64,000 bases of DNA from Leisingera caerulea DSM 24564 (GTDB lineage: Bacteria > Pseudomonadota > Alphaproteobacteria > Rhodobacterales > Rhodobacteraceae), in the NCBI RefSeq assembly GCF_000473325.1, contig NZ_KI421513.1, positions 2,799,217 to 2,863,216 on the forward strand, given 5' to 3'. Shown here piece by piece: positions 1-64,000 of the stretch. The first letter of the stretch is position 1, and the number at the start of each line of letters is the position of its first letter. Under the pieces are notes generated by a model. The model ran no database searches. It saw nothing but the letters and a program-made list of their open reading frames with translations, and was not told the origin of the DNA. Position numbers and translations under genes: made by a program.

Positions 1-66
1 GAGGCCGCCGCCGCCAAGGCGGCGCTGAGACGATCGGAAGAGGGGGCGGGGGCAACCGCTCACTGA
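1..66 (+). CDS. C-terminal tail of an unidentified protein (partial)
   Basis: From base 1 a frame stays open for 21 codons, rich in Ala and Arg/Glu, and stops at TGA 64-66. A strong terminator follows about 45 bases later, which fits the end of a rightward gene beginning outside the window. Nothing here identifies a family, and so short a stretch could be open by chance. Confidence 0.3.
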   Translation, partial: EAAAAKAALRRSEEGAGATAH

Positions 67-109
67 TCCGCCGGTCAGATCCGGAAACAGCAGATCCGGA
101 AACAAAAGA

Positions 110-138
110 AAGGGCGGTCCGAGGGGGCCGCCCTTTTT
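110..138 (+). terminator. Rho-independent terminator
   Basis: The stem GGGCGG (112-117) pairs with CCGCCC (128-133) and is followed by a run of five T. It would end the rightward transcript entering from the left edge. Just before it, CAGATCCGGAAACA occurs twice in tandem (about 76-103). Confidence 0.7.
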
Positions 139-214
139 CAGTGCTCTCTTCCGTTCTGGCCCTTCTGTTCGGGGCTTTTTATCACTGGCGCAGGGGGCAT
201 GGCTTCAGGCAGTC

Positions 215-328
215 CTCCCGCCCGTCGCCGGATGCGCCGGGGCGCATCCGCCCCCGTTGGGCGTGGCGCCGCACCTGCGGTGCGGCGCGCGGCCTGCCCC
301 GGAAGGGGCAGGCCGCCGGGCCCAAAGG
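215..328 (-). repeat. Dispersed three-hairpin element, copy A
   Basis: This gene-free stretch holds three consecutive strong hairpins: 230-249 (GGATGCGCC/GGCGCATCC), 267-287 (CGCCGCACC/GGTGCGGCG) and 291-314 (GGCCTGCCCC, GGAA loop, GGGGCAGGCC). Read on the minus strand, the linkers GACGGGCGGGAG, GCGGCGCCACGCCCAACGGG, GCGCGCCGC and CCTTTGGGCCCGGC recur in the same order at 19373-19473, while the stems differ in sequence. It lies in the 3' flank of the dehydrogenase gene, in the sense direction. A further imperfect hairpin sits at 337-358. The function is unknown. Confidence 0.65.
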
Positions 329-405
329 CAGGATGGGACCCGGCCGCAGGCCGGGGTCCGTTCAGCCGCGGGAGCGCCCTGCTGCTGCCGCATCAGAGTG
401 ACGGA

Positions 406-1461
406 TCAGGCGGCCTTGCTGGCCTTCTCCATCTTGGCCTGCACGGTGGCAATGGCCATTTCCGCAGGGCTGACATCCGCCGCCTTGGCCTGGGTCAGGA
501 TCGCTGCCATGGTTTCATCCAGCGCCTGCAGCTTCTCGGCGACAAATCCCTCGCGGTCCTTGATCTTCTGGATCTCGGTCGCGACGTTGATGATGCCGCC
601 GCCGTTGGCAACGAAATCGGGCGCATAGAGGATGCCGCGGGCGTGCAGCGCTGCACCGTCCTCAGCCGTTGCCAGCTGGTTGTTGGCGCCGCCTGCGACG
701 ATGTCCGCCTTCAGCTGCGGGATGGTCCGGGCGTTCAGGATGCCGCCGATGGCGCAGGGGGCAAAGACGTCTGCCTCGGCGCTGTAGATCTCTGCCAGCG
801 GCACGGCCTTGGCGCCGAATTCTTCAATCGCCCGCTCCACACGGGATTCGTCGATGTCGGTGACAACCAGCTTGGCGCCGGCCTCATGCAGGAACTGGCA
901 GAGGTACCAGCCGACGTGGCCGAGGCCCTGCACCGACACGGTGACGCCGGACAGATCGCGGCTGCCGTGCTTGTGGGCGCGTGTGGTGCGGATCGCGTTG
1001 AAAATCCCCCGCGCAGTGATCGGCGAGGGGTCGCCGCTGGCAAACTCGCCATCTGCCAGGCCAGCCACAAAGCGGGTTTCTTCCGCCAGGATCGCCATGT
1101 CCGCCGGACTCATGCCCATGTCCTCGGCGGTGATGTAGCGTCCGTCCAGACCCTCGATGGCGCGGGCAAAGGCGCGCAGGAGGTCCGGCGTCTTGTCCTT
1201 GGCCGGATCGCCGATGATCACCGCCTTGCCGCCGCCCAGCGTCAGCCCCGCCGCAGCGTTCTTGTAGGTCATGCCTTCGCTGAGGCGTTTGACGTCAGTC
1301 AGCGCTTCGTCTTCACTGGCATAGGGGCGCATGCGCAGGCCCCCGGCTGCCGGGCCCAGCTGGGTGGAATGCACGGCGATAAAGCCGAGGAGGCCGACAG
1401 ACGGCTCCTCGACGCGGAAAATTTCTTCATGGCTGCTGGATGCGACGGCAGTCACTGTCAT
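406..1461 (-). CDS. Glu/Leu/Phe/Val dehydrogenase family protein (leucine dehydrogenase-like)
   Basis: A 351-aa NAD(P)-dependent amino-acid dehydrogenase, predicted to deaminate a branched-chain or related amino acid oxidatively in the cytoplasm. The glycine-rich substrate segment AAGGLRMRPY is followed by the TLGGGKAVI motif containing the catalytic Lys. The Rossmann nucleotide-binding motif GLGHVGW and the late GGANNQLA segment are also present. The length matches the short dimeric/octameric Leu/Phe dehydrogenases rather than the 450-aa glutamate enzymes. The start at 1461 is chosen for a GGAGGA ribosome-binding site about 9 bases upstream; a longer frame to 1566 would run across the operator region. 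A divergent Lrp-type gene 132 bases away suggests amino-acid-responsive control. Substrate specificity cannot be read from sequence. Confidence 0.85.
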   Translation of the reverse strand: MTVTAVASSSHEEIFRVEEPSVGLLGFIAVHSTQLGPAAGGLRMRPYASEDEALTDVKRLSEGMTYKNAAAGLTLGGGKAVIIGDPAKDKTPDLLRAFARAIEGLDGRYITAEDMGMSPADMAILAEETRFVAGLADGEFASGDPSPITARGIFNAIRTTRAHKHGSRDLSGVTVSVQGLGHVGWYLCQFLHEAGAKLVVTDIDESRVERAIEEFGAKAVPLAEIYSAEADVFAPCAIGGILNARTIPQLKADIVAGGANNQLATAEDGAALHARGILYAPDFVANGGGIINVATEIQKIKDREGFVAEKLQALDETMAAILTQAKAADVSPAEMAIATVQAKMEKASKAA

Positions 1462-1517
1462 TGGGATTGATCCTCCTAAACCTATCCGGATAATAGCCGG
1501 GCCGCGGCGCCGGTTTT

Positions 1518-1553
1518 CACCAAAAAACCGTGCCGGAGTCCGGTGTTTTGGTG
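1518..1553. promoter_or_regulatory. Candidate Lrp/AsnC operator
   Basis: An imperfect inverted repeat lies in the divergent promoter region: CACCAAAAAACCG (1518-1530) against CGGTGTTTTGGTG (1541-1553), with one mismatch in 13 positions. Both arms are A/T-rich in a GC-rich background, as is common for Lrp-family sites. Binding by the adjacent regulator is an inference from position. Confidence 0.5.
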
Positions 1554-1593
1554 GTAGCCTCCACACAGGGCGCCACGTTTAGGGGAAACCTCC

Positions 1594-2049
1594 ATGGATT
1601 CGATCGACCGCAAGATTGTCGCCGCGCTGCAGCGCAATGGCCGGCTGAAAATTTCGGAACTTTCCGGCATGGTCGGGCTGTCGCCCACGCCCTGCGCCCG
1701 CCGGGTCGCGAGCCTGGAGGAAAGCGGGGTGATCTCCGGTTATTCCGCCCGGGTCGATCAGGCCAAGCTGGGGCTTCCGGTCACCATCTTTGTGGCTGTG
1801 GAGCTGGACAAGCAGTCCACCGAAGCGCTGAGCGCGTTTGAGAGCGCAGTGCGCCGCTTTGATCAGGTGATGGAGTGTTACCTGATGACCGGCACGCGGG
1901 ATATCCTCTTGCGGGTGGTGGCCGAGGACCTGCCGGATTTCGACCGTTTCCTGGAGGACAAGCTGATGCGGGTGCCGGGCATCCGCAACACGCGGTCGAG
2001 CTTTACGCTGCGCACAATGATTCAGCGCGACGCGCTGCCTGCCTGCTGA
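1594..2049 (+). CDS. Lrp/AsnC family transcriptional regulator
   Basis: A 151-aa feast/famine regulator. The N-terminal winged helix-turn-helix (about residues 3-60, beginning DSIDRKIVAALQRNGR, with LSPTPCARRVASLEESGVI as recognition region) is followed by the RAM ligand-binding domain (about 65-145; VECYLMTGTRDILLRV-like segment and a final SSFTLRTMI strand). The length is standard. It is divergent from the amino-acid dehydrogenase and is the obvious candidate regulator for it, probably sensing the amino acid that the enzyme degrades. An AT-rich palindrome sits between the two start codons. Confidence 0.9.
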   Translation: MDSIDRKIVAALQRNGRLKISELSGMVGLSPTPCARRVASLEESGVISGYSARVDQAKLGLPVTIFVAVELDKQSTEALSAFESAVRRFDQVMECYLMTGTRDILLRVVAEDLPDFDRFLEDKLMRVPGIRNTRSSFTLRTMIQRDALPAC

Positions 2050-2172
2050 CCGGTTCACGGCGCCGTCTGCATGCAGCTGCAACCGCGCCTGAAGAAAATG
2101 CAAGCGAAGGGCAAAAATCTTCTGCCGGCCCTCTTGCGGAGCCTGCATCGGACGGGTAAAAGCCTGCCTCAC

Positions 2173-2247
2173 GGGTGATTAGCTCAGTGGTAGAGCGCTT
2201 CGTTCACATCGAAGATGTCAGGAGTTCAAATCTCTTATCACCCACCA
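2173..2247 (+). tRNA. tRNA-Val (CAC)
   Basis: The acceptor stem GGGTGAT pairs with ATCACCC. The anticodon arm CTTCG-TTCACAT-CGAAG places CAC at positions 34-36. The T arm and an encoded CCA end at 2247. The last 21 bases are duplicated at 16208-16228, so the gene's 3' end is the integration target of the adjacent island; the tRNA itself is regenerated intact at the left end. Confidence 0.95.
2227..2247 (+). mobile_element. attL: left core repeat of the tRNA-Val island
   Basis: The 21 bases from CAAATCTC to CCCACCA form the T-arm/acceptor 3' end of tRNA-Val and recur exactly, in the same orientation, at 16208-16228. Direct repeats of a tRNA 3' end flanking an integrase gene are the signature of tyrosine-recombinase integration. 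Confidence 0.9.
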
Positions 2248-2320
2248 CCTTCCTCCTTGGTGAAATTCTGTTTAAATTCAGTTGCTTTAGGCGTTGTCGG
2301 CAACCGACTAAGAACGGCTT

Positions 2321-2358
2321 CCATTGTACTCTTGCCGGGCTAGCCATTGTACTTTTCG
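2321..2358 (+). promoter_or_regulatory. Left pair of integrase arm-type sites
   Basis: CCATTGTACT occurs at 2321-2330 and 2344-2353, 23 bases apart; the second continues as CCATTGTACTTTTCG. The same pair with the same 23-base spacing and orientation lies at 16116-16153 by the other end of the island. Paired repeats 60-75 bases inside each att core fit arm-type integrase binding sites. The rest of 2248-2633 holds no gene that I can support. Confidence 0.6.
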
Positions 2359-2633
2359 GCCCAGTCAGAAGCGGAATTCGCTCTGAAATTGGCCTTGTGA
2401 AGCACAGGCTTGCGACTCATTTTTCGTGTCCTCCATAGCCGGTTCGGATTCGTACGAGCGCAAGCGGCCTTAGGCATCCGCACATTCGAAGGGTGTGTGT
2501 GCTCCGAGCTGTATCTATTGAAGCGAAACCATAGGGGGGTGACGTCTGCCGAAACTGTATGTCGCAAGGGTTGAGTTGTGCTGGTTCTTATTGCCGCCTA
2601 GGTGCTATGCATTGAGAAAACTCAGGTGATTTA

Positions 2634-5513
2634 ATGCAGGCCACTGACTTCATAAAAAAATGGGAAGCTTCGGAGCTGAAGGAGCGAAGCGCTTCCCAGT
2701 CCCATTTCAACGACCTCTGTGCACTTCTCGGAATTGAAGACCCCATCAGTGCTGACCCCAAGGGCGACTGGTTCACATTCGAACGCGGTGCGTCCAAAAC
2801 ATCAGGCGGGGAGGGCTGGGCGGACGTTTGGCGCAAAGGGTGTTTTGCATGGGAGTACAAGGGCAAGAAGAAGGATTTGGACAAAGCCTTCGACCAGCTT
2901 CTGCAATACTCCATAGCGCTGGAAAACCCGCCGCTTCTGATCGTGTCGGACATGACGCGCATCCGTATTCACACGAACTGGACGAACACCGTTCAGCAGG
3001 TCCACGAAATTACCACGCCGGACCTTCTGGATGCCAGCAAGCGCGACTTCCTTCGTGCCTGCTTCACTGATCCGGAGAGCCTGCGCCCAGCCAAGACCCG
3101 GCAGGCCTTGACCGAAGAAGCTGCGCAGAAGTTCGCTTCGCTGGCGCAGCGTCTGCGCAACCGCAAACACGACCCGCAGACTGTCGCTCATTTCGTGAAC
3201 CGTCTGGTTTTCTGCATGTTTGCAGAAGACGTGGACCTTTTGCCGAACAAGATGTTCCAGCGCGTTCTTGAACATTCACTTAAGGTCCCGGAGGACTTTC
3301 GCGAGAATGCTGAACTGCTGTTCAACGCTATGGCCTCCAAGGAAATTGGTAAGGTTGGTCTGGAAAAGGTTGAATGGTTCAATGGCGGGCTGTTCGATGA
3401 TGGCAACGCGTTGGACCTTGAACAACAGGATGTAGCGGACCTGCTCGCCGCCGCGAAACTGGATTGGTCCGAAATCGACCCTTCAATTTTGGGCACTCTG
3501 TTCGAGCGCGGGCTAGACCCGGACAAGCGCTCTCAGCTTGGCGCTCACTATACCGACCGTGACAAGATCATGCAGATCGTCAACCCGGTCGTGGTGGAGC
3601 CGCTGCTTATAGAATGGGGCGGGGTAAAAGCCCGGATTGAAGCGGCACTGAAGAAGGCGGAGAGCGCCAAGTCACGGGCTGCCCGGACCAAGGCTGAGAA
3701 AGCGGCGGAACGCCTTCACGCGGCGTTTCTGGAGCGTCTGCGGGGCTTCCGCGTGCTGGACCCGGCCTGTGGGTCAGGGAACTTTCTGTACCTGTCCCTC
3801 TTGGCGCTAAAGGACATTGAACACCGTACGAACCTTGAGGCTGAGGCCTTGGGGTTGCCGCGTGGTTTCCCGACCATCGGTCCGGAATGCGTGAAGGGGA
3901 TCGAACTGAACCCCTACGCCGCCGAACTAGCGCGAGTGTCTGTCTGGGTTGGGGAAATCCAGTGGATGCGTCGGAATGGCTTCGACGCCGCGCGCAACCC
4001 GATCCTGCGTCCGCTGGATACTATCGAGAACCGGGACGCCGTACTTGCCCCGGATGGGGCCATGGCCGACTGGCCCGATGCGGATGTTGTAGTCGGCAAC
4101 CCGCCGTTCCTGGGGAACAAGCGTATGATCGCGGTGTTGGGCGAAAAATACACGACAGACCTGCGCAAGGCATGGAAAGGCGTCCCCGGCGGCGTGGACC
4201 TCGTGGCCTACTGGTTTGCCAAGGCATGGGAAATGATGCAATCGCGCCGACTGAAACGTGCTGGACTGGTTTCGACGAATTCTATCCGAGGCGGCGCGAA
4301 CCGAGAGGTCCTGAAACCCATCGTGGAAGCCGGGCGCATCTTCAATGCTTGGTCCGACGAGGACTGGACCGTCGAAGGAGCAGCGGTGAGGGTTTCCATG
4401 GTTTGCTTCGATACCAAGCAGGCTACCGAGTCAAACGGTGCGGTTCTCGACGCCCTAAGTGTTGCGCGGATTCACTCAGATTTGACGGCAAGTGAAAAAT
4501 TGGACTTTACCTCGGCTTCGAGGCTTGGGGAGAACCGCCGCCTCTCTTTCATGGGAGTAACCAAGTCAGGGCCATTCGATTTGGAAGGCAGTGTTGCGCG
4601 AGGTCTTTTGGCAAAGGTTGGGAACCCGCACGGAAAGCCTAACAGTGACGTGCTGAAGAGATCCGTAAACGGCACTGAGTTAGTGCGCCGTAGAACAGAC
4701 CGCTGGATCGTGGATTTCGGACCGGGCACCAAGGTTGAGGAGGCGGCACTCTATGAGGCGGTCTTCGAGTTCGCTAAGAAAGAGATTTTTCCCAGGCGAC
4801 AGGAAAGTCGCACGGAGAAAAATCGCGTTCACTGGTGGCTTTACGAACGTCACCGCCCTGAGATGTACCATGCTCTGCGACGCTATTCGCGCTATATTGG
4901 AACGGCAATGGTCGCGAAGCACCGTGTATTTGTTTGGCTGGAAGCAAGCTATGTTCCTGAGAACCTTGTTATAGTTGTTGCCCGAGACGACGATGTCACC
5001 TTCGGCATTCTGCATTCCCGCTTCCACGAACTTTGGGCCCTACGGATGGGCACGTCCCTCGAAGATCGGCCCCGCTACACCCCTTCCACGACCTTTGAGA
5101 CCTTCCCTTTTCCAGTGGGCCTGACCCCGAACATTCCTGCTTTCGACTACGCCAAAGACCCTTGCGCTGGGAAGATCGCCGAAGCCGCCGCAGAGTTAGA
5201 CCGCCTGCGTGAAAACTGGCTGAACCCGCCTGACCTCTTGGACAGGGTTCCCGAGGTTGTCGAAGGCTACCCTGAACGGTTGATACCTAAAGACGACAAG
5301 GCCGCGAAGGAACTCAAGAAGCGCACCCTGACCAACCTTTACAACGCCCGCCCCGCGTGGCTGGACCATGTCCACAAGAAGCTGGATGAAGCCGTGGCAG
5401 AGGCCTACGGCTGGGGCGATGACTGGCGCGACGGCAAGCTGACCGACGATGAGATTCTGGCGCGCCTCTTCCGGCTCAATCAGGAGCGAGCGGCAGAGCA
5501 GGACAAGGCATGA
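2634..5513 (+). CDS. MmeI-like type IIL restriction-modification enzyme
   Basis: A 959-aa single-chain enzyme that should both methylate adenine in its recognition site and cut unmodified DNA some distance away. The N-terminal PD-(D/E)xK nuclease shows D64-x9-E74-Y-K76, the same spacing that I know from MmeI. A helical linker follows, then an N6-adenine methyltransferase with motif I DPACGSGNF (376-384) and motif IV NPPF (489-492). A C-terminal target-recognition region occupies roughly 600-870. The full family length is kept and all catalytic motifs look intact. It is the leftmost gene of the island and has no separate methylase or nuclease partner, as expected for this class. A pure orphan methylase is less likely because the nuclease triad is present. 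Confidence 0.88.
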   Translation: MQATDFIKKWEASELKERSASQSHFNDLCALLGIEDPISADPKGDWFTFERGASKTSGGEGWADVWRKGCFAWEYKGKKKDLDKAFDQLLQYSIALENPPLLIVSDMTRIRIHTNWTNTVQQVHEITTPDLLDASKRDFLRACFTDPESLRPAKTRQALTEEAAQKFASLAQRLRNRKHDPQTVAHFVNRLVFCMFAEDVDLLPNKMFQRVLEHSLKVPEDFRENAELLFNAMASKEIGKVGLEKVEWFNGGLFDDGNALDLEQQDVADLLAAAKLDWSEIDPSILGTLFERGLDPDKRSQLGAHYTDRDKIMQIVNPVVVEPLLIEWGGVKARIEAALKKAESAKSRAARTKAEKAAERLHAAFLERLRGFRVLDPACGSGNFLYLSLLALKDIEHRTNLEAEALGLPRGFPTIGPECVKGIELNPYAAELARVSVWVGEIQWMRRNGFDAARNPILRPLDTIENRDAVLAPDGAMADWPDADVVVGNPPFLGNKRMIAVLGEKYTTDLRKAWKGVPGGVDLVAYWFAKAWEMMQSRRLKRAGLVSTNSIRGGANREVLKPIVEAGRIFNAWSDEDWTVEGAAVRVSMVCFDTKQATESNGAVLDALSVARIHSDLTASEKLDFTSASRLGENRRLSFMGVTKSGPFDLEGSVARGLLAKVGNPHGKPNSDVLKRSVNGTELVRRRTDRWIVDFGPGTKVEEAALYEAVFEFAKKEIFPRRQESRTEKNRVHWWLYERHRPEMYHALRRYSRYIGTAMVAKHRVFVWLEASYVPENLVIVVARDDDVTFGILHSRFHELWALRMGTSLEDRPRYTPSTTFETFPFPVGLTPNIPAFDYAKDPCAGKIAEAAAELDRLRENWLNPPDLLDRVPEVVEGYPERLIPKDDKAAKELKKRTLTNLYNARPAWLDHVHKKLDEAVAEAYGWGDDWRDGKLTDDEILARLFRLNQERAAEQDKA

Positions 5514-6121
5514 TGAAAGCGGCTGCGCGGATCGGGCAGGGTGCCAGACCGATCAGTGCCGCGCAGTCTCGCGGGACCGAACAGAGAAAAATCGCGCAAC
5601 TCTGACTGTGGAGATACCCCATTGTACAGAAAAGTCGGTCCCTTCAAAAAACTGAGCGCCGGGACAGGTCAATATTGACCTATTGCTCCAAGGGCTTTGG
5701 GCTAGGATGGGTGCAACAAAATTCTGATTTCTGTCGAAAATTACTAGGGCTGAATCGTGATGGAAAGAGGGGTCTTTACTGCGCGGCTGGGTCCCCTGCG
5801 GTGCGGAGTTTTATACCGGGCGAAAAATGGTGGTGCGCAACGGGATCAGGGTCAGATAGCAACGGATGTGCTAAACATCACTTCGACGCGGTTGCATAGC
5901 GGTCGGTGGGTAGCACCCGTCGCCCCTTTGAGCGATGGGCGTACTCCCCAGACGGGTCCCATGCCTTTGGTTTCAATTTTGTAACCGGTTTTTGCCCGTC
6001 TGGTGAGGCAGCTAGTGCGCCAAACACAAGTTCAGCAGGCGCGGCGCGCCGTATTGTCCTGTTATGCCACCTTAGCCAATATCAGGCCGTCTGAGGGCCG
6101 CTGACGCGGCCTGCGACCTAC
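5514..6121. other. 608-base stretch without a supported gene
   Basis: This lies between the restriction-modification gene and the serine recombinase. Short open frames exist, but none has a convincing ribosome-binding site or a protein-like composition. A single copy of the integrase arm motif (CCATTGTACA) sits at 5619-5628. A GGGCCGC-TGAC-GCGGCC hairpin near 6096-6112 recurs at 12701-12718, also inside the island. Confidence 0.5.
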
Positions 6122-6793
6122 TCAGGCGGCGCGGGCGGACAGCCTGTCAGCGGCGTTCTTGACGCTCATAGAAGCCCATTTCTTACCTCTTGGAGTCGGC
6201 ACACCAGCGGCGTTCAAGGCATCGGCGATCTTCTGATACGACGCACCGGATTCCCGCATGGGAAGGACGATAGAGGCGACACGGTCAGCAGCCGCGTCAG
6301 CGGCTTCTTTCGCGGCCTCATTCCGCTTCATTGTCTTGTCGCGCAGGCCGCCCAGCTTCACGCCTCTAGCCTTGGCTGCGGCGAGGGCTTGCTTGGTTCT
6401 GAGGCTAATGAAGTCGCGTTCCTGTTCGGCCAAGGCGGCGTAGATATGCAGGCTGAACTTGTCGGCATTCGGCATGCTCGAAACCCTTATTTTTAGGGCC
6501 TGATCGTCCATCAGTGCGGCAATTTGGCTGACCTTCCGAGACAGTCGGTCGAGCTTCGATACCAGCAGCTCCGCGCGCTCCTTCTTTGCCAGTTCGATGG
6601 CTGCGGCGAGTTGGGGGCGGTGCGCGTCAGCGCCGCTCAGGACGTCCGTGAAAGTGCCCAGAACCTCAAAGGGGGTGTCGCTGTAGTTGTCCAAGAATAG
6701 CGCAATATCGCGGTCCTGAGCTTCCAGACCAAGGCCCGACTCGCCTTGTGAAGCGGTCGAGACGCGGCGGTAAATCACGTATTTCTTGGTCAT
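6122..6793 (-). CDS. Serine recombinase (resolvase/invertase family)
   Basis: A 223-aa small serine recombinase. The catalytic core spans about residues 3-140, with the nucleophile Ser12 in YRRVSTASQ, the active-site-shaping LDRLSRK segment and the EQERDFISLRTKQAL helix leading to the long E helix. A C-terminal helix-turn-helix (about 180-215; ASYQKIADALNAAGVPTPRGKKW) resembles the DNA-binding end of resolvases. The start has no competitor nearby. It may resolve element dimers or invert a segment of the island; no obvious res site was recognised in 6794-6950. It stands between the restriction enzyme and the retron, transcribed opposite to both. Confidence 0.9.
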   Translation of the reverse strand: MTKKYVIYRRVSTASQGESGLGLEAQDRDIALFLDNYSDTPFEVLGTFTDVLSGADAHRPQLAAAIELAKKERAELLVSKLDRLSRKVSQIAALMDDQALKIRVSSMPNADKFSLHIYAALAEQERDFISLRTKQALAAAKARGVKLGGLRDKTMKRNEAAKEAADAAADRVASIVLPMRESGASYQKIADALNAAGVPTPRGKKWASMSVKNAADRLSARAA

Positions 6794-7041
6794 GCTGGCC
6801 CTTCATAAAAGCAGTCATCGTTCGTTGTGATCTTTATATGGCATGCGCCAGCATGATTCGCGAGTCTTTTCAATTACTTATGTGGAAACGGTGCGTTTCG
6901 GGCCTGCAATATTTGAGTCTTTCAGTTGATTAATAATATGTCAGCATTGCTTGCATATTTTTGAATGTTGCTCACGTTGGGGCGCGTGGCGGCTGACGCA
7001 GTTTCAGTCACGTTACAAAACACCAGATCTAGAAACGCTCG

Positions 7042-7070
7042 AAAAAAGTTCGCTAATGGCGAACTTTTTT
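7042..7070. terminator. Bidirectional terminator upstream of the retron module
   Basis: A perfect palindrome: AAAAAAGTTCGC (7042-7053), loop TAATG, GCGAACTTTTTT (7059-7070). Both strands end in a T run. It would insulate the retron region from leftward and rightward read-through. Confidence 0.75.
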
Positions 7071-7071
7071 C

Positions 7072-7364
7072 TTGCAATCACGCGGGGGTTCACCTATCTA
7101 AAATCTCAGTTAGTCATAGTGGAAGGAAAAGTCGTCACATCTTGAGCCGCAAGGCTCGCGGGAGGCCTTGCCTCCTACCGCTTAACCGGCCCCACGGCCT
7201 CCGGCCCCCTCAGGGACGTCAGAGGACACGGCGCGGCGAAGCAGAGACCCACAGATGACCCGTGGGTCTCTTGGTACCTTGGTTTGGTTGTCGTTGTCCG
7301 CACTTCTTGCTCGCGATGACACTCGGTTCACGTTGAATCGAGTGGGTAAGAAGGAGACCAGAAA
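7072..7364 (+). ncRNA. Candidate retron msr-msd region (boundaries unresolved)
   Basis: Retron reverse transcriptases use a structured RNA encoded just upstream, and this protein-free stretch is densely folded. Hairpins: GAGCC-GCAA-GGCTC (7143-7156), GGAGGC-CTT-GCCTCC (about 7160-7174), AGAGACCCAC/GTGGGTCTCT (7243-7271, 10 bp) and CACTCGGTTCA/TGAATCGAGTG (7320-7344, 11 bp with one G-T pair). A possible weak promoter is TTGCAA at 7072 with TATCTA 17 bases on. No single convincing a1/a2 pair was found. The best candidates are GTTGTCGTT (7287-7295) with AACGACAAC (7384-7392), and a 7-bp pairing between the sequence around 7109 and that around 7377. Location and structure support an RNA; the exact limits are not supported. 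Confidence 0.4.
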
Positions 7365-7529
7365 ATGGACTTGAAGACTAATGAACGACAACAGCGACTG
7401 AAAAGAACGAGCAAATGGCCTTCATGGCTGCGCGCTCCGTTCCTGCTTAAGTGGGCAATCCGGATAGGGTTGTGTGCTTACCGCCTCTGGCGGCTGTGGA
7501 ATGCCCTGATGGGTGATCCCGGTAGCTAA
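7365..7529 (+). CDS. 54-aa cationic, Trp-rich small protein of the retron module
   Basis: ATG 7365 follows an AAGGAG ribosome-binding site (7351-7356) by 8 bases and reads to TAA 7527-7529. The peptide has a basic N-terminal third (net charge about +8 overall) and an aromatic/hydrophobic stretch over about residues 18-49, with Trp at 18, 21, 30, 42 and 45 and the segment FLLKWAIRIGLCAYRLW. This suggests membrane association or one amphipathic or transmembrane helix. It lies 39 bases before the HTH gene, in the same direction. By analogy with toxins carried in retrons it could be the effector, but I know of no homolog and the function is open. It overlaps one of the possible RNA stem arms. Confidence 0.55.
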   Translation: MDLKTNERQQRLKRTSKWPSWLRAPFLLKWAIRIGLCAYRLWRLWNALMGDPGS

Positions 7530-7568
7530 GTCGCTTCCATTGTATCCCTGTTCAAGAAAGGAAAAGCG

Positions 7569-7871
7569 ATGCTTTCGGAAGCGCTCCGCCTTATCCGCGT
7601 GTATCACGATATAAAGCAACAAGAACTCGCCGAACGACTTGGGCTATCAAAGTCCTACATATCGGAGTTGGAGAAGGGCAAGAAAGCCCCATCCATGGAT
7701 GTAATTCAAAAGTACTCAGATGAGTTTGGAATTCCCGCCTCTTCGATTCTGTTCTTCTCCGAGAACCTAGGCAACCCATCGAAGGCGACCAGAGCAAAGT
7801 CTGCAATTGCGGGGAAGGTCCTGCAGTTTTTGCAGTTCATCGAGGCTAAAACCGCAAATGGTGAATCGTAA
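7569..7871 (+). CDS. Xre/Cro-type HTH protein of the retron module
   Basis: A 100-aa protein with one Cro/C1-type helix-turn-helix at about residues 5-60 (QQELAERLGLSKSYISELEKGKKAP is the canonical Q-E-A-recognition-helix layout), then a short helical tail. The ribosome-binding site AAGGAAAA lies 5-8 bases before ATG 7569. The gene ends inside the reverse transcriptase gene: its TAA at 7869-7871 lies 14 bases past the RT start, so the two are translationally coupled. Some retrons carry precisely such a small HTH gene as the accessory component. It probably represses the module or acts as antitoxin/sensor; which of these cannot be told from sequence. Confidence 0.88.
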   Translation: MLSEALRLIRVYHDIKQQELAERLGLSKSYISELEKGKKAPSMDVIQKYSDEFGIPASSILFFSENLGNPSKATRAKSAIAGKVLQFLQFIEAKTANGES

Positions 7872-8736
7872 GTACGGGTTGAGGGACAGCCCATTTTTTC
7901 GCCTTAGCTCTAAGGCAAAGTTGGCGAAACTCTTGCAGGTGTCACCTGCTAAGCTTAAGAAGCTGTCTCACCTTGAGACAGGCTATATACGTTTTAAGAA
8001 ACCCAAAAAGAAGGGTGGGTCACGCGACATTAGCGCTCCTATCCCCCCTCTTAAATCTGTACAGGCTCGGATTTCGGACCTGTTGGGACGGATCGCACCA
8101 CCTGATTACCTCTTCGCTCCTGTGGCAGGGCGGTCATATGTAGACAATGCGGCACATCACATTGGGTCTCGGTCGGTCCGATTGTTGGATATCGAGGACT
8201 TCTTTCCAAGCTGCACAATCAACAAGGTCATCTGGTTTTTCCGTCGTCGCATGGAATGCTCACCGGATGTTGCAGTTATCCTTGCCAAGATTGTCACGCA
8301 CGAGGGGGTTCTTCCTCAAGGAAGTCCCTGCAGCCCAATTCTTGCCTACTTCGCATACCTTGATATGTGGGAAGAGCTTGAAAAATGCGTTAGGGGCGCA
8401 GGCTGCAAGCTAAGTGTCTACGCTGATGATTTGACCGTATCCGGCGACACTGTGCCAGAGTCCATGATCTGGGAAGTAAAAAAGACACTCCACCGTCATG
8501 GGCATCGGTACGCCGCCCATAAGGAGAAGGCACGGCGGGAACGCCCCGCCGAAATAACTGGGGTCATTCTCACGCCATCGGGTGTGACCGTACCGAACAG
8601 GCAGAGACAAGGCATCCATCTTGTTTTGGACGAACTTCGGAAGGTTAAAAACCCTGAACAGGCGAAGCGTCTCGAAGCCCAGTTGCGTGGGCGAAAAGCC
8701 CAGTTCAAGCAGGTCCAAGCAGGAAATAAGCGATAG
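7858..8736 (+). CDS. Retron-type reverse transcriptase
   Basis: A 292-aa RNA-directed DNA polymerase. Motif A is LDIEDFF (110-116), motif B PQGSPCSP (153-160) and motif C YADD (188-191). The two retron-specific signatures are present: NAxxH as N97-A-A-H-H101, and the VTG motif as ITG (233-235), a conservative variant. Retron RTs are close to 300 aa, so the gene is full length. A frame open from 7807 lies inside the HTH gene; ATG 7858, overlapping that gene's end by 14 bases, is the sensible start. The enzyme should copy the upstream RNA into branched msDNA. Low GC relative to the chromosome and its place in a mobile island indicate transfer. Confidence 0.92.
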   Translation: MVNRKYGLRDSPFFRLSSKAKLAKLLQVSPAKLKKLSHLETGYIRFKKPKKKGGSRDISAPIPPLKSVQARISDLLGRIAPPDYLFAPVAGRSYVDNAAHHIGSRSVRLLDIEDFFPSCTINKVIWFFRRRMECSPDVAVILAKIVTHEGVLPQGSPCSPILAYFAYLDMWEELEKCVRGAGCKLSVYADDLTVSGDTVPESMIWEVKKTLHRHGHRYAAHKEKARRERPAEITGVILTPSGVTVPNRQRQGIHLVLDELRKVKNPEQAKRLEAQLRGRKAQFKQVQAGNKR

Positions 8737-8750
8737 GCGCTATCAGGGCC

Positions 8751-8782
8751 CATTTGTCCACGTTCGGCGGCGTGGACAAATG
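8751..8782. repeat. 12-bp inverted repeat after the RT gene
   Basis: CATTTGTCCACG (8751-8762) and CGTGGACAAATG (8771-8782) pair perfectly around an 8-base loop. It can serve as the RT terminator, but each arm also carries one TTTGTCC unit of the iteron cluster that follows. Confidence 0.6.
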
Positions 8783-9100
8783 ACGGACAAATAGATTTCC
8801 TCTTCAAGCCCCTTATTTTTATGGTCCGATTGTCACTATTTGTCCATTTGTCTATTTGTCCAATATATATAGGGTCCCGTCCCCCCGCCAAACACATACC
8901 CCTGACTGCGCCGCCGGGGGTGTATGTCTCTGTCCGGGTCGGTCCATCCAAAATTTATTGGACAACGCGGACAAATGGACAAATAGACATCAACCAATTG
9001 AATAAAGACGATTTTCTTTTGTCCATTTCGTTGTCCGCCTAGCCTTCCGTTGGACAAAAGGGGGGCTAACGCGCCCCTCTACCTTCATCCGTTGGACAAA
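8751..9100. repeat. TTTGTCC iteron cluster, candidate replication origin of the island
   Basis: The heptamer TTTGTCC, or its complement GGACAAA, occurs exactly at 8753, 8774, 8785, 8839, 8855, 8969, 8977, 9018, 9052 and 9094, with near copies at 8847, 8960 and 9030. AT-rich stretches lie between the groups (8862-8870, 8951-8959). This is the only substantial gap in the island and lies directly downstream of the primase/helicase gene, where satellite origins usually lie. It could instead be an operator array. Confidence 0.6.
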
Positions 9101-9130
9101 AGGGGCGCTAACGCGCCCCTCTACCGTCAT
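9047..9130. repeat. 42-bp tandem repeat, two copies, each with a hairpin
   Basis: Units 9047-9088 and 9089-9130 both start CCGTTGGACAAAAGGGG and contain an AGGGGCGC-TAAC-GCGCCCCT hairpin; they differ at two positions. CCGT begins a third, broken unit. The second unit overlaps the presumed natural end of the primase reading frame (stop 9127-9129). A terminator pair or part of the origin are both possible. Confidence 0.7.
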
Positions 9131-9211
9131 CCGTGTACAAACATTCCCGGAACCCGGATGTTCTTTTCACGCCCTTCGCCGGGTACGTATTCATGATACC
9201 ACTGCATCCGG

Positions 9212-12200
9212 TCACCCTTCTTGCGTTCGATAAGGGCGTCCACCCCCCCTCAGGCGGTCCGCGAGGGCCTTGGGGTCGGTCGTGATGCCAAGCTTGCCCA
9301 ACCGGTTGACCGGGATGATATAAGTACGGGCCAGCATTTCTGCTTCCGGGTCCTGCATCTTGTTATGGGCGGTATCGTCGGGCCGTCCGTTCTCTGACAG
9401 GTGCCCGTAATATCCGAGAATTTCCTGCCGGTTGAACTCGCGTTCTTCATGCATGGTCACTACGTCGCCCGTCTGGATGCCCCGGCGGAGTGCGGTACGC
9501 AACGCCTCCACCTGCTGCCGGTCGGTGTCCAGATGGCCCATGCGGACGTCCATATTGTCTTCGAGAAGCGCGCGCATGTATTCGCGTACGGGGACATTAC
9601 AAAACAATCCCGCGTCCTGTGCGATTTCTCCGGTCACCGCGAAGATAGCAGCGACACGGACCACCCGGCGGGCAGAAGACCCCGGCGCAAGGTCGGACCA
9701 TTCATCCATGATGCCACGGACGCGGCTCCGCACCTCATCCCGCCCCAACTTCGCCAGCGCTTCGGCAAAAACCGGTGCGGTCACTCCAAAAATCGCCCGT
9801 TCCCGGTCATCGCCGGACAAGACCTTGATCGCCGCCAGTTCATCGCTGTCCGGGGCAAGCTCCGCCGCGCTGCTGAAATTGACGGAAAACGTCCGGGCAA
9901 TGGTGCCGGTCTTCGTATCAACGCCCGCCGCCTCAAACACCCGCAACATGTCACGCTCAGCAGAGGTAACGAAACAGGTACGCCATGACCGAGTCCTCCG
10001 CCGTCCGCCGTCTGCCGTGCCCCGTCCGCGTCCCTGACCTTCCGCCCACTGCATAAGCGTCCGCTGCTTCTCGTTCGCGTCCAGCTTGGATGCGCCGTCT
10101 TCGTCCAGAACGTACACCGCGCCGTTGGCCTGTTCCGCCTTGGTCTCGACATAGGCAGGCGTCGCATCTGCCTTGTCGAAAAGACCGGTAGCATCCGGTG
10201 AGGCATGGTGCGCCGCACCGGCCTTGCCTGCCGACGACTTGCCGCGCCCGCCGTCGCCTTCATGCGCAAGGATAACAGATACATCATTTTCGATGTAATC
10301 GACCACCATCCCCACGAGTCCAGAGAGATAACCGGGCATGAAATACCTGCCGTTGACGCCCGTCAGGGCGGTGGACGCGTAAAAGTGATGGTCTTCCAGC
10401 GTGCCCCGCGTCTTCCCGCTAACGCGGGCCTTGGGATCAAGGATGTACCGGGTCTCACCTTCGTTCACCACGTTCCCCGTGGGCGATACATAGGTGTCTC
10501 CAAACCACCCCGGCTTCTGCACCAATACAGCTTCATTGTCGGTCTGCACTGCCTTCAGCAGGGCCACCATCACCGGAACCTTTGCCACGGCGTCAATTTC
10601 GAGTCCGTCATCAGCGAGACGGGAAATAAGGCTACCGGAATCCCGGAAGGCGTCCCCGATGGAATAGACCGACTCCACGATACCCCGCTGCGCTGACCGG
10701 TGGCGATACCGGATCGTGATTTCATTCGTGCGGCCTTCCTCGGTTTCGCCGAAGGCGACGAACGGGACCTCGAAAGCGCGGCACAGGCGCTTGGGACCTG
10801 CGTCCGGCTTGTCAAAGTCCGGGGCATAGAACCACCCGGCCTTGTAGGTCACGAAATCAGGCAGCCACGCTGCGTTCTGCGCGGCACGTTCAACGGTGGC
10901 GGTGGTGGCCTCTCCCAGCGGAACGAAAGGCGCAGGTGCAGACTTGCGGCGGGCCTCGGCAAGCTGCCTGCGGGCGTCAGCCCGTTCGGCCCGGTCCAGC
11001 CTATCCCAGATGCCCCGAACGTCATCCAGCTTGAGCGCGGTCTGCTTCGCAAGGAAAGCATTGATCCGCCCCCGAATTGCCTTGTCGGTGACGCCCGCAG
11101 TGTGTGCTACGCCGATGAAATATTCGACGTCCGACTCGTTGGCGTCCATCGTAAACGCAGCCGCCTGAGCCTCAAAATCCGCCGCCTGTTCAGCCGCTTC
11201 CACTCGTTCCTCTTCCAGTTCTGCCGGGGTCAGTTCTTCAAAGGGTCCCGGCTGGTCAGGCGCGCCGATCATGAAGGAGTCGCTTTCCAGCCAATCGGGA
11301 TCAATGACTCCGTCTTCGATCCACCGGGCGATGTAGTTCACGGTATGGTACCGGTCCTTGCACGTGTGCTGGCAACGTACATACGCAAAGTCGTGATCCG
11401 CGTATTCCCCGGCATTCCAAACGGTCGTGGACGTGAGGCCGCTTTCGCTGGTGTGTTCGTCGGAGAACGGGCATTCGACGTGCAGGCGGTCGCTGCCTAC
11501 ACCCTTCGCGACGTGGGATTCAGACAGCATGTCCGCCAGCATCCACCGCTTGCCGTAGCGTCGATACAACGCGGTCACGTCGATTCCGATGCTGGTGGTT
11601 ACGTCCGGGATGGTAGTGCCACCCTTGCCGCTTCCTGCCTGCGAAAACGGATTGTCAGCGCCCCTTGCGACCTCCGGAATCTCATCCCACTGGACGGAAC
11701 GGCCCCGGAAAACGGCGCAGTAGCAGTCAGCGCCGGGGCGGTGCTTGGCGATGTACAGAATCCGGCTGGGGTCAGTCGCCACGGGGTCGATCCGCACGCC
11801 CAGCATCCGGGCCAGCCCCCGGACCTTGTTCGCCCAAATCTCCTGACCGCGCTTCGGACTCGGGTCCAGCGTCGTGACGTCAATCGGCTCCGCAAAGAGC
11901 GCGACGGCGCGCATCTTCTGCAAGGGCGGGCAGGACCAAACGGCCTGAATCTTCCCGTCAATATCGGCGCGGGGGTCGGTCAGTTCGCACTGTGAAATGA
12001 AGTCTTCGGAATACGCCCCCTTGTGGCGCAGGTACGCCCGGACGGCTTCCGTGGATACTTCGTCGCCATACTCCAGAATCTTGTCCACGGCCTCGCAGTC
12101 CGTAGTCCGTTCGTGGTTGTAAGAGGTGTACAGGACGATTGCGAGGCCGGAGGCTTCGCACCGGGCAATGACGTCCGCAAGTGGCTGTTCCGGTTCAATG

Positions 12201-12568
12201 TCCAAGCCCATCGCAACCATGCCGCGCATGTTCTCTGCCTTGCGCTCGCCGTTGGCGCTCGCCCCGAACACGTACCCCGCGCCGTCCTTCCGGTCGTCTT
12301 CGCGGTGCCACGTCAAGGAGTCGTCCAGCCATTCGCCCCAAGTCTTTGCCTTCGGACGCCAGCCCCGCGTCGGCATGAACCGCTTTCCCCAATCCTTTTC
12401 GATAAGGGGGGCGGTACAGCCCATAAGGGCGTCGAATACTTCGGATGCTTCGCCGTGGATATACGCGTCGTTCCAAGTCTCCCCCACGTTCCACGGCGCG
12501 CGGTTGCGCGCCTGTTCGCGGGACAGTTCTTCGCTCAGGTCATATACCTGCGCCGTGTTTCCTGCCAT
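9212..12568 (-). CDS. DUF927-type primase/helicase of the island (C terminus frameshifted)
   Basis: A 1118-aa replication protein. The N-terminal half resembles primase/polymerase modules of phage and island origin. The C-terminal half is a DUF927-like helicase: a KAGWFYAPDF entry strand, Walker A GDGGRGKS with K777, and Walker B-like YVLDEDGA. The start at 12568 has AAGGAG 8 bases upstream; the frame itself opens 8 codons earlier. At a run of seven C (9243-9249, G on the coding strand) the frame ends with a basic nonsense tail. Shifting by one base there instead gives a protein-like ending (VDALIERKKGD, then MQWYHEYVPGEG and VPGMFVHG) with stop at 9127-9129. The true end is therefore probably 9127. 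It likely initiates replication at the adjacent iterons. Confidence 0.8.
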   Translation of the reverse strand: MAGNTAQVYDLSEELSREQARNRAPWNVGETWNDAYIHGEASEVFDALMGCTAPLIEKDWGKRFMPTRGWRPKAKTWGEWLDDSLTWHREDDRKDGAGYVFGASANGERKAENMRGMVAMGLDIEPEQPLADVIARCEASGLAIVLYTSYNHERTTDCEAVDKILEYGDEVSTEAVRAYLRHKGAYSEDFISQCELTDPRADIDGKIQAVWSCPPLQKMRAVALFAEPIDVTTLDPSPKRGQEIWANKVRGLARMLGVRIDPVATDPSRILYIAKHRPGADCYCAVFRGRSVQWDEIPEVARGADNPFSQAGSGKGGTTIPDVTTSIGIDVTALYRRYGKRWMLADMLSESHVAKGVGSDRLHVECPFSDEHTSESGLTSTTVWNAGEYADHDFAYVRCQHTCKDRYHTVNYIARWIEDGVIDPDWLESDSFMIGAPDQPGPFEELTPAELEEERVEAAEQAADFEAQAAAFTMDANESDVEYFIGVAHTAGVTDKAIRGRINAFLAKQTALKLDDVRGIWDRLDRAERADARRQLAEARRKSAPAPFVPLGEATTATVERAAQNAAWLPDFVTYKAGWFYAPDFDKPDAGPKRLCRAFEVPFVAFGETEEGRTNEITIRYRHRSAQRGIVESVYSIGDAFRDSGSLISRLADDGLEIDAVAKVPVMVALLKAVQTDNEAVLVQKPGWFGDTYVSPTGNVVNEGETRYILDPKARVSGKTRGTLEDHHFYASTALTGVNGRYFMPGYLSGLVGMVVDYIENDVSVILAHEGDGGRGKSSAGKAGAAHHASPDATGLFDKADATPAYVETKAEQANGAVYVLDEDGASKLDANEKQRTLMQWAEGQGRGRGTADGGRRRTRSWRTCFVTSAERDMLRVFEAAGVDTKTGTIARTFSVNFSSAAELAPDSDELAAIKVLSGDDRERAIFGVTAPVFAEALAKLGRDEVRSRVRGIMDEWSDLAPGSSARRVVRVAAIFAVTGEIAQDAGLFCNVPVREYMRALLEDNMDVRMGHLDTDRQQVEALRTALRRGIQTGDVVTMHEEREFNRQEILGYYGHLSENGRPDDTAHNKMQDPEAEMLARTYIIPVNRLGKLGITTDPKALADRLRGGGRPYRTQEG

Positions 12569-12700
12569 TCGTATTTCTCCTTGCGCAGTCAATCATTTCA
12601 TTTTCTCTCTCCTTCAGACCTGTTCATTCGGCCCCATCCTGTGGGGCGACGGGCGGCAGTAGAAACAGGACAAGCCTGCCGCCCCAGTGTGTCTCTGACT

Positions 12701-12718
12701 GGGCCGCTGACGCGGCCC
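12701..12718 (+). terminator. Hairpin between the primase gene and the small genes
   Basis: GGGCCGC (12701-12707), TGAC, GCGGCCC (12712-12718), followed by TTTCCTT on the plus strand. The same hairpin sequence recurs near 6096-6112. It lies upstream of the minus-strand primase gene, so it may be a repeat rather than a working terminator. The rest of 12593-12820 holds no gene that I can support. Confidence 0.4.
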
Positions 12719-12820
12719 TTTCCTTACAGATTGCAAACCGGTTCTAATTCATCCTGAGCTTGCCAAATTGCGCTTGGCTTACCTGCTGTCACTTCGTCAG
12801 GCAGGCGCGGTCGTACTTCT

Positions 12821-13024
12821 TCATGGTGCCATTCCGCGTACGTACCTCTCGGCGTCCGCTAAGTGTGCAGCAAACTGCGCCTGTAGCTCCTTCAGTTCCC
12901 TGACCATGGGCACTGACAGCGGACCCTGCGATGCTTCACTGATTTCAGCACCAGTACAGACCAACTCCGTCAGGAGCATGAACTCTTCAGCCTCACGGCT
13001 CCCCAGCGGGAAAACTTCTGCCAT
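12821..13024 (-). CDS. Small island protein of unknown function (67 aa)
   Basis: A 67-aa acidic, helical protein (MAEVFPLGSREAEEF start, then LKELQAQFAAHLADAERY). The second of two close ATG codons is chosen: the ribosome-binding site GGAGGA lies 6 bases before it but touches the first. It is co-directional with the primase and integrase genes. No family is recognised; the charged helical character would suit a small regulatory or adaptor protein, but that is a guess. Confidence 0.6.
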   Translation of the reverse strand: MAEVFPLGSREAEEFMLLTELVCTGAEISEASQGPLSVPMVRELKELQAQFAAHLADAERYVRGMAP

Positions 13025-13262
13025 TTTCATTCCTCCGTTTCGTTTCGAATGTGACGAACTTGGTAAGAATTCGAACGGCAGTCAAATGTAACATACTGAC
13101 TTTGTGTGATTTTTTGAGACTTTGATTGTCACGGAAACTGACATTTCGGGAAATAGCACATCTGCCAATTTAGCTTCCCGCCGCTAAGTTCAGAGTTGCT
13201 GGGAAGAAATGCCGAATTGCTGAGTGTCACATAAAATGACGCCCTTGGAAAATGGCACATCC

Positions 13263-13299
13263 TGCGCTCAAAGTGACGTTGCGTCACTTTGAGCGCAGC
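13263..13299. repeat. 16-bp perfect inverted repeat in the island
   Basis: CTGCGCTCAAAGTGAC (13263-13278), spacer GTTGC, GTCACTTTGAGCGCAG (13284-13299). It sits in the gap 13025-13315 between two small genes and has no T run. A GCACATC motif recurs around it at about 13157, 13255 and 13299. It could be a protein-binding or recombination site, or a processed hairpin. No gene is visible in the gap. Confidence 0.6.
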
Positions 13300-13315
13300 A
13301 CATCTGTCGGAGCTT

Positions 13316-13594
13316 TCAAACCGGCGCGTATTCATCCAGCACGTCCGTCAGGTTGTCGGCAAGCACAGGCGGGTAGGAGAAATCTCCCAACTCTGCGGCC
13401 CTCCGCCCGGTGCTGTAAGTCGCGGGGTCAGGAGAAAATCCCGCACGGCGCAGGACATGACGCGCGAGCTTGCCGTCACCGTCCAGCACGTTCACCAACC
13501 ACGGCAGCGAGATACGCAAGCCACGCCCACGCGACTTGTTGGCTTCCTTCAGCAAGAGGTCTGCGAGGTCATCAATCATATGGGATTCGTACAT
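13316..13594 (-). CDS. Small island protein of unknown function (92 aa)
   Basis: A 92-aa protein starting MYESHMIDDLADLLLKEANK, with ribosome-binding site AAGGA 7 bases before the ATG. The first 20 residues form a helix; the rest is mixed, with LPWLVNVLDGDGKLARHVLRRAG in the middle. It is co-directional with its neighbours. No domain is recognised. Confidence 0.6.
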   Translation of the reverse strand: MYESHMIDDLADLLLKEANKSRGRGLRISLPWLVNVLDGDGKLARHVLRRAGFSPDPATYSTGRRAAELGDFSYPPVLADNLTDVLDEYAPV

Positions 13595-13671
13595 TTTGTT
13601 TTCCTTGTCTGGTAAGTTTGGTGCCCCGGCGGGAAGGAGAAGGACCCGCCGGGGCTGGTATGGCGGAGTTG

Positions 13672-14145
13672 TCAGTTCTTTCCGTGCCCATACCCATTTG
13701 CAATTGCGCGCTCGAAGCGCTGGGCCACCTGTTCAGTGATGAAGGCATCAAGCTTGCCAGCCTCGCGCGCCAGTGCCATCTTCCGCGCGCGAGGAATTTC
13801 TGCCAACACTTCACGGGTCAACCGTTCGCGCAGTTCATCATCCGATGATGCCAGAGAACGCTGGGAGAATTCACATTCACTAACTGCGTCACGCGCCCAC
13901 TGCGCCCAGCCAGAGGGGTCTGAAGGCAGTTCTGCGACGGTTGCACCCTCAAGGTGCGCGAGCACCTCAGGCCGCAAGATTACTTCCTGCGCCAGCTTCT
14001 CAGTCATCAAAGGCGAAAGGCGGTTTCCGTACTCGCGCGCCAGCGACAGCGCCATATTCTGCCGAACCTTTTCCAGCTTTTCTACCTGCGGCGGAGTCAA
14101 GCCGCGTTCCAGATTTTCGATAGTGTTCAGTTCGTGGGCAGCCAT
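13672..14145 (-). CDS. Island protein of unknown function (157 aa)
   Basis: A 157-aa charged, mostly helical protein without membrane segments. The stretch TPPQVEKLEKVRQNMALSLAREYG near the start and SSDDELRERLTREVLAEIPRARKMALAREAG near the end are amphipathic helices. A GAAGGGA ribosome-binding site lies 8 bases before the ATG. Its first codons overlap the end of the AlpA-like gene by 19 bases, so the two form one transcription unit. The position between alpA and primase in satellites is often occupied by small regulators; nothing more can be said. Confidence 0.65.
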   Translation of the reverse strand: MAAHELNTIENLERGLTPPQVEKLEKVRQNMALSLAREYGNRLSPLMTEKLAQEVILRPEVLAHLEGATVAELPSDPSGWAQWARDAVSECEFSQRSLASSDDELRERLTREVLAEIPRARKMALAREAGKLDAFITEQVAQRFERAIANGYGHGKN

Positions 14146-14372
14146 GGATAGTTTCCCTTCTTAAAAAGTGCGTGGATGTAAAAAGTGTCGCCGAAGCCTG
14201 CGTCCTTGACGCGTGGAAGCACGGCGCTGATGGAATAGTTCTTTTCCCTGCCTCCGCCCTTCGAGCTTGAAGGTGCCAAGACGTACGGCAAGGGAAACGG
14301 ATGGTTCAAAAGGCGGCGAGCGACGTGATATGAAATACCCAGCGCTTCACCGACCTGACGGGTTGTCAGCAT
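14127..14372 (-). CDS. AlpA-like / excisionase-type DNA-binding protein
   Basis: An 81-aa protein with an N-terminal winged or MerR-like helix-turn-helix: LTTRQVGEALGISYHVARRLLNHPFPLP, about residues 2-30, is the typical 'helix-turn then residue-poor wing' pattern of AlpA and phage Xis proteins. An AAGGA ribosome-binding site is 6 bases upstream. It lies just downstream of the integrase gene and overlaps the next gene. In satellites the AlpA homolog switches on excision and replication genes; that role is inferred here from fold and location. Confidence 0.7.
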   Translation of the reverse strand: MLTTRQVGEALGISYHVARRLLNHPFPLPYVLAPSSSKGGGREKNYSISAVLPRVKDAGFGDTFYIHALFKKGNYPWLPTN

Positions 14373-14534
14373 CTGCGGTCCTTATTGGTAACGATGGAAG
14401 AAATAGCGCCCCCGGCGCTTCGGTCTGCATCCCCGATGCCAGCCGATGGTCAAATAATACCACAGAGCTAGCCCCCCACCAAACTTGAGCGGACAAACGG
14501 GTCACGTTGTTTACGTGGTCGTTCAAAAAGAAAA

Positions 14535-14557
14535 AGGCCCGCCAATCCGGCGGGCCT
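14535..14557 (-). terminator. Terminator of the integrase gene
   Basis: AGGCCCGCC (14535-14543) pairs with GGCGGGCCT (14549-14557). On the minus strand the stem is followed by TTTTTCTTTTT. It lies just after the integrase stop codon. Confidence 0.8.
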
Positions 14558-14581
14558 GTACGTTGTTGGATGTTGCGTGGG

Positions 14582-16105
14582 TCACCAGTAGGTGATGGCG
14601 TCTAGCGCGGTTCTCAGCATAGCCAGACCTTCTGGCGTATCGTTCAGGCGGGTTTTATAGTTCCGGAGCTGACCTTGTCCGGAGACGTGGCCCGTTATCC
14701 CGCGAATAATATCATCAGAATGCCCAGCTCGCTGCAATCGGTCCACCAGCGTGTCTTTGGTGCTGTACAAGACCTGCCGGTCATTAGTGAAACCAGCCGC
14801 TCTGATAGACTTGGTGAAGGAGTCCGACATGGTCCCCGCGACGGACTCGGGTTTGGCTTTGCCCAAATTCCATCCGCCGTCCTGCATGAATTCGAAAAAG
14901 CCGCTAAGGTGTTTGGTTAGAGGCAACTTGCGGCTGATCCGGGTTTTTACATCGCCTGTTGTCATGGTGATAAAGTCCGGCATCACGTTTTCAGGCTTCA
15001 TGCGGAATATCTCGACTGGTCGCGCGGCGGTGTAGAGTGCCACCCTGAACGCCCACTTGAACGCTTCCTGTCTTTCGGGTGTGTACTTGGACTCTGGCCC
15101 CCACGCTTCCTGAACCAGCCCCCACACATGCTTGATTTCGTCGTCGTCGAACCGTTGCCACCGCGACTCTTCGACCGGGGTGTCATTGCGCGGCATTTTC
15201 ACTTTGTCGGTCGGCATCGCATCGAATCCGGGCACCAGTTCTTCAGAGATGGCCCATCGCATGATCGCTTTCACGGGGGCGAAATATTGCGCCACTGAAT
15301 CCGGTTTCAGACCTTCTTCAAGCAGATGATCGCGATAGAGACGCAGTTTCTCTGGCGTGAACTGGTGCAGCGGTAAGTCGCCCAGTTTGTCCGTCATTGC
15401 GTCGATCTTGCCGCGGTAGCTCCGCATGGTCGCCGCGCTTGAATTATTGAGCTTGAAGTAGCGCTCTCGAAGGGATGAAAGACGATAGGCGTCACTTTCC
15501 TTGGACTTACCTACGAGTTCGGAAAGTCGGTCATTCAAGACAGTCTGCATGGCCGCGTAGAGAGCTTGTGACATGGTATCGCCCCCATCAGGAGGTGTTG
15601 CCACCGGCAAGGAGAGAGCCTCTTTCAGGACGGGTGAGGGTTCTTTGATCTGGTCAATGTGCGACCGGTCCCCGAACGCTTGCCACGCAAATGCGGCGAG
15701 GGACTCCCTTTCGTACTGCGGCGACAACTTGGCCGCGCCTATTAAGTGTTCCTCCGTGTCGCGCCACGAAAGGGCGAAAGAGTCGGGATAGTCTTCTATG
15801 TCATCGCGGAGCTTGGCCGCGGAGAAATCTTCTATGCCACGCCTGATCACATCAGAGCGGGATTCACTGTCTTTGAGTAGAGCAATGATGCGGTCATGTT
15901 CTTTGGTGTACGCCTCACATTTGACCTTTGCTTGATCGAATTTGCTTCCAAGCGACAGGTCCCATCTCTTTCGCCCAAGAAGAGGCTGTAGGGCTTTTGG
16001 AACGTCGCGCAGATATTTGAATGCCACCCGGTTTTGGCGGGAGTATGCCGCCATGTATCTGGGGAACTCGATTTGTTCTTTAGCCTGCTGTTTGGCGGTC
16101 GGCAT
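14582..16105 (-). CDS. Tyrosine-type site-specific integrase of the tRNA-Val island
   Basis: A 507-aa phage-type integrase that inserts and excises the island at tRNA-Val. An N-terminal arm-binding region (about 1-200) is followed by a SAM-like core-binding domain (about 205-290) and the catalytic domain (about 315-500). Arg362 in TAARPVEIF is the first catalytic Arg, Lys387 or a neighbour the strand Lys, His473 is in GITGH and Tyr483 in RNYKTRL. The usual HxxR box is replaced by Y447-S-T-K450, a double substitution that is unusual but occurs in an otherwise well-aligned helix (DTLVDRLQRAG). The gene lies 102 bases from attR, and arm-type repeats sit immediately before its start, so the protein may repress itself. 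Confidence 0.88.
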   Translation of the reverse strand: MPTAKQQAKEQIEFPRYMAAYSRQNRVAFKYLRDVPKALQPLLGRKRWDLSLGSKFDQAKVKCEAYTKEHDRIIALLKDSESRSDVIRRGIEDFSAAKLRDDIEDYPDSFALSWRDTEEHLIGAAKLSPQYERESLAAFAWQAFGDRSHIDQIKEPSPVLKEALSLPVATPPDGGDTMSQALYAAMQTVLNDRLSELVGKSKESDAYRLSSLRERYFKLNNSSAATMRSYRGKIDAMTDKLGDLPLHQFTPEKLRLYRDHLLEEGLKPDSVAQYFAPVKAIMRWAISEELVPGFDAMPTDKVKMPRNDTPVEESRWQRFDDDEIKHVWGLVQEAWGPESKYTPERQEAFKWAFRVALYTAARPVEIFRMKPENVMPDFITMTTGDVKTRISRKLPLTKHLSGFFEFMQDGGWNLGKAKPESVAGTMSDSFTKSIRAAGFTNDRQVLYSTKDTLVDRLQRAGHSDDIIRGITGHVSGQGQLRNYKTRLNDTPEGLAMLRTALDAITYW

Positions 16106-16115
16106 CGCGGCGATT

Positions 16116-16153
16116 CCATTGTACTTCTGACTGGAAAACCATTGTACTTTTCG
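16116..16153 (+). promoter_or_regulatory. Right pair of integrase arm-type sites
   Basis: CCATTGTACT lies at 16116-16125 and 16139-16148, the second extended to CCATTGTACTTTTCG. Spacing and orientation match the pair at 2321-2358. The sites also overlap the presumed integrase promoter. Confidence 0.6.
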
Positions 16154-16207
16154 ATAATTTCGTCAATGAAATAAGGGTTTTATAGATGTTCTTGCCGTGG
16201 GGTTGTA

Positions 16208-16228
16208 CAAATCTCTTATCACCCACCA
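16208..16228 (+). mobile_element. attR: right core repeat of the tRNA-Val island
   Basis: An exact 21-base copy of the tRNA-Val 3' end found at 2227-2247. The bases on either side differ from those at attL, so the identity is limited to the core. Confidence 0.9.
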
Positions 16229-16236
16229 TTTTTCTG

Positions 16237-16270
16237 GAAAGGCGCTCCCTGCAAAGGTTGAGCGCCTTTC
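16237..16270 (+). terminator. Displaced terminator of tRNA-Val(CAC)
   Basis: GAAAGGCGCTC (16237-16247) pairs with GAGCGCCTTTC (16260-16270). It lies immediately beyond attR, where the terminator of the uninterrupted tRNA gene is expected, so integration has moved it 14 kb from its gene. Confidence 0.65.
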
Positions 16271-16343
16271 TTCGTTTCCGGGGTTCCGCCGGCGGCGGCT
16301 TGCCGCTACCAATTTGCCTGAGACACCGGGCAAGGGGCATGTG

Positions 16344-16913
16344 ATGCGATTTCCGAAAATCTGGCTGCTGCGGCACGGGCAGACCGAATGGAACGCCGAG
16401 CGGCGCATCCAGGGGCAGCTGGAATCACCGCTGACGCCGCTGGGGGTTCAGCACGCCCGCCGCCAGGCCGCGCTGATGGCGCCGGTGATGGCGCAGAGCC
16501 CGGCCTGCTATGCCTCGCCCCTGGGCCGGGCGCAGCAGACGGCGGATATCGCCCTGGGCGGCGCGCCGTTTGTGACCGATCCCCGCCTGGCGGAGGCTTT
16601 TGCCGGGGATTTCCAAGGCATGACGCTGGATGAGGTCGCAGCGCAGTACCCGCAGGTTCACGGGAACAACCCGCGCAATCTGGACCTGTTCTGCGAAGCG
16701 CCGGGCGGCGAGGGGTATGACAGTTTTCATGGCCGCATCCTGGACTTCATGCAGTCGCTGACCGGCCCGTCGGTGGTGGTGGCGCATGGGTTGCTGGGGC
16801 AGGTGATGCGCGGCATTGTCTGCGGGCTGAGCCGGGACCGGATGGCGGCGCTGCCGAACGGGCAGGGCTGCGTGTATGTGCTGGAAAACGGGGCAGAGAC
16901 GGTTCTGGAGTGA
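16344..16913 (+). CDS. Histidine phosphatase family protein (phosphoglycerate mutase-like)
   Basis: A 189-aa member of the histidine phosphatase superfamily. The catalytic LLRHGQTEWN motif (residues 8-17) carries the phosphorylated His, and VVVAHGLLGQVMRG near residue 150 carries the second His. SPLGRAQQTADI is the usual phosphate-pocket segment. ATG 16344 places the RHG motif at the normal distance; the open frame extends upstream to 16197 without support. Family members act on 2,3-bisphosphoglycerate, alpha-ribazole phosphate, sugar bisphosphates or protein phosphate; the substrate is not decidable here. Confidence 0.85.
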   Translation: MRFPKIWLLRHGQTEWNAERRIQGQLESPLTPLGVQHARRQAALMAPVMAQSPACYASPLGRAQQTADIALGGAPFVTDPRLAEAFAGDFQGMTLDEVAAQYPQVHGNNPRNLDLFCEAPGGEGYDSFHGRILDFMQSLTGPSVVVAHGLLGQVMRGIVCGLSRDRMAALPNGQGCVYVLENGAETVLE

Positions 16914-16988
16914 CCGGGCAGGGCGGTTCAAAAAATCTGCTTTTTGCTCTTGAACTGCCGGGCGGCTTTGTCTAAATCCCCGCTCATC

Positions 16989-17064
<76 letters not shown>

Positions 17065-17263
17065 TCCCCCCTTACAACGCAATACCTAAGATCGCCCAGG
17101 CGGCGGTGCGGGTAGGGTGTTTTTGCAGAAGTTTCAAGGCGTTACGGGGCTTAGGTCATTTTTTTTCCGGAAAGTTCCGAAAAAGGCAAAACACGGCTTG
17201 ACGGCTTAGGGGGCGGGGAATATTACAGCCCAACATTCAGCAGCGATGCTGGATGTGCAGCGG

Positions 17264-17340
17264 GCGGTTGTAGCTCAGTTGGTTAGAGTACCGGCCTGTC
17301 ACGCCGGGGGTCGCGGGTTCGAGCCCCGTCAACCGCGCCA
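17264..17340 (+). tRNA. tRNA-Asp (GTC), copy 1
   Basis: The acceptor GCGGTTG pairs with CAACCGC. The anticodon arm CCGGC-CTGTCAC-GCCGG gives GTC. CCA is encoded. Identical in sequence to the copy 82 bases downstream. The gap 17065-17263 shows no gene. Confidence 0.95.
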
Positions 17341-17422
17341 CTGCTGCACCCCATCCTGGGGTCAATCAGGATCCGCCCCGGAGGGGACCAGGGCCGGTAA
17401 CGGTCCGCCGCAAGGCGAAAAT

Positions 17423-17499
17423 GCGGTTGTAGCTCAGTTGGTTAGAGTACCGGCCTGTCACGCCGGGGGTCGCGGGTTCGAGCCCCGTCAACCGCGCCA
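17423..17499 (+). tRNA. tRNA-Asp (GTC), copy 2
   Basis: Identical 77-base copy of the preceding tRNA-Asp; the two probably share one transcript as a recent tandem duplication. Confidence 0.95.
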
Positions 17500-17559
17500 C
17501 TTTCTTCCTGTGAACAAGATAATGACTTGATCCGGTGCCGGACGCTCCGCGCGCGCCGG

Positions 17560-17949
17560 TCAGCCTGCCGGTTCCGGCGTGTCCTGGCTGAAACTGTTGC
17601 GCCAGCCGTGTTCGTCCTTCTCCCAGAGCGAGGAAATCAGCATCTGTTTCCAGTCCCCGCTGCCAGCCGGACGGTAGGCGGCGCGGTAGGACAGCAGAAC
17701 AGCCTCCGGCGTAAGGACGCGCATCTGGGCATCGCTGAGGCGGTAGTCCGCCATCACCGGCCCGCTCTGCAGCTGCGCGCAGTGGCTTGCCTTGTCCGAA
17801 AAGCCGCTGGGGTAGACGCCCAGGAAATCCTCCGTCAGCATCCGGGCGTCCGCGGCAGGGTCGCCCGCCGCCAGCGCCTCCCATACCGTTGTTTCCAGGG
17901 CCAGGAATTCGGCGAGCCGCGGGCCGTCAGTGAGAATCTCAATCGTCAT
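17560..17949 (-). CDS. SnoaL/NTF2-like (DUF4440-type) protein
   Basis: A 129-aa protein with the layout of the small NTF2-like cone fold: an N-terminal helix (PRLAEFLALETTVWEALAAGD), a DARMLTEDFLGVYPSG segment typical of DUF4440, then alternating strands ending in WKQMLISSLWEKDEHGWRNSFSQDTP. Such proteins are enzymes or ligand binders of diverse use, so no function is assigned. It stands alone, converging on the tRNA-Asp genes. Confidence 0.7.
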   Translation of the reverse strand: MTIEILTDGPRLAEFLALETTVWEALAAGDPAADARMLTEDFLGVYPSGFSDKASHCAQLQSGPVMADYRLSDAQMRVLTPEAVLLSYRAAYRPAGSGDWKQMLISSLWEKDEHGWRNSFSQDTPEPAG

Positions 17950-18006
17950 GCAGGCAGCCTGGCGCCTGCGCCTCCGCCTGGCAAGCCATGCAGAGGCGAA
18001 AGGGCA

Positions 18007-18228
18007 TTAGAGCGAGGGCGGCACCGGTTCCGCGCTGGTGTCGTGGCGCCAGCCGGTCAGCTCGGAATCGACCCATTTCCTCAGGAGTTCCATATCAGGC
18101 TTGGGGTTGGCTTCCAGGTAGCGCAGCAGCACGCGGGTGCCGTGCTGATAGCCGGCGCGGTAGCTTTCTTCCGGGTCGGTCTGATTGCCTTCGAACCCGG
18201 GCGGCCGTTTGAACCTGCTCTGAACCAT
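18007..18228 (-). CDS. Conserved-looking small protein of unknown function (73 aa)
   Basis: A 73-aa soluble protein (MVQSRFKRPPGFEGN start, YRAGYQHGTRVLLRYLEANP, WVDSELTGWRHD). Composition and codon use match the neighbourhood, and it fills the gap between two genes of the same direction. No domain is recognised. Confidence 0.6.
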   Translation of the reverse strand: MVQSRFKRPPGFEGNQTDPEESYRAGYQHGTRVLLRYLEANPKPDMELLRKWVDSELTGWRHDTSAEPVPPSL

Positions 18229-18356
18229 CTGCTGTCTCCGTCTGTAAGGGCGTGCGTGTTACCGGGCAGGCTAGGCCAAGAGCGATAAGCAAGTCTTAAT
18301 CGGCGTGCGTAAAACGAACGCAAATTGCGGCAGAGAACTGCCGCGCTGCGGGGCCG

Positions 18357-19235
18357 CTACAGGGACGGCAGGGGGGTGAGAAACTCCAGCAGCGCGGCAG
18401 CGGTTTCGCGGGCGCTGCTGTCAATGAAGAAGTGCCCGCCCGGGACGCCTTGCGCGGTCATGTCCTGCAGGCGCGGCGCCCAGGTCGCGGCGACGTCATA
18501 GGCCTTGGCCATGGCGCCGTCTGCGCCGTAAAGAACCAGCGCCGGGCAGTGCACCTTGCGGCCCAGGTCGCGGGCATCGTCGTGAAAATCGACGCCGATG
18601 GCGGCGCGGTAGTCGTTGCACATGGCATGGACGCAGGCGGGATCGTCCCAGGCGCGGCGGTGGGCTGCCAGCGCCGTGGGCGGGAAATCAGACAGGGATG
18701 CACCGCCCCAGCCCAGCAGGCAGCTTTCGAAATAGGCCTGCGGATCGGCGCCGATCATCCGTTCCGGCAGCGGCGCGGGCTGGGCGAGGAAGAACCAGTG
18801 GTAATAGGCGCGCGCCACTTGATGCGTCAGCTGGTCCAGCAGCAGGTGGGTCGGGATGATGTCCATCACAGTCAGGCTGGCCACCGCCTCCGGCGCGTCG
18901 AGCGCCAGCCGGTGCGCGGTGCGCCCGCCGCGGTCATGGCCCGCCAGGTGGAAACGGGGAAACCCCAGCGTCTGCATCAGCGCCAGCTGGTCGGCAGCCA
19001 TGTTGCGGAAGCTCATGGCCTCCATGCCTTCGGGCTTGGAACTGGCGCCGTAACCGCGCAGATCCGCCGTCACCACGGTGAAGCGGCGGGCGAGGGCCGG
19101 GGCGGTGTCCTCCCACATTTCCTTGGTTTGCGGGAAGCCGTGCAGCAGCAGCAGCGGCGGGCCGCCGCCGCGCAAGGTATAGGCAATCTGCTGGCCGTTC
19201 ACCTGCAGGCTGCCGGATTGAGGTGATGCTGGCAT
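18357..19235 (-). CDS. Alpha/beta hydrolase, haloacetate/fluoroacetate dehalogenase-like
   Basis: A 292-aa alpha/beta hydrolase. The oxyanion motif is HGFPQT (32-37). The nucleophile elbow GHDRGGR has Asp101 instead of Ser, and DLRGYGASSKP follows the second strand. The charge relay ends with PGGHFF near residue 270. An Asp nucleophile with this HGFPQT/RGYGxSxKP signature is characteristic of haloacetate dehalogenases and epoxide hydrolases; the former fits slightly better, but the substrate is not proven. The start at 19235 has GGGGGA a few bases upstream; upstream codons to 19400 would cross the repeat region. Confidence 0.8.
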   Translation of the reverse strand: MPASPQSGSLQVNGQQIAYTLRGGGPPLLLLHGFPQTKEMWEDTAPALARRFTVVTADLRGYGASSKPEGMEAMSFRNMAADQLALMQTLGFPRFHLAGHDRGGRTAHRLALDAPEAVASLTVMDIIPTHLLLDQLTHQVARAYYHWFFLAQPAPLPERMIGADPQAYFESCLLGWGGASLSDFPPTALAAHRRAWDDPACVHAMCNDYRAAIGVDFHDDARDLGRKVHCPALVLYGADGAMAKAYDVAATWAPRLQDMTAQGVPGGHFFIDSSARETAAALLEFLTPLPSL

Positions 19236-19372
19236 GGTCTTCCCCCTTCGCTGCTTTGCGGTGCGGGGATTGGACCCTGCGGGCGGCACAGGATCAAGCC
19301 TGCCGCTGCGTTTGCGCATTGGGGGAGGGGCTCCCGCGCCTTGGCGCCGCATCAAAGATGCAGCCCCAAAAG

Positions 19373-19473
19373 CCTTGGGCCCGGCACCGTGCTGCTGCAC
19401 GGCGCGCGCCGCGCAAGCGGCGCCATGCCCAACGGGAAGAGGGCCTTGCCAAAGGCCCGATGACGGGCGGGAG
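19373..19473 (+). repeat. Dispersed three-hairpin element, copy B
   Basis: Same linker order as the copy at 215-328 (there on the minus strand): CCTTGGGCCCGGC (19373-19385), GCGCGCCGC, GCGGCGCCATGCCCAACGGG (19417-19436) and GACGGGCGGGAG (19462-19473). The three stems differ in sequence but still pair: CCGTGC/GCACGG (19387-19402), GCGCCGC-GCAA-GCGGCGC (19406-19423) and GGGCCTT/AAGGCCC (19441-19458). It fills most of the 312-base gene-free gap 19236-19547 and is antisense to the flanking genes. Confidence 0.65.
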
Positions 19474-19547
19474 CGCTTCCATGCGCGCCCCCAGCCCGGA
19501 AGCTGCGGGACCGGGCGGCGCCCCGGAGAGCGTCCGCCTGGCGTCCG

Positions 19548-20939
19548 TTACTTGCGGGACAGGGCGTCCAGCACGCGGGCCCAGGAACGGATGCCCTTGT
19601 GGAAGCTCTTCAGGTCGTATTTCTCGTTCGGCGAATGGATGGCGTCGTCGTCATTGGCAAAGCCGATCAGCATCGCGTCCATGTCCAGGATCGACTTGAA
19701 GTAGCCGGCAATCGGGATTGAGCCGCCCATGCCGCAGAATACCGCCTCGCGCTGCCACTCGTCCGAAAGCGCGCCGCGGGCGGCCTCGAATTCAGGGCGG
19801 GAGATGTTCATAACCGAGGCGGGCGAGCCTTCCAGGTCGTTGTCCCAGCGCACCGAGGCATCCACCGGCAGGCGGTCCTCGACGTGCTTGCGGATCTTGC
19901 TGCGCAGCGCGTCCGGGTCCATGTCGCCGACCAGGCGGCAGGTGATCTTGCAGTGCGCCTCCGACGGAATCACGGTCTTGGAGCCCGCGCCGTTGTAGCC
20001 GCCCCAGAGGCCGTTCACCTCCAGCGTCGGGCGGGCCCATTGCTGTTCCAGGGTGGAATAGGCTTTTTCGCCGTGCGGGCGGGTGTAGCCGACCGAGTTC
20101 AGATACTCGGCCTCGTCAAAGCCGCAGTTCTGCCACTGGCGCAGCTGGTCTTCGGGCACCTCGTGCACGCCTTCATAGAAGCCTTCGACCGCGACGCGCC
20201 CGGTGTCATTGTCATAGAAGGAGGCGACGACTTCCGACAGCACCCGCAGCGGGTTCAGGCCGGGGCCGCCGTAGTGGCCGGAGTGCAGGTCGATGCGCGG
20301 GCCGATCACGGTGAACTCATCCTTGAGCATGCCGCGCAGCTGCGAGGAGATCGACGGCACCCCGCGCGACACCATCGAAGTGTCGCAGATCAGCGCGATG
20401 TCGGCTTTCAGCTCTTCGGCGTTGGCCTCCATGAAGGGGATCAGCGAGGGTGAGCCGGATTCCTCTTCGCCCTCGAAGAAGAAGGTGATGCGGCAGGGCA
20501 GGGAGCCGTTCACGTCCTTCCAGGCGCGGCAGGCCTCGACAAAGGTCATCAGCTGGCCCTTGTCATCCGACGCCCCGCGGCCGCGGATCACGGTGCCGTT
20601 CGGGGTGTCTTCCAGCTGCGGTTCAAACGGCGGCGTGTTCCACAGCTCCAGCGGATCGACCGGCTGCACATCATAATGGCCGTAAAACAGCACATGCGGG
20701 ACATCGGTGTTGTCCTCGCCCACGTGGCCCACCACCATCGGATGGCCCGGGGTTGCGCGTTTCTCTGCCTTGACCCCGATAGAGTTCAGATCCGCGACCA
20801 GCCAGTCTGCTGCCTGATCGCACTCCGCCTTATAGGCCGGATCGGTGGAAATCGACTGGATCCGCAACAGCTCCATCAGCCGCTCTGTTGCGGCGTCCAG
20901 CTCTGCGTCGATCCGGTCCAGAACATCATTCAATGCCAT
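19548..20939 (-). CDS. M20 family dipeptidase/metallopeptidase
   Basis: A 463-aa di-zinc peptidase. The metal-binding HYD motif (H88, D90) is in FYGHYDVQPV, the bridging Asp in GASDDKGQ (about 125), and the catalytic Glu pair in FEGEEESGS (155-162). A lid/dimerisation domain (about 200-370) is inserted, as in CNDP/dipeptidase-type M20 proteins, whose length this matches. It probably cleaves dipeptides or acyl-amino acids in the cytoplasm; there is no signal peptide. Monocistronic, with the hemA promoter region upstream. Confidence 0.88.
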   Translation of the reverse strand: MALNDVLDRIDAELDAATERLMELLRIQSISTDPAYKAECDQAADWLVADLNSIGVKAEKRATPGHPMVVGHVGEDNTDVPHVLFYGHYDVQPVDPLELWNTPPFEPQLEDTPNGTVIRGRGASDDKGQLMTFVEACRAWKDVNGSLPCRITFFFEGEEESGSPSLIPFMEANAEELKADIALICDTSMVSRGVPSISSQLRGMLKDEFTVIGPRIDLHSGHYGGPGLNPLRVLSEVVASFYDNDTGRVAVEGFYEGVHEVPEDQLRQWQNCGFDEAEYLNSVGYTRPHGEKAYSTLEQQWARPTLEVNGLWGGYNGAGSKTVIPSEAHCKITCRLVGDMDPDALRSKIRKHVEDRLPVDASVRWDNDLEGSPASVMNISRPEFEAARGALSDEWQREAVFCGMGGSIPIAGYFKSILDMDAMLIGFANDDDAIHSPNEKYDLKSFHKGIRSWARVLDALSRK

Positions 20940-21166
20940 TGTGCTCTCCTGTAATTCGGGGAGGCCCGGGGAAAGGCCGATTTGCCGCGGACCCTAGCAG
21001 TGCCCCGGGAGAGGGGCCAGAGGGGGCAGCGCAGGAATTCTGCGGTCTGGTCGCGGCCGCAGGTTTCCGATCCGGTGCAGCCGGGCGCGGAATCGGCGGC
21101 GCCTGCGACGCAAACGGCCACAGCTTGGCCGCTGCTGTCCTTGCCCGGCCTTTGATTAAGTTCTAT

Positions 21167-21180
21167 TTGACCTGCATCAA
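21167..21180. promoter_or_regulatory. FNR/FnrL-type box upstream of hemA
   Basis: TTGACCTGCATCAA matches the FNR consensus TTGAT-N4-ATCAA with only one off-consensus base, 142 bases before the hemA start. hemA genes of Rhodobacteraceae are known FnrL targets, so oxygen control of tetrapyrrole synthesis is likely. It also lies upstream of the divergent M20 gene, which may be unrelated. The gap 20940-21321 contains no gene. Confidence 0.65.
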
Positions 21181-21321
21181 TGTTGCGCACCCTTGCCGGG
21201 GCGTATGCAGTTGATCAGAAGGGACGCCTGCGGTAACCATTCCTGAACGTGAATGTGGTCATACTGCCAGACGGCCGAGCCCTTTACACAGCCCGCGTGC
21301 TTTTGAGGAGCACAATTAGCT

Positions 21322-22557
21322 ATGGAGATGCCGGTGGACTATACCGCGAAACTGGACGCTGCAATTGCCAGCCTGCACCAAGAGGGACGCTACCGGACCT
21401 TCATCGACATTGAGCGCAAGAAGGGCCATTTCCCGCATGCGGTCTGGACCCGCCCGGACGGCAGCCAGCAGGACATCACCGTCTGGTGCGGCAATGACTA
21501 CCTTGGCATGGGCCAGAACCCGGTTGTGCTGCAGGCGATGCATGATGCCATCGATTCTACCGGCGCAGGCTCCGGCGGCACCCGCAACATCTCCGGCACC
21601 ACGGTTTATCACAAGCAGCTGGAGGCCGAACTGGCCGACCTGCACGGCAAGGAAGCGGCGCTGCTGTTCACCTCTGCCTATATCGCCAACGATGCAACGC
21701 TGAGCACGCTGCCCAAGCTGTTCCCGGGGCTGATCATCTATTCCGACGCGCTGAACCATGCCTCGATGATCGAAGGCGTGCGCCGCAACGGCGGCGCCAA
21801 GCGTATCTTCCGCCACAATGACGTCGCCCATCTGCGCGAGCTGCTGGAGGCTGATGACCCTAGCGCGCCCAAGCTGATTGCCTTTGAATCGGTTTATTCG
21901 ATGGACGGCGACTTTGGCCCGATTGCGGAAATCTGCGACCTCGCCGAGGAATTCGGCGCGCTCACCTATATCGACGAGGTGCACGCGGTCGGCATGTATG
22001 GCCCCCGCGGCGGCGGTGTGACCGAGCGTGATCAGCTGGCCCACCGGATCGACATCATCAACGGCACCCTCGCCAAGGCATACGGCGTGATGGGCGGCTA
22101 TATCGCGGCGTCGGCCAAGATGTGCGACGCTATCCGCTCCTATGCGCCGGGCTTCATTTTCACCACCTCGCTGGCGCCTGCGGTGGCGGCAGGGGCGGCG
22201 GCCTCGGTTGCCTATCTGAAGGGCGCGCAGGACTTGCGCGACAAGCATCAGGACCAGGCCAAGGTGCTGAAACTGCGCCTCAAGGGGCTGGGCCTGCCGA
22301 TCATCGACCACGGCAGCCACATCGTTCCGGTGATTGTCGGCAATCCGGTCCACACCAAGGTGCTGTCTGACCACCTGCTGGAGGACTACGGCATCTACGT
22401 GCAGCCGATCAACTTCCCCACCGTGCCGCGCGGCACCGAGCGGCTGCGCTTCACGCCGTCGCCCGTGCACGGTCCCAAGGAGATCGACGCGCTGGTCAAG
22501 GCAATGGACTCATTGTGGTCGCATTGTGCGCTGAATCGTGCCGAACTTGCCGGTTAA
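21322..22557 (+). CDS. hemA: 5-aminolevulinate synthase
   Basis: A 411-aa PLP enzyme that condenses glycine and succinyl-CoA to 5-aminolevulinate, the first step of the C4 tetrapyrrole pathway of alphaproteobacteria. It shows [15 protein letters not shown], the cofactor-binding [12 protein letters not shown] segment and the Schiff-base lysine K252 in [13 protein letters not shown]. The length matches the family. The start at 21322 follows a GAGGAG site about 11 bases away; a second ATG two codons on is possible. An FNR-type box upstream suggests induction at low oxygen. Confidence 0.97.
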
Positions 22558-22685
22558 CATACTGATCAGTGTAAATTAACACTGAGTGTGTTACGCTGCT
22601 GTCAACCAATGAGCGGATCTGAGTCGCGACTGTGATTCTTTCACCACTCTGAAACGAGGCGGCAGGCATTTATGGGACGGCAGGC

Positions 22686-23891
22686 ATGATCGGGCGCTTC
22701 ACCCAGCGCAAGCAGGAAGAGCATGGCGAAACAGCAGAGCCCAAGGGTTTTGATGATTTCGAGTTGAAGCTTGGCGACGTGATGCGCGGCGAACGGGCGA
22801 CAATGGGCAAATCGCTGCTGGACGTCCAGCGCGAATTGCGGATCAAGGCCTCTTACATCGCTGCCATCGAAAATTCCGACCCTTCTGCGTTCGACACCCC
22901 CGGCTTCATCGCCGGATATGTCCGCTCCTACGCGCGCTACCTCAACATGGATGCCGAGCAGGCGTTCCAGGATTTCTGCCAGGAAAGCGGTTTTTCCGTG
23001 GCCCACGGCATGTCCGCCGAGGCGTCCAGCCGCACCAAGGCGGGCGCGGCGCCAGCCGCCAAGTCCACAGGCCTGGGCGGCGATGCCTTTGCCTCGCCGA
23101 ACACGCCGTTCATTCCCGCCCCCAGCAGTTTCCTCAGCCAGATAGAACCGCGCGCGGTTGGCTCGCTGATGGTGCTGACAGCGCTGATCGGCGGCATCAC
23201 CTATGGCGGCTGGGCTGTTCTGAAGGAGGTGCAGCAGGTGCAATTTGCGCCGGTGGATCAGACCCCGGCGGTGCTGGCGGATCTCGACCCGCTCAGCAGC
23301 GCGGTGCTGGACGTTGCCGAGGGCAGCCAGGACCCGGCGGCTGAGGCGCTGGATCGGCTTTACCGCCCGCAGGCGCTGGATGTGCCGGTACTGGTGGCGC
23401 GCGATGCGCCGATCTCGACCCTGGATCCCTCCACCATCGGCAACTTTGCCGCGCCGGAGCTGCCCAGCGTCGCCCTGGCCGAGGCCAGCATGAGCTATGA
23501 GGAAGACGCGCTGTCGCAGCCGGTGCCGCAGGTGGTGGCCGAAGCCGCGCCAGGCGTCGAAATGGTGGCGGTGCGTCCCTCATGGGTGCAGGTTACCGCG
23601 GCCGATGGCAGCGTGATCCTGGAAACCATCATGGACGCGGGCCAGCGCTTTGAGGTGCCGATGACCGAAGATGCGCCGCGCCTGCGCACAGGTGAAAGCA
23701 GCGCCATCTATTTTGCGGTGAACGGCGAGCATTTCGGCCCGGTGGGCGCGCGCGGCCAGGTCTCCAAGAACATCGAGCTGTCGATGGAGGCGATCACCGG
23801 CCGGTTTGAGCTGGCCGATCTGCAGGATGGCCGCAATGAGGCGCTGGCCACCCTGGTGGCGCAGCTGCAGACCGAACCGCCGGCCGAATAA
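22686..23891 (+). CDS. RodZ-like HTH membrane protein (HTH_25 / DUF4115)
   Basis: A 401-aa single-pass protein. A cytoplasmic RodZ-type helix-turn-helix lies at about 27-100 (SLLDVQRELRIKASYIAAIENSDPSAF, GYVRSYARYLNMD), followed by a linker, a membrane helix at about 158-178 (GSLMVLTALIGGITYGGWAVL) and a long periplasmic part ending in a DUF4115-like domain (SWVQVTAADGSVILETIM onward). This arrangement is that of RodZ, which links MreB to the elongasome. Its neighbour ispG is in the same position in many alphaproteobacteria. Confidence 0.82.
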   Translation: MIGRFTQRKQEEHGETAEPKGFDDFELKLGDVMRGERATMGKSLLDVQRELRIKASYIAAIENSDPSAFDTPGFIAGYVRSYARYLNMDAEQAFQDFCQESGFSVAHGMSAEASSRTKAGAAPAAKSTGLGGDAFASPNTPFIPAPSSFLSQIEPRAVGSLMVLTALIGGITYGGWAVLKEVQQVQFAPVDQTPAVLADLDPLSSAVLDVAEGSQDPAAEALDRLYRPQALDVPVLVARDAPISTLDPSTIGNFAAPELPSVALAEASMSYEEDALSQPVPQVVAEAAPGVEMVAVRPSWVQVTAADGSVILETIMDAGQRFEVPMTEDAPRLRTGESSAIYFAVNGEHFGPVGARGQVSKNIELSMEAITGRFELADLQDGRNEALATLVAQLQTEPPAE

Positions 23892-23991
23892 TATCCATCC
23901 GTTTCCTGTCCGGTCCGGGCACCTGCCATTGCAGGACGGCACTGCTGCGCGTATCTAGGCGCTAACAGGATCCAGCCGGGACACCAGCCAT

Positions 23992-25113
23992 ATGTCGATG
24001 AACCACATCCGCCCCTGGCGCCATATCGAGCGCCGCAAAAGCCGCCAGATCCATGTGGGCAACGTCCCCGTCGGCGGCGATGCCCCGATTGCGGTGCAAA
24101 CGATGACCAACACGCCGACCACCGATGTGGCGGCGACGGTGGCACAGGTGCAGGCCGCGGCAGAGGCGGGTGCCGATCTGGTGCGGGTCTCGGTGCCGGA
24201 TGAGGCGTCGTCGAAGGCGCTCAAGGAGATCGTGCGCGAAAGCCCGGTGCCGATCGTCGCCGACATCCATTTTCACTACAAACGCGGCATCGAAGCGGCG
24301 GAGGCGGGTGCTGCCTGCCTGCGCATCAACCCGGGCAACATCGGCGACGAAAAGCGCGTGGCAGAGGTGATCAGGGCCGCCCGCGACCACAGCTGCGCGA
24401 TTCGCATCGGGGTGAATGCCGGCAGCCTGGAAAAGCACCTGCTGGACAAATACGGCGAACCCTGCCCCGAGGCGATGGTGGAGTCGGGCCTCGACCATAT
24501 CCGCATCCTGCAGGACCACGACTTCCACGAATTCAAGATCTCTGTAAAAGCCTCTGACGTGTTCATGTCCGCTGCCGCCTACCAGCAGCTGGCAGAGTCG
24601 ACGGACGCGCCGATCCACCTTGGCATCACCGAGGCGGGCGGCTTTGTGTCCGGCACGATCAAATCCGCCATTGGCCTTGGCCAGCTGTTGTGGATGGGCA
24701 TCGGCGACACCCTGCGCGTCAGCCTCTCTGCCGATCCGGTGGAGGAGGTGAAGGTGGGCTTCGAGATCCTCAAATCCCTTGGCCTGCGCCATCGCGGCGT
24801 CAACATCATCTCTTGCCCCAGCTGCGCGCGGCAGGGGTTTGACGTGATCAAGACCGTGGAAACGCTGGAAGAGCGGCTGGCCCATATCCACACCCCGATG
24901 AGCCTCAGCATCATCGGCTGTGTGGTGAACGGCCCGGGCGAAGCGCTGATGACCGATGTGGGCTTCACCGGCGGCGGCGCGGGCTCCGGCATGGTCTATC
25001 TGGCGGGCAAGGCCAGCCACAAGATGTCCAACGAGCAGATGGTCGACCACATCGTTGAAGAGGTCGAGAAAAAGGCCGCCCAGATCGAGGCGGCCCAGGA
25101 TGCGGCAGAGTAA
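23992..25113 (+). CDS. ispG: 4-hydroxy-3-methylbut-2-en-1-yl diphosphate synthase
   Basis: A 373-aa iron-sulfur enzyme of the MEP isoprenoid pathway, converting MEcPP to HMBPP. The N-terminal TIM barrel starts [19 protein letters not shown]. The [4Fe-4S] ligands are C275 and C278 in CPSCAR, C310 in GCVVNGPGE and Glu317. The length is that of the bacterial (not plant) form. It lies 100 bases downstream of the RodZ-like gene in the same direction and may be cotranscribed. Confidence 0.96.
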
Positions 25114-25121
25114 GCATCCGT

Positions 25122-25165
25122 TCTTCATCTGGCTGTAAATATCCCGGGGTCCGAGGCAGCGCCCC
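25122..25165 (-). repeat. Dispersed 3'-flank repeat, copy 1
   Basis: On the minus strand: GGGGCGCTGCC, then CCCCGGGATATTTACAGCC and AGATGAA. The same blocks occur at 55188-55246 on the plus strand (GGGGCGCTGCC, CCCCGGGATATTTTCAGCC, AGATGAAC), separated there by a longer GC hairpin. Both copies lie just past the ends of genes. Confidence 0.6.
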
Positions 25166-25190
25166 GGTTCCTCCGGTTCAGCTCAAGGTA

Positions 25191-25955
25191 TCAGCTCTGC
25201 TTTTCGCGGATCTCCGCGACCATGATTTCCATCTGGTCGGCGGGCAGGTAGCCGCGCAGCAGTTCGGTGCCCAGCACAAAGGTCGGGGTGCCGGAGATCG
25301 CCATCTTCTGGGCCAGCTCGCGGGTCTGGCGCAGTTCGGCGGTCACCTCCTCGCTGTCCATCCTGGCAAAAACCGCGTCTGCATCCAGCGACAGCCCCTC
25401 GGCCAGGCGGCGCAGCGCAACCTCATTCGGCTCGCCGCCAAAGGCGATCAGCGCATCATGCACCTGCTTGTAGGCGTCATCCCCGGCCACTTGCTTGGTT
25501 GCCACCGCAAAGCGTGAGGACAGCACCGAGGCTTCGCCGAGGATCGGGAATTCCTTGATTACCAGGCGGATATTGCCGTCGCTTTCCAGAAGCTTCTCCA
25601 CTTCCGGCGCGGCACGGCGGCAGTAGCCGCAGCGGTAGTCCATGAACTCGACCAGGGTGATGTCGCCGTTGGGGTTGCCGCCGACCCAGGAATAGCCGTC
25701 GTTCTGCAGCTCCTCCAGGTTGTCGGCAACCAGGGTGTCATCGCGCGCGGCCTCTGCCTGCTGCTGGCGCTGTTCCAGCAGATCGACCGCCTCCAGGATC
25801 AGTTCCGGGTTGTCCAGGATGTATTCGCGGACCTGCTCGCCAAAGGCCTCGCGCTCGGCATCGGACATGGCGCTGATGTCAAAGGCCTGCGCCGGAGCGC
25901 CCAGCAGGGCAAGGGCCGTGGCTGCCGCGGTAGCGGTGCGGGTGAAAAGGGTCAT
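25191..25955 (-). CDS. DsbA-family thiol:disulfide interchange protein, periplasmic
   Basis: A 254-aa exported thioredoxin-fold protein. The signal peptide occupies about 1-24 (hydrophobic AATALALLGA, cleavage after AQA). A coiled-coil N-terminal region of about 60 residues (LEQRQQQAEAARDD) precedes the DsbA core with CGYC (109-112) in FMDYRCGYCRR and the cis-Pro in SGTPTFVLG. The N-terminal extension is as in ScsC/Com1-like DsbA proteins, which form oligomers and isomerise disulfides. Its start overlaps the stop of the upstream M48 gene by 4 bases (ATGA), so the two are cotranscribed. Confidence 0.9.
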   Translation of the reverse strand: MTLFTRTATAAATALALLGAPAQAFDISAMSDAEREAFGEQVREYILDNPELILEAVDLLEQRQQQAEAARDDTLVADNLEELQNDGYSWVGGNPNGDITLVEFMDYRCGYCRRAAPEVEKLLESDGNIRLVIKEFPILGEASVLSSRFAVATKQVAGDDAYKQVHDALIAFGGEPNEVALRRLAEGLSLDADAVFARMDSEEVTAELRQTRELAQKMAISGTPTFVLGTELLRGYLPADQMEIMVAEIREKQS

Positions 25956-27307
25956 TTTCTTCTCTTTCTCTTCTGAGCTTGTTCATAGGCCACTAGCACA
26001 TCCTGCGCCCGCCGCGCGGCGGGGGATCCTGCTGGCAGCTGGGCCACTGCCCGTTTTGCGTGAATGCCGGCGTCATCCAGACGCCCCTGCAAGGCATAGC
26101 GTTCGGCGGTGACCAGTGCGGCCATGCCGGTCTGCCCGGTCTTGGCATAGGCCAGCGACATGTCGCGCAGCAGCACCGGGTTGCGGAAGTCAATGGCGCG
26201 GGCGCGCTCCATGGATTTGAGCGCCGCCTTGGGCTGGCCCGCGGCCAGCTGGGCGCGCCCGTAGCCGGTCAGGATCAGCGCGTCCCTGGGGGCCAGGCTG
26301 ACGGCCTTGCCATAGGCGGCGAGCGCTGCGTTCCACTGGCGGTTTTCGATCAGGATCTGGCCCTTCAGCTCATGATAAAAGGGGTCGGACGGCCGCACGG
26401 ACAGCGCGCCGTTCACCGCCTTCAGAGCTTTCTTGAGGTTGTTCTGCCGGTGGTAAGCGGCTGCCTCGCGTATCAGGCGGACGTCCTTGTACTGTTCCTC
26501 GCGCACCCGGCGCAGGGTCCATTTCGGCGCCCGGGTAAAGGCCGACAGCTTGCCGCGCACCCTGGCAAACCAGTACTGGGCCTCGGGGCTGGCCTGGCCC
26601 TTGTCGCCATGCGCTGCCAGATACGCTTGGGCGGCGCGGATGCGGTCGCGGCTGAGCGGGTGGGAGCGGGTATAGGGATCCTGGCTGCGTGTGCTCAGCA
26701 CTTCCTGGCCGGCGAAGGCCTTGTGGAGGTCGACCAGGCCCTGCGGGCTGATCCCTGCGCGGTTCAGGTAATCGGCGGCGGAGCGGTCGGCGGAGCTTTC
26801 CTCAGCCCGGGTGTGGGCCAGGAAGCTGCGCAGGGCGGAATTCTGGGTGCCGATGGCGATGCCCCCCGCCGCCTCGCCGGCCCCGGCTGCGGCTGCCAGT
26901 ACTGACAGCGCCAGGCCCAGCCCCGCGGCGCTGTTGGCAGAGCGCAGGTTCTGCATCCGCCGCGCCAGGTGGCCATTGGTGATATGGGCAGCCTCATGGG
27001 CGATTACCGCCTGCAGCATCTCCGGGCTGGTGACCTTGAGGATCAGACCGTAATGCACGAAAATCGTTCGGGAATCCAAAACAAAGGCGTTGAAGGAGGA
27101 GTCGTTGACCAGCAGGATCCGCATCCGGTTGGCGTTCAGCCCGGCAGCCCGGAAAACGGGGGCGGCCAGCCGGTTCAGCCCGTGTTCGATATCCGGGTCC
27201 CGCAGCAGCGAAATTGACGCTGCCTGCGCCGCCGCCGCAAACTGAAGCAGCGCGCAAACCACAAGAGCCGGGATTGACGCCAGCCGGAAGAAACGGTCAA
27301 AACTCAT
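25952..27307 (-). CDS. M48 family zinc metalloprotease with TPR repeats (BepA-like)
   Basis: A 451-aa periplasmic protease. The signal peptide spans about 1-30 (FRLASIPALVVCALLQFAAAAQA). The zinc site H104-E-A-A-H108 is followed by the third-ligand region EESSADRSAADYLNRAG. TPR-type helices occupy about 300-445 (KKALKAVNGALSVRPSDPFYHELKG and following). The layout matches BepA/YfgC, which degrades or repairs stalled outer-membrane assembly intermediates. Coupling to a DsbA-like gene fits envelope protein quality control. The start at 27307 is chosen to give a proper signal peptide; it is only 22 bases from the divergent aminotransferase start. Confidence 0.9.
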   Translation of the reverse strand: MSFDRFFRLASIPALVVCALLQFAAAAQAASISLLRDPDIEHGLNRLAAPVFRAAGLNANRMRILLVNDSSFNAFVLDSRTIFVHYGLILKVTSPEMLQAVIAHEAAHITNGHLARRMQNLRSANSAAGLGLALSVLAAAAGAGEAAGGIAIGTQNSALRSFLAHTRAEESSADRSAADYLNRAGISPQGLVDLHKAFAGQEVLSTRSQDPYTRSHPLSRDRIRAAQAYLAAHGDKGQASPEAQYWFARVRGKLSAFTRAPKWTLRRVREEQYKDVRLIREAAAYHRQNNLKKALKAVNGALSVRPSDPFYHELKGQILIENRQWNAALAAYGKAVSLAPRDALILTGYGRAQLAAGQPKAALKSMERARAIDFRNPVLLRDMSLAYAKTGQTGMAALVTAERYALQGRLDDAGIHAKRAVAQLPAGSPAARRAQDVLVAYEQAQKRKRRK

Positions 27308-27329
27308 GCGCGCACCATGGGAGATCAGA

Positions 27330-28475
27330 ATGCGAAACTCAAGCCGCTCCAGTGTTGATCCGTTTATTGTGATGGATGTGATGGAGGCCGCCCGCAAAGC
27401 CGAAGAGGGCGGGCGCCACATCATTCATATGGAGGTCGGGCAGCCCTCGACCGGGGCGCCCGCAGGGGCGCTGAGGGCGCTGGGGAATGCGCTGGAAAAC
27501 AATGCGTTGGGGTATACCGTTGCGCTTGGCCTGCCGGAGCTGCGCAAGCGAATCGCGCAGCTGTACGGCGACTGGTACAATGTCGACCTGAACCCGGAGC
27601 GGGTGATCGTGACGCCGGGCTCCTCCGGCGCGTTTCTACTCAGCTTCACGGCGCTGTTCGACAGCGGCGACCGGGTCGGCATCGGCGCGCCGGGTTATCC
27701 GTCGTACCGGCAGATCCTCAAGGCGCTGGGGCTGACCCCGGTGGACATCCAGACCGCACCGGAAAACCGGCTGCAGCCGGTGGCGGCGGACCTCAAGGGG
27801 CAGAAACTGGCGGGCCTGATGGTGGCTTCGCCCGCCAACCCCACCGGCACCATGCTGGACCGTGCGGCGATGGGCTCGCTGATCAATGCGGCCCAGGCAG
27901 AGGGCGCCAGCTTCATCTCCGACGAGATTTATCACGGGCTGGAGTATGAGGCGAAGGCGGTGACCGCGCTGGAGCTGACGGATGAGTGCTACGTCATCAA
28001 CTCCTTCTCCAAGTTCTTCTCCATGACCGGCTGGCGGGTCGGCTGGATGGTGGTGCCCGAGGATCATGTCCGGGTGGTGGAGCGGATTGCCCAGAACATG
28101 TTCATCTGCGCGCCGCACGCCAGCCAGGTGGCGGCGCTGGCCGCACTTGATTGCGAAGACGAGATGCGGGAGAACCTGGCGGTCTATGCAAGGAACCGCC
28201 AGCTGATGCTGGAAGGGCTGCCCAAGGCCGGTTTCACAAAAATCGCGCCGCCGGATGGTGCGTTTTACGTCTATGCCGATGTCTCGGACCTGACGGATGA
28301 CAGCCGCAGCTTTGCCGCGGAAATCCTTGAAAAGGCTGGCGTTGCGGTGACGCCGGGGCTGGACTTCGACCCTGTCCGCGGCGCCACAACGCTGCGGTTC
28401 TCTTATGCGCGCTCCACCGCGGATATCGAGGAGGGGCTGGCGCGGCTAGCGCTTTACATGGCGTCCAGGGACTGA
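27330..28475 (+). CDS. Pyridoxal-phosphate aminotransferase, class I
   Basis: A 381-aa fold-type I aminotransferase. It shows MEVGQPSTGAP near 34-44, N170-P-T-G, ISDEIYHGL with the PLP-contacting Asp198, the Schiff-base Lys228 in SFSKFFSMTGWRVGW, and a C-terminal Arg region (TLRFSYARS). ATG 27330 has GGGAG about 8 bases upstream; an earlier ATG at 27306 would overlap the divergent gene. The amino donor cannot be assigned. It is divergent from the M48/DsbA operon with almost no intergenic space, so at least one promoter must lie within a neighbouring gene. Confidence 0.9.
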   Translation: MRNSSRSSVDPFIVMDVMEAARKAEEGGRHIIHMEVGQPSTGAPAGALRALGNALENNALGYTVALGLPELRKRIAQLYGDWYNVDLNPERVIVTPGSSGAFLLSFTALFDSGDRVGIGAPGYPSYRQILKALGLTPVDIQTAPENRLQPVAADLKGQKLAGLMVASPANPTGTMLDRAAMGSLINAAQAEGASFISDEIYHGLEYEAKAVTALELTDECYVINSFSKFFSMTGWRVGWMVVPEDHVRVVERIAQNMFICAPHASQVAALAALDCEDEMRENLAVYARNRQLMLEGLPKAGFTKIAPPDGAFYVYADVSDLTDDSRSFAAEILEKAGVAVTPGLDFDPVRGATTLRFSYARSTADIEEGLARLALYMASRD

Positions 28476-28568
28476 GCCGGGGATAACTGCAGAAGGCGGA
28501 TTTCCAAGCCTGCGCAAATTGCCTAGTCTGCCCGGCAAAAGGCCAGCAAGGCCGGGCAAGAGGCGCGC

Positions 28569-29786
28569 ATGGGCAGACTGTTTTCATTTTCCGCACTGAT
28601 TTGGCTGCTGGCCGCGGCCGCCTGGGCGCAAGGATTCAGCGGCCTGGCCCGTATCGACGCAGAGGCCAGCCAGGTGCGCGATGCCGGGCAGGGGGCGGAG
28701 GTGTCGCTGGGCCTTAGCCAGGGGGTGCCGTACCGGCTGTTCACCCTGGACGGTCCGCCGCGGCTGGTGCTGGATTTTCAGGAGGTCGACTGGACCGGGC
28801 TGACGGCGGACAAGCTGGTGCAGGGCGAACAGGTTACCGCTGCGCAGTTCGGCACCTACGTGCCCGGCTGGTCCCGGCTGGTGCTGCAATTGGCGCAGCC
28901 GATGAAGGTCTCCGCGGCTGCGATGGCAGTGGATCAGGTGACGGCGGCGGCCCGGCTGGCGGTGTCGCTGGAGCCAGCCACAGCGCAGGAGTTTGCCGCC
29001 AGCGCCGGCGCCCCGCAGGATCCGCGCTGGGACCTGCCGGCGCCGGAGGAGATGCAGGGCAGGGCCGCGCGGGACGAAAACGCGCCGCTTCTGGTGATGC
29101 TGGATCCGGGCCATGGCGGCATTGATCCGGGGGCGGAGACAGAGGTTGTCGTCGAGAAGCACCTGATGCTGCAATTCGCCCGCGAGCTGGGCGAGGCGCT
29201 GCTGCGCTCTGGCCAGTTCACGGTGATGATGACGCGCGACGATGACTATTTCGTCTCGCTGGAGCGGCGCATCGCGATGGCGCATCAGGCCGGCGCCGAT
29301 GTTTTCATTTCGCTGCATGCTGACACGATCTCGGAGGGCCGCGCACATGGCTCCACCGTTTACACGCTGTCCAAGGAGGCCTCGGATGCGGCCTCGGCCA
29401 AACTGGCGGAGCGGCATCTGCGCGGCGATTTGCTGTCGGGCACCGACCTGAGCCAGGCCGACGACCGGGTGACCAGCGTGATGCTGGATCTGGCCCGGCA
29501 GGAAACCCAGCCGCGCAGCGATGCGCTGGCGGCGGCGCTGATCGACGGGCTGCGGGCGCAAGGAAAGCCGATCAACAACCGGCCGCTGCGCTCTGCCGGG
29601 TTTTCGGTGCTGAAATCGGCGGACATCCCGTCAGTGCTGGTGGAGATCGGTTTTTTGTCCAGCAAGCGCGACCTGAAGAACCTGGTGGATGCGGACTGGC
29701 GCGCCAAGGCCGCGCGGGGCATCCTGAACGGGCTGATCACCTGGCGCGCCCAGGATGACGCCCGCCGCGCGCTGGTGCGGAAGTAG
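28569..29786 (+). CDS. amiC: N-acetylmuramoyl-L-alanine amidase with AMIN domain
   Basis: A 405-aa periplasmic septum-splitting amidase. Signal peptide about 1-20. The AMIN domain (about 25-135; RLVLDFQEVDW, GWSRLVLQLAQP) targets the septum and Tol-Pal/peptidoglycan. The catalytic Amidase_3 domain starts at about 175, with zinc ligands His182 in LDPGHGG, Glu197 in VVEKHLM and the His in SLHADT, and the catalytic Glu in LVEIGFLSS. The length equals that of AmiC of other proteobacteria. It is followed 8 bases later by a metallophosphoesterase and then PBP1A, giving a cell-wall neighbourhood. Confidence 0.92.
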   Translation: MGRLFSFSALIWLLAAAAWAQGFSGLARIDAEASQVRDAGQGAEVSLGLSQGVPYRLFTLDGPPRLVLDFQEVDWTGLTADKLVQGEQVTAAQFGTYVPGWSRLVLQLAQPMKVSAAAMAVDQVTAAARLAVSLEPATAQEFAASAGAPQDPRWDLPAPEEMQGRAARDENAPLLVMLDPGHGGIDPGAETEVVVEKHLMLQFARELGEALLRSGQFTVMMTRDDDYFVSLERRIAMAHQAGADVFISLHADTISEGRAHGSTVYTLSKEASDAASAKLAERHLRGDLLSGTDLSQADDRVTSVMLDLARQETQPRSDALAAALIDGLRAQGKPINNRPLRSAGFSVLKSADIPSVLVEIGFLSSKRDLKNLVDADWRAKAARGILNGLITWRAQDDARRALVRK

Positions 29787-29794
29787 CCGCTGCC

Positions 29795-30586
29795 ATGAAA
29801 CTCATCTGGATGTCCGACCTGCATTTCGAGGCAGAGGGGCTTGTCCAGGGCCACGACCCGCGGCTGCGGCTGCAAGCCGCCGTGGGCTATATCGCCGAGC
29901 ACCACGCCGATGCGGCGGCCTGCCTGATCACTGGCGACCTGGTCGAAACCGGATCAGAGAGGAATTACAAGCGGTTGAGAGAGGCTCTTAGCGGCCTGCC
30001 GATGCCGGTTCTGCCGTTGGCCGGCAACCACGACGACAGGCGCGTGTTGCGGGACGTGCTGCTTTTGCCGGACAGCGCGATGCCCGGCTTTGTCCAGTAC
30101 CGGGCGGATTTTGAGGATCTTTCGGTGCTGTGCCTCGATACGCTGATCCCTGGCCAGGCGGCAGGCAACCTGTGCCAAGAGCGCATGGGATGGCTGGCAG
30201 CGGAACTGGCTGCGCTGGAGGGACGGCCCGCCATCGTGGCGATGCACCACCCGCCAGTTAAACTGGGCCTGCCGATGCTGGACGCGGACAATCTGCAGAA
30301 CGGGAACGAGCTTTTGGATTTGCTGGCGGGCTTTCCCAACGTGCTGCATCTGCTGGCAGGTCATGTGCACCGGCTCTGCTCCGGAACCGCGCGGGGTATT
30401 CCCTTTTCCACGGCAAAGTCGGTGCTCTATCAGGCGCCGCCGCCGCAGCCGGAGTGGGACTGGTCCAGTTGCCGGCCCGCGGCCGAAGCGCCGGCACTGA
30501 CGGTTCTGGAGCGCACTGAAACCGGCCTGACCCTGCAGCAGTGTCAGTTCTGCGATTACACCCTGGCAGCAGCCGGCGCGGCCTAG
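29795..30586 (+). CDS. Metallophosphoesterase, CpdA-like cyclic-nucleotide phosphodiesterase family
   Basis: A 263-aa calcineurin-fold phosphoesterase with the five metal-binding motifs in order: D-x-H (SDLHFEA, about 8-14), GDLVETG, GNHDDRR, HHPP and GHVHR. The GNHD and HHPP spacing matches class III cAMP phosphodiesterases (CpdA) and glycerophosphodiesterases of the same family. No signal peptide. The start lies 8 bases after amiC, indicating cotranscription. The substrate is an inference from family only. Confidence 0.85.
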   Translation: MKLIWMSDLHFEAEGLVQGHDPRLRLQAAVGYIAEHHADAAACLITGDLVETGSERNYKRLREALSGLPMPVLPLAGNHDDRRVLRDVLLLPDSAMPGFVQYRADFEDLSVLCLDTLIPGQAAGNLCQERMGWLAAELAALEGRPAIVAMHHPPVKLGLPMLDADNLQNGNELLDLLAGFPNVLHLLAGHVHRLCSGTARGIPFSTAKSVLYQAPPPQPEWDWSSCRPAAEAPALTVLERTETGLTLQQCQFCDYTLAAAGAA

Positions 30587-30599
30587 AAGCAGGCTGGCC

Positions 30600-32003
30600 C
30601 TAGCCGGCTTTGGCTTCGGCCTTGGCCAGCGCCTTTTCGATCTCGCGTTCCAGCTCCTGCTTGTGCGGGGCCAGGATGTCATTGGCGGCCTTTGCCATCA
30701 GCCCCTGCTTTTCCAGCCCGGCAGCGATACAGTCCATCAGCTGCCCCTCGGCCTTGCTTTTCTCCATGCAGGAGCTGACGATTTTCTCCAGCGCGGTCAT
30801 GTGATTGGTCAAGGCCTTGGCAATGGCCCGGCCAGTGAAAAACTTATGAGCCATCCGCAGGACGGTTTGCAGCGCGATTTCGGCGCCGATCTTGCGCGGG
30901 ATGGCGGTGAAGCGGCCCAGGATGATCTCAATCTCCTTGCCGCCCCAGCGGGCCGCGGTGCTCCACAAATATTTGTTGATCCAGCGGGAATTGACCATCC
31001 GGCTGGCCAGCCGCTCGCCAACCCCCTTCATGACAAGCTGACCGGCCTTTGCGCCCAGCCAGCCCGAGAATCCGCCCGCCACCGCGGCAAAGGTGACGCG
31101 CTTGAAGGAGCCGGCCACGCCACCGGCCTTGACCCATCGCCCCTTGAGAATGACACCGTTGGCGATCTCCTGGACGGTGTTCTTGCTGGCGGCGACAGCG
31201 GCGCCCGCGGTGGCGGGGTTCACCCCGTTGGTGACCAGGATCAGCTGCACGATGTCGGCGGCACCGTCGCGCAGGTCGACCGAGATCTCCTCGCAGATCT
31301 TGGCGCTTTGACCCAGCTCCTTGGACAGCATGTTCAGATCCAACGCCACCGCGTCGAGCAGGATCTTGGTCTTTTTCATCTGCTTGAACGATTCCAGCAG
31401 GCTTTTCTTGTTCTTGCCATAGGTCATGTCCACCAGCTTGCCGACGGCAGCGTCGGCCTTCTTCAGCGACTTCGCCGGGCGGTCGATGTCCGCATTCGGG
31501 GTGACCATCTTCACGAAGAAGGTCCAGAACCCCTTTTGCATCTCGCGGTACTGGTCCTGGTAATTCCGCAGCGTGCTCATGAACGCCAGGGTTTCGGTGT
31601 GCAGGCGGCTTTGTATCGCGTCTACGGCGTCGCCCATGTCGTCCTCGGTGAACCAGTGGGTCTTGCCGCGCCATTTCAATTCATAGACCTTGCCCTTGGC
31701 GGGCAGCGGCCTGCCGCCCTGCGCTTTGGCGAACTGTTCGGCGACCTTGACCGGGGAACTGTCCAGCATCTTGAAGGTCTTGGAGCCGGGTTCGACCAGG
31801 CTGGTCACCTTGGTCTTCACCACCTGCTGCTGAAACTGGCCGATGGCGAGGATTGTCGGCTGGCCCACTTTGCCGTTGGTGGGCACCCGCTTGTAACCGA
31901 CAGTCGCCGCGTGTTCGTTGAGCATCTTCTGCACCTGCACAACGTCCTTGGGGTCGTTCACGGCAGTCTTGCCGCCGCCGACCGGAGCTCCGAGTTTGGC
32001 CAT
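30600..32003 (-). CDS. Unrecognised 467-aa protein with N-terminal peptidoglycan-binding-like domain
   Basis: Residues about 10-70 (VNDPKDVVQVQKMLNEHA, NGKVGQPTILAIGQFQQQVV) match the PG_binding_1 layout of paired helices with the GxPTxxAIxxFQ motif. A short beta segment (GKVYELKWRGKTHWFTEDD) follows, then about 330 residues of helices, including a Gly/Ala-rich stretch at about 265-330 (GAAVAASKNTVQEI, FAAVAGGFSGWLGAKAG) that could enter a membrane. No signal peptide is seen. A wall-binding head on a helical, possibly membrane-inserting body recalls secreted antibacterial effectors, but no secretion or immunity gene is adjacent. GGAGGAG before ATG 32003 fixes the start. It converges on the phosphodiesterase gene with a 13-base gap. 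Confidence 0.7.
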   Translation of the reverse strand: MAKLGAPVGGGKTAVNDPKDVVQVQKMLNEHAATVGYKRVPTNGKVGQPTILAIGQFQQQVVKTKVTSLVEPGSKTFKMLDSSPVKVAEQFAKAQGGRPLPAKGKVYELKWRGKTHWFTEDDMGDAVDAIQSRLHTETLAFMSTLRNYQDQYREMQKGFWTFFVKMVTPNADIDRPAKSLKKADAAVGKLVDMTYGKNKKSLLESFKQMKKTKILLDAVALDLNMLSKELGQSAKICEEISVDLRDGAADIVQLILVTNGVNPATAGAAVAASKNTVQEIANGVILKGRWVKAGGVAGSFKRVTFAAVAGGFSGWLGAKAGQLVMKGVGERLASRMVNSRWINKYLWSTAARWGGKEIEIILGRFTAIPRKIGAEIALQTVLRMAHKFFTGRAIAKALTNHMTALEKIVSSCMEKSKAEGQLMDCIAAGLEKQGLMAKAANDILAPHKQELEREIEKALAKAEAKAG

Positions 32004-32331
32004 AGCAGTCTCCTCCACCTTTCGGGCTGCCGGGTAATACCTGAAACGGGCACATGCCGCTGCTGGCGGGCGGGGAATGGGGAGGCAGGCCGAGGCGGCG
32101 GTTGCGTGCACGTGCGTTCAGCCTGCCCGCCGCTTGCGCCGGTCCGCGGCAAGCATTGGGAAAATCGGGCAGCCGCTGTTAGTATTGTTTGGTCAGGATA
32201 CATCAGGGACGGCGCAAAACCAATTCTCCGGGCGGCAGGTTTCAGAACAGCACACTTTCGCCGCTGCATGCTTTGACCCCGGACACCGCCGCGCCTATAT
32301 AGGCGGCACCTCGCGAGAAAGGCCAAACCCC

Positions 32332-34833
32332 GTGATCAGGTTCATACTCTCCTTCTTCGGCTCCATTTTCAGCACCATCACCCTTGGCGTGGCGATGGTG
32401 GCGCTGACCATCGGGGCGGTGTTCTGGATCTACGGGCGCGACCTGCCGAGCCATGAATCGCTGGCCCAGTACCAGCCCGCGACGATCAGCCGGATCTATT
32501 CGGGCGAGGGCTTTCTGATCGACGAGTTTGCCAAGGAACGCCGCCTGTTCACCCCGTCGCATGAGATTCCGGACCTGGTGAAACAGGCCTTCATTTCTGC
32601 CGAGGATAAGAACTTCTACAGCCATTCCGGCTATGACGCCCGCGGTATCGCCGCTGCCGCGATTGAGGCGGTGCGCTCGCGCGGGGAGAATGTGCGGGGC
32701 GCCTCGACCATCACCCAGCAGGTGATGAAGAACTTCCTGCTGTCCGGCGACCGCCGGGCCGAGCGCAAGATCAAGGAGATCATCCTCGCCACCCGGCTGG
32801 AGGAAACGCTCGACAAGGAACGGATTCTTGAGCTGTATCTGAACGAAATCTTCCTGGGCCAGAACTCCTATGGCGTGACCGCCGCGGCGCAGACTTATTT
32901 CAACAAAACGCTGAGCGACCTGGCCCCGCACGAGGCGGCGACGCTGGCCGCGATGCCCAAGGCGCCGTCGGACTACCACCCGGTGCGCCAGAAGGACCGG
33001 CTGCTGGCGCGGCGCAACTACGTGCTGCGGGAAATGCGCGAGAACGGTTATATCTCCGCCGACGTCTACGAGGTGGAGGTCGCGCAGCCGCTGCGGTCGG
33101 TGCAGAACGGCGATTTCGAGGCGTTCCGCACCGCGCTGCCGCCGCGGGACTATTTCACTGATGAAATCCGCCGCCAGCTGACCCAGGACTTTGGCGAGGG
33201 CGAATTCTTCACCGGCGGCTTCACCGTGCGCGCGACCCTTGACCACGAAATGCAGGCCGAAGCGGCGCTGGCACTGCGCGGCGGGCTGGAAAAATACGAC
33301 CGCTCGCGCGGGAAATGGCGCGGCACCGGCGTGCAGCTGGAGGAGGCCCAGCTGGCGGACGAGACCACCTGGCGCGCCGCGCTGGCAGATGCCGATGTCC
33401 CGCGCGATATTGTTTTGGGCGGCAGGTGGCATCCGGCAGTGGTGCTGGAGGTCGGCAGCGAGTCGATGACCGTGGGTGTCGAGAAAAGCAAGGGCACCGG
33501 GTCGGTGCCGCGTTCCGATATCAAGTGGATGAAGGGCAGCTTTGCCGACAATTTCACCCGCGGCGACGTGGTGCTGGTCCGGGCCGAGAAGAAGGACGGC
33601 GAATTCAGCCATTGGTCGCTGCGGCAGGTGCCGGAAGTGCAGGGCGGCTTTGTCGCGATGGACGTGAACACGGGCCGGGTTCTGGCGATGCAGGGCGGCT
33701 TCTCCTACCAGCACTCGGTGTTCAACCGCGCCACCCAGGCTCTGCGCCAGCCGGGCTCCAGCTTTAAGCCGTTTGTCTATGCAGCGGCGCTGGACAGCGG
33801 TTACAGCCCAGCGACAATCGTGGTCGACGCCCCGATCGAGATCAACACGCCGCAAGGCCTGTGGCGGCCCAAGAACTCCAGCAACAAGTTCTACGGCCCC
33901 ACGCCGCTGCGGACCGGGATCGAGATGAGCCGGAACCTGATGACCATCCGCCTTGCGCAAGAGGTGGGGATGCCGGTGGTTGCGGGCTATGCCGAACGCT
34001 TTGGCGTTTATGACAACATGGGCGCCTTCCTGGCCAACTCGCTGGGCTCGGAGGAGACCACGCTTTACAAGATGGTCGCGGCCTATGCGATGTTCGCCAA
34101 TGGCGGCGAGCGGGTGCAGCCGACGCTGGTGGACCGGGTGCAGGACCGCTTCGGGCGCACCATCTACCGCCATGACGACCGCGACTGCGTGGATTGTTCC
34201 GACCCGTCGCTGGCTGCAGGGCAGGCGCCGCGGATCGTCACCGACCGCGAGCGGGTGATGGACCCGGTCACCGCTTACCAGCTGACCTCGATGATGAAGG
34301 GCGTGGTGGACCGCGGCACCGCCTCCAGTGTGATCAACCTGCCGGTGCCCACTGCTGGCAAGACCGGCACCACCAACGATTCGCGCGATGTCTGGTTTGT
34401 CGGCTTCACCTCCAACATTGTGGCGGGCTGCTACATGGGCTTTGACCAGCCCCGCCCGATGGGCCGCGGCGCCTATGGCGGCACCATGTGCGGCCCGGTG
34501 TTCCAGCAGTTCATGACCAAAGCGGTGGAGAAGTTCGGCGGCGGCCCGTTTGAGGTGCCGGAAGGCGGCCACTTCATCAAGATCGACCGCTATACCGGCA
34601 ACCGGCTGCCGGATGATGCCTCTGGCCCGTATGTGGTCGCGGAGTACTTCCGGGATGGCGCGGAGCCGATCTTCGGCCTGACCTATGACGGCGGCTTTGC
34701 CATGGGGTCCAACCTGCCGCTGGTCGAGGAGGTGCAGCAGTCCGGCCGCAAGGTCACCACCTCCAGCGGCGGCACTGCGGTGCTGGGGCCCAAGGCCACT
34801 TTCGGCACTGTCAGTTCAGGCGGCCTGTACTAG
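32332..34833 (+). CDS. mrcA: Penicillin-binding protein 1A (bifunctional transglycosylase/transpeptidase)
   Basis: An 833-aa class A PBP. The membrane anchor is at about 5-35. The GT51 glycosyltransferase domain shows EDKNFYSHSG (catalytic Glu91), RGASTITQQVMKN and the RKIKEIILATRLE region. An inserted OB-like domain (about 330-430) is typical of PBP1A. The transpeptidase has S476-S-F-K479, a SxN-type SRN motif (MSRNLMT) and K677-T-G-T680. The start is GTG 32332 with a GAGAAAGG site upstream; the longer frame lacks support. It polymerises and crosslinks peptidoglycan during elongation, consistent with amiC nearby. Confidence 0.95.
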   Translation: MIRFILSFFGSIFSTITLGVAMVALTIGAVFWIYGRDLPSHESLAQYQPATISRIYSGEGFLIDEFAKERRLFTPSHEIPDLVKQAFISAEDKNFYSHSGYDARGIAAAAIEAVRSRGENVRGASTITQQVMKNFLLSGDRRAERKIKEIILATRLEETLDKERILELYLNEIFLGQNSYGVTAAAQTYFNKTLSDLAPHEAATLAAMPKAPSDYHPVRQKDRLLARRNYVLREMRENGYISADVYEVEVAQPLRSVQNGDFEAFRTALPPRDYFTDEIRRQLTQDFGEGEFFTGGFTVRATLDHEMQAEAALALRGGLEKYDRSRGKWRGTGVQLEEAQLADETTWRAALADADVPRDIVLGGRWHPAVVLEVGSESMTVGVEKSKGTGSVPRSDIKWMKGSFADNFTRGDVVLVRAEKKDGEFSHWSLRQVPEVQGGFVAMDVNTGRVLAMQGGFSYQHSVFNRATQALRQPGSSFKPFVYAAALDSGYSPATIVVDAPIEINTPQGLWRPKNSSNKFYGPTPLRTGIEMSRNLMTIRLAQEVGMPVVAGYAERFGVYDNMGAFLANSLGSEETTLYKMVAAYAMFANGGERVQPTLVDRVQDRFGRTIYRHDDRDCVDCSDPSLAAGQAPRIVTDRERVMDPVTAYQLTSMMKGVVDRGTASSVINLPVPTAGKTGTTNDSRDVWFVGFTSNIVAGCYMGFDQPRPMGRGAYGGTMCGPVFQQFMTKAVEKFGGGPFEVPEGGHFIKIDRYTGNRLPDDASGPYVVAEYFRDGAEPIFGLTYDGGFAMGSNLPLVEEVQQSGRKVTTSSGGTAVLGPKATFGTVSSGGLY

Positions 34834-34841
34834 GCGCCCGG

Positions 34842-36821
34842 CTACGCCCCCAGCAGCACAGCCTCGTGGCGCGTCACGCACTGGCGCGCCGTGGCGCCAT
34901 AGGTGCCGGGGCACCAGCGCAAATCCGGCATGATCCTGAACAGCTCCTCCCGCACTGGCGCGTCCAGGGCCGACATCGCCTGGCTGCCGGGGTGGAAGCT
35001 TTCGGTCGGTGCGCCTTCGGCATAGATGATCTCGTGCCGGTCAAACAGCAGATGCACATAGGTCACCATGCCGCCGGGCTGCTGGCGGATGCTGCTGCCG
35101 TTGACCAGATGCAGGGCGGACACCAGCACCTCTTGCGCACCGCACAGCAGTGCGGCGGTTGACCCGGTGTAAAGCATCCGGTGCTGCGGCGAGACCAGCA
35201 GGTCGCGTTCCGCCCCGAACAGGCCCGCCGGAATGCGTACCGGCGCCAGATTGCCCTCCGCCGGAACGGTGGAGCAGCTGATCCAGCGCACCGGCTGCAG
35301 CCCGTTGTCACGCGTCACCACCTGATCGCCCGGCTGCAGGGTTTCGATGGCGCGCAGGCCCGCCGCGGTGGCAATCCTGGTGCCGGCGGAGTAGCAGATG
35401 ATGTTTTCAATGCCGGAAAAGCTGACCACGCTGCCATCCAAGAGCGTCGCCGTGCCGGTCAGGCTGCCGCCGGTGTTGTCGGTGATGTTGAGCGAGCCCT
35501 TGTCCAGCTGCCCGTTGAAATCCAGCGTGTCGCCGGTTGTCTGACCGTCGTCGCCGCCCGTGATGGTGATATTGTTGCTGCCGCTGTCGCCGGTGTCGAC
35601 GATGGTGAAGTAGTCGTCGCCGTCGCCGCCGGTGGCGGAATCGCCTTCACCCGCGATGAGGCTGTCATTTCCGGCGCCGCCCTCCAGCGTGTCGGCGCCG
35701 CTGCCGCCCGCCAGCGTGTCATCGCCGCCCTGCCCATAGATCACATCGTCCCCGGCGCCGCCGGAAATGCTGTCGTTGCCGTCCACGGGCGTTTCCGGCG
35801 GCACCGTGAAGGTGATGTTCGAGACCGTGTAGTCAGAGCCGTCAGTGCCGTCGGTCTGCAGATTGGCAGAGAGCACCAGCTGGTCGAATTCCCCGTAGCC
35901 GCTGATATTGACCGTGCCGGCGCCGGTGCCTGCGGTATCCTCGGTGAAATCGCCCTGGGCGACCAGAACCCCGTCCTTGTAGATCGCCCAATGGCCCTCT
36001 TCACCGAACCCGTCGGTATACAGGTGATTGTAAGAGAAGCTGGCTTCGGTGGTGTTCTGGTCGAAATCTACGATCAGTTCCTCGGAGATGCCTGAGGCCT
36101 TGTCATAGCCGATCTGGGCGTCGATGCCGCTGTCTGAATCCGAAATCGCCCCGGCAACACCAAAGGCGCCGTCGTAATAGTCGATATTGGCTGCACTTGC
36201 GTTTCCGGCCAGGTCCTTGGCAGTAACGGTGAAACCGCTGCTGGTATCGGTGACGTTAGAGTCGTCGATGTGCTGCTGCGAGTCGCCCAGCCCCGCCTCA
36301 GTGCTGCTGTCGCCATAGATCGTGTCGTCGCCGCTGCCGCCCTCAAGGCTGTCGCCGCCCGCGCCGCCCAGCACCAGGTCATTGTCCGCACCGGCATCCA
36401 CCGTGTCGTCGCCCGCGCCGGCCTCCACCGTGTCCTGGTTGCCGGAGGCGCCGCCGCCGCTGCCGTTGTCGATCTGGTCGCCATCGCTGTCGGTGTAGCT
36501 GCTGTCGATCGTGTCGGCGCCGCTGGTCCCCTCAACCGGGCCATCCATGTCGGTGTAGGCGGGCGGGTTGTCTGCGCTGGCCGAACTGAAGGTGTCGGGC
36601 GGGCCGTAGTCCGGCACAAAGTAGACATTGCCGTCTGCGGCCAGGTAATAGACCCCCGGCTCAATCTCATCGGTGTAGGGCGTGCCGCCATCCGACCCTG
36701 TCCAGCTCCAGTTGCCGGCGCCCAGGTTCTGATCCGTGGTAAAGGAGGAGTAGGTGGACGTGATCGTATCACCGTGATCGAGTGATCCGTCTCCAAGCTG
36801 GACAAGATATCCGCTAGGCAT
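34842..36821 (-). CDS. Secreted RTX-type protein with C-terminal Hint domain
   Basis: A 659-aa protein without a cleavable signal. Two blocks of calcium-binding nonapeptides (GGxGxDxLx; about 130-190 and 370-420) flank a beta-rich domain (about 200-360). From C476 (IICYSAGTRIAT) a Hint_2 domain runs to about 620 with LQPGDQVVTRDNG, LVSPQHRML and VHLLFDRHEIIYAEG. Such Hint/RTX proteins are a hallmark of roseobacters and are thought to leave by type I secretion; the Hint domain may self-cleave after Asn-like or thiol attack. It converges on mrcA with only 8 bases between the stop codons. Confidence 0.88.
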   Translation of the reverse strand: MPSGYLVQLGDGSLDHGDTITSTYSSFTTDQNLGAGNWSWTGSDGGTPYTDEIEPGVYYLAADGNVYFVPDYGPPDTFSSASADNPPAYTDMDGPVEGTSGADTIDSSYTDSDGDQIDNGSGGGASGNQDTVEAGAGDDTVDAGADNDLVLGGAGGDSLEGGSGDDTIYGDSSTEAGLGDSQQHIDDSNVTDTSSGFTVTAKDLAGNASAANIDYYDGAFGVAGAISDSDSGIDAQIGYDKASGISEELIVDFDQNTTEASFSYNHLYTDGFGEEGHWAIYKDGVLVAQGDFTEDTAGTGAGTVNISGYGEFDQLVLSANLQTDGTDGSDYTVSNITFTVPPETPVDGNDSISGGAGDDVIYGQGGDDTLAGGSGADTLEGGAGNDSLIAGEGDSATGGDGDDYFTIVDTGDSGSNNITITGGDDGQTTGDTLDFNGQLDKGSLNITDNTGGSLTGTATLLDGSVVSFSGIENIICYSAGTRIATAAGLRAIETLQPGDQVVTRDNGLQPVRWISCSTVPAEGNLAPVRIPAGLFGAERDLLVSPQHRMLYTGSTAALLCGAQEVLVSALHLVNGSSIRQQPGGMVTYVHLLFDRHEIIYAEGAPTESFHPGSQAMSALDAPVREELFRIMPDLRWCPGTYGATARQCVTRHEAVLLGA

Positions 36822-37054
36822 ACTTCAGGTCCCCAGGTCCAGTCGCGGCTGCGCGCAGAAAACATTACAGGAACATGATTAACCGGACGGCGTTAAGGCT
36901 GCGTTTTGGCAAGCCTGATTCTGTGTCGCATTTTAGGAGGTTTTTCTGCAGCACCTTCGGCGGCGGCGCGGGGCGTGGCGGCTTGCCCGCGGCGCAAGGG
37001 TGGTTTATCACGCAGGCCTGACCTGAGATTGCCCGGATATTGCAAGGATACCCC

Positions 37055-38182
37055 ATGCGCGCGGAAACCCAGAACATCGTGGCGGAGATCGAAAAGTCGC
37101 TGGAGCTGCTGGCCCAGCGGATGAATTGGGAAACCGCCGAATTCCGCCTGGAGGAATTCAACGCACGGGTCGAGGATCCGAACCTGTGGGACGACCCGGA
37201 GGCGGCGCAAAAACTGATGCGCGAGCGCCAGGCGCTGGTGGATTCCATTAATACTTACAAGGGCATCCAGCAGGATCTTTCCGACAATATCGAGCTCATC
37301 GAGCTGGGCGAGATGGAGGAGGATGATGAGGTCGTCAAGGATGCCGAGGCGGCGCTGGGAACGCTCAAGGAAAAGGCCGCCGAGAAGGAGCTGGAAGCGC
37401 TTCTGGACGGTGAGGCCGACGCCAACGACACTTTCCTGGAGATCAATGCAGGCGCCGGCGGCACCGAAAGCTGCGACTGGGCGTCGATGCTGGCGCGGAT
37501 GTATGTCCGCTGGGCCGAGAAGAAGGGCTACAAGGTCGAACTGCAGTCCGAAAGCGCGGGCGACGAGGCAGGCATCAAATCCGCCGCCTACAAGATTTCC
37601 GGCCACAATGCCTATGGCTGGCTGAAGTCCGAGAGCGGCGTGCACCGGCTGGTGCGGATTTCCCCCTATGACTCGGCGGCCAAGCGGCACACCTCGTTCA
37701 GCTCTGTCTGGGTCTATCCGGTGGTGGACGACAATATCGAGATCGACGTGAACCCGTCCGATATCCGTGTCGACACCTACCGCTCCTCGGGCGCGGGCGG
37801 CCAGCACGTGAACACCACCGACTCGGCGGTGCGGATCACCCACATCCCGACCGGCATCGTGGTGACCTCGTCCGAGAAGTCGCAGCACCAGAACCGCGAT
37901 ATCGCCATGAAGGCGCTGAAATCGCGCCTGTACCAGCAGGAGCTAGACCGCCGCAACGCCGAGATCAACGCCGCGCATGAAGCCAAGGGCGATGCCGGCT
38001 GGGGCAACCAGATCCGTTCGTATGTGTTGCAGCCCTATCAGATGGTGAAGGACCTGCGCACGGGGCACGAGACCTCGGACACCAAGGGCGTGCTGGACGG
38101 CGATCTGGACGGCTTCATGGCTGCAACGCTGGCTATGAACGTCTCGGGCAAGAGCCGTTCCGAGGCCCAGGGCGAGGACTGA
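37055..38182 (+). CDS. prfB: Peptide chain release factor 2
   Basis: A 375-aa RF2 recognising UGA and UAA. The N-terminal coiled-coil domain is at about 1-105. The PCRF core has [14 protein letters not shown]. The stop-codon reading loop reads [14 protein letters not shown], where gammaproteobacterial RF2 has SPF; SPY is a form that I associate with alphaproteobacteria. The catalytic GGQ is at 248-250. There is no in-frame UGA near codon 25, so the autoregulatory frameshift of the E. coli gene is absent. An AAGGA site lies before ATG 37055. Confidence 0.96.
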
Positions 38183-38240
38183 TCCCCGCCGCCGGTCTGC
38201 CCTGGCGGCAGCGGCACGCAGCAGCTGCTGAGAGAATTGC

Positions 38241-38269
38241 AAACTCCAGCCGTATCAGCCGGAGTTTTT
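38241..38269 (+). terminator. Terminator after prfB
   Basis: AAACTCCAGC and GCCGGAGTTTTT pair with one mismatch and end in a T run. The remainder of 38183-38379 is the promoter region of the RTX gene; nothing else is visible. Confidence 0.6.
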
Positions 38270-38379
38270 CCATTTCTGACGCCGCATGCAAGCTATCGAA
38301 ATCGCCACCTTGCCCGTCCGGGCCGGACGCTTTTTGCTGGATATGCCAAGGTTGGTGTTCGTGGTGAAGGGGGAGTGTC

Positions 38380-39783
38380 ATGGCACGGGTCAATCTGAAT
38401 CTCGTATTTGACGGTGAAACAGCCATTCCCCGGCTTGATGGCCAAAGCAGCGTTGAGTGGTTCGACCGCTTTTTGAACACCTACAATGTCTTTGAAAGCA
38501 ACGCGGACAACAGGCTGGTGGCAGATATCGGCCTCACCGGGCAAGACTGGACGGCCAAGATCGTCCGGTTCGGCGGCGCTGCGGAAAACAACCTGACCAG
38601 GATCACCGATCTGGACGGCGGAACCGGCCGCCGGATCGACTATCTGGAGCTGGGCTACAACTCCAGCGTGGTTCTGGACACCACCCGCGCGCGGCAAATC
38701 AACGGATGGGACGGGAAAAAGCATGAGGTCACGCTGGGCGAAAACCAGCAGGACAGCACGTTTTCCATCCATCTGTTTGCCGAAGAAAACATTGTCACCA
38801 CCGGCAGTGCGTTTGTGTTCAACATCGAAACCGGCCTTGGCAGCAGCGACGCAGACAGGGCCAGGGGGGATATGATCACCATCGGCAGCGGCGGCGCGGG
38901 CACCGTGCGCACTGCCGCCGGAGATGACAAGGTTGTGGTGCGCAAAGGGTTTGCGGAGTTCATCAGCACTTCCGATGGCGGCGATACCGTGGTGGTTGGC
39001 AACAGCGGCGCTGGCGTGGTCCGCACAGGCGACGGCAGCGACACTGTCCGCACAGGCAACGCTTTCGTGGAACTGATCTCAACCGGTAATGGGAATGACA
39101 CCGCCGCAGTCGGGGCCGGGAGCGCTGGCCTGGTCCGGCTGGGCAGCGGGCGGGATACCGTCAGCATTTCGGAAACCGACCCCGGCGCAGGAGTGCAGAT
39201 CAGCGGCGGCAGCGGCAGGGACACTGTAGATTTCTCCAAGTTCTCAGACGGGGTGGTGTTTTCCCTCAACCTGGATGGGGCGTGGCAGAACCCCGGCGCA
39301 CCGGGCGGCAAGCTGGGCGCGGAGGGGACCGGGTTTGTGCAAGCCTCCTCCGTTGAGAACCTGACCGGCACCGCCAAAGGGGACAGGCTGACGGGGGACG
39401 GCGGTGCGAACCTGCTGTCGGGGAAGGGCGGCAACGACCGCCTGGCCGGGCTGGCGGGCGCGGACACGTTGAACGGCGGCGGCGGCAACGACAGGCTGGC
39501 CGGCGGCGGCGGCAAGGACACCCTGAACGGCGGCAGCGGCAATGATACAATGACGGGCGGCGGCGGGGCTGATACCTTTGTGTTCACAGTCGGCGACGAC
39601 CTGGTCAGGGACTTCAAGGATGGCACCGACATCCTGCAGATCCGCGGTCACAGCGGCGGCTTTGCCAGCCTTGGTATCACAGACAGCGGCGGTGACCGCC
39701 TGATCACCCATGACGGCGGCACGGTGCGGCTGGACGGCGAGGCGGGGCTTGGCCTGACGGCCGACGACTTTGTCTTCGTCTGA
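38380..39783 (+). CDS. RTX calcium-binding protein
   Basis: A 467-aa secreted-type protein without an N-terminal signal. The first 160 residues are a non-repetitive domain (NLNLVFDGETAIPRLDGQ, LRKIVRFGG-like beta segments). The middle carries repeated GSGGAGTVRTAAGDDKVVV / NSGAGVVRTGDGSDTV units of a beta-helix. Residues about 330-400 are classical hemolysin nonapeptides (GGNDRLAGLAGADTLNGGGGNDRL). The C-terminal hydrophobic segment (DFVFV) is a usual type I secretion signal form. Monocistronic with its own terminator. Adhesin or surface-layer roles are possible; none is shown. Confidence 0.85.
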   Translation: MARVNLNLVFDGETAIPRLDGQSSVEWFDRFLNTYNVFESNADNRLVADIGLTGQDWTAKIVRFGGAAENNLTRITDLDGGTGRRIDYLELGYNSSVVLDTTRARQINGWDGKKHEVTLGENQQDSTFSIHLFAEENIVTTGSAFVFNIETGLGSSDADRARGDMITIGSGGAGTVRTAAGDDKVVVRKGFAEFISTSDGGDTVVVGNSGAGVVRTGDGSDTVRTGNAFVELISTGNGNDTAAVGAGSAGLVRLGSGRDTVSISETDPGAGVQISGGSGRDTVDFSKFSDGVVFSLNLDGAWQNPGAPGGKLGAEGTGFVQASSVENLTGTAKGDRLTGDGGANLLSGKGGNDRLAGLAGADTLNGGGGNDRLAGGGGKDTLNGGSGNDTMTGGGGADTFVFTVGDDLVRDFKDGTDILQIRGHSGGFASLGITDSGGDRLITHDGGTVRLDGEAGLGLTADDFVFV

Positions 39784-39809
39784 CCGCGGGCAGGCTTCAT
39801 CCAACCGGA

Positions 39810-39836
39810 AAGACGGGCGGCACAGCCCGTCTTTTT
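39810..39836 (+). terminator. Terminator after the RTX gene
   Basis: AAGACGGGC pairs with GCCCGTCTT, followed by a T run. Confidence 0.8.
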
Positions 39837-39969
39837 TGTGCGGCGGTCGCTGCGGCCCGCCGGGCGGCGGACCCGGCGCAGCAGTTTAAAATATGTATCC
39901 GGAAGGTATTTTTTGGCGCGGGGTTCGCGGCTAGGCTGGCGGAAACAGGCAATCGAGAGGAACACCGCG

Positions 39970-40740
39970 ATGACCACAGAAAAGCCCTTTGGGGTGCCGG
40001 AGCTGCGGCCCGCTGCCATGCCCATGCTGTTCGAAGCGCTGCGGCGGGGCTGGGCCGATTTCCGGGCCAAGCCGCTCTACGGGCTGTTTTTTGCGGGATT
40101 TTATGTGCTGGCAGGCTGGGCCATGGCCTGGGTCACTGTGCAGACGGGCACCACCTACTGGCTGGTTCTGGCTGCCATCGGGTTTCCGCTGATCGGCCCC
40201 TTTGCCGCGGTGGGGCTTTACGAGGTGTCGCACCGGCTGGAGCAGGGACAGCCGATTGCCTTTGGCGGCATCCTTGGCGTGGTGCTGCAGCAAAGCCGCC
40301 GCCAGCTGCCCTCGATCTGCGCCATCATCGTTGTGGTGTTCCTGTTCTGGTTTTTCCTTGGCCACATGATCTTTGCCCTGTTCATGGGGCATGCGACGAT
40401 GACCAATGTTTCCAGTTCCGCTGAGGTGTTCCTGACCGCCAACGGGCTGACGATGCTGGCGGTGGGCACCGCGGTTGGCGCATTGTTTGCGCTGCTGCTC
40501 TATATGATCACGGTGATTTCGCTGCCGCTGCTGCTGGACCGTGAGGTCGATTTCGTTACCGCGATGATCACCAGCTTCCAGTATGTGCAGCAGAACTTCC
40601 TGGTGATGATGGTCTGGGCCGCGCTGATTGCCGCCGCCACCTTTGCGGCGCTGCTGCCCTGGTTCCTGGGATTGTTCCTGGTGCTGCCGCTGCTGGGCCA
40701 CGCCACCTGGCACATCTACCGCCAGGCTGCCGCCCAATAG
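39970..40740 (+). CDS. DUF2189 family integral membrane protein
   Basis: A 256-aa protein with about six membrane helices (for example [58 protein letters not shown]). The soluble N-terminal part ends in [15 protein letters not shown] and is followed by [12 protein letters not shown], the typical DUF2189 entry. ATG 39970 is preceded by a GAGAGGAA site. The function of the family is unknown. It converges on the XRE regulator gene with a 2-base gap. Confidence 0.85.
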
Positions 40741-40742
40741 CG

Positions 40743-41540
40743 TCAGCGGAAGGGCTGGCCGGTGTGCAGCAGGCGGCGGTGGAAGGGCAGCAGGTCCGCC
40801 GCGTCGGCAAAGCCGGAACTGCGCGCAGCGGCCAGCACCTGTCCGGTTTCGCGGCCAAGGTGTTCGTAAACCATCCGCGTCACCCGCTCGCCGGTCTGGC
40901 TTTCGCGCACGGTGCGGGCGACGTAGCCGGACCAGAAATTATTCTCCAGAGAGGCCTCGCGGGCCAGGTAATTGAAGGAATAGGTCATCGCCCTGCGCCG
41001 CGCGATGACAAAGGCAACGCCATCCTCGTGGCCGCTGACATAGCCGCGGAATTCGCGTACTGCCGGGGTGGCAGGCAGCCCCTGGCTGTACATCGCCTCC
41101 TTGGCTTCAAAGCCCTTGATGTAGGTCACGCCCGCATCCCGGAACACATAGGTCAGGCCGATCACGAATTTATCGTCATTGATGAAGCTGCGGCGGGTAA
41201 AACGGTAAAACCCGGACGGGAAAAACTCCTCGCTCAGCTGCTGCACGCCGCGGCCCAGGAAATCTGACAGAAACGCGCCGTTTATTACCTGACCGGCTTT
41301 GGAAAGTTTTTCGACAGGGTCCAGAAGAATACGGGCATCGACTTCGAAAAAACGGCAGATCCGGTCCAGCACGTCCGGGCGCGGGAAACTCTCGCCTGAA
41401 AGGTAGCGGTTGAATTGAGTGCGGTTGATGCCAAGCTGGCGCGACAGCTCGGAAACCGACGGGTATTGCCGCGATAACTGACGCAAATTGGCGCCGAACA
41501 TGTTCCTTAGATCAGCTGGGGAGCGGTTCTGACTGTTCAT
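40743..41540 (-). CDS. XRE-family transcriptional regulator with C-terminal sensory-type domain
   Basis: A 265-aa protein. The Cro/C1 helix-turn-helix (about 10-70: NLRQLSRQYPSVSELSRQLGINRTQFNRYLSGESFPRPDVLDRICRFFEV, cited here by its ends) is followed by about 190 residues of mixed alpha/beta with no recognised ligand motif. The start at 41540 is chosen because upstream codons to 41648 look non-coding. It is divergent from the 117-aa gene, leaving a 236-base promoter region. The target is unknown. Confidence 0.8.
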   Translation of the reverse strand: MNSQNRSPADLRNMFGANLRQLSRQYPSVSELSRQLGINRTQFNRYLSGESFPRPDVLDRICRFFEVDARILLDPVEKLSKAGQVINGAFLSDFLGRGVQQLSEEFFPSGFYRFTRRSFINDDKFVIGLTYVFRDAGVTYIKGFEAKEAMYSQGLPATPAVREFRGYVSGHEDGVAFVIARRRAMTYSFNYLAREASLENNFWSGYVARTVRESQTGERVTRMVYEHLGRETGQVLAAARSSGFADAADLLPFHRRLLHTGQPFR

Positions 41541-41776
41541 CTTTGACCCTGACGGTTCGAATTTTCGCGAAACATTTGCGGCGCTTCCGGGCTGATTGTG
41601 CCAGGCTCCGGGTGTGAGCCTAAAGCGGGCGCTGCCGTTCTGCGTCACGGCTGTCGCTACTTCACGTCAGAAGGCTAGTCAAGCCGACACAAAATGCAAT
41701 AGCCCAGAGCGCATTTTATCATGTTGGCGTCACCTCAATTGTTTCAAAATCGGAGGGCGGCAATGCGAGGACTGGT

Positions 41777-42130
41777 ATGATTGGAGTCGTTTTGTGGCGG
41801 GATGAAACCCTGACTAAAGCCGTAATCTGGTGTGAAGATCAGGGGGATCTCGCCTTTTATACAAATGAGGCCGGGGCAGAGTTTCAGGAATTCAATCCAG
41901 GGGATTGGGTTGAATTCGACCTGACCATAAGCGGAAATGTCAGGATTGCCGGAAACCTTGCGGTCCTGATCGAACAGGGCAGCCCGGATTTGGCAGACCG
42001 GCTGTCAGCAGAAGCCTGCGCGCCGGCCGCCGGCGCAGAAGACCAGACCTCCGGCGCCGTGGTTCCGTTCCCCGTGCAATCCGCAAAAAAGCGGGGCGTT
42101 TCCGCTCCGCTTCAGGTCCGGCAGCGCTAA
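41777..42130 (+). CDS. Conserved-looking 117-aa protein of unknown function
   Basis: A 117-aa soluble acidic protein. The first 75 residues alternate short strands (MIGVVLWRDE, AVIWCEDQGDLAFYTNE, GDWVEFDLTISGNVRIAGNLAVL) in a way that suggests a small beta-barrel of cold-shock/OB type; this is impression, not identification. The last 40 residues are low-complexity. An upstream GGAGGGC site supports the start. It is divergent from an XRE regulator. Confidence 0.6.
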   Translation: MIGVVLWRDETLTKAVIWCEDQGDLAFYTNEAGAEFQEFNPGDWVEFDLTISGNVRIAGNLAVLIEQGSPDLADRLSAEACAPAAGAEDQTSGAVVPFPVQSAKKRGVSAPLQVRQR

Positions 42131-42132
42131 GC

Positions 42133-42154
42133 GCCGGCCTGTTTCCAGGCCGGC
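42133..42154. terminator. Bidirectional hairpin between convergent genes
   Basis: GCCGGCCTG (42133-42141), TTTC, CAGGCCGGC (42146-42154). A nine-base-pair stem between the 117-aa gene and ilvH; there is no strong T run on either side. Confidence 0.55.
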
Positions 42155-42161
42155 AGCAGGA

Positions 42162-42722
42162 TTAGTTTCCGCGCAGCAGCGCGGCGACGCCGGTGCGGGC
42201 AATCTCAGCCAGGCCAAGCGGCCGCATCAGCTCGGCAAAGGCGTCGATCTTGTCCGGCGCACCGGTGATCTCAAACACAAAGCTGTTCAGCGTGCTGTCG
42301 ACAACGTTGGCGCGGAAGATGTCCGCCAGCCGCAGCGCCTCAACCCGCTTGTCGCCTTCTCCCGAAACCTTCAGGATTGCCAGCTCCCGCTCCACTGCGA
42401 CGCCTTCGACCGTCAGGTCATGCACGTCGCGGACCGAGACGATGCGGCCCAGCTGCGCCTTGATCTGCTCAATCACCTGCGGGGTGCCGGTGGTGACAAT
42501 GGTGATGCGGCTTAGGTGGCCGGTATGATCCACCTCCGCCACGGTGAGGCTTTCGATGTTGTAGCCGCGGCCTGAAAACAGGCCGATGACACGGGCTAGA
42601 ACGCCGGGTTCGTTTTCCACCAGCACTGCAATCGTGTGGCGTTCCTGCACGTCCGAAAACGTCGGGCGCAGGTTGTAGGCGGAGTGGCGGGTGGAGCCTT
42701 TTTTGATATGCAGGGCAGACAT
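42162..42722 (-). CDS. ilvH: Acetolactate synthase small (regulatory) subunit
   Basis: A 186-aa regulatory subunit. The N-terminal ACT domain (HTIAVLVENEPGVLARVIGLFSGRGYNIESL) binds valine for feedback control. The C-terminal domain has RELAILKV and the final FGLAEIARTG-like segment. It lies 89 bases downstream of the catalytic subunit gene, and that gap contains two strong palindromes. Pathway: branched-chain amino-acid biosynthesis. Confidence 0.96.
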   Translation of the reverse strand: MSALHIKKGSTRHSAYNLRPTFSDVQERHTIAVLVENEPGVLARVIGLFSGRGYNIESLTVAEVDHTGHLSRITIVTTGTPQVIEQIKAQLGRIVSVRDVHDLTVEGVAVERELAILKVSGEGDKRVEALRLADIFRANVVDSTLNSFVFEITGAPDKIDAFAELMRPLGLAEIARTGVAALLRGN

Positions 42723-42748
42723 CAGTCGCCGTCCTTTCGTTTGTCGCT

Positions 42749-42798
42749 GCCAAAAGTTTTCGGAAAACTTTTGGCAAAATTCTTCATAAGAATTTTGC
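42749..42798. repeat. Two adjoining palindromes between ilvB and ilvH
   Basis: GCCAAAAGTTTTC (42749-42761), G, GAAAACTTTTGGC (42763-42775), then GCAAAATTCTT (42774-42784), CAT, AAGAATTTTGC (42788-42798). The two share the bases GC. Both are perfect and AT-rich in a GC-rich operon, so they look inserted or selected, not accidental. Possible roles are intra-operon attenuation, RNA processing, or a dispersed repeat unit. Confidence 0.7.
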
Positions 42799-42811
42799 GG
42801 TCCGGCCGCGG

Positions 42812-44563
42812 TTACACCAGCACTGCGCCGCCGGCCTGGATGACGCCCTGCGTCTCGGCCTCGCCCAGCAGCATCTCGTTATGCGCCTTGCCCGAGGGGA
42901 TCATCGGGAAGCAGTTCTCGTGCTTCTCGACCAGGCAGTCAAAGATCACCGGCCCGTCATAGTCGATCATTTCCATGATCGCGTCATCCAGATCGGCGGG
43001 ATCGCTGACGCAGATGCCCTTGGCGCCAAAGGCCTCGGCGAGCTTCACGAAATCGGGCAGGGCCTCGGACCAGGAGTGGCTGTAACGCTCGCCATGCAGC
43101 AGCTCCTGCCACTGACGCACCATGCCCAGGCGCTCGTTGTTGAGGATGAACTGCTTGACCGGCAGGCGGAACTGCACCGCGGTGCCCATTTCCTGCATGT
43201 TCATCAGCCACGATGCCTCGCCCGCGACGTTGATCACCAGCGCATCCGGATGCGCCATCTGGGCGCCGATCGAGGCCGGGAAGCCATAGCCCATGGTGCC
43301 AAGCCCGCCGGAGGTCATCCAGCGGTTCGGATCCTCAAAGCCCAAGTACTGCGCCGCCCACATCTGGTGCTGGCCTACCTCGGTGGTGACATAGCGGTCG
43401 CGGCCCTTGGTGAGCTCCTCAAGGCGCTGCAGCGCGTACTGCGGCTTGATGGTCTTTTCCGAGTTCTTGAACGACAGGCAGTTCACCGCGCGCCATTCGT
43501 CGATCTGCTTGTGCCACTTGGCCAGTGCCTCGCGGTTCACCTTGCGGCCCCGCGATTTCCAGACCTTCAGAATATCTTCCAGCACATGCGCCACATCGCC
43601 GACAATCGGGATATCGACCCGGATCACCTTGTTGATCGAGGAGGGGTCGATGTCGATATGCGCCTTTTTCGAATTCGGGCTGAAGGCGTCGATGCGGCCG
43701 GTGATGCGGTCGTCGAAGCGCGCGCCGATGTTGATCATCAGATCGCATCCGTGCATCGCCATGTTGGCCTCGTAAAGACCGTGCATCCCCAGCATGCCCA
43801 GCCAGTTCTTGCCGGATGCGGGATAGGCGCCCAAGCCCATCAGGGTCGAGGTGATCGGGATGCCGGTGCCATCCACCAGCTCACGCAGCAGCTGGCTGGC
43901 CGCGGTGCCGGAATTGATGACGCCGCCGCCGGTGTAGAACACCGGGCGTTTGGCGGACTCCAGCGCCTCGACCAGCTCAGTGATTGCTTCCATGTCGCCC
44001 TTCAGCTGCGGCTGGTAATGCGAGGCTGCCGGTTTCGGCGCCTGATACTTGCCGTTGGCAAACTGAACGTCCTTGGGGATGTCGACCAGAACCGGGCCGG
44101 GGCGGCCGGATTTGGCGACGTGGAACGCCTCATGCAGGGTGCTTGCCAGCGCGTCGGTGTCCTTGACCAGCCAGTTGTGCTTGGTGCAGGGCCGGGTGAT
44201 GCCTACGGTATCGGCCTCCTGGAAGGCGTCGGAGCCGATCATGAAGGTCGGCACCTGGCCGGTCAGAACCACGATCGGGATCGAATCCAGCAGCGCATCC
44301 GTCAGGCCGGTGACCGCATTGGTGGCGCCGGGGCCGGATGTCACCAGAACAACACCGGGCTTGCCGGTGGAGCGGGCATAGCCCTCGGCGGCGTGGACCG
44401 CGCCCTGTTCGTGCCGCACCAGAACGTGGCGGATGTCATTCTGCAGAAAGATCTCGTCATAGATCGGCAGCACGGCGCCGCCAGGGTATCCGAAGACCAC
44501 GTCCACCCCCTGATCCTTCAGGGCCTGAACAACCATTTTTGCGCCGGTCATCTCACGTGTCAT
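42812..44563 (-). CDS. ilvB: Acetolactate synthase large (catalytic) subunit
   Basis: A 583-aa thiamine-diphosphate enzyme that makes acetolactate or acetohydroxybutyrate. The catalytic Glu is in VLVRHEQGAVHAAEGYAR, the FAD-binding middle domain has LMGLGAYPASGKNWLGMLGMHG, and the ThDP/Mg motif is the GD(A)-to-N stretch in the C-terminal domain (VAGEASWLMNMQEMGTAVQ). GEAS stands where GDGS is usual. ATG 44563 (MTREMTGAKMV) matches the usual start; an ATG at 44602 directly after the attenuator T run is possible. Expression is controlled by the upstream leader. Confidence 0.95.
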   Translation of the reverse strand: MTREMTGAKMVVQALKDQGVDVVFGYPGGAVLPIYDEIFLQNDIRHVLVRHEQGAVHAAEGYARSTGKPGVVLVTSGPGATNAVTGLTDALLDSIPIVVLTGQVPTFMIGSDAFQEADTVGITRPCTKHNWLVKDTDALASTLHEAFHVAKSGRPGPVLVDIPKDVQFANGKYQAPKPAASHYQPQLKGDMEAITELVEALESAKRPVFYTGGGVINSGTAASQLLRELVDGTGIPITSTLMGLGAYPASGKNWLGMLGMHGLYEANMAMHGCDLMINIGARFDDRITGRIDAFSPNSKKAHIDIDPSSINKVIRVDIPIVGDVAHVLEDILKVWKSRGRKVNREALAKWHKQIDEWRAVNCLSFKNSEKTIKPQYALQRLEELTKGRDRYVTTEVGQHQMWAAQYLGFEDPNRWMTSGGLGTMGYGFPASIGAQMAHPDALVINVAGEASWLMNMQEMGTAVQFRLPVKQFILNNERLGMVRQWQELLHGERYSHSWSEALPDFVKLAEAFGAKGICVSDPADLDDAIMEMIDYDGPVIFDCLVEKHENCFPMIPSGKAHNEMLLGEAETQGVIQAGGAVLV

Positions 44564-44602
44564 CTGCTTTTTGCTCCAATTGGCGGCATCGTCATTACGC
44601 AT

Positions 44603-44631
44603 AAAAAAAGCCCCCGATTTCAAGTCGGAGG
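44603..44631 (-). terminator. ilvBH attenuator terminator
   Basis: On the minus strand CCTCCGA pairs with TCGGGGG (one G-T pair) around CTTGAAA, followed by a run of seven T. It lies between the leader peptide and ilvB. The alternative, upstream pairing is GCGCATGGG (minus strand, 44673-44665) with CCCATGCGC (44639-44631), which takes the first bases of the terminator stem region. Confidence 0.8.
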
Positions 44632-44657
44632 CGCATGGGTTCGATTATGGTCAACCG

Positions 44658-44705
44658 TTACCGGCCCATGCGCTTGGTTCCTACGATTACGACTAGGGTG
44701 GTCAC
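44658..44705 (-). CDS. ilv leader peptide
   Basis: A 15-codon frame, GTG 44705 to TAA 44658, preceded by GAGGAG 9 bases away. It encodes MTTLVVIVGTKRMGR, with Leu-Val-Val-Ile-Val in a row. Ribosome stalling at these codons under branched-chain amino-acid shortage would let the downstream RNA form the antiterminator. Order and spacing (leader, 9-bp inverted repeat, terminator, ilvB) are those of classical attenuation. Confidence 0.8.
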   Translation of the reverse strand: MTTLVVIVGTKRMGR

Positions 44706-44968
44706 GTCCACAGGCTCCTCATTGCGTTGCAGCGGACATTATGGGCGCTGGACAGGGGCGTCAACCGGCAAACGTATCAAAAAAGCCCTGCCCGGAGACA
44801 TTTTCTTGCTTGTGCCGTGGGGTGCGGCGAAATATCCGCGAAAATGCACGGTCGCAGAGTTGCGAAATCGTTCAAAACCGGCACGCCGGTGTCCCGAATG
44901 TGCCAGATCGGCGCCCCTGCCGCAGGCAAGCTCAACCTAGGAAAGAGGTAGCAGAGAAGGAAGCGGAC

Positions 44969-45820
44969 ATGATGCAACTCGCCGATCTGGTGGATCTCGG
45001 GCGGTATCCGATTGACCGGCCCGGGTCCAGCGCCTGCGCCCAGCTGATCGCGGATCTGCAGCGCGACCTTGCGGCGGACGGCTGTGCGGTTCTGCCTGGG
45101 TTTGTGCATGAGGCAGGCATAGCCAGGCTGGTGGCAGAGGCAGACGCAGTGGCGGACAAAGGCCACAAGTCCTTTAGCCGCACCAATGCCTATTTCTCCA
45201 AGGACGACAGCACCTTGCCGGAGACCCATCCGGTGCGGCAATTCTACGACCGTTCCAATGCCTTTATCCCGGCCGACAATTTCGGCGCCGGCAGCCCGCT
45301 GCGGGCAATCTACGAATTTCCCGGCTTCATGCCCTTTATCCGCGAGGCGCTGGGAGAGCCGGAAGACCGGTTCTTCCGGTATGACGATCCGCTGGCAGAT
45401 GTGATCATCAACATGGTCGAGGCGGGGCAGGGCTTCCCCTGGCATTTCGATACCAACAATTACACCGTGACGCTGGCAATTCAGAACGGCGACGGCGGCG
45501 GTGAGTTCGAATATGCGCCGATGCTGCGCACCCCCGCGGATGAGAACTACGATGGCGTTGCGCAGGTGCTGGCGGGCGGTTCGCCGCTGGTGCGCAAGCT
45601 GGTGCTGCAGCCCGGCGATCTGCAGATATTCAGGGGCCGGTATTCGCTGCACCGGGTGGCACCGGTTGAAGGACCGCGCAGACGCTATGTCGGCATCTTC
45701 TCCTTTGTCGAGCAGGAGGGCATGTGCGGCGGGGTGGAGCGCACCAGGCAGCTTTATGGCCGGGTCCTGCCGCGCCACTACGAACGTGAAGGCCTGCGCG
45801 CGGACGCGCTGCGGGATTGA
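44969..45820 (+). CDS. 2-oxoglutarate/Fe(II)-dependent oxygenase
   Basis: A 283-aa double-stranded beta-helix oxygenase. The iron facial triad appears as H159-F-D161 in FPWHFDTNNYTVTLAIQN and distal His228 in YSLHRVAP, with Arg237/238 for 2-oxoglutarate. The surrounding sequence (GGEFEYAPMLR) is like the HalD/BesD superfamily of amino-acid-modifying enzymes, but the Asp in HxD is kept, so hydroxylation rather than halogenation is expected. The start is at 44969, where a GGAAGCGG site precedes two ATGs. The next gene begins at, or just past, its end. Confidence 0.85.
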   Translation: MMQLADLVDLGRYPIDRPGSSACAQLIADLQRDLAADGCAVLPGFVHEAGIARLVAEADAVADKGHKSFSRTNAYFSKDDSTLPETHPVRQFYDRSNAFIPADNFGAGSPLRAIYEFPGFMPFIREALGEPEDRFFRYDDPLADVIINMVEAGQGFPWHFDTNNYTVTLAIQNGDGGGEFEYAPMLRTPADENYDGVAQVLAGGSPLVRKLVLQPGDLQIFRGRYSLHRVAPVEGPRRRYVGIFSFVEQEGMCGGVERTRQLYGRVLPRHYEREGLRADALRD

Positions 45821-45870
45821 CAGAGGGGCACCAGGGGGCTGGACGTGCAGCGCGGGTTCGCGATACTTAT

Positions 45871-46920
45871 ATGCAGGTTTCTGCAGGAAAGCCGCTGGTG
45901 CCCAAAGTCATTATCCATTTGCGCAAGAAGCATGTTGATCAAGACCTCTCGCGCGGGTTCCTGCAGCTTTACGGTGTGATCCGTCAGATGCTGGCGGCAG
46001 AGGGCGGCGGCTGTGAAATCCGGGCAATGGACCGGGACATCACGAGCCGCACCCGGCATGTGTCCGGCCGCCGTTTCGAGGATGGCAATCTGCATATTCT
46101 GGATGACCGCAACGTGCAGATGCCGAATGTGCTGAACGCGGCCTTGGCGTACCTGGACGGCTTCTGGCATCTGGACCCGGAGGGAACCCGCGGGTTCAGC
46201 CCCATCGCGGCCAGGGAGTTCCGGGAGGACATGATCCCGTACCAGTACGCCAAGCGGTTTTTCGGCCGGCTGCAGCGGACTTGGAAGGACACCCGCCGGA
46301 CCCGGTACCAGCCGCCAAGGGAGCGGCAGGAGATTCCGCAGGGCGCTGTTTCCGTCTTCTTCCAAGGCTCGTACCCGCTTCGGGCCGGGGCAACGGAATT
46401 TACCGATATCACCATGCTGCAGGATGTGCTGCAGGGCGCGGGCAGCCGGACCGTGCTGGTCAAGCCGCACCCCAGGACAGCGGATATCGGAAGCATGGCA
46501 GAGCTGGCTGAGATTGCAGCGGGCGACAGCCGGGTGGTCATTTCCGGCGCCAATATCCACGATATTCTCGCTGCCAGCTGTGCCACCGTCTCAATAAACT
46601 CAACTGTGGCGATCGAAGGGTTTCTGCACCGCTCTCCCGCCATTCTCTATGGCACGTCTGACTTTCACCATATGGCAGAAACCGTCACCGCGCCGGGGCA
46701 GTTCGCGGAGGCGCTGCACCGCGCACAGGCGCGAACCGGCGGCTATGCCCAGTTCCTGACCTGGTACTTCCGGCACAATTGCCTTGAAATCGGCGCGCCG
46801 GACCTGGAGCAGCGGATCTGGGAGATTTTTGCCCGGGCAGGCTTCCCGCGGGAGCGGTTCGCGTCGGGGCGGGCATTGGACAGACAGGCGGGACACCAAG
46901 ACGGCAGGTCTTTGCTCTGA
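45871..46920 (+). CDS. Capsule polysaccharide synthesis-type glycosyltransferase (KpsS/KpsC-like)
   Basis: A protein of about 349 aa. The last third has the nucleotide-sugar-binding layout of capsule Kdo/GT-B transferases: SVFFQGSYPLRAG, then TVLVKPHPRT, VVISGANIHDILAASCATVSINSTVAIEGFLHRSPAILYG. The H-P near PHPRT and the SINSTVAIEGF loop are the most telling. ATG 45871 is used; TTG 45817, which overlaps the oxygenase stop by 4 bases, is an alternative and would mean tight coupling. Pairing with a 2OG oxygenase suggests joint work on a surface glycan or a small molecule, which is inference. Confidence 0.75.
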   Translation: MQVSAGKPLVPKVIIHLRKKHVDQDLSRGFLQLYGVIRQMLAAEGGGCEIRAMDRDITSRTRHVSGRRFEDGNLHILDDRNVQMPNVLNAALAYLDGFWHLDPEGTRGFSPIAAREFREDMIPYQYAKRFFGRLQRTWKDTRRTRYQPPRERQEIPQGAVSVFFQGSYPLRAGATEFTDITMLQDVLQGAGSRTVLVKPHPRTADIGSMAELAEIAAGDSRVVISGANIHDILAASCATVSINSTVAIEGFLHRSPAILYGTSDFHHMAETVTAPGQFAEALHRAQARTGGYAQFLTWYFRHNCLEIGAPDLEQRIWEIFARAGFPRERFASGRALDRQAGHQDGRSLL

Positions 46921-47021
46921 CGCGATTCCGGACCTTGGCGGCCCCGCCGGTTTCTGGCAGCCTGTGAGGCAAAAGCCCTGCTGCACAAGGCAGGCGGCAA
47001 CCAGCGGAACGGGCAGAGATT

Positions 47022-48167
47022 ATGAATATCACACGGCGTCATTTCGGGTTTGGTCTTACAGCCTTCGGGCTTACGGCCTGCAGCAGCACGGTGCCTGCGG
47101 GGGGCAGCTCCCGCAGCACTGGTCTGCCGGCGGATCTGCGGCCCGTGCCTAATACGGGTTATGACCGGTGGGTGGCTTCCTTCCGCTCCCGGGCTGAGGC
47201 CCGGGGCATTTCCCAATCCACCCTGCGCGCGGCCTTCCGCGGGGCCGGGTATCTGCCCGGGGTTATCAAGCGCGACCGAAACCAGACCGAATTCAAGCGC
47301 ACGCTGGAGGATTATCTGTCCATCGCCGTCTCGGACGAGCGGCTGGCCAAGGGCCGCGCCGCTTTTGCCCGGCACCAGACCATCCTGCGCACTTTGGAGC
47401 GCACCTATGGCGTTGATGCGGAAATCATCTGCGCCATCTGGGGGCTGGAGAGCTTCTTTGGCGAGCGCCGCGGCGACGTGCCGGTGATTTCCGCCACTTC
47501 GACGCTGGCCTATGACGGGCGGCGCGGCTCGTTTTTTGAGAAGCAGCTGATGGCGGCGCTCAGGATCCTGCAGAACGGTGACATCACGCCCGCCCGGATG
47601 ACCGGCAGTTGGGCAGGCGCCATGGGGCATACCCAGTTCATCCCGACCTCCTACCAGGCCTTTGCGGTGGATTTCACCGGCGACGGGCGGCGCGATATCT
47701 GGTCGGAGGACCCAAGCGACGCGCTGGCGTCCACCGCTGCCTATCTGCAAAGGAACGGCTGGACCCGCGGGCTGAAATGGGGCGGAGAGGCCGGGGCGCC
47801 CGGCACCCCCTCAGGCCGTATCATCCAGCCGCAGGCGGGCGGGCCGAAGTTTGCGGTGACCAGCAATTTCAACGCCATCAAGCGCTACAACAACTCGGAT
47901 GCCTACGCGATCGGGGTGGGCCATCTGGCCGACCGCATCGCCGGGGGCGGTCCGCTGCGCGCGGGTTTCCCGCCGGACAAATACGGGCTGACCAAGGATG
48001 ACCGCATCCTGCTGCAAAAACGCCTGACGGCCAAGGGCTTCGATACCGGCGGTGCCGACGGGGTGCTGGGGCCGAAAAGCCGCGCTGCGATCAGCGGCTA
48101 CCAGTCCAGCCGCGGCCTGCCGGTGACCGGCGATCCGTCTCCGGCGCTGCTGGCCAGTCTGAACTAG
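47022..48167 (+). CDS. mltB: Lytic murein transglycosylase, MltB family, lipoprotein
   Basis: A 381-aa outer-membrane-type lipoprotein. The lipobox LTAC has Cys20 after a TAT-like or Sec signal (NITRRHFGFGLTAFG). The SLT_2 catalytic domain is at about 40-300 with Glu143 in IWGLESFFGERRG, WAGAMGHTQFIPTSY and YNNSDAYAIGVGHLADR. A C-terminal peptidoglycan-binding domain (about 320-380; DGVLGPKSRAAISGYQ) completes the protein. It cleaves glycan strands to anhydromuropeptides. It converges on the response regulator gene with a 12-base gap. Confidence 0.93.
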   Translation: MNITRRHFGFGLTAFGLTACSSTVPAGGSSRSTGLPADLRPVPNTGYDRWVASFRSRAEARGISQSTLRAAFRGAGYLPGVIKRDRNQTEFKRTLEDYLSIAVSDERLAKGRAAFARHQTILRTLERTYGVDAEIICAIWGLESFFGERRGDVPVISATSTLAYDGRRGSFFEKQLMAALRILQNGDITPARMTGSWAGAMGHTQFIPTSYQAFAVDFTGDGRRDIWSEDPSDALASTAAYLQRNGWTRGLKWGGEAGAPGTPSGRIIQPQAGGPKFAVTSNFNAIKRYNNSDAYAIGVGHLADRIAGGGPLRAGFPPDKYGLTKDDRILLQKRLTAKGFDTGGADGVLGPKSRAAISGYQSSRGLPVTGDPSPALLASLN

Positions 48168-48179
48168 GGGCAGGGCGCC

Positions 48180-48827
48180 TCAGAACCCGGCGCCGGTGCC
48201 CTGCAGCACCCCGTGCTCCAGCGCATAGCGGGTCAGCCCGGCGGTGGAGGAGATGCCCAGCTTGCGCTTGATGTTCTTGCGGTGGGTTTCGACTGTTCTG
48301 ACCGAAATATCCAGCGCCTGGGCAACTTCCTTGTTGGATTTGCCCTGCGCCAGTTCCAGCAGGATGGTTTGCTCGCGCCCGGTCAGCGCTTCGCGGGTGC
48401 CGTTATCCTTGGGCTTCAGGGAGCCGGCCGCACCGGTGCAGAGATAGGTCTGCCCCTCCATCACCGCGTCAATCGCCTGCTTGATCTCATCCGTCGGCAC
48501 GTCTTTCAGCACATAGCCCATCGCGCCGTGGCTCAGCGCGGTGGAGATATATTCGGCGCTGTCATGCATCGACAGGATCAGGATGCGGGTGCCGGGGTGC
48601 TGTTCCAGGATGATCTCGGTGGCGCTGAGGCCGCCGAGCTTGGGCATATTCAGGTCCATCAGCACCACATCCGGCGCCAGCCTGCCCATCTGGTCCACGG
48701 CATCGCGGCCGTCGGTCAGCGAACCGACCACCTCAATATCGTCGTAGCTTTCCAGGATCGACTGGATGCCCTCGGCGACCATCGGGTGGTCATCCACGAT
48801 CAGAACCTTTACCGGATCAGCCATCAT
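48180..48827 (-). CDS. NarL/LuxR-family response regulator
   Basis: A 215-aa two-component output protein. The receiver domain (about 5-120) has acidic VDDHP, phospho-acceptor Asp58 in VVLMDLNMPKLGG and Lys in YVLKDVPTDE. The LuxR-type helix-turn-helix is at about 148-205 (LTGREQTILLELAQGKSNKEVAQALDISVRTVETH, quoted by its two ends). Two adjacent ATG codons (48827, 48824) follow GGGGGA. The cognate kinase gene lies 58 bases upstream in the same direction, with the TRAP operon divergent beyond it. Confidence 0.92.
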   Translation of the reverse strand: MMADPVKVLIVDDHPMVAEGIQSILESYDDIEVVGSLTDGRDAVDQMGRLAPDVVLMDLNMPKLGGLSATEIILEQHPGTRILILSMHDSAEYISTALSHGAMGYVLKDVPTDEIKQAIDAVMEGQTYLCTGAAGSLKPKDNGTREALTGREQTILLELAQGKSNKEVAQALDISVRTVETHRKNIKRKLGISSTAGLTRYALEHGVLQGTGAGF

Positions 48828-48885
48828 TCCCCCAATGCAGCTTTCCATTGCCCGGGAGCCTTGCACCTTGCCGCATTCTCCCCGG

Positions 48886-50313
48886 TCACGGCAGCTGTGC
48901 AGGCGTTCCCTCTTCGCCCGGCGGCAGCAGATGGCTGAGAGGCAGGCTTGCCTCGATCACCGTGCCGCTTTGGGTGCCCCGTGATGACAGAATGCGCAAG
49001 GTGCCGTCAAGCTGCTCGATCCGTTCCTGCATGTTGCGCAGGCCGATCCCGGGGCCAGTGCGGGCATCCCGCGGCGGCAGGCCGCGGCCATTGTCGGTGA
49101 TCCGCATGGTGGCGCCCTTGGTGTGGCCGCGCAGGTCGATGCTGACCTTGGTGGCGTCCGCGTGGCGTTCGATGTTGGTCAGCGCCTCCTGCGCGATGCG
49201 GTAGAGTGCAATCTTGGAATCCTGGTCCAGCCGGTTGCGGAACACTACGGTTGAGAATGCTGTCTCGATCCCTGTGCGGGCGGCAAAATCATCGGTCAGC
49301 GCCTTCAGCGCGGGCCCCAGGCCCAGATCATCCAGCACCCCGGGGCGCAGATCGCGGCTGATCCGGCGCACCTCGGTAATCGCGGTCAGCAGGCTTTCGG
49401 TGCCTTTCTCCAACGGCGCAACCGCGCCTTCGCCATCGCCGCGGGTCAGGCGGCGGCGGGTGTTGTCCAGCGCATAGCGCACGCCAACCAGCAGTTGGCT
49501 GATGCCATCATGCAGCTCCCGCGCCACCCGGCCGCGCTCCTCCTCCTGGGCGTCGAACACCCGCTGGGTCAGCTCCTTCAGCTTGGCGTCCGCCAGCCGC
49601 CGCTCGCGGATGTTCAGGAACATCCCCGAGGCAAAGACCAGTACCAGAGAAATCAGCGTGATCGCCCCGATATACAGAAATGTGCGCTGCACCCGTGCCT
49701 CCACGTCCGCGCGGGAGGCGGCCACGGTGGCCAGCACATCGTCGATGAACACGCCGGTGCCGATGGCCCACTGCCAGTCCTGCAGGCCCAGCACATAGGC
49801 GATCATCTGCGCCTCTTCCCCGGTGGAGGGCTTTTCCCAGGTGAAGCTGTGCCAGCCGGCGCCGTCGCGCGCCAGCCGGATGAACTCATCCACCACCGGC
49901 ACGCCTGCGCTGTCCGTCAGGCCCGCCCAGTTGCGGTTGATGAATTCGGTCTGCCGCGGGCTGACCAGATTGGTGCCGTCATAGTCATAGACAAAGAAGA
50001 AACCGTCCTTGCCGTAGATCATCGCGCTGAGGATCTGCGCCACCTGTTCCTTGGCCTGCGTATCATCCGGCGCCGCCAGGCCATAGATATGGGCAAAGCC
50101 GTTGCGCGCCTGGGTCACGTAGTTGCGCAATTCCGCCTTCTTGGCCTCCAACAGCTGCACCTCCAGCGCCTGAATCTCGCGCTCGGCCAGGGCGCGCGAC
50201 TGGTAGCCCACCAGAACCGCAATCGCCGTGCCCGCCACGATCAGCGGCAAGGTCATCAGAAGCGACAGTTTCTGCGCGTAGGTAGGGCGCAAAAGTGTTT
50301 CGAAAAGACGCAT
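48886..50313 (-). CDS. Sensor histidine kinase with periplasmic Cache domain
   Basis: A 475-aa membrane kinase. Transmembrane helices lie at about 17-37 and 211-234, enclosing a periplasmic single-Cache domain (about 40-205; DGFFFVYDYDGTNLVSP, WQWAIGTGVFIDDV) of the kind that binds small organic acids. The HisKA_3 dimerisation helix carries His268 in EERGRVARELHDG. The ATPase domain has the N box QEALTNIERHA and ITDNGRGLP. ATG 50313 is chosen, with AGGA upstream. Divergence from a TRAP transporter of the keto-acid type suggests that it senses that substrate. Confidence 0.9.
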   Translation of the reverse strand: MRLFETLLRPTYAQKLSLLMTLPLIVAGTAIAVLVGYQSRALAEREIQALEVQLLEAKKAELRNYVTQARNGFAHIYGLAAPDDTQAKEQVAQILSAMIYGKDGFFFVYDYDGTNLVSPRQTEFINRNWAGLTDSAGVPVVDEFIRLARDGAGWHSFTWEKPSTGEEAQMIAYVLGLQDWQWAIGTGVFIDDVLATVAASRADVEARVQRTFLYIGAITLISLVLVFASGMFLNIRERRLADAKLKELTQRVFDAQEEERGRVARELHDGISQLLVGVRYALDNTRRRLTRGDGEGAVAPLEKGTESLLTAITEVRRISRDLRPGVLDDLGLGPALKALTDDFAARTGIETAFSTVVFRNRLDQDSKIALYRIAQEALTNIERHADATKVSIDLRGHTKGATMRITDNGRGLPPRDARTGPGIGLRNMQERIEQLDGTLRILSSRGTQSGTVIEASLPLSHLLPPGEEGTPAQLP

Positions 50314-50387
50314 CAGCGGGGTCCTGGAATTGGTCAGAATCTTGTACCGAATCATTGTGCAGCCGCCCAGAAGAATCAAAGAGGCAT

Positions 50388-50412
50388 CACACGATTGCGC
50401 CCATTGCGTGTG
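50388..50412. promoter_or_regulatory. Inverted repeat between kinase and TRAP genes
   Basis: CACACG (50388-50393) and CGTGTG (50407-50412) flank 13 bases in the 283-base divergent region. It is a candidate site for the neighbouring response regulator; arms of six bases are weak evidence. Confidence 0.3.
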
Positions 50413-50596
50413 CCGGCATTTGGCGGTTCGCGCCAGAAATGCGCCAACTTTTCCTGTCCGGCCGCGAAAAACGTGCCGTTCTACGCAGTACTAGGTATTC
50501 ACATAAAATTCGCCGCCGCTAGGCTGGCCGCACTCGAACCGATCCGCCCGGGGGGGACCTTCCGGGCAATCCGAATGATAATGGGAGGAATACTTT

Positions 50597-51679
50597 ATGG
50601 ATCGCCGTTCTTTTTTGAAAACGTCCGCACTGGGCGGCTCCGCCGCAGCAGCCGGCACATTGGCCGCGCCGGCCTATGCCCAGGGCAAGCGCACCCTGAC
50701 CATGGTCACCACCTGGGGCCGCGGCCTGGCAGGTGTGCATGACTCCGCGCAGTATGTTGCCGACACCATTACCGCCATGTCCGATGGCAACCTGACCATC
50801 GACCTGAAAGCCGCAGGCGAGCTGGTCGGCGCGTTTGAAGTGTTCGACGCCGTGACCGCAGGCCAGGCCGACATGTACCACGCGGCCGATTATTATTTCG
50901 TCAGCCAGCACCCGGGCTATGCGTATTTCACCGCAGTGCCGTTCGGCATGACCCCGCAGGAGCTGACCAACTGGTACTACCACGGCGACGGCCACGCGCT
51001 GCATGACGAGCTGGGCCAGATCTTTGGCCTGAAGTCCTTCATCGGCGGCAACACCGGCCCGCAGTCCGGCGGCTGGTACAACAAGGAAATCAAAGGCCCC
51101 GAAGACTTTAACGGTCTCAAGTTCCGGATGCCTGGCCTCGGCGGCAAGGCACTGGGCAAGCTGGGCGCCTCCGTGCAGAACATCCCTGGTTCCGAAGTGT
51201 ATCAGGCGCTCTCCTCCGGCGCCATCGACGGCACTGAGTGGATCGGCCCCTGGGCGGACGAAAAGGCCGGTTTCCAGGAAATCACCAAGACCTACTACAC
51301 CGCGGGCTTCCACGAGCCGGGCGCGGCGCTGTCGGTTGCCACCAACCGCGAAGTCTTCGAAAGCCTGTCGCCGGCCCATCAGAAGATCATCGAGATGGCG
51401 TCCGCAGCCGGCCACCAGTGGAGCCTGGCGCAGTTCATGAACAACAACGGCGCAGCGCTGCAGCGCCTGCAGTCCGGCGGCGTGAAGACCCTGGAATTCC
51501 CGGACAGCGTCTGGGATGCCTTCGGCCAGGCCACCAAGGAAACCCTGGACGAGTTCATGGGCGACGAGCTGTTTGCGAAAATCCGCAACAGCGTCGAAAC
51601 CTCAATGAAAGCCTCCTCCGGCTGGATCACCAAGTCCGAAGGCGCCTACCGCGTGCAGCGCGACCGCGTCCTGGGCTGA
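50597..51679 (+). CDS. TRAP transporter solute-binding protein (DctP family, TakP-like)
   Basis: A 360-aa periplasmic binding protein. The twin-arginine signal MDRRSFLKTSALGG has Arg3-Arg4, with cleavage near AYAQ (about 28). It shows the DctP features MVTTWGRGL at the start of the mature protein, FRMPGLGGKAL with the carboxylate-binding Arg, and SSGAIDGTEW. Within the family the pattern resembles the TakP group that binds 2-oxo acids. A GGGAGGA site precedes the ATG. It forms an operon with the two permease genes. Confidence 0.92.
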   Translation: MDRRSFLKTSALGGSAAAAGTLAAPAYAQGKRTLTMVTTWGRGLAGVHDSAQYVADTITAMSDGNLTIDLKAAGELVGAFEVFDAVTAGQADMYHAADYYFVSQHPGYAYFTAVPFGMTPQELTNWYYHGDGHALHDELGQIFGLKSFIGGNTGPQSGGWYNKEIKGPEDFNGLKFRMPGLGGKALGKLGASVQNIPGSEVYQALSSGAIDGTEWIGPWADEKAGFQEITKTYYTAGFHEPGAALSVATNREVFESLSPAHQKIIEMASAAGHQWSLAQFMNNNGAALQRLQSGGVKTLEFPDSVWDAFGQATKETLDEFMGDELFAKIRNSVETSMKASSGWITKSEGAYRVQRDRVLG

Positions 51680-51820
51680 TCCGCCTGACTGGCATTAACC
51701 GGATCCTCCGCCGCAGGCGGGGGATCCACATGCAGTTGCCCTAAGCGCGGGACGGCCGGCCAGCAGCGCCGTGTGCCCAATCCTCCGCCGCAACTTCGCA
51801 GCAATCTTCCCGGGGGAAAC

Positions 51821-52747
51821 ATGCAGGAAGAGAGTGGCATCACCTTCTTTGGCGCAATCTGGGGCGGGCTTGTCTGGCTGATCCAGAACATCGCCGGCGC
51901 CTTTTACAACTTCGGCTACGCCGTCACCCATCCTCAGCTCTGGCTCGACTGGTCGGACAAGGCCTCGATCATGCGTTTCGTCTACTATGGCGGCTCAGTC
52001 GAGTTCTTCTTTGTCGTCTTCACCACCTTCCTGGTGCTGACCGGCATCGGCTTCTACTTCCGCGGCTTCATGTGGGGCATGGTGAGGGGACTTGAGGGGC
52101 TGGCCAACACTCTGGGCCGCTTCTTTGCCTGGGCGGGGCTTCTGATGGTCCTTCAGCAGATCATCATCGTCTTCATGCAGCGGGTGTTCGCACGGCCCGA
52201 CATCAGTTTCGGCTTCGGCATCCCGTTCAGCCAGGATATCAGCTGGTTTGCCGAAGAACTGAAGTTTTACAATGCTCTGGTGGTCTGCCTTTGCGTGACC
52301 TACACCTTTGTGCAGGGCGGCCATGTGCGGGTGGACCTGATCTATTCCGGCATCAGCTTCCGCGCCAAGAAGGTTGTGGATATGGTGGGCTCACTGATCT
52401 TCATGATGCCCGCCGCGGTGCTGACATGGATGTACGGCTGGTTCTTCCTGTGGCGGCATCTGATCGTGCCGAAACCGTCGGCGTCGGACAGCCTTGACCG
52501 GCTGGTGATGAAATCCCGCGCCCTGCGCTGGAACGTCGAGACCATCGGCTTCAGCCCTAACGGGTTCAACGCCTACTTCCTGTTCAAGATCCTGCTGGTG
52601 CTGTTTGCGGGCCTCGTGTTCCTGCACGCCATTGCCTTCTTCTACCGCTCCTTCCTGGAGTTCGTCGAAGGCCAGGGCAGTGAAAACAAATACCTCGACA
52701 AGGATAGTCTTGGAGAGGGTGAAGAAGCCTACGAAGGCACGCACTAA
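51821..52747 (+). CDS. TRAP transporter small permease (DctQ family)
   Basis: A 308-aa membrane protein with the four DctQ helices (VEFFFVVFTTFLVLTGIGFYF, FFAWAGLLMVLQQIIIVFM, LVVCLCVTYTFVQGGHVRVDLIY, FLFKILLVLFAGLVFLHAIAFFY). It keeps the signature GGHVRVDL. It is longer than typical DctQ (about 170 aa), with extra N-terminal and inter-helix segments as in TakQ-type subunits. The start at 51821 follows GGGGGA; upstream codons are not supported. The next gene starts 15 bases after its stop. Confidence 0.9.
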   Translation: MQEESGITFFGAIWGGLVWLIQNIAGAFYNFGYAVTHPQLWLDWSDKASIMRFVYYGGSVEFFFVVFTTFLVLTGIGFYFRGFMWGMVRGLEGLANTLGRFFAWAGLLMVLQQIIIVFMQRVFARPDISFGFGIPFSQDISWFAEELKFYNALVVCLCVTYTFVQGGHVRVDLIYSGISFRAKKVVDMVGSLIFMMPAAVLTWMYGWFFLWRHLIVPKPSASDSLDRLVMKSRALRWNVETIGFSPNGFNAYFLFKILLVLFAGLVFLHAIAFFYRSFLEFVEGQGSENKYLDKDSLGEGEEAYEGTH

Positions 52748-52762
52748 AGGGACGTCGGAAAC

Positions 52763-55117
52763 ATGCTATTTGGACTTGATGGCGTCGAAATCGGACTGCT
52801 CATCGTATTCTTCTGCCTCTTCGGGGGCATCCTCTCCGGCTTTCCGGTGGCCTTTGCCATCGGCGGTGCCGGGATCATCTCCTTCGGGATCATCGCCGCA
52901 TTGGACAGCGCCGGGATCCTGGTGCACCAGGCGATTGATACCTCGTCGCAGGCCTACCGCGACCTGCTGAATTCGGGCATCAGGCCCGATAAGGTGTCGG
53001 TCTTCCGGTACCCGGATTTGCCAAGGCTGGCGGAACCGGTGTTTGCGCAGGGCTGGGAAGTCGCGCTGGACCGCAACATCTCCTTCATCGTCAACCGGAT
53101 GAACGAGCGGGTGCTGGCCGGTGCCTCGATTGAGACCCTGCTGGCGGTGCTGATGTTCGTTCTGATGGGCATCACCCTGGAGCGCTCCAAGATCGCGAAC
53201 GATCTGCTGACCACCATGGCGCGCGTCTTTGGCCCGCTGCCCGGCGGCCTGGCGGTGTCGATTGTGGTTGTGGGCGCGTTCCTGGCAGCCTCCACCGGTA
53301 TTGTCGGCGCCACCGTGGTGACCATGGGCCTGCTGGCACTGCCCACCATGCTGCGCAACAACTACTCGCCGGAACTGGCGACAGGTGTGATCGCGGCGTC
53401 CGGCACGTTGGGCCAGATCATCCCGCCGTCCATTGTGATCGTTCTGCTGGGCACCCTGGCGGGCGACCTTTATTCCACCGCGCAGGAGACCCGCGCGATG
53501 GAGGCAGGCTGTTCCGACGCGCTCACCTACCTGGGCGAACCGGCGGTGGTTTCGGTCGGCACCTTGTTCCAGGCGGCGCTGCTGCCGGGCATCATGCTGG
53601 CGCTGCTTTACGCCACTTATGCCTTTGGCTATGCGCTGTTGAACCCGCACAAGGCCCCGGCTGTGGCAATGGAGCAAAGCACCGGCGAGGTGATCACCCG
53701 CAACGAAGGCCTGATCTGGTTCCTGGGCGTCCCGGCCGCAATCATCGGCGGCGCGGTCCTGCTGAGCAGCTTCAACGTGATCGGCAGCCAGAACATCGTT
53801 GTTTCCACCTTCTCCGACGCCGGCGAGACCGCGTCCCTGCGCACCAATGTCGGCGCCGAGTGCAAGGCGTCAATGATTGACCTGCACGGGCAGGAAGCCT
53901 GGGACGCCGCGGTGGCGGAACAGGTAGCCATCAACGAAGCAGGCGGTGTCACTCTGGCGGAACGGCTGACCGAGGAAGAAATCGCCGCGGCGGTTGAGGC
54001 CAAGACCGCCGCCGCAGCCCCCATCGGCACCGGCATCAGCGTGATCATGGTGCTGCTGGGCCTGGTGCTGGCCTTTGGCCGCGGCGTGGCGCCTTCGCGC
54101 GATCCCAAGCCGCTGATCCTGGGCGCCATCGGCATCCTGCTGATTGCGCTGGTGGATCTGGTGGCGATTGCGCCGACCACCTCTCCCGGTGTCACGGTGC
54201 TGTGGATCGCGCTGCCGCTGCTGCTGGCGCTGTGGGGCAGCCGCGAGGCCGCCGCGCGCTGCGCCCGAAACGATCTGATCCGGGTGGTGTTCCCGCCGCT
54301 GGTGCTGATCGTTGCAGTGCTGGGCTCTATCCTGGGCGGCATCACCAACCCAACCCCCGCCGCGGCGCTTGGGGCAGGCGGTGCCATCATGCTGGCGGCC
54401 TACCGCAAGCTGCAGGACGAAGGCAAATCGGGCAAGATCATCATCTGGTCCACCTTTGCAGTGATGCTGTGCATCCTCGTCGGCATGAACTTCGACCTGC
54501 GGGTGAACCAGGGCGGCGTCAGCGTCGAGAGCTGGATTGCCTTCTTCGTGGCCTACGGCGCCTATCTCTATGCGCTGTTCGGCCTGCTGTATGGCTGCTG
54601 GGTTCTGTTCCGCTCCGGCGTGCTGACCCCGGTGGTGCGGGAAACCGCCAAGGTGACCTCGATGGTCTTCACCATCCTGATCGGCTCGCAGCTGCTCAAC
54701 CTGGTGGTGATCTCCTTCGGCGGCGAGCACTATATCCAGCAGTTCCTGAAGAGCTTCGACAACGAAATGACGGTCTTCCTGATCGTGATGCTGGTGCTGT
54801 TCTTCCTGGGCTTCGTGCTCGACTTCCTGGAGATCATCTACATCGTGATCCCGATCGTGGGGCCGGTGATCTATGGCGGGTCGTTCGATCCGAAATGGGT
54901 GACCATCATGGTGGCGGTGAACCTGCAGACCTCGTTCCTGACACCGCCCTTCGGCTTTGCGCTGTTCTACCTGCGCGGGGTGGCGCCGAAAGAGGTGACG
55001 ACGGCGCATATCTACCGCGGGATCGTGCCGTTTGTGCTGATCCAGGTGGTGGGGATTGCCATCCTTTGGGCCTTCCCGTCGATTGTGACGATCGTTCCGG
55101 CGCTGATCCCGAACTGA
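52763..55117 (+). CDS. TRAP transporter large permease (DctM family, long form)
   Basis: A 784-aa membrane protein, nearly twice the usual DctM length (about 430 aa). The N-terminal part has GFPVAFAIGGAG and GATVVTMGLLALPTM. The C-terminal part has the diagnostic GGITNPTPAAALGAGG, FVLDFLEIIYIVIPIVGPV and NLQTSFLTPPFGFALFYLRG. The excess is a central region (about 300-520) holding a soluble loop (SDAGETASLRTNVGAECKASMIDLHGQEAWDAAV) and additional helices. I know similar long forms in roseobacter TRAP systems. It couples sodium flow to uptake of the bound acid. Confidence 0.9.
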   Translation: MLFGLDGVEIGLLIVFFCLFGGILSGFPVAFAIGGAGIISFGIIAALDSAGILVHQAIDTSSQAYRDLLNSGIRPDKVSVFRYPDLPRLAEPVFAQGWEVALDRNISFIVNRMNERVLAGASIETLLAVLMFVLMGITLERSKIANDLLTTMARVFGPLPGGLAVSIVVVGAFLAASTGIVGATVVTMGLLALPTMLRNNYSPELATGVIAASGTLGQIIPPSIVIVLLGTLAGDLYSTAQETRAMEAGCSDALTYLGEPAVVSVGTLFQAALLPGIMLALLYATYAFGYALLNPHKAPAVAMEQSTGEVITRNEGLIWFLGVPAAIIGGAVLLSSFNVIGSQNIVVSTFSDAGETASLRTNVGAECKASMIDLHGQEAWDAAVAEQVAINEAGGVTLAERLTEEEIAAAVEAKTAAAAPIGTGISVIMVLLGLVLAFGRGVAPSRDPKPLILGAIGILLIALVDLVAIAPTTSPGVTVLWIALPLLLALWGSREAAARCARNDLIRVVFPPLVLIVAVLGSILGGITNPTPAAALGAGGAIMLAAYRKLQDEGKSGKIIIWSTFAVMLCILVGMNFDLRVNQGGVSVESWIAFFVAYGAYLYALFGLLYGCWVLFRSGVLTPVVRETAKVTSMVFTILIGSQLLNLVVISFGGEHYIQQFLKSFDNEMTVFLIVMLVLFFLGFVLDFLEIIYIVIPIVGPVIYGGSFDPKWVTIMVAVNLQTSFLTPPFGFALFYLRGVAPKEVTTAHIYRGIVPFVLIQVVGIAILWAFPSIVTIVPALIPN

Positions 55118-55144
55118 TCCGGGGTTTCCAGGACAAGACAACGG

Positions 55145-55170
55145 AAAAGGGGCCCCAAGCGGGCCCCTTT
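55145..55170 (+). terminator. Terminator of the TRAP operon
   Basis: AAAGGGGCCC and GGGCCCCTTT pair around CAAGC, followed by GCTTTTG. Confidence 0.8.
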
Positions 55171-55187
55171 GCTTTTGTCCCGGGGCA

Positions 55188-55249
55188 GGGGCGCTGCCCC
55201 TCTGCGCGCGCGGCGCGCATTCACCCCGGGATATTTTCAGCCAGATGAA
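55188..55249 (+). repeat. Dispersed 3'-flank repeat, copy 2
   Basis: GGGGCGCTGCCCC, a GCGCGCGCGGCGCGC stretch, then CCCCGGGATATTTTCAGCC and AGATGAAC. It shares its terminal blocks with 25122-25165 on the opposite strand. Confidence 0.6.
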
Positions 55250-55289
55250 CAGGGGATCCCGGCGGGGACCGTCAGGCGAGGCGGGCGGC

Positions 55290-55673
55290 TCAGGCGAACT
55301 GGATAAGGTCCCAGCGGTTGCCGAAAGGGTCGCGCCAGACCGCGACGGTGCCATAAGGCTCCTGGCGGGGGGCTTCCTCGAAGGTGACGCCCTGGGCCAG
55401 CATTGCGGCATGGTCGCGGGCAAAGTCATCCGTGGCCAGGAACAGCCCGACGCGGCCGCCGAACTGGTTTCCGATTGCCGCCTCCTGCGCGGCCCCTTCG
55501 GCGCGGGCCAGGATCAGGCTGCCCTGCGCAGCCCCCGGCGGCAGGATGCGGACCCAGCGCTTGCTGCCCTGGTCAATGTCCTCCGCCAGATGCCAGCCCA
55601 GCTGGCCGCAGTAAAAGGCGATGGCGGCGCCGTAGTCCGGCACCACCAGCGAGACAGCGTGAAGGTTCTGCAT
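55290..55673 (-). CDS. VOC family protein (glyoxalase/bleomycin-resistance fold)
   Basis: A 127-aa protein with the paired beta-alpha-beta-beta-beta modules of the vicinal oxygen chelate fold: HAVSLVVPDYGAAIAFYCGQLGW at the start and RVGLFLATDDFARDHAAMLAQGVTF in the second half, ending TVAVWRDPFGNRWDLIQF. The ATG shares one base with the stop of bpt, so the two are cotranscribed. The substrate is unknown. Confidence 0.85.
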   Translation of the reverse strand: MQNLHAVSLVVPDYGAAIAFYCGQLGWHLAEDIDQGSKRWVRILPPGAAQGSLILARAEGAAQEAAIGNQFGGRVGLFLATDDFARDHAAMLAQGVTFEEAPRQEPYGTVAVWRDPFGNRWDLIQFA

Positions 55674-56497
55674 CAGCGGTTGCGGTGAATGGGCTGTTCG
55701 GGCAGCTGGATATTGGCCACCTGTTCAGCAATCGGGTCGGTCGACAACGGATGCACGGCGGCCTCGAACTGCGCCGGGTCGGTCATCTTTTTCCATTCGC
55801 TCTGGTGATAGATTTCCAGTCCGGAGAATTTGGCCTTGTAGCCCATCTTCTGGCTGCCGGGCACCCAATAGCCCAGGTAGACGTAGGGAAGGCCTGCCTC
55901 GCGCGCGATGCTGATGTGGTCGAGGATCATGAAAGTGCCGAGCGAATCCTGCGGCTGGTCCGGCGCGTAGAAGGAGTAGACCATGCTGAGGCCGTCCTCC
56001 AGCACATCGGTGAGCGACACCGCGGTCAGCTGATTGCTGCCTTCCTCGGCATATTCAACCACCCGGCTGCGCACCGGGGTTTCCTCGATCATCGCGGCGT
56101 ATTCGAACACATCCATGTCGGCCATGCCGCCGTCTGCGTGGCGGCTGTCCAGATAGCGGCGGAACAGGGCAAACTGGTCCTCTGTCGCCCAGGGCGAGGT
56201 CGCCCGGCGTTCAAGGTGCGCGTTGCGCTTCAGGGTGCGCTTCTGACTGCGGCTGGGGCTGAAGGCCGACACATCAATCCGGGCGGACAGGCAGGCCGAA
56301 CACTCCGAGCAGGACGGCCTGTAGAGCACGTTCTGCGAGCGCCGGAAGCCCTGCTGGCTGAGGCTGTTGTTGAGCTGCTCCACCCCGTCGCCCTGCAGCG
56401 CGGTGAACAGCTTCCGCTCCATCCGGCCCTCCAGATAGGGGCAGGGCTGAGGGGCCGTCACGTAGAACTGCGGTGCAATCGGAAGGGTATGGCGCAT
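55673..56497 (-). CDS. bpt: Aspartate/glutamate leucyltransferase (N-end rule)
   Basis: A 274-aa aminoacyl-tRNA-protein transferase of the ATE fold. The N-terminal Cys-rich motif CPYLEGR and the C-x2-C-x2-C pattern [13 protein letters not shown] are present. The C-terminal part has [39 protein letters not shown], quoted by its ends. Bacterial members of this length transfer Leu to N-terminal Asp/Glu, marking proteins for ClpS-ClpAP. It is followed by a VOC gene overlapping by one base. Confidence 0.92.
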
Positions 56498-56627
56498 CGG
56501 AACTCTTCGGCAGTTTCGCGGGACAGGTGGAACAAGCGGCAGCTACTCCAACTGATGATAACAACGCGGTTCCGGTGCGCCAAGTGGCCTTGTGGAAAAT
56601 GGCTTAACGCTGTCTTGCGGAATTCAC

Positions 56628-57059
56628 TCAAACCCGCCGGTTCAGCATGACGGTGCCGAGGAAATGGTCGGTCAACCCCTGGCCGCGCGGCGAGGTCAGC
56701 ATCAGGATGATCGAGATCACCTGCAGCACCGGGAAGCCCAGCGACAGTGAATAGCCCGCGGTGTGCAGCGCCGCTAGGCCGCTGTCGAGCCGCTGGCCCG
56801 CGCTGTCGCGCAGCTCAATCCCGGCAAAGCGCATGCCCCAGGTGGCGGAGCCGTTGGCGATCGTCACGGTCCGGTAGGCAAAGCCGACCGCCAGATACAA
56901 CAGCGGCCAGATCAAAAGCCCGGTAAACGCGGTCAGCAGCACCGCGGCAGCGCTGAGGGTGAAGATCAGGATGCTGTCGATGACCCAGGCGATCAGACGC
57001 TTGGCCGGAACAGACGCATAGAATTCTGCCTGGTAGTCGGGGTCGGGCAGGGCGGTCAT
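56628..57059 (-). CDS. RDD family membrane protein
   Basis: A 143-aa protein with the RDD signature in the first helix (KRLIAWVIDSILIFTLSAAAVL, where R and D are kept), two further membrane helices (GLLIWPLLYLAVGFAYR and the C-terminal LGFPVLQVISIILML) and the conserved ATWGMRFAGIELRD between them. The function of the family is not settled; some members exchange ions. It precedes DUF2852 in the order common to this family of bacteria. Confidence 0.88.
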   Translation of the reverse strand: MTALPDPDYQAEFYASVPAKRLIAWVIDSILIFTLSAAAVLLTAFTGLLIWPLLYLAVGFAYRTVTIANGSATWGMRFAGIELRDSAGQRLDSGLAALHTAGYSLSLGFPVLQVISIILMLTSPRGQGLTDHFLGTVMLNRRV

Positions 57060-57143
57060 GCAAGGGGACCTTTGCTAGGGGAAAAGGCAGGCAGCGGAAG
57101 CCCCGCCCGGACGGGGGCGGGGCAGCCGGAGGAGGGGCAGAGC

Positions 57144-57605
57144 TTAGTGGCGCTTGGGTTCGCCGCCGGCTTCGTCCTCGTCCTCCGCGTCATCGCCATG
57201 ATCGGCGGCGCGGGCGCGCTCGTCCATGAACTGGTCGAACTCGGCCTTGTCCTTGGCCTCGCGCAGGCGTTCCAGGAAGGCCTCGAAATCATGCTGTTCC
57301 TGCTCCAGGCGGCGCAGCGTATCGGCCTTATAGGCATCAAAGGCGCTGTTGCCCGAGGGTTTCATCGCCGAGAACCCGTGGCGCGCCCAGGCTTTGCCTC
57401 TGTGGCGGCAGGAGGATTTGCTGAACATGCGTTTGCTCCAGATCATGTAGAAAAGAAGGGCCAGGCCCACCGGCCAGAAGAACACAAAGCCCAGCACCAT
57501 AACGGCAATCCAGGCGCCTTTGCCCTTGCTGTCCAGCCAGGCTTCGCTGCGGGAAAACCAGCCCTGCACCGGTGTATGGGGGGCGGTTTGGGTGAAACTC
57601 GTCAT
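57144..57605 (-). CDS. DUF2852 family protein
   Basis: A 153-aa protein with one membrane helix (AWIAVMVLGFVFFWPVGLALLFYMIWSKRM, about 31-60) and a long cytoplasmic coiled region (FDAYKADTLRRLEQEQHDFEAFLERLREAKDKAEFDQFM) ending in an acidic tail. This arrangement is that of DUF2852, a family limited mostly to alphaproteobacteria. Role unknown. Confidence 0.85.
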   Translation of the reverse strand: MTSFTQTAPHTPVQGWFSRSEAWLDSKGKGAWIAVMVLGFVFFWPVGLALLFYMIWSKRMFSKSSCRHRGKAWARHGFSAMKPSGNSAFDAYKADTLRRLEQEQHDFEAFLERLREAKDKAEFDQFMDERARAADHGDDAEDEDEAGGEPKRH

Positions 57606-57688
57606 CGGGGTCCTCCAGGTTGCGGGTGTATGTAAATCCCTTTCACATTATTGCATATCGGGAGCCGCCGCGGGGGTTTCAAGTCCCT

Positions 57689-57707
57689 ATGTGAATCTTT
57701 TTCACAT
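57689..57707. promoter_or_regulatory. ATGTGAA-N5-TTCACAT palindrome
   Basis: A seven-base perfect inverted repeat upstream of the DUF2852 gene. It resembles a CRP-like site but has a spacing of seven, not six, between TGTGA and TCACA, so assignment is doubtful. Confidence 0.3.
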
Positions 57708-57774
57708 GCTCTCTGAAAAGCGGCTGGGCTCAGGCCTGCAAGGGCTGTGTGTCCGGGCGGGAGGCGCATGTAGC

Positions 57775-57930
57775 GGGACACTTCGCGTTGCAGTGTGGGA
57801 CACTTCCCGTTGCAGCAACTCATTTTTGAAAACCCACTGTTTTTAGGGCTTTTTGCGGCGGGTTTCCAGCCCCGGTGCGGCGCAGGCGGCAGCGGCCAGA
57901 TACGCAAGCTTGGGACACTTCAGATTGCAG
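57775..57930 (+). repeat. Three GGGACACTTC...TTGCAG repeats, possible IS end or phage junction
   Basis: Nineteen-base units GGGACACTTC-NNN-TTGCAG stand at 57775-57793, 57797-57815 and 57912-57930, the first two 22 bases apart. Closely spaced copies of such a unit beginning after TGTAG are reminiscent of the multiple terminal repeats of IS21-type elements; no transposase is near. The 433-base gap 57606-58038 holds no gene and separates chromosome from prophage genes. Confidence 0.5.
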
Positions 57931-58038
57931 TAGCGGGCAGTCTGCCGTTCGAACCCTTCAAATCCGGCCTATTCGATGTGCGTTTAAAGGCGGCTTAAAC
58001 GGATATTGAACAGTTGAGAGGTGTCCTCGTGCTCAGAT

Positions 58039-58425
58039 CTACTGGCTGGGATTAGCTAAGATCTTTTTCAGCCCGTGACCCACTATCAGCGCCTCAAACT
58101 GCGCGCGTGCGTTGGTGGTGTCAGCCGGGCCATGTGTCAGCACCAGATGGTCACCCACCGCCTGCCAGTCTGCTTTATCCAGCACCTTCGGAAAAAACTC
58201 TTCGCCCAATCCTTCAGGCAGGCCGGGTGCGGCTTCCACGGCGCGTACAAACAGGTCTGTCTCACGCGCAGAGCCGCCAAGGTGGGTAGCGGGTTCCGCG
58301 CCGGTTGGCGACAATCGGATTAGAAAGTTCTGGCCGCTTATCCCCCAAGCGTTCGCTGCCCGATTGCAGGCGATAGCGGTGCCAATAGGGGCGAAAAAAT
58401 CGACCTGCCAGACAAAACGGGTCAT
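58039..58425 (-). CDS. Prophage small protein of unknown function (128 aa)
   Basis: A 128-aa protein, start MTRFVWQVDFFAPIGTAIACNRAANAWGI, with ADWQAVGDHLVLTHGPADTTNARAQFEAL later. Its ATG overlaps the stop of the preceding LamG-like gene by four bases (ATGA), so it belongs to the tail operon. It is the last gene of the prophage end visible here. No family is recognised. Confidence 0.65.
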   Translation of the reverse strand: MTRFVWQVDFFAPIGTAIACNRAANAWGISGQNFLIRLSPTGAEPATHLGGSARETDLFVRAVEAAPGLPEGLGEEFFPKVLDKADWQAVGDHLVLTHGPADTTNARAQFEALIVGHGLKKILANPSQ

Positions 58426-59561
58426 AGTGTGCGCCCTTGCTTTGCACCCATCCAAGAGGTGGCACGCATCAGCTCCGCATCCGTCAAGCGGAACGGAAAC
58501 ACCAGGATGGCGTAAATCCTGCCGCCAAACCATTCCGCCGCATTGGGCTGAGCGAACATCGAGAACTTTCCGCCGGTGTCTGAAGGCACCACGCCGGGGT
58601 TTGTGACTGATGTTTGGAGCTGTTCCACGCCATCCACAAACACCTGACCATTGCCGTAGGGGTCCCCGGCGGAGCGCCGCCAAGCGATCACAGCATCAGT
58701 GTTATTGGCAATAGCAGGGAATTTCCGGTTGCCGTTGTTGTGCCGCCACGACGGGCCATCAGATCCGACAGCTCCTGAAATGGAACCGGCCATGGCGCCC
58801 CCGATGTGCCAGATGCGCTCGATTGCTGACATCTGATCACCCGTGTTGATTGCCGCTATGACAGTCAGATCAGGGTCCGCGCTCAATCCGAAGCGCGTGT
58901 CAGCGGTGTAGAAGTCGTCATTCCCGTCCCCGTCGAGCCAGAACCGCCCGCCGCCGGACTGATATGCCGCACGGTTGGAACCTGACGGCGCAATGAGGTG
59001 GTTGCCAGGCAGGGCGCGGAACGAAACGTCAGATAGCGTCCCGGTGAAAGCACTCCCATCGAACCAAAGGTGGTGGCCGTCACCGTTTGTGGAGTAACCG
59101 GCCCTCACGATTGCGCAATGCGTCCCGGTTCCGAAATCGCCTGCGGCCTGTTCATTGCTGGTGGCTGTCGCGTCCCGGCGCCACAGGTTCAGAACGCCGG
59201 TGGTCGCGCTGATTGTGAACTTGGCTTCATACCATTGTCCCGCGGTCAGGGTGGTAAGGCCAAGCGTTGCGAAGCCGGTCTCTGGCTTGGTGTAGACCCC
59301 GCTGCTTTCCGTCCAGTTCGCGCCGGATGAAGCGTCTGCGATATTCCACAGCTCTTTGCCCCGCACCAATCTGTGCGACTTATCCAATGGTGTCATGACA
59401 GGGTCGCCCGCAGCGGAAACAGGCGTGCTCTCATCCTGCATCAGCGTGGATAGGTCAGACGGGTCGAGGAAAAGTACCGGATTGAGGGTTAGAACAGAGA
59501 GGCGAGAGGTTTGAAATGGATTGCGCAATGCACTTCGGCCGGAAAGGAACGGGTCACGCAT
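58422..59561 (-). CDS. Prophage tail-associated protein with LamG/concanavalin-like fold
   Basis: A 379-aa protein. The second half (about 180-370) shows the beta-sandwich pattern of laminin-G/concanavalin-like lectins: FTADTRFGLSADPDLTVIAAINT-type strand, IERIWHIGGAMAGSISG, QVFVDGVEQLQTS, and WFGGRIYAILVFPFRLTDAELMRATSW as the typical final helix. The N-terminal part is likely the attachment to the tail. It probably binds host surface glycans. The start at 59561 overlaps the previous gene by eight bases. Confidence 0.75.
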   Translation of the reverse strand: MRDPFLSGRSALRNPFQTSRLSVLTLNPVLFLDPSDLSTLMQDESTPVSAAGDPVMTPLDKSHRLVRGKELWNIADASSGANWTESSGVYTKPETGFATLGLTTLTAGQWYEAKFTISATTGVLNLWRRDATATSNEQAAGDFGTGTHCAIVRAGYSTNGDGHHLWFDGSAFTGTLSDVSFRALPGNHLIAPSGSNRAAYQSGGGRFWLDGDGNDDFYTADTRFGLSADPDLTVIAAINTGDQMSAIERIWHIGGAMAGSISGAVGSDGPSWRHNNGNRKFPAIANNTDAVIAWRRSAGDPYGNGQVFVDGVEQLQTSVTNPGVVPSDTGGKFSMFAQPNAAEWFGGRIYAILVFPFRLTDAELMRATSWMGAKQGRTL

Positions 59562-59835
59562 GATCCACCAGAACCGTAGATTTGGCTGCCCTGCGGCCCT
59601 TGGCCCAAACACGACTGCCCTGCGCCACGCTGATATCTGCCAGTGGCAGCTTTTCCCGGCCGGTCCCGCCCGGGTAGATCCAGCCGCGCGCTTCGGAACC
59701 GGGCGCTGCGGTGCCGCCGCGCCTCAATTCGATTTCTCCATCCAGGACCTGAAAGCTGATTTCGGTGACATCGTCGTCCGTCAGCTGCACCCAGGTGTCT
59801 TTGTCTACGGTGATGGGGGTTTGCTCTTGTGCCAT
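59554..59835 (-). CDS. Small prophage tail-region protein (93 aa)
   Basis: A 93-aa beta-rich protein: VDKDTWVQLTDDDVTEISFQVLDGEIELRRG then GWIYPGGTGREKLPLADISV. Proteins of this shape occur next to tail fibres as small collar or decoration pieces, but no family name can be given. It is co-directional with its neighbours, with a 109-base gap upstream. Confidence 0.6.
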   Translation of the reverse strand: MAQEQTPITVDKDTWVQLTDDDVTEISFQVLDGEIELRRGGTAAPGSEARGWIYPGGTGREKLPLADISVAQGSRVWAKGRRAAKSTVLVDHA

Positions 59836-59944
59836 CGTCTAGTCTCCTCTTGGGCAGGCTTCTGCGTCCGCCGTGCCAATGTTCCTCGGTGAATTTGTCC
59901 GGCCAACTGCATGGACGCGGTCGCGCGCGGGTTCAGTAGGGTTG

Positions 59945-60376
59945 TTAAACTGCTTCCTCCGGCGCCATTTCCAGTGCAGCAGCAAAGGCAGACGTTACAT
60001 CGAAGGCAGGTACCTCTGCGTCGGTCAGCGCGCCGATTTGCCCTGAGACGGTCAACTCGGCATCAAAGCAGCTCTGAACGTGCTGCGCGACCGCGGCTGC
60101 CACTGCCTCGATCTCTGCCTGGCTGACAGACCGCCAGCCATCCGGGAACTTGAAGTTCAGCGGGCCGCTCACCAAGCCGCTCTGCAAGCTCGTAACGGTA
60201 GCGGTCAGTTTTGCGGTGCTGCGCTCATCGGTGGCCATGGTGGAGCCGTCTGGCAGGGTGATACCGCTGGTTTCGCGCTGCCAGCGGATGTTGGCGAGAT
60301 CGGCGAACAGGGCGGCCCTGGCGGCGCCAGCCTTGGCCTCAACGGTGACGGTCTGGGAAAAGTCGATGTTGCTCAT
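59945..60376 (-). CDS. Prophage protein with DUF4376-like domain
   Basis: A 143-aa protein. The central part (IRWQRETSGITLPDGSTMATDERSTAKL and FKFPDGWRSVSQAEIEAVAAAVAQHVQSCFDAE, quoted by fragments) has the DUF4376 pattern found in tail-fibre assembly or tail-fibre-associated proteins. The start overlaps the preceding gene's end by four bases. Confidence 0.75.
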   Translation of the reverse strand: MSNIDFSQTVTVEAKAGAARAALFADLANIRWQRETSGITLPDGSTMATDERSTAKLTATVTSLQSGLVSGPLNFKFPDGWRSVSQAEIEAVAAAVAQHVQSCFDAELTVSGQIGALTDAEVPAFDVTSAFAAALEMAPEEAV

Positions 60377-60705
60377 ACTGCGTCCTCCTCTTCGTCTTCA
60401 GTTTCAGGGTTGCAGCGGCGCGGAACTGGTACCGGCCCGTCAGCGGCCATCACCACTGGCTGCGGAAACCGAATTTCTTCCGGCGCATTGGCGCCATGCG
60501 GCAGGATCAGGGTCAGGCTGATTTCGCCGCCGCTGCGCTCCACGTCCGAGGCCAGCCACTCGCAAGCCACCGCGTCGCGCGGCAGGGTGGCCCCATCGGG
60601 CAGAGGACTGAAATCGAACACCTCGCCGTTGATCGTTAGGGAATCGCCCGCCTTGTTGATTGTCAACGCCTCATCCCGGCGCATTGGGGTCCAGTTGATC
60701 TGCAT
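60373..60705 (-). CDS. Small prophage tail-region protein (110 aa)
   Basis: A 110-aa protein starting MQINWTPMRRDEALTI. The text INGEVFDFSPLPDGATLPRDA and EISLTLILPHGANAPEEIRFP suggest a small beta-sandwich; such proteins sit next to DUF4376 genes in phage tail operons. An acidic tail follows. The downstream gene overlaps its stop by four bases. The ATG three codons inside the open frame has the better ribosome-binding site. Confidence 0.65.
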   Translation of the reverse strand: MQINWTPMRRDEALTINKAGDSLTINGEVFDFSPLPDGATLPRDAVACEWLASDVERSGGEISLTLILPHGANAPEEIRFPQPVVMAADGPVPVPRRCNPETEDEEEDAV

Positions 60706-60718
60706 GGGATACACTCCT

Positions 60719-61849
60719 TTAGAACCAGCGGCCGACGGCCACAGCGCTGATGGATCGGGATGCAGCGGTTAGTGCGGCGCTCGACCAGATCACAACTGCG
60801 GCAGCTTGAATGGAATTTACAGCGCCGGCCTCAGCCCATTGCGACCCCGCGTGGGCATTGGCGGTCACTACCGGCGGTGCTGTGAAAGATGCGGGGAACA
60901 CCCAAACGCCGAAGTCGCTCAACGACTTGTGAAGCGCTCCATCCGCAGCCGTGGTGAGATTGAGTGTGCGCTCAATTGTGCAGATTTGCGTGCCGTCTGC
61001 AAAGCGCACGTATTCGCCATTCGCACTGCCGCCGCGCTCGATCACCGCGCCGGTCGGCACGCCTGCGGATTGGGAGACGGTTCCAAGTATGTTCTCGGCA
61101 CAGTAGATCTCGGACCAAGAACGCCACACGTTGTCATGCTTTGTGCGGATGTACACCCGATTACTGGCCGCTCTGAACACAAGCTGGCTGGTTCGCCCTG
61201 CCTGGTTTACTCCGGTGAACACAGTCCCGCTTGTCACGCCCGGCGGTTTTGACCCTACGGTTGCTCCAGAGATCCTTCCGAACCCAGTTGGGGCCGTGTC
61301 CATATCAACAACATCCGGGGCAACCATTCCGTCAGCGACCCCCAAACCGAAGGCCCCAAACTTCAGGAGCTTGCCAATAGTGCCGTCAGTTTCGCTGGAC
61401 TGTACTGCCGCACCGGAGGCCACACCGCCGGTCATGCGCAACTGCTCCGCGCCGCCCGCTTTCAGCGCCACGGTGTTGCTGGCGGGCCAAGCGAGACCAG
61501 TGTCCTCATCGCCCTGCTTCACCACATCGGTGGCAAATTTGCCCGAACCCGGTCCATCGGCAATGGCCTGGTAGTTACCGATCAGCGTCTGCACAACTGC
61601 AACCAAATCATGCGCCAGCGACATGGTCGGAAACAGAGAATAGACCTGGCCCGCGGCGGTTGCGCCCTGATAGTTGCTCGCCAAGGTGATCTGGGTGGGG
61701 CTGTCCGCCGTCAGCACCTCATAAACACGCCCATCCGGGCCAACAAAGCCCCAGCCTGCCTGGGCAGAGCCGAAAAAGCTGGTGCCGGTGCCGGTGACAA
61801 CCGCGCTGCCATTGGTGACGCTCACCGTTCCTGTCTTTGGCCAAGCCAT
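60719..61849 (-). CDS. Prophage tail fibre protein with pyocin-knob-like domain
   Basis: A 376-aa protein. The N-terminal segment (MAWPKTGTVSVTNGSAVVTGTGTSFFG) is the short beta domain common in tail-fibre N termini. The middle (TAPTGFGRISGATVGSKPPGVTSGTVFTGVNQAGRTSQLVFRAASNRVYIRTKHDNVWRSWSEIY, quoted by its ends) matches the pyocin-knob repeat ending in W-x-x-W. The C-terminal part is the likely receptor end. Its ATG directly abuts the preceding stop codon. Confidence 0.82.
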   Translation of the reverse strand: MAWPKTGTVSVTNGSAVVTGTGTSFFGSAQAGWGFVGPDGRVYEVLTADSPTQITLASNYQGATAAGQVYSLFPTMSLAHDLVAVVQTLIGNYQAIADGPGSGKFATDVVKQGDEDTGLAWPASNTVALKAGGAEQLRMTGGVASGAAVQSSETDGTIGKLLKFGAFGLGVADGMVAPDVVDMDTAPTGFGRISGATVGSKPPGVTSGTVFTGVNQAGRTSQLVFRAASNRVYIRTKHDNVWRSWSEIYCAENILGTVSQSAGVPTGAVIERGGSANGEYVRFADGTQICTIERTLNLTTAADGALHKSLSDFGVWVFPASFTAPPVVTANAHAGSQWAEAGAVNSIQAAAVVIWSSAALTAASRSISAVAVGRWF

Positions 61850-64000
61850 TTATGTAACCTCATATAGTTTCCAGTGAATTTTTCCGCCCAGCGTGGCGTT
61901 GCCGGAGCGGTGCAAGGCGCTGATGCCCTTGGCCCACAGCTCGATCCGCAGATACAGCTGCTGCGGCCCGTTCCAGCGGGCAAAAGGCAGAACCTCGGCC
62001 TTGCAGCCCCAATACTCAGAATTGCCGCTGATGCCGCCTGGCGCCGTCGCGCTGCCGTCGAAGGCCGCATAGGCCAGGTAGGTTTTGTTGGACGCCATCC
62101 AGACCTGATCCACCGGCACTTGCAGCCCGGTTTCCACCAGCTCCCACGTCTCCACCTGGTACAGGCCGGAATTCGGATCCACGGTGATCGGTCCGCCAGT
62201 CCAGAAGCTGCCCGCGGCCGCTTCAATGTTGCGGCTGATGACAGGCCCTGCCAGCTTCACCACGTCGTTACGGAAGTCGATTTTCACGCCTTCCGTGGGA
62301 ATGCCATCGGCGTCCTCGGCGTAATTGTCAGATTGCAGGCTGCCCGCAATTTCAGCGTTGCCGATGGAGCCGTTTCGGATCGCTGCCTTGCGCATGTAGA
62401 CGCCCGCGGGCACCAGCACGCCACCTATCGTGGTGTCCTCGGTGTAGACCACAAAGGGGCTGCGTTTTTGCGACCCGTCCGCTGAGACAATTGCGAACTT
62501 GTCCGACTGAAACGCCACCTCAGAGGCTGGCTGGCCCTGGTCATCCAACTCAGAGCGCACCACCATGCCCGAGACGTGGCCGTTATTGTCAATCCGCAGG
62601 GTGTATTCACCCATCACCCCGTTCACGGCCTGCATGGTCTGCTGAATGCTGGCGCTGTTGCTCCCCACATTGGATTGCAGTGTGGTTATCGCCGTGGCCT
62701 GGCTGGAGATATCCCCTTCGGCATCCGCGACCCTCGTATCCAGCTGGCTCACCGCCGTGGCGTTGCCGGAAATACTGCCCTCTGCCGTGGTCAGGCGGCT
62801 GTCCAGGCTGGTCAGGCTTTGGCTTTGGCTGGTTATCGTGCCCTCGGCATCCGTGACGCGGGTAGTCAGAGCAGACAAAGCCGTGGACTGCGCTGCAATA
62901 TCCCCGTCCAGCCGCACCTCCAGGGCATCTATTGTGCTGGCCAGCGCATTATCACCGCTCGCGCGCACCAGCTTTTCCGCTTCAACCAGCGCCACGCTGT
63001 TCTCAATCGCAACCCCCAGCGCCGCGGTGATGGCGGCGGTGGCCGCGCGCTCATCGTCTACCCGCGCCCGAATGTCTTGGGTGGCATAGGCAATTTGGGT
63101 TTTGAGTGCCTCACGCTGATCATAAGCCAGCAGAAGCTGCTCCAGTGTAGCCACGTCCTGCGCCGCTAGCTGTTCGTGAATGGTGCGCACATCGCTCACC
63201 GTCTGGGTGATGGAAGGCCCCTCCAAAGTGCTGATCTGAAATTCAGCAGTGGAAAGGCGGCTTTCGGCGGCATCAAACTTGGCCTGATCTACCTTCAGGC
63301 CAATCGCCGCCCCGGCCGCGTCAATGTCGACCTCCGCCGAAGTCAGGCGGGTTTCCATCCCGTCCAGTTCGGTCTGGCTGGCCTTGAGGGTAATTGCCGC
63401 CTCAGCAGCGTCCAGGTCCGCTTCGACCTGATTGACCCGCACCTGCAGATCGTCCACTACCGGGATTTGACTGGGGTCCAGAACTGCATTTGAAATCTGC
63501 TGATTGACCCAAGCCTGGGTGGCAGACAGGGAAATACTCGCCTCCGCGGCGGAAAGCCGGATCTCCGCCTCGCTGATCCGCTCCGCTTCAGCCTCGATCC
63601 CGTAGATGCGCACAGTGCCGGTTTCGGGGTCCTTGAATATCCCGGCATCTGCCATGCGGCCGTCAATTTCGGAAACCTTGGTGAGCGCCCAGAGCACTTG
63701 GTCCCCGATCAACCCTAGCGCTTCGGCGGCATGGAAAGACTGCACGTCGCGGATCTGCAGCTCCCGCTGCACCGCACTCTCCAGCGGATCAATGCGGTCC
63801 AGGACCAGTTGATCGTCCAACCCGGCCGCAATCGAAGCCGCATCATCGGAAACCGCCTGCCAAACCGTCTCGTCCAATACGTCTGGCTGAAGCCGGAACT
63901 CCGGAGTGGTGACCGGCAGCCAGCCGGTCCAATTTGTCTTCCTGCTCCTGGAGATGGCCTTTGCCCGCGCTTCGTAGTCCGTCGCGCCTTGCATCGGTTC
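61850..64000 (-). CDS. Phage tail tip protein J-like, C-terminal part (truncated by window edge)
   Basis: At least 714 aa, open to the right edge, so the N terminus is missing. The first 550 visible residues are a long alpha-helical coiled region of repeating LTTRVTDAEGTITSQ/LDSRLTTAEGSISG units. A DUF1983-like central segment follows (NGVMGEYTLRIDNNGHVSGM, EVAFQSDKFAIVSADG), as in lambda J-type host-specificity proteins. The end is a beta-rich receptor-binding domain. In lambda-like phages J is over 1100 aa, which agrees with truncation here. It lies directly before the tail-fibre genes. Confidence 0.85.
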   Translation of the reverse strand, partial: EPMQGATDYEARAKAISRSRKTNWTGWLPVTTPEFRLQPDVLDETVWQAVSDDAASIAAGLDDQLVLDRIDPLESAVQRELQIRDVQSFHAAEALGLIGDQVLWALTKVSEIDGRMADAGIFKDPETGTVRIYGIEAEAERISEAEIRLSAAEASISLSATQAWVNQQISNAVLDPSQIPVVDDLQVRVNQVEADLDAAEAAITLKASQTELDGMETRLTSAEVDIDAAGAAIGLKVDQAKFDAAESRLSTAEFQISTLEGPSITQTVSDVRTIHEQLAAQDVATLEQLLLAYDQREALKTQIAYATQDIRARVDDERAATAAITAALGVAIENSVALVEAEKLVRASGDNALASTIDALEVRLDGDIAAQSTALSALTTRVTDAEGTITSQSQSLTSLDSRLTTAEGSISGNATAVSQLDTRVADAEGDISSQATAITTLQSNVGSNSASIQQTMQAVNGVMGEYTLRIDNNGHVSGMVVRSELDDQGQPASEVAFQSDKFAIVSADGSQKRSPFVVYTEDTTIGGVLVPAGVYMRKAAIRNGSIGNAEIAGSLQSDNYAEDADGIPTEGVKIDFRNDVVKLAGPVISRNIEAAAGSFWTGGPITVDPNSGLYQVETWELVETGLQVPVDQVWMASNKTYLAYAAFDGSATAPGGISGNSEYWGCKAEVLPFARWNGPQQLYLRIELWAKGISALHRSGNATLGGKIHWKLYEVT

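Follow-up and report, generated by a model that had tools for sequence, protein, structure and literature searches.

The retron-like locus of Leisingera caerulea DSM 24564 raises two questions: whether it is a new kind of retron, and what its effector might be. We studied it in a window of 64,000 nucleotides, the whole stretch of DNA analysed, to which all coordinates refer (Table 1). An RNA leader is followed by an ORF of 54 amino acids, an Xre-type HTH gene and a reverse transcriptase (RT) gene. The initial annotation called this a candidate new retron. Compared with the PADLOC models, the RT matches RT_VI (5.1e-95; next best 1.1e-45), which by profile score puts it on the retron side. The HTH protein matches HTH_VI (1.1e-35). 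Both being type VI models, we rejected a new retron type and kept the annotation's mention of type VI. By its sequence, the locus is a member of this known type, and nothing was found that sets it apart. The type VI classification is reportedly that of Mestre et al. 2020.

The other details of the annotation hold well. Retron RTs carry NAxxH, YADD and VTG-like motifs. As it stated, NAAHH (residues 97-101), an intact YADD (188-191) and ITG (233-235) can all be read in the RT, and the HTH ORF and the RT start share 14 nt. Likewise, a third gene lies between the RNA and the HTH gene, with a good ribosome-binding site (AAGGAG, 8 nt 5' of the ATG). The mobile island beside a restriction enzyme is also real. 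A same-genus genome (G1369) has the empty site: the matches of the two flanks lie side by side there, at C2:599020-599667 and 599668-600536. An Rfam scan gave no retron family at the gathering threshold, and viral contigs scanned with a single RT sequence gave no relative.

Table 1. Positions of the retron cassette, its RNA elements and the surrounding island in the window.
Feature	Coordinates	Strand	Remarks
Genomic island in tRNA-Val (2173-2247)	2248..16228	.	carries the retron; tRNA 3'-end repeat 16205-16228
Inverted repeat, 13-nt arms	7041..7071	.	holds TTCGCTAATGGCGAA (7049-7063); probable HTH operator
Probable promoter	7072..7100	+	TTGCAA 7072-7077, 17 nt, TATCTA 7095-7100; by eye
a0, GTTAGTC	7109..7115	+	predicted RNA 5' end; pairs with t0' (codons 4-6 of the ORF)
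a1, GTGGA	7119..7123	+	pairs with a2; only 5 bp at this locus
Two short stem-loops (7144-7157, 7160-7176)	7144..7176	+	presumed msr
Perfect 10-bp hairpin	7243..7271	+	presumed msd (template) stem
t, GTTGTCGTT	7287..7295	+	directly 5' of a2; pairs with t' (codons 7-10 of the ORF)
a2, TCCGC	7297..7301	+	pairs with a1
Ribosome-site hairpin	7303..7353	+	CTTCTT 7303-7308 / AAGAAG 7348-7353; inner arms 7320-7330/7334-7344
54-aa peptide gene	7365..7529	+	basic N-half, hydrophobic Trp/Arg-rich C-half; predicted helix 20-49; proposed effector
t0', GACTAAT	7376..7382	+	within the ORF; pairs with a0
t', AACGACAAC	7384..7392	+	within the ORF; pairs with t
Xre-type HTH protein, 100 aa	7569..7871	+	HTH_VI match
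Retron reverse transcriptase, 292 aa	7858..8736	+	RT_VI match; ATG at 7858, stop at 8736
Integrase-like ORF	14582-16105	-	named from sequence and place

The small gene is the part that could answer the second question. Sixteen protein clusters match the 54-aa peptide. One of them, P0001 (94%), is marked as the window's own cluster; identity to the peptide in the remaining 15 is 67-85%. Against two relatives, pN/pS was 0.13/0.41 and 0.17/0.49. Because of these matches and the low pN/pS, the ORF is, on sequence conservation, more than a chance reading frame. The peptide dN/dS was 0.11-0.53 in 14 of 15 locus pairs, and the 15th had no synonymous change.

We then counted the gene across type VI loci. 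In the first set, which includes the window and where start codons were set by eye, all 45 assessable loci have a peptide of 46-67 aa, 24-57 nt 5' of the HTH gene. In the second set, a rule of unmeasured chance rate found it in 43 of 44 HTH-bearing loci. The cassette peptide occurs from Alphaproteobacteria to Staphylococcus, Scytonema and P2-like phages. The annotation's use of the ORF as a distinguishing mark failed, since almost every HTH-bearing type VI locus of this comparison has one. This suggests, from gene order, that a tiny protein gene nearly always accompanies type VI retrons.

The second set has 56 loci, 12 without an HTH match by profile, of which two were typed. L058 has RT_VI and is cut at a contig end; L111 has RT_VI and the small ORF, with no HTH gene. 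L087 has RT_VI, a weak HTH match and no small ORF; inserted sequence seems to interrupt its HTH region. The first HTH search overlooked L013, where the HTH gene and the small ORF are both present. L015-L017 gave no HTH match, and L112 is the same place as L050. Before counting, we dropped L041, L046 and L036 (cut upstream) and L001, L006 and L003 (same places as others); P0013 was excluded from the peptide alignment. Both sets contain near-identical loci, and statistics were made on 37 and 14 non-redundant ones.

The peptides diverge strongly in sequence between clades. All 45 of the first set share a basic N-half and a hydrophobic C-half. With criteria fixed after the peptides had been seen, this layout of charge and hydrophobicity appears in 51/51 non-redundant peptides and in 150/825 other same-size ORFs of the same loci. 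Structure prediction for the 54-aa peptide (mean pLDDT 73, pTM 0.35) adds a weak helix at 3-16 to the main one. The helix blocks from 21 to 50 have mean pLDDT of 76, 91 and 82. Homology to known families was rejected: seven different peptides searched in Pfam, PADLOC and NCBIfam gave no known-toxin or other family match, the only Pfam hits being at E 0.064 or worse, below cut-offs. The P2-like form has PHROG matches only of unknown function, in a search that did not reach the window's peptide. On its sequence features, this cationic peptide with a hydrophobic helix is most likely the effector of the type VI retron. The peptide-toxin role first proposed for it is plausible.

The probable control region comes before the RNA. 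The annotation had drawn an RNA region from the left edge of the locus. A structured RNA is present, but its left part, the 7041-7071 repeat, lies upstream of the presumed promoter. We rejected this repeat as part of the ncRNA, since it precedes a promoter-like -35/-10 pair and TTCGC...GCGAA recurs before similar promoters. It is probably best read as the operator of the HTH protein. The consensus TTCGC-n(3-6)-GCGAA, picked after reading the first locus set, is matched at 8/10 or better in 42/51 non-redundant loci (at least 9/10 in 37/51), and at 8/10 or better in 13/51 HTH-gene controls. It is mostly missing in the E. coli-like clade, and also missing in L030 and L014. A consensus scan did not list the probable promoter at 7072-7100. 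We also rejected msDNA as an operator-carrying decoy, the presumed msd stems looking unlike the operator by eye.

The retron RNA would start at about 7107-7109, and its fold continues as far as about 7392, inside the ORF. Folding energy alone was rejected as proof of the leader RNA: for 7100-7364 it gives z -1.82, which is weak evidence by itself. With the ORF included (7100-7580), z is -3.49. The 3' arm of the last hairpin before the ORF enters the Shine-Dalgarno AAGGAG (7351-7356). The strands a0+a1 and a2+t0' are nested and resemble a long a1:a2 stem interrupted by this hairpin. If a1 and a2 are right, t would be the template copied first.

Pairing was assessed by cross-locus permutation, which keeps composition, with helices scored as best matches. 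The t:t' helix reached z 13.86 across 51 loci (0/20000 permutations), 11.03 in 29 clade representatives and 3.73 (5/20000) in the 14 later-fetched loci alone. At the chosen cut-off and within the set windows, it was absent in 14/51 loci. For a0:t0', z was 10.56 in a selection of 37 loci whose t:t' is clear. The a1:a2 pairing gave 7.37 in the 29 loci selected for both t:t' and a0:t0', and 5.88 in 15 clade representatives. With a wide window and no selection, it reached 3.11 across 51 loci; in a grid of 89 window pairs it came to only 2.1-2.8. In that grid, 5 of the 89 cells reached z of at least 3, all within the named pairing regions. Most control windows of the same loci were null. One at -60..-15 gave 2.58, and the intended control at -300..-255 was not null and led to the finding of a0:t0'. 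The ribosome-site hairpin had a mean z of 2.37 in 37 loci (p<=0.05 in 21/37), with -0.07 at HTH starts.

The pairings t:t' and a0:t0' recur with different sequences in distant clades. The check on upstream RNA conservation speaks for a retron. In the E. coli-like clade, with the structure taken from one alignment row, 95.3% of cells are paired (slid versions 31.5-51.2%), and both sides changed in 14/49 pairs against 3.3 in shuffles. Seven of the eight t:t' pairs are invariant there, hence t:t' is hardly tested in this alignment. In the alignment of the window's own clade, 66.7% of cells pair, against 38.8-56.2% for slid versions; further pair types are no more frequent than in shuffles (358/500). 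We attribute this poor pairing to misaligned subclades. Together, the comparisons support one conserved fold made of the leader and the first peptide codons (a0:t0', a1:a2, t:t' and the ribosome-site hairpin). They likewise support a single conserved cassette of RNA, peptide, HTH and RT genes. As far as sequence comparison can tell, the RNA-ORF pairing appears to be general in type VI. The literature searched, with Mestre et al. 2020 outside it, gave no account of the first codons of an ORF within a retron RNA fold.

What would this fold do? In the explanation that we find best as a whole, and that has about an even chance of being right, the retron RNA would act as regulatory 5'UTR for a peptide effector that is probably membrane-active, and the HTH protein as autorepressor. 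From the palindrome that precedes the promoter, the HTH protein would repress the operon, and the leader-ORF fold would keep the peptide from being made. Upon phage interference, reverse transcription, or loss of the RT-msDNA complex on the same RNA strands, would change the lock. The peptide, made or freed, would then damage the membrane. A more specific version is tentative and rather doubtful. Here the template RNA itself would lock the effector mRNA, t and a0 pairing with the first effector codons. Translation of the membrane-active peptide would be triggered or permitted when the RNA is reverse transcribed and its copied stretch removed, or when RT-msDNA is lost. If true, a single molecule would serve as sensor RNA, msDNA precursor and toxin mRNA. 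Predicted ribosome-site access hardly changes when the RNA upstream of a2 is left out (0.25 with it, 0.28 without); therefore, the lock may consist of the ribosome-site hairpin alone. In a pseudoknot-free folding model, t:t' and a0:t0' are mutually exclusive, which is no proof of a switch.

Control could instead act on the protein. The RT-msDNA complex, perhaps with the HTH protein, would hold the basic peptide inactive, and the ORF pairings would only complete the RNA fold required by the RT, with no control of translation. According to an excerpt of PMC12548924, retrons studied so far sequester a toxic effector through RT, ncRNA and RT-DNA. The basic N-half, present in 51 of 51 non-redundant peptides, suits nucleic-acid binding, and the nested a0+a1 / a2+t0' strands read like one long a1:a2 stem whose a2 side runs into the ORF. 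This proposal leaves unaccounted for why t, outside the nested stem, also pairs with the ORF, and why a hairpin sits at the ribosome-binding site; we consider it rather unlikely. Nor is it probable, and clearly less so, that the small ORF encodes a leader peptide or an accessory subunit tuning HTH/RT expression, the effector being the HTH protein or an outside gene. The divergence of the peptides between clades would fit this, as would the conserved HTH protein and the TIR-domain gene found 3' of the RT in 3/24 loci with annotation read (TIR_2 confirmed in two). Yet a pure leader need not keep a basic N-half and a hydrophobic C-half in all 51 non-redundant loci, nor a dN/dS below 1. At this locus, the RT strand carries no ORF of comparable size between the RT and the DUF927 gene, which points the other way.

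Finally, the RNA-ORF complementarity might be an artefact of composition or shared motifs. The helices are short (5-13 nt) and were picked as best matches, and the pairing idea arose from reading the first set. Against this stand the composition-preserving permutations, the mostly null controls of the same loci, the replication of t:t' in loci fetched afterwards and the confinement of high grid cells to the pairing regions. An artefact is very improbable.

Known systems offer partial likenesses. This locus shares RT and HTH models with type VI retrons. An excerpt of PMC8541194, the one paper mentioning small auxiliary proteins in type VI retrons, describes small auxiliary genes and the HTH-RT overlap, both also found here. 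The overlap is seen in its cassettes of Shewanella phage MuM16-1, Klebsiella phage ST147-VIM1phi7.1, Escherichia virus P2_2H1 and Burkholderia phage KS5, two of which have a short hypothetical ORF upstream. The same excerpt compares upstream ORFs with MuM16-1 p31; the record gives p31 as a gene of 855 nt on the opposite strand. We found an unannotated ORF directly 5' of the HTH gene in MuM16-1 (48 aa) and KS5 (67 aa).

The proposed control also recalls other toxins. Type I toxin mRNAs hold the ribosome-binding site in a hairpin and pair their ends over long range. In a similar way, our locus has a small protein, a hairpin at the ribosome-binding site and long-range mRNA pairing, but its leader is a retron RNA that comes with a dedicated RT. 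These toxins are small hydrophobic peptides with structured mRNA leaders (see also PMC11264685). The charge and hydrophobicity layout of the 54-aa peptide would suit such a toxin. In DRT2, according to part of PMC12039810, reverse transcription builds a toxic gene from a pseudoknotted ncRNA. Both schemes bring together reverse transcriptase, structured RNA and a small toxic protein (toxicity being proposed here). Unlike DRT2, the peptide gene is already encoded and intact, and the RT is a retron RT; it scores 13.7 bits (E 0.027) against NCBIfam Drt2, whose cut-off is 390, which places it outside that family.

In the literature searched, with Mestre et al. 2020 outside it, neither an effector nor a mechanism is described for type VI retrons. 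The comparison gives this type a candidate effector, whose translation start is tied to the retron RNA by recurring pairings. Type VI RNA models ending short of the ORF would lack part of the RNA, a point of concern for those who use them for DNA production in cells. The start of the peptide gene, apparently paired into the template RNA, would offer a possible way of keeping a suspected toxin off.

Sequence comparison of the loci supports the conservation of the cassette, the peptide, and the pairing between RNA and ORF. We take the element as a type VI retron, placed by its PADLOC profile scores. The RT matches RT_VI at 5.1e-95 (next best model, 1.1e-45), and the HTH protein matches HTH_VI at 1.1e-35. 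The initial annotation proposed a new retron; both proteins fit the known type VI models. The RT motifs that it claimed are confirmed by reading the RT sequence. The RNA leader stands first in the element, followed by the 54-aa ORF, the HTH gene, and the RT.

Features of the retron, its island, and the TIR-bearing loci (positions in the window unless a locus is named)
Feature	Position	Basis
Genomic island, 13,981 bases, inserted in tRNA-Val	2248-16228	tRNA 3'-end repeat at flank
MmeI-like type IIG restriction-modification gene, on the retron's island near the tRNA end	2634-5513	family search
54-aa ORF	7365-7529	ORF reading
HTH gene	7569-7871	ORF reading
RT gene	7858-8736	ORF reading
TIR-domain gene 3' of RT, L020	3396-4361	annotation
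TIR-domain gene 3' of RT, L021	3396-4361	annotation
TIR-domain gene 3' of RT, L028	3462-4421	annotation

The source genome has 5.34 Mb. The mobile island with a restriction enzyme, as first described, holds: it shows the tRNA-Val insertion, the repeat, and the MmeI-like enzyme. Its site is empty in the same-genus genome G1369, where the sequences flanking the island match adjoining stretches. The island also holds a resolvase-type recombinase. Two 42-nt repeats, head-to-tail and 95% alike, lie between the retron and a DUF927 gene (9046-9129). The window's own genome carries a second retron-type RT (L002, contig 7, 307384-308043), whose best PADLOC match is RT_III-A.

The closest named relatives of the RT are from Thalassovita litoralis, at 78%, and, at 76%, from a Rhodobacteraceae MAG; they point to Rhodobacterales as the order of the source. 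RT relatives occur in 12/394 genomes of the family (E≤1e-25), 9/390 of the order and 4/385 of the class (E≤1e-40), and 4/398 of the phylum (E≤1e-38); these samples overlap, and each count includes the window's own genome. Three weaker relatives among the 12 (L015-L017) are without an HTH match and of unassigned type. With tblastn (E≤1e-15), relatives are found in 19 phage records, among which some phages appear twice, as well as in 136 plasmid records, 40 of them listed. The weakest plasmid matches probably belong to other retron types. Among 5426 complete E. coli genomes, 99 match a P2-like form. The compared loci (L-numbers) include some from Scytonema and Staphylococcus besides those from Alpha-, Beta-, and Gammaproteobacteria or their phages.

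The small ORF (46-67 aa) is present in 45/45 HTH-bearing loci of the first set with enough upstream sequence, window counted; three further HTH-bearing loci, cut upstream, were left out. Its stop lies 24-57 nt upstream of the HTH gene. The second set consists of 56 loci fetched from viral contigs and a single genome. Of its 44 HTH-bearing loci, 43 have the ORF by a fixed rule, and L087 is the sole HTH-match locus without it. In L087 (about 1600-2500), the RT is of type VI, and its leader and HTH region look interrupted by inserted sequence. All 51 non-redundant peptides are basic in the N-half and hydrophobic in the C-half vs 150 of 825 other ORFs of similar size from the same loci, with layout criteria fixed after the peptides were seen. 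Sixteen clusters match the window's peptide, one marked as its own. The alignment has 19 invariant columns among 16 sequences (window in, P0013 out). The dN/dS values are 0.11-0.53 in 14 of 15 locus pairs, those having synonymous changes; the remaining pair, L033-L055, shows amino-acid changes only. In the AlphaFold2 prediction, a single long helix spans residues 20-49 (mean pLDDT 76, 91, and 82 in blocks from 21 to 50), and an N-terminal helix is unsure. Together, this occurrence, layout, conservation, dN/dS, and predicted helix mark the ORF as a real gene that regularly belongs to type VI. Small auxiliary proteins in retrons of this type are already mentioned in one paper (PMC8541194). The conservation across relatives that the initial annotation wished to see checked is found, and the third gene does not distinguish this locus.

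In two phages, Shewanella phage MuM16-1 (L024) and Burkholderia phage KS5 (L022), an unannotated small ORF lies 5' of the HTH gene. For MuM16-1, the published description indicates another gene, p31 (PMC8541194). In L111, a small hydrophobic ORF (2250-2444) is directly upstream of a type VI-like RT, with no HTH gene between.

Reading the leaders, we found a segment (t), some 60-95 nt 5' of the start codon, complementary to early ORF codons (t'). The pairing of leader and ORF within each locus was compared with that of leaders and ORFs taken from different loci. For 51 loci (leader -100..-55, ORF +12..+45), the observed value is 20.22 and the permuted 14.67 (z = 13.86, 0/20000). Deeper ORF windows, the HTH-gene start, and all but one of four other leader windows give z from -1.9 to 1.6. 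The exception, -300..-255, was followed up because its z was 6.1. Loci fetched after the pairing idea was recorded give z = 3.73 alone (n = 14, wider windows, five being E. coli-like and mutually close). With 29 representatives (<60% HTH identity), t:t' has z = 11.03; other windows reach 4.2 (-300..-255), 3.8 (-260..-215), and 2.6 (-60..-15). The pairing passes the cut-off in 37/51 loci, and its sequences differ: GTTGTCGTT/AACGACAAC in the window, GTCGTCGTT/AACGACGAC in L004, CCCTCGTCTG/CAGACGAGGG in L050, CTGCCAAAA/TTTTGGCAG in L034, TGCTGTTC/GAACAGCA in L033, and TGCTGATC/GATCAGCA in L089.

A second pairing joins a0, close to the 5' end of the RNA, to an ORF segment (t0') immediately 5' of t'. 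Its z is 10.56 in the 37 loci passing the t:t' cut-off and 8.06 in 19 clade representatives among them; a0 against the 14 ORF nucleotides that follow gives -0.27. The sequences are GTTAGTC/GACTAAT in the window, GTTAGTT/AACTAAC in L004, and AAGAACTTTTA/TAAAAGTTCTT in Staphylococcus L026. Directly 3' of a0 and t lie a1 and a2, which pair with each other. In 29 loci chosen for t:t' and a0:t0', this stem has z = 7.37, and its flanking controls have 0.41 and 0.76; when all 51 loci are taken without selection and the window is wide, z is 3.11 (control, 1.51). Because these tests choose windows around stems already found, we added a grid whose sole anchor is the start codon. In 29 clade representatives, 5 of 89 window pairs reach z = 3: a0:t0' (5.4, 3.7), t:t' (7.0, 6.6), and a hairpin at the ribosome-binding site (9.7). 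Cells holding a1:a2 give only 2.1-2.8. For the ribosome-site hairpin, z averages 2.37 over 37 loci, with p≤0.05 in 21; at HTH starts the mean is -0.07.

The E. coli-like alignment (11 rows, structure read from one) has 95.3% of cells paired; slid versions have 31.5-51.2%. Both sides changed in 14 of 49 pairs vs 3.3 in shuffles (0/500), and 7 of 8 t:t' pairs are invariant. The window-clade alignment (8 rows) is weaker, with 66.7% paired (slid, 38.8-56.2%) and 11 doubly changed pairs vs 7.0 in shuffles (5/500). Its further pair types are no higher than in shuffles (358/500), and two subclades look out of register. The helices of a0+a1 are nested with a2+hairpin+t0', resembling a single extended a1:a2 stem that the hairpin breaks, and t:t' crosses them. 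In a pseudoknot-free folding model, t:t' and a0:t0' are mostly mutually exclusive (mean probability 0.42 each, 29 loci). With the whole leader, the Shine-Dalgarno region is on average 0.25 unpaired; once the part 5' of a2 is removed, this becomes 0.28. The helices may all coexist, or they may switch.

Of the 10 fixed bases of the palindrome TTCGC...GCGAA, at least 8 are kept in 42/51 loci, at least 9 in 37, and all 10 in 26; its consensus was picked after the first locus set had been read. The shuffle mean is 7.0, and HTH-gene sequence of the same length reaches at least 8 in 13. By eye, a TTGA-like -35 is often directly 3' of the palindrome. The E. coli-like clade mostly lacks it. The HTH protein may autoregulate through this putative operator. 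After the RT, a TIR-domain gene follows in 3 of 24 annotated type VI loci, on plasmids of Celeribacter, Pseudosulfitobacter, and Microvirga; Pfam confirms TIR_2 in two of them, L020 and L028. This gene is possibly an extra effector.

The mechanism that we propose is a lock. The RNA fold would restrain translation of the peptide, a candidate effector with a presumed membrane target, and the HTH protein would act as a transcriptional repressor. The lock might be altered when the RNA is reverse-transcribed or when the RT-msDNA complex is lost. We consider this model, as a whole, evenly balanced between true and false. By analogy with other retrons, RT-msDNA could instead sequester the peptide; or the small ORF might be a leader or accessory.

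We found no account of RNA-ORF pairing in type VI retrons in the open-licence literature searched, which excludes the type's classification paper. The locus itself belongs to an already known type. If not already in print, the RNA-ORF pairing would be new for the whole type, not just for this locus.
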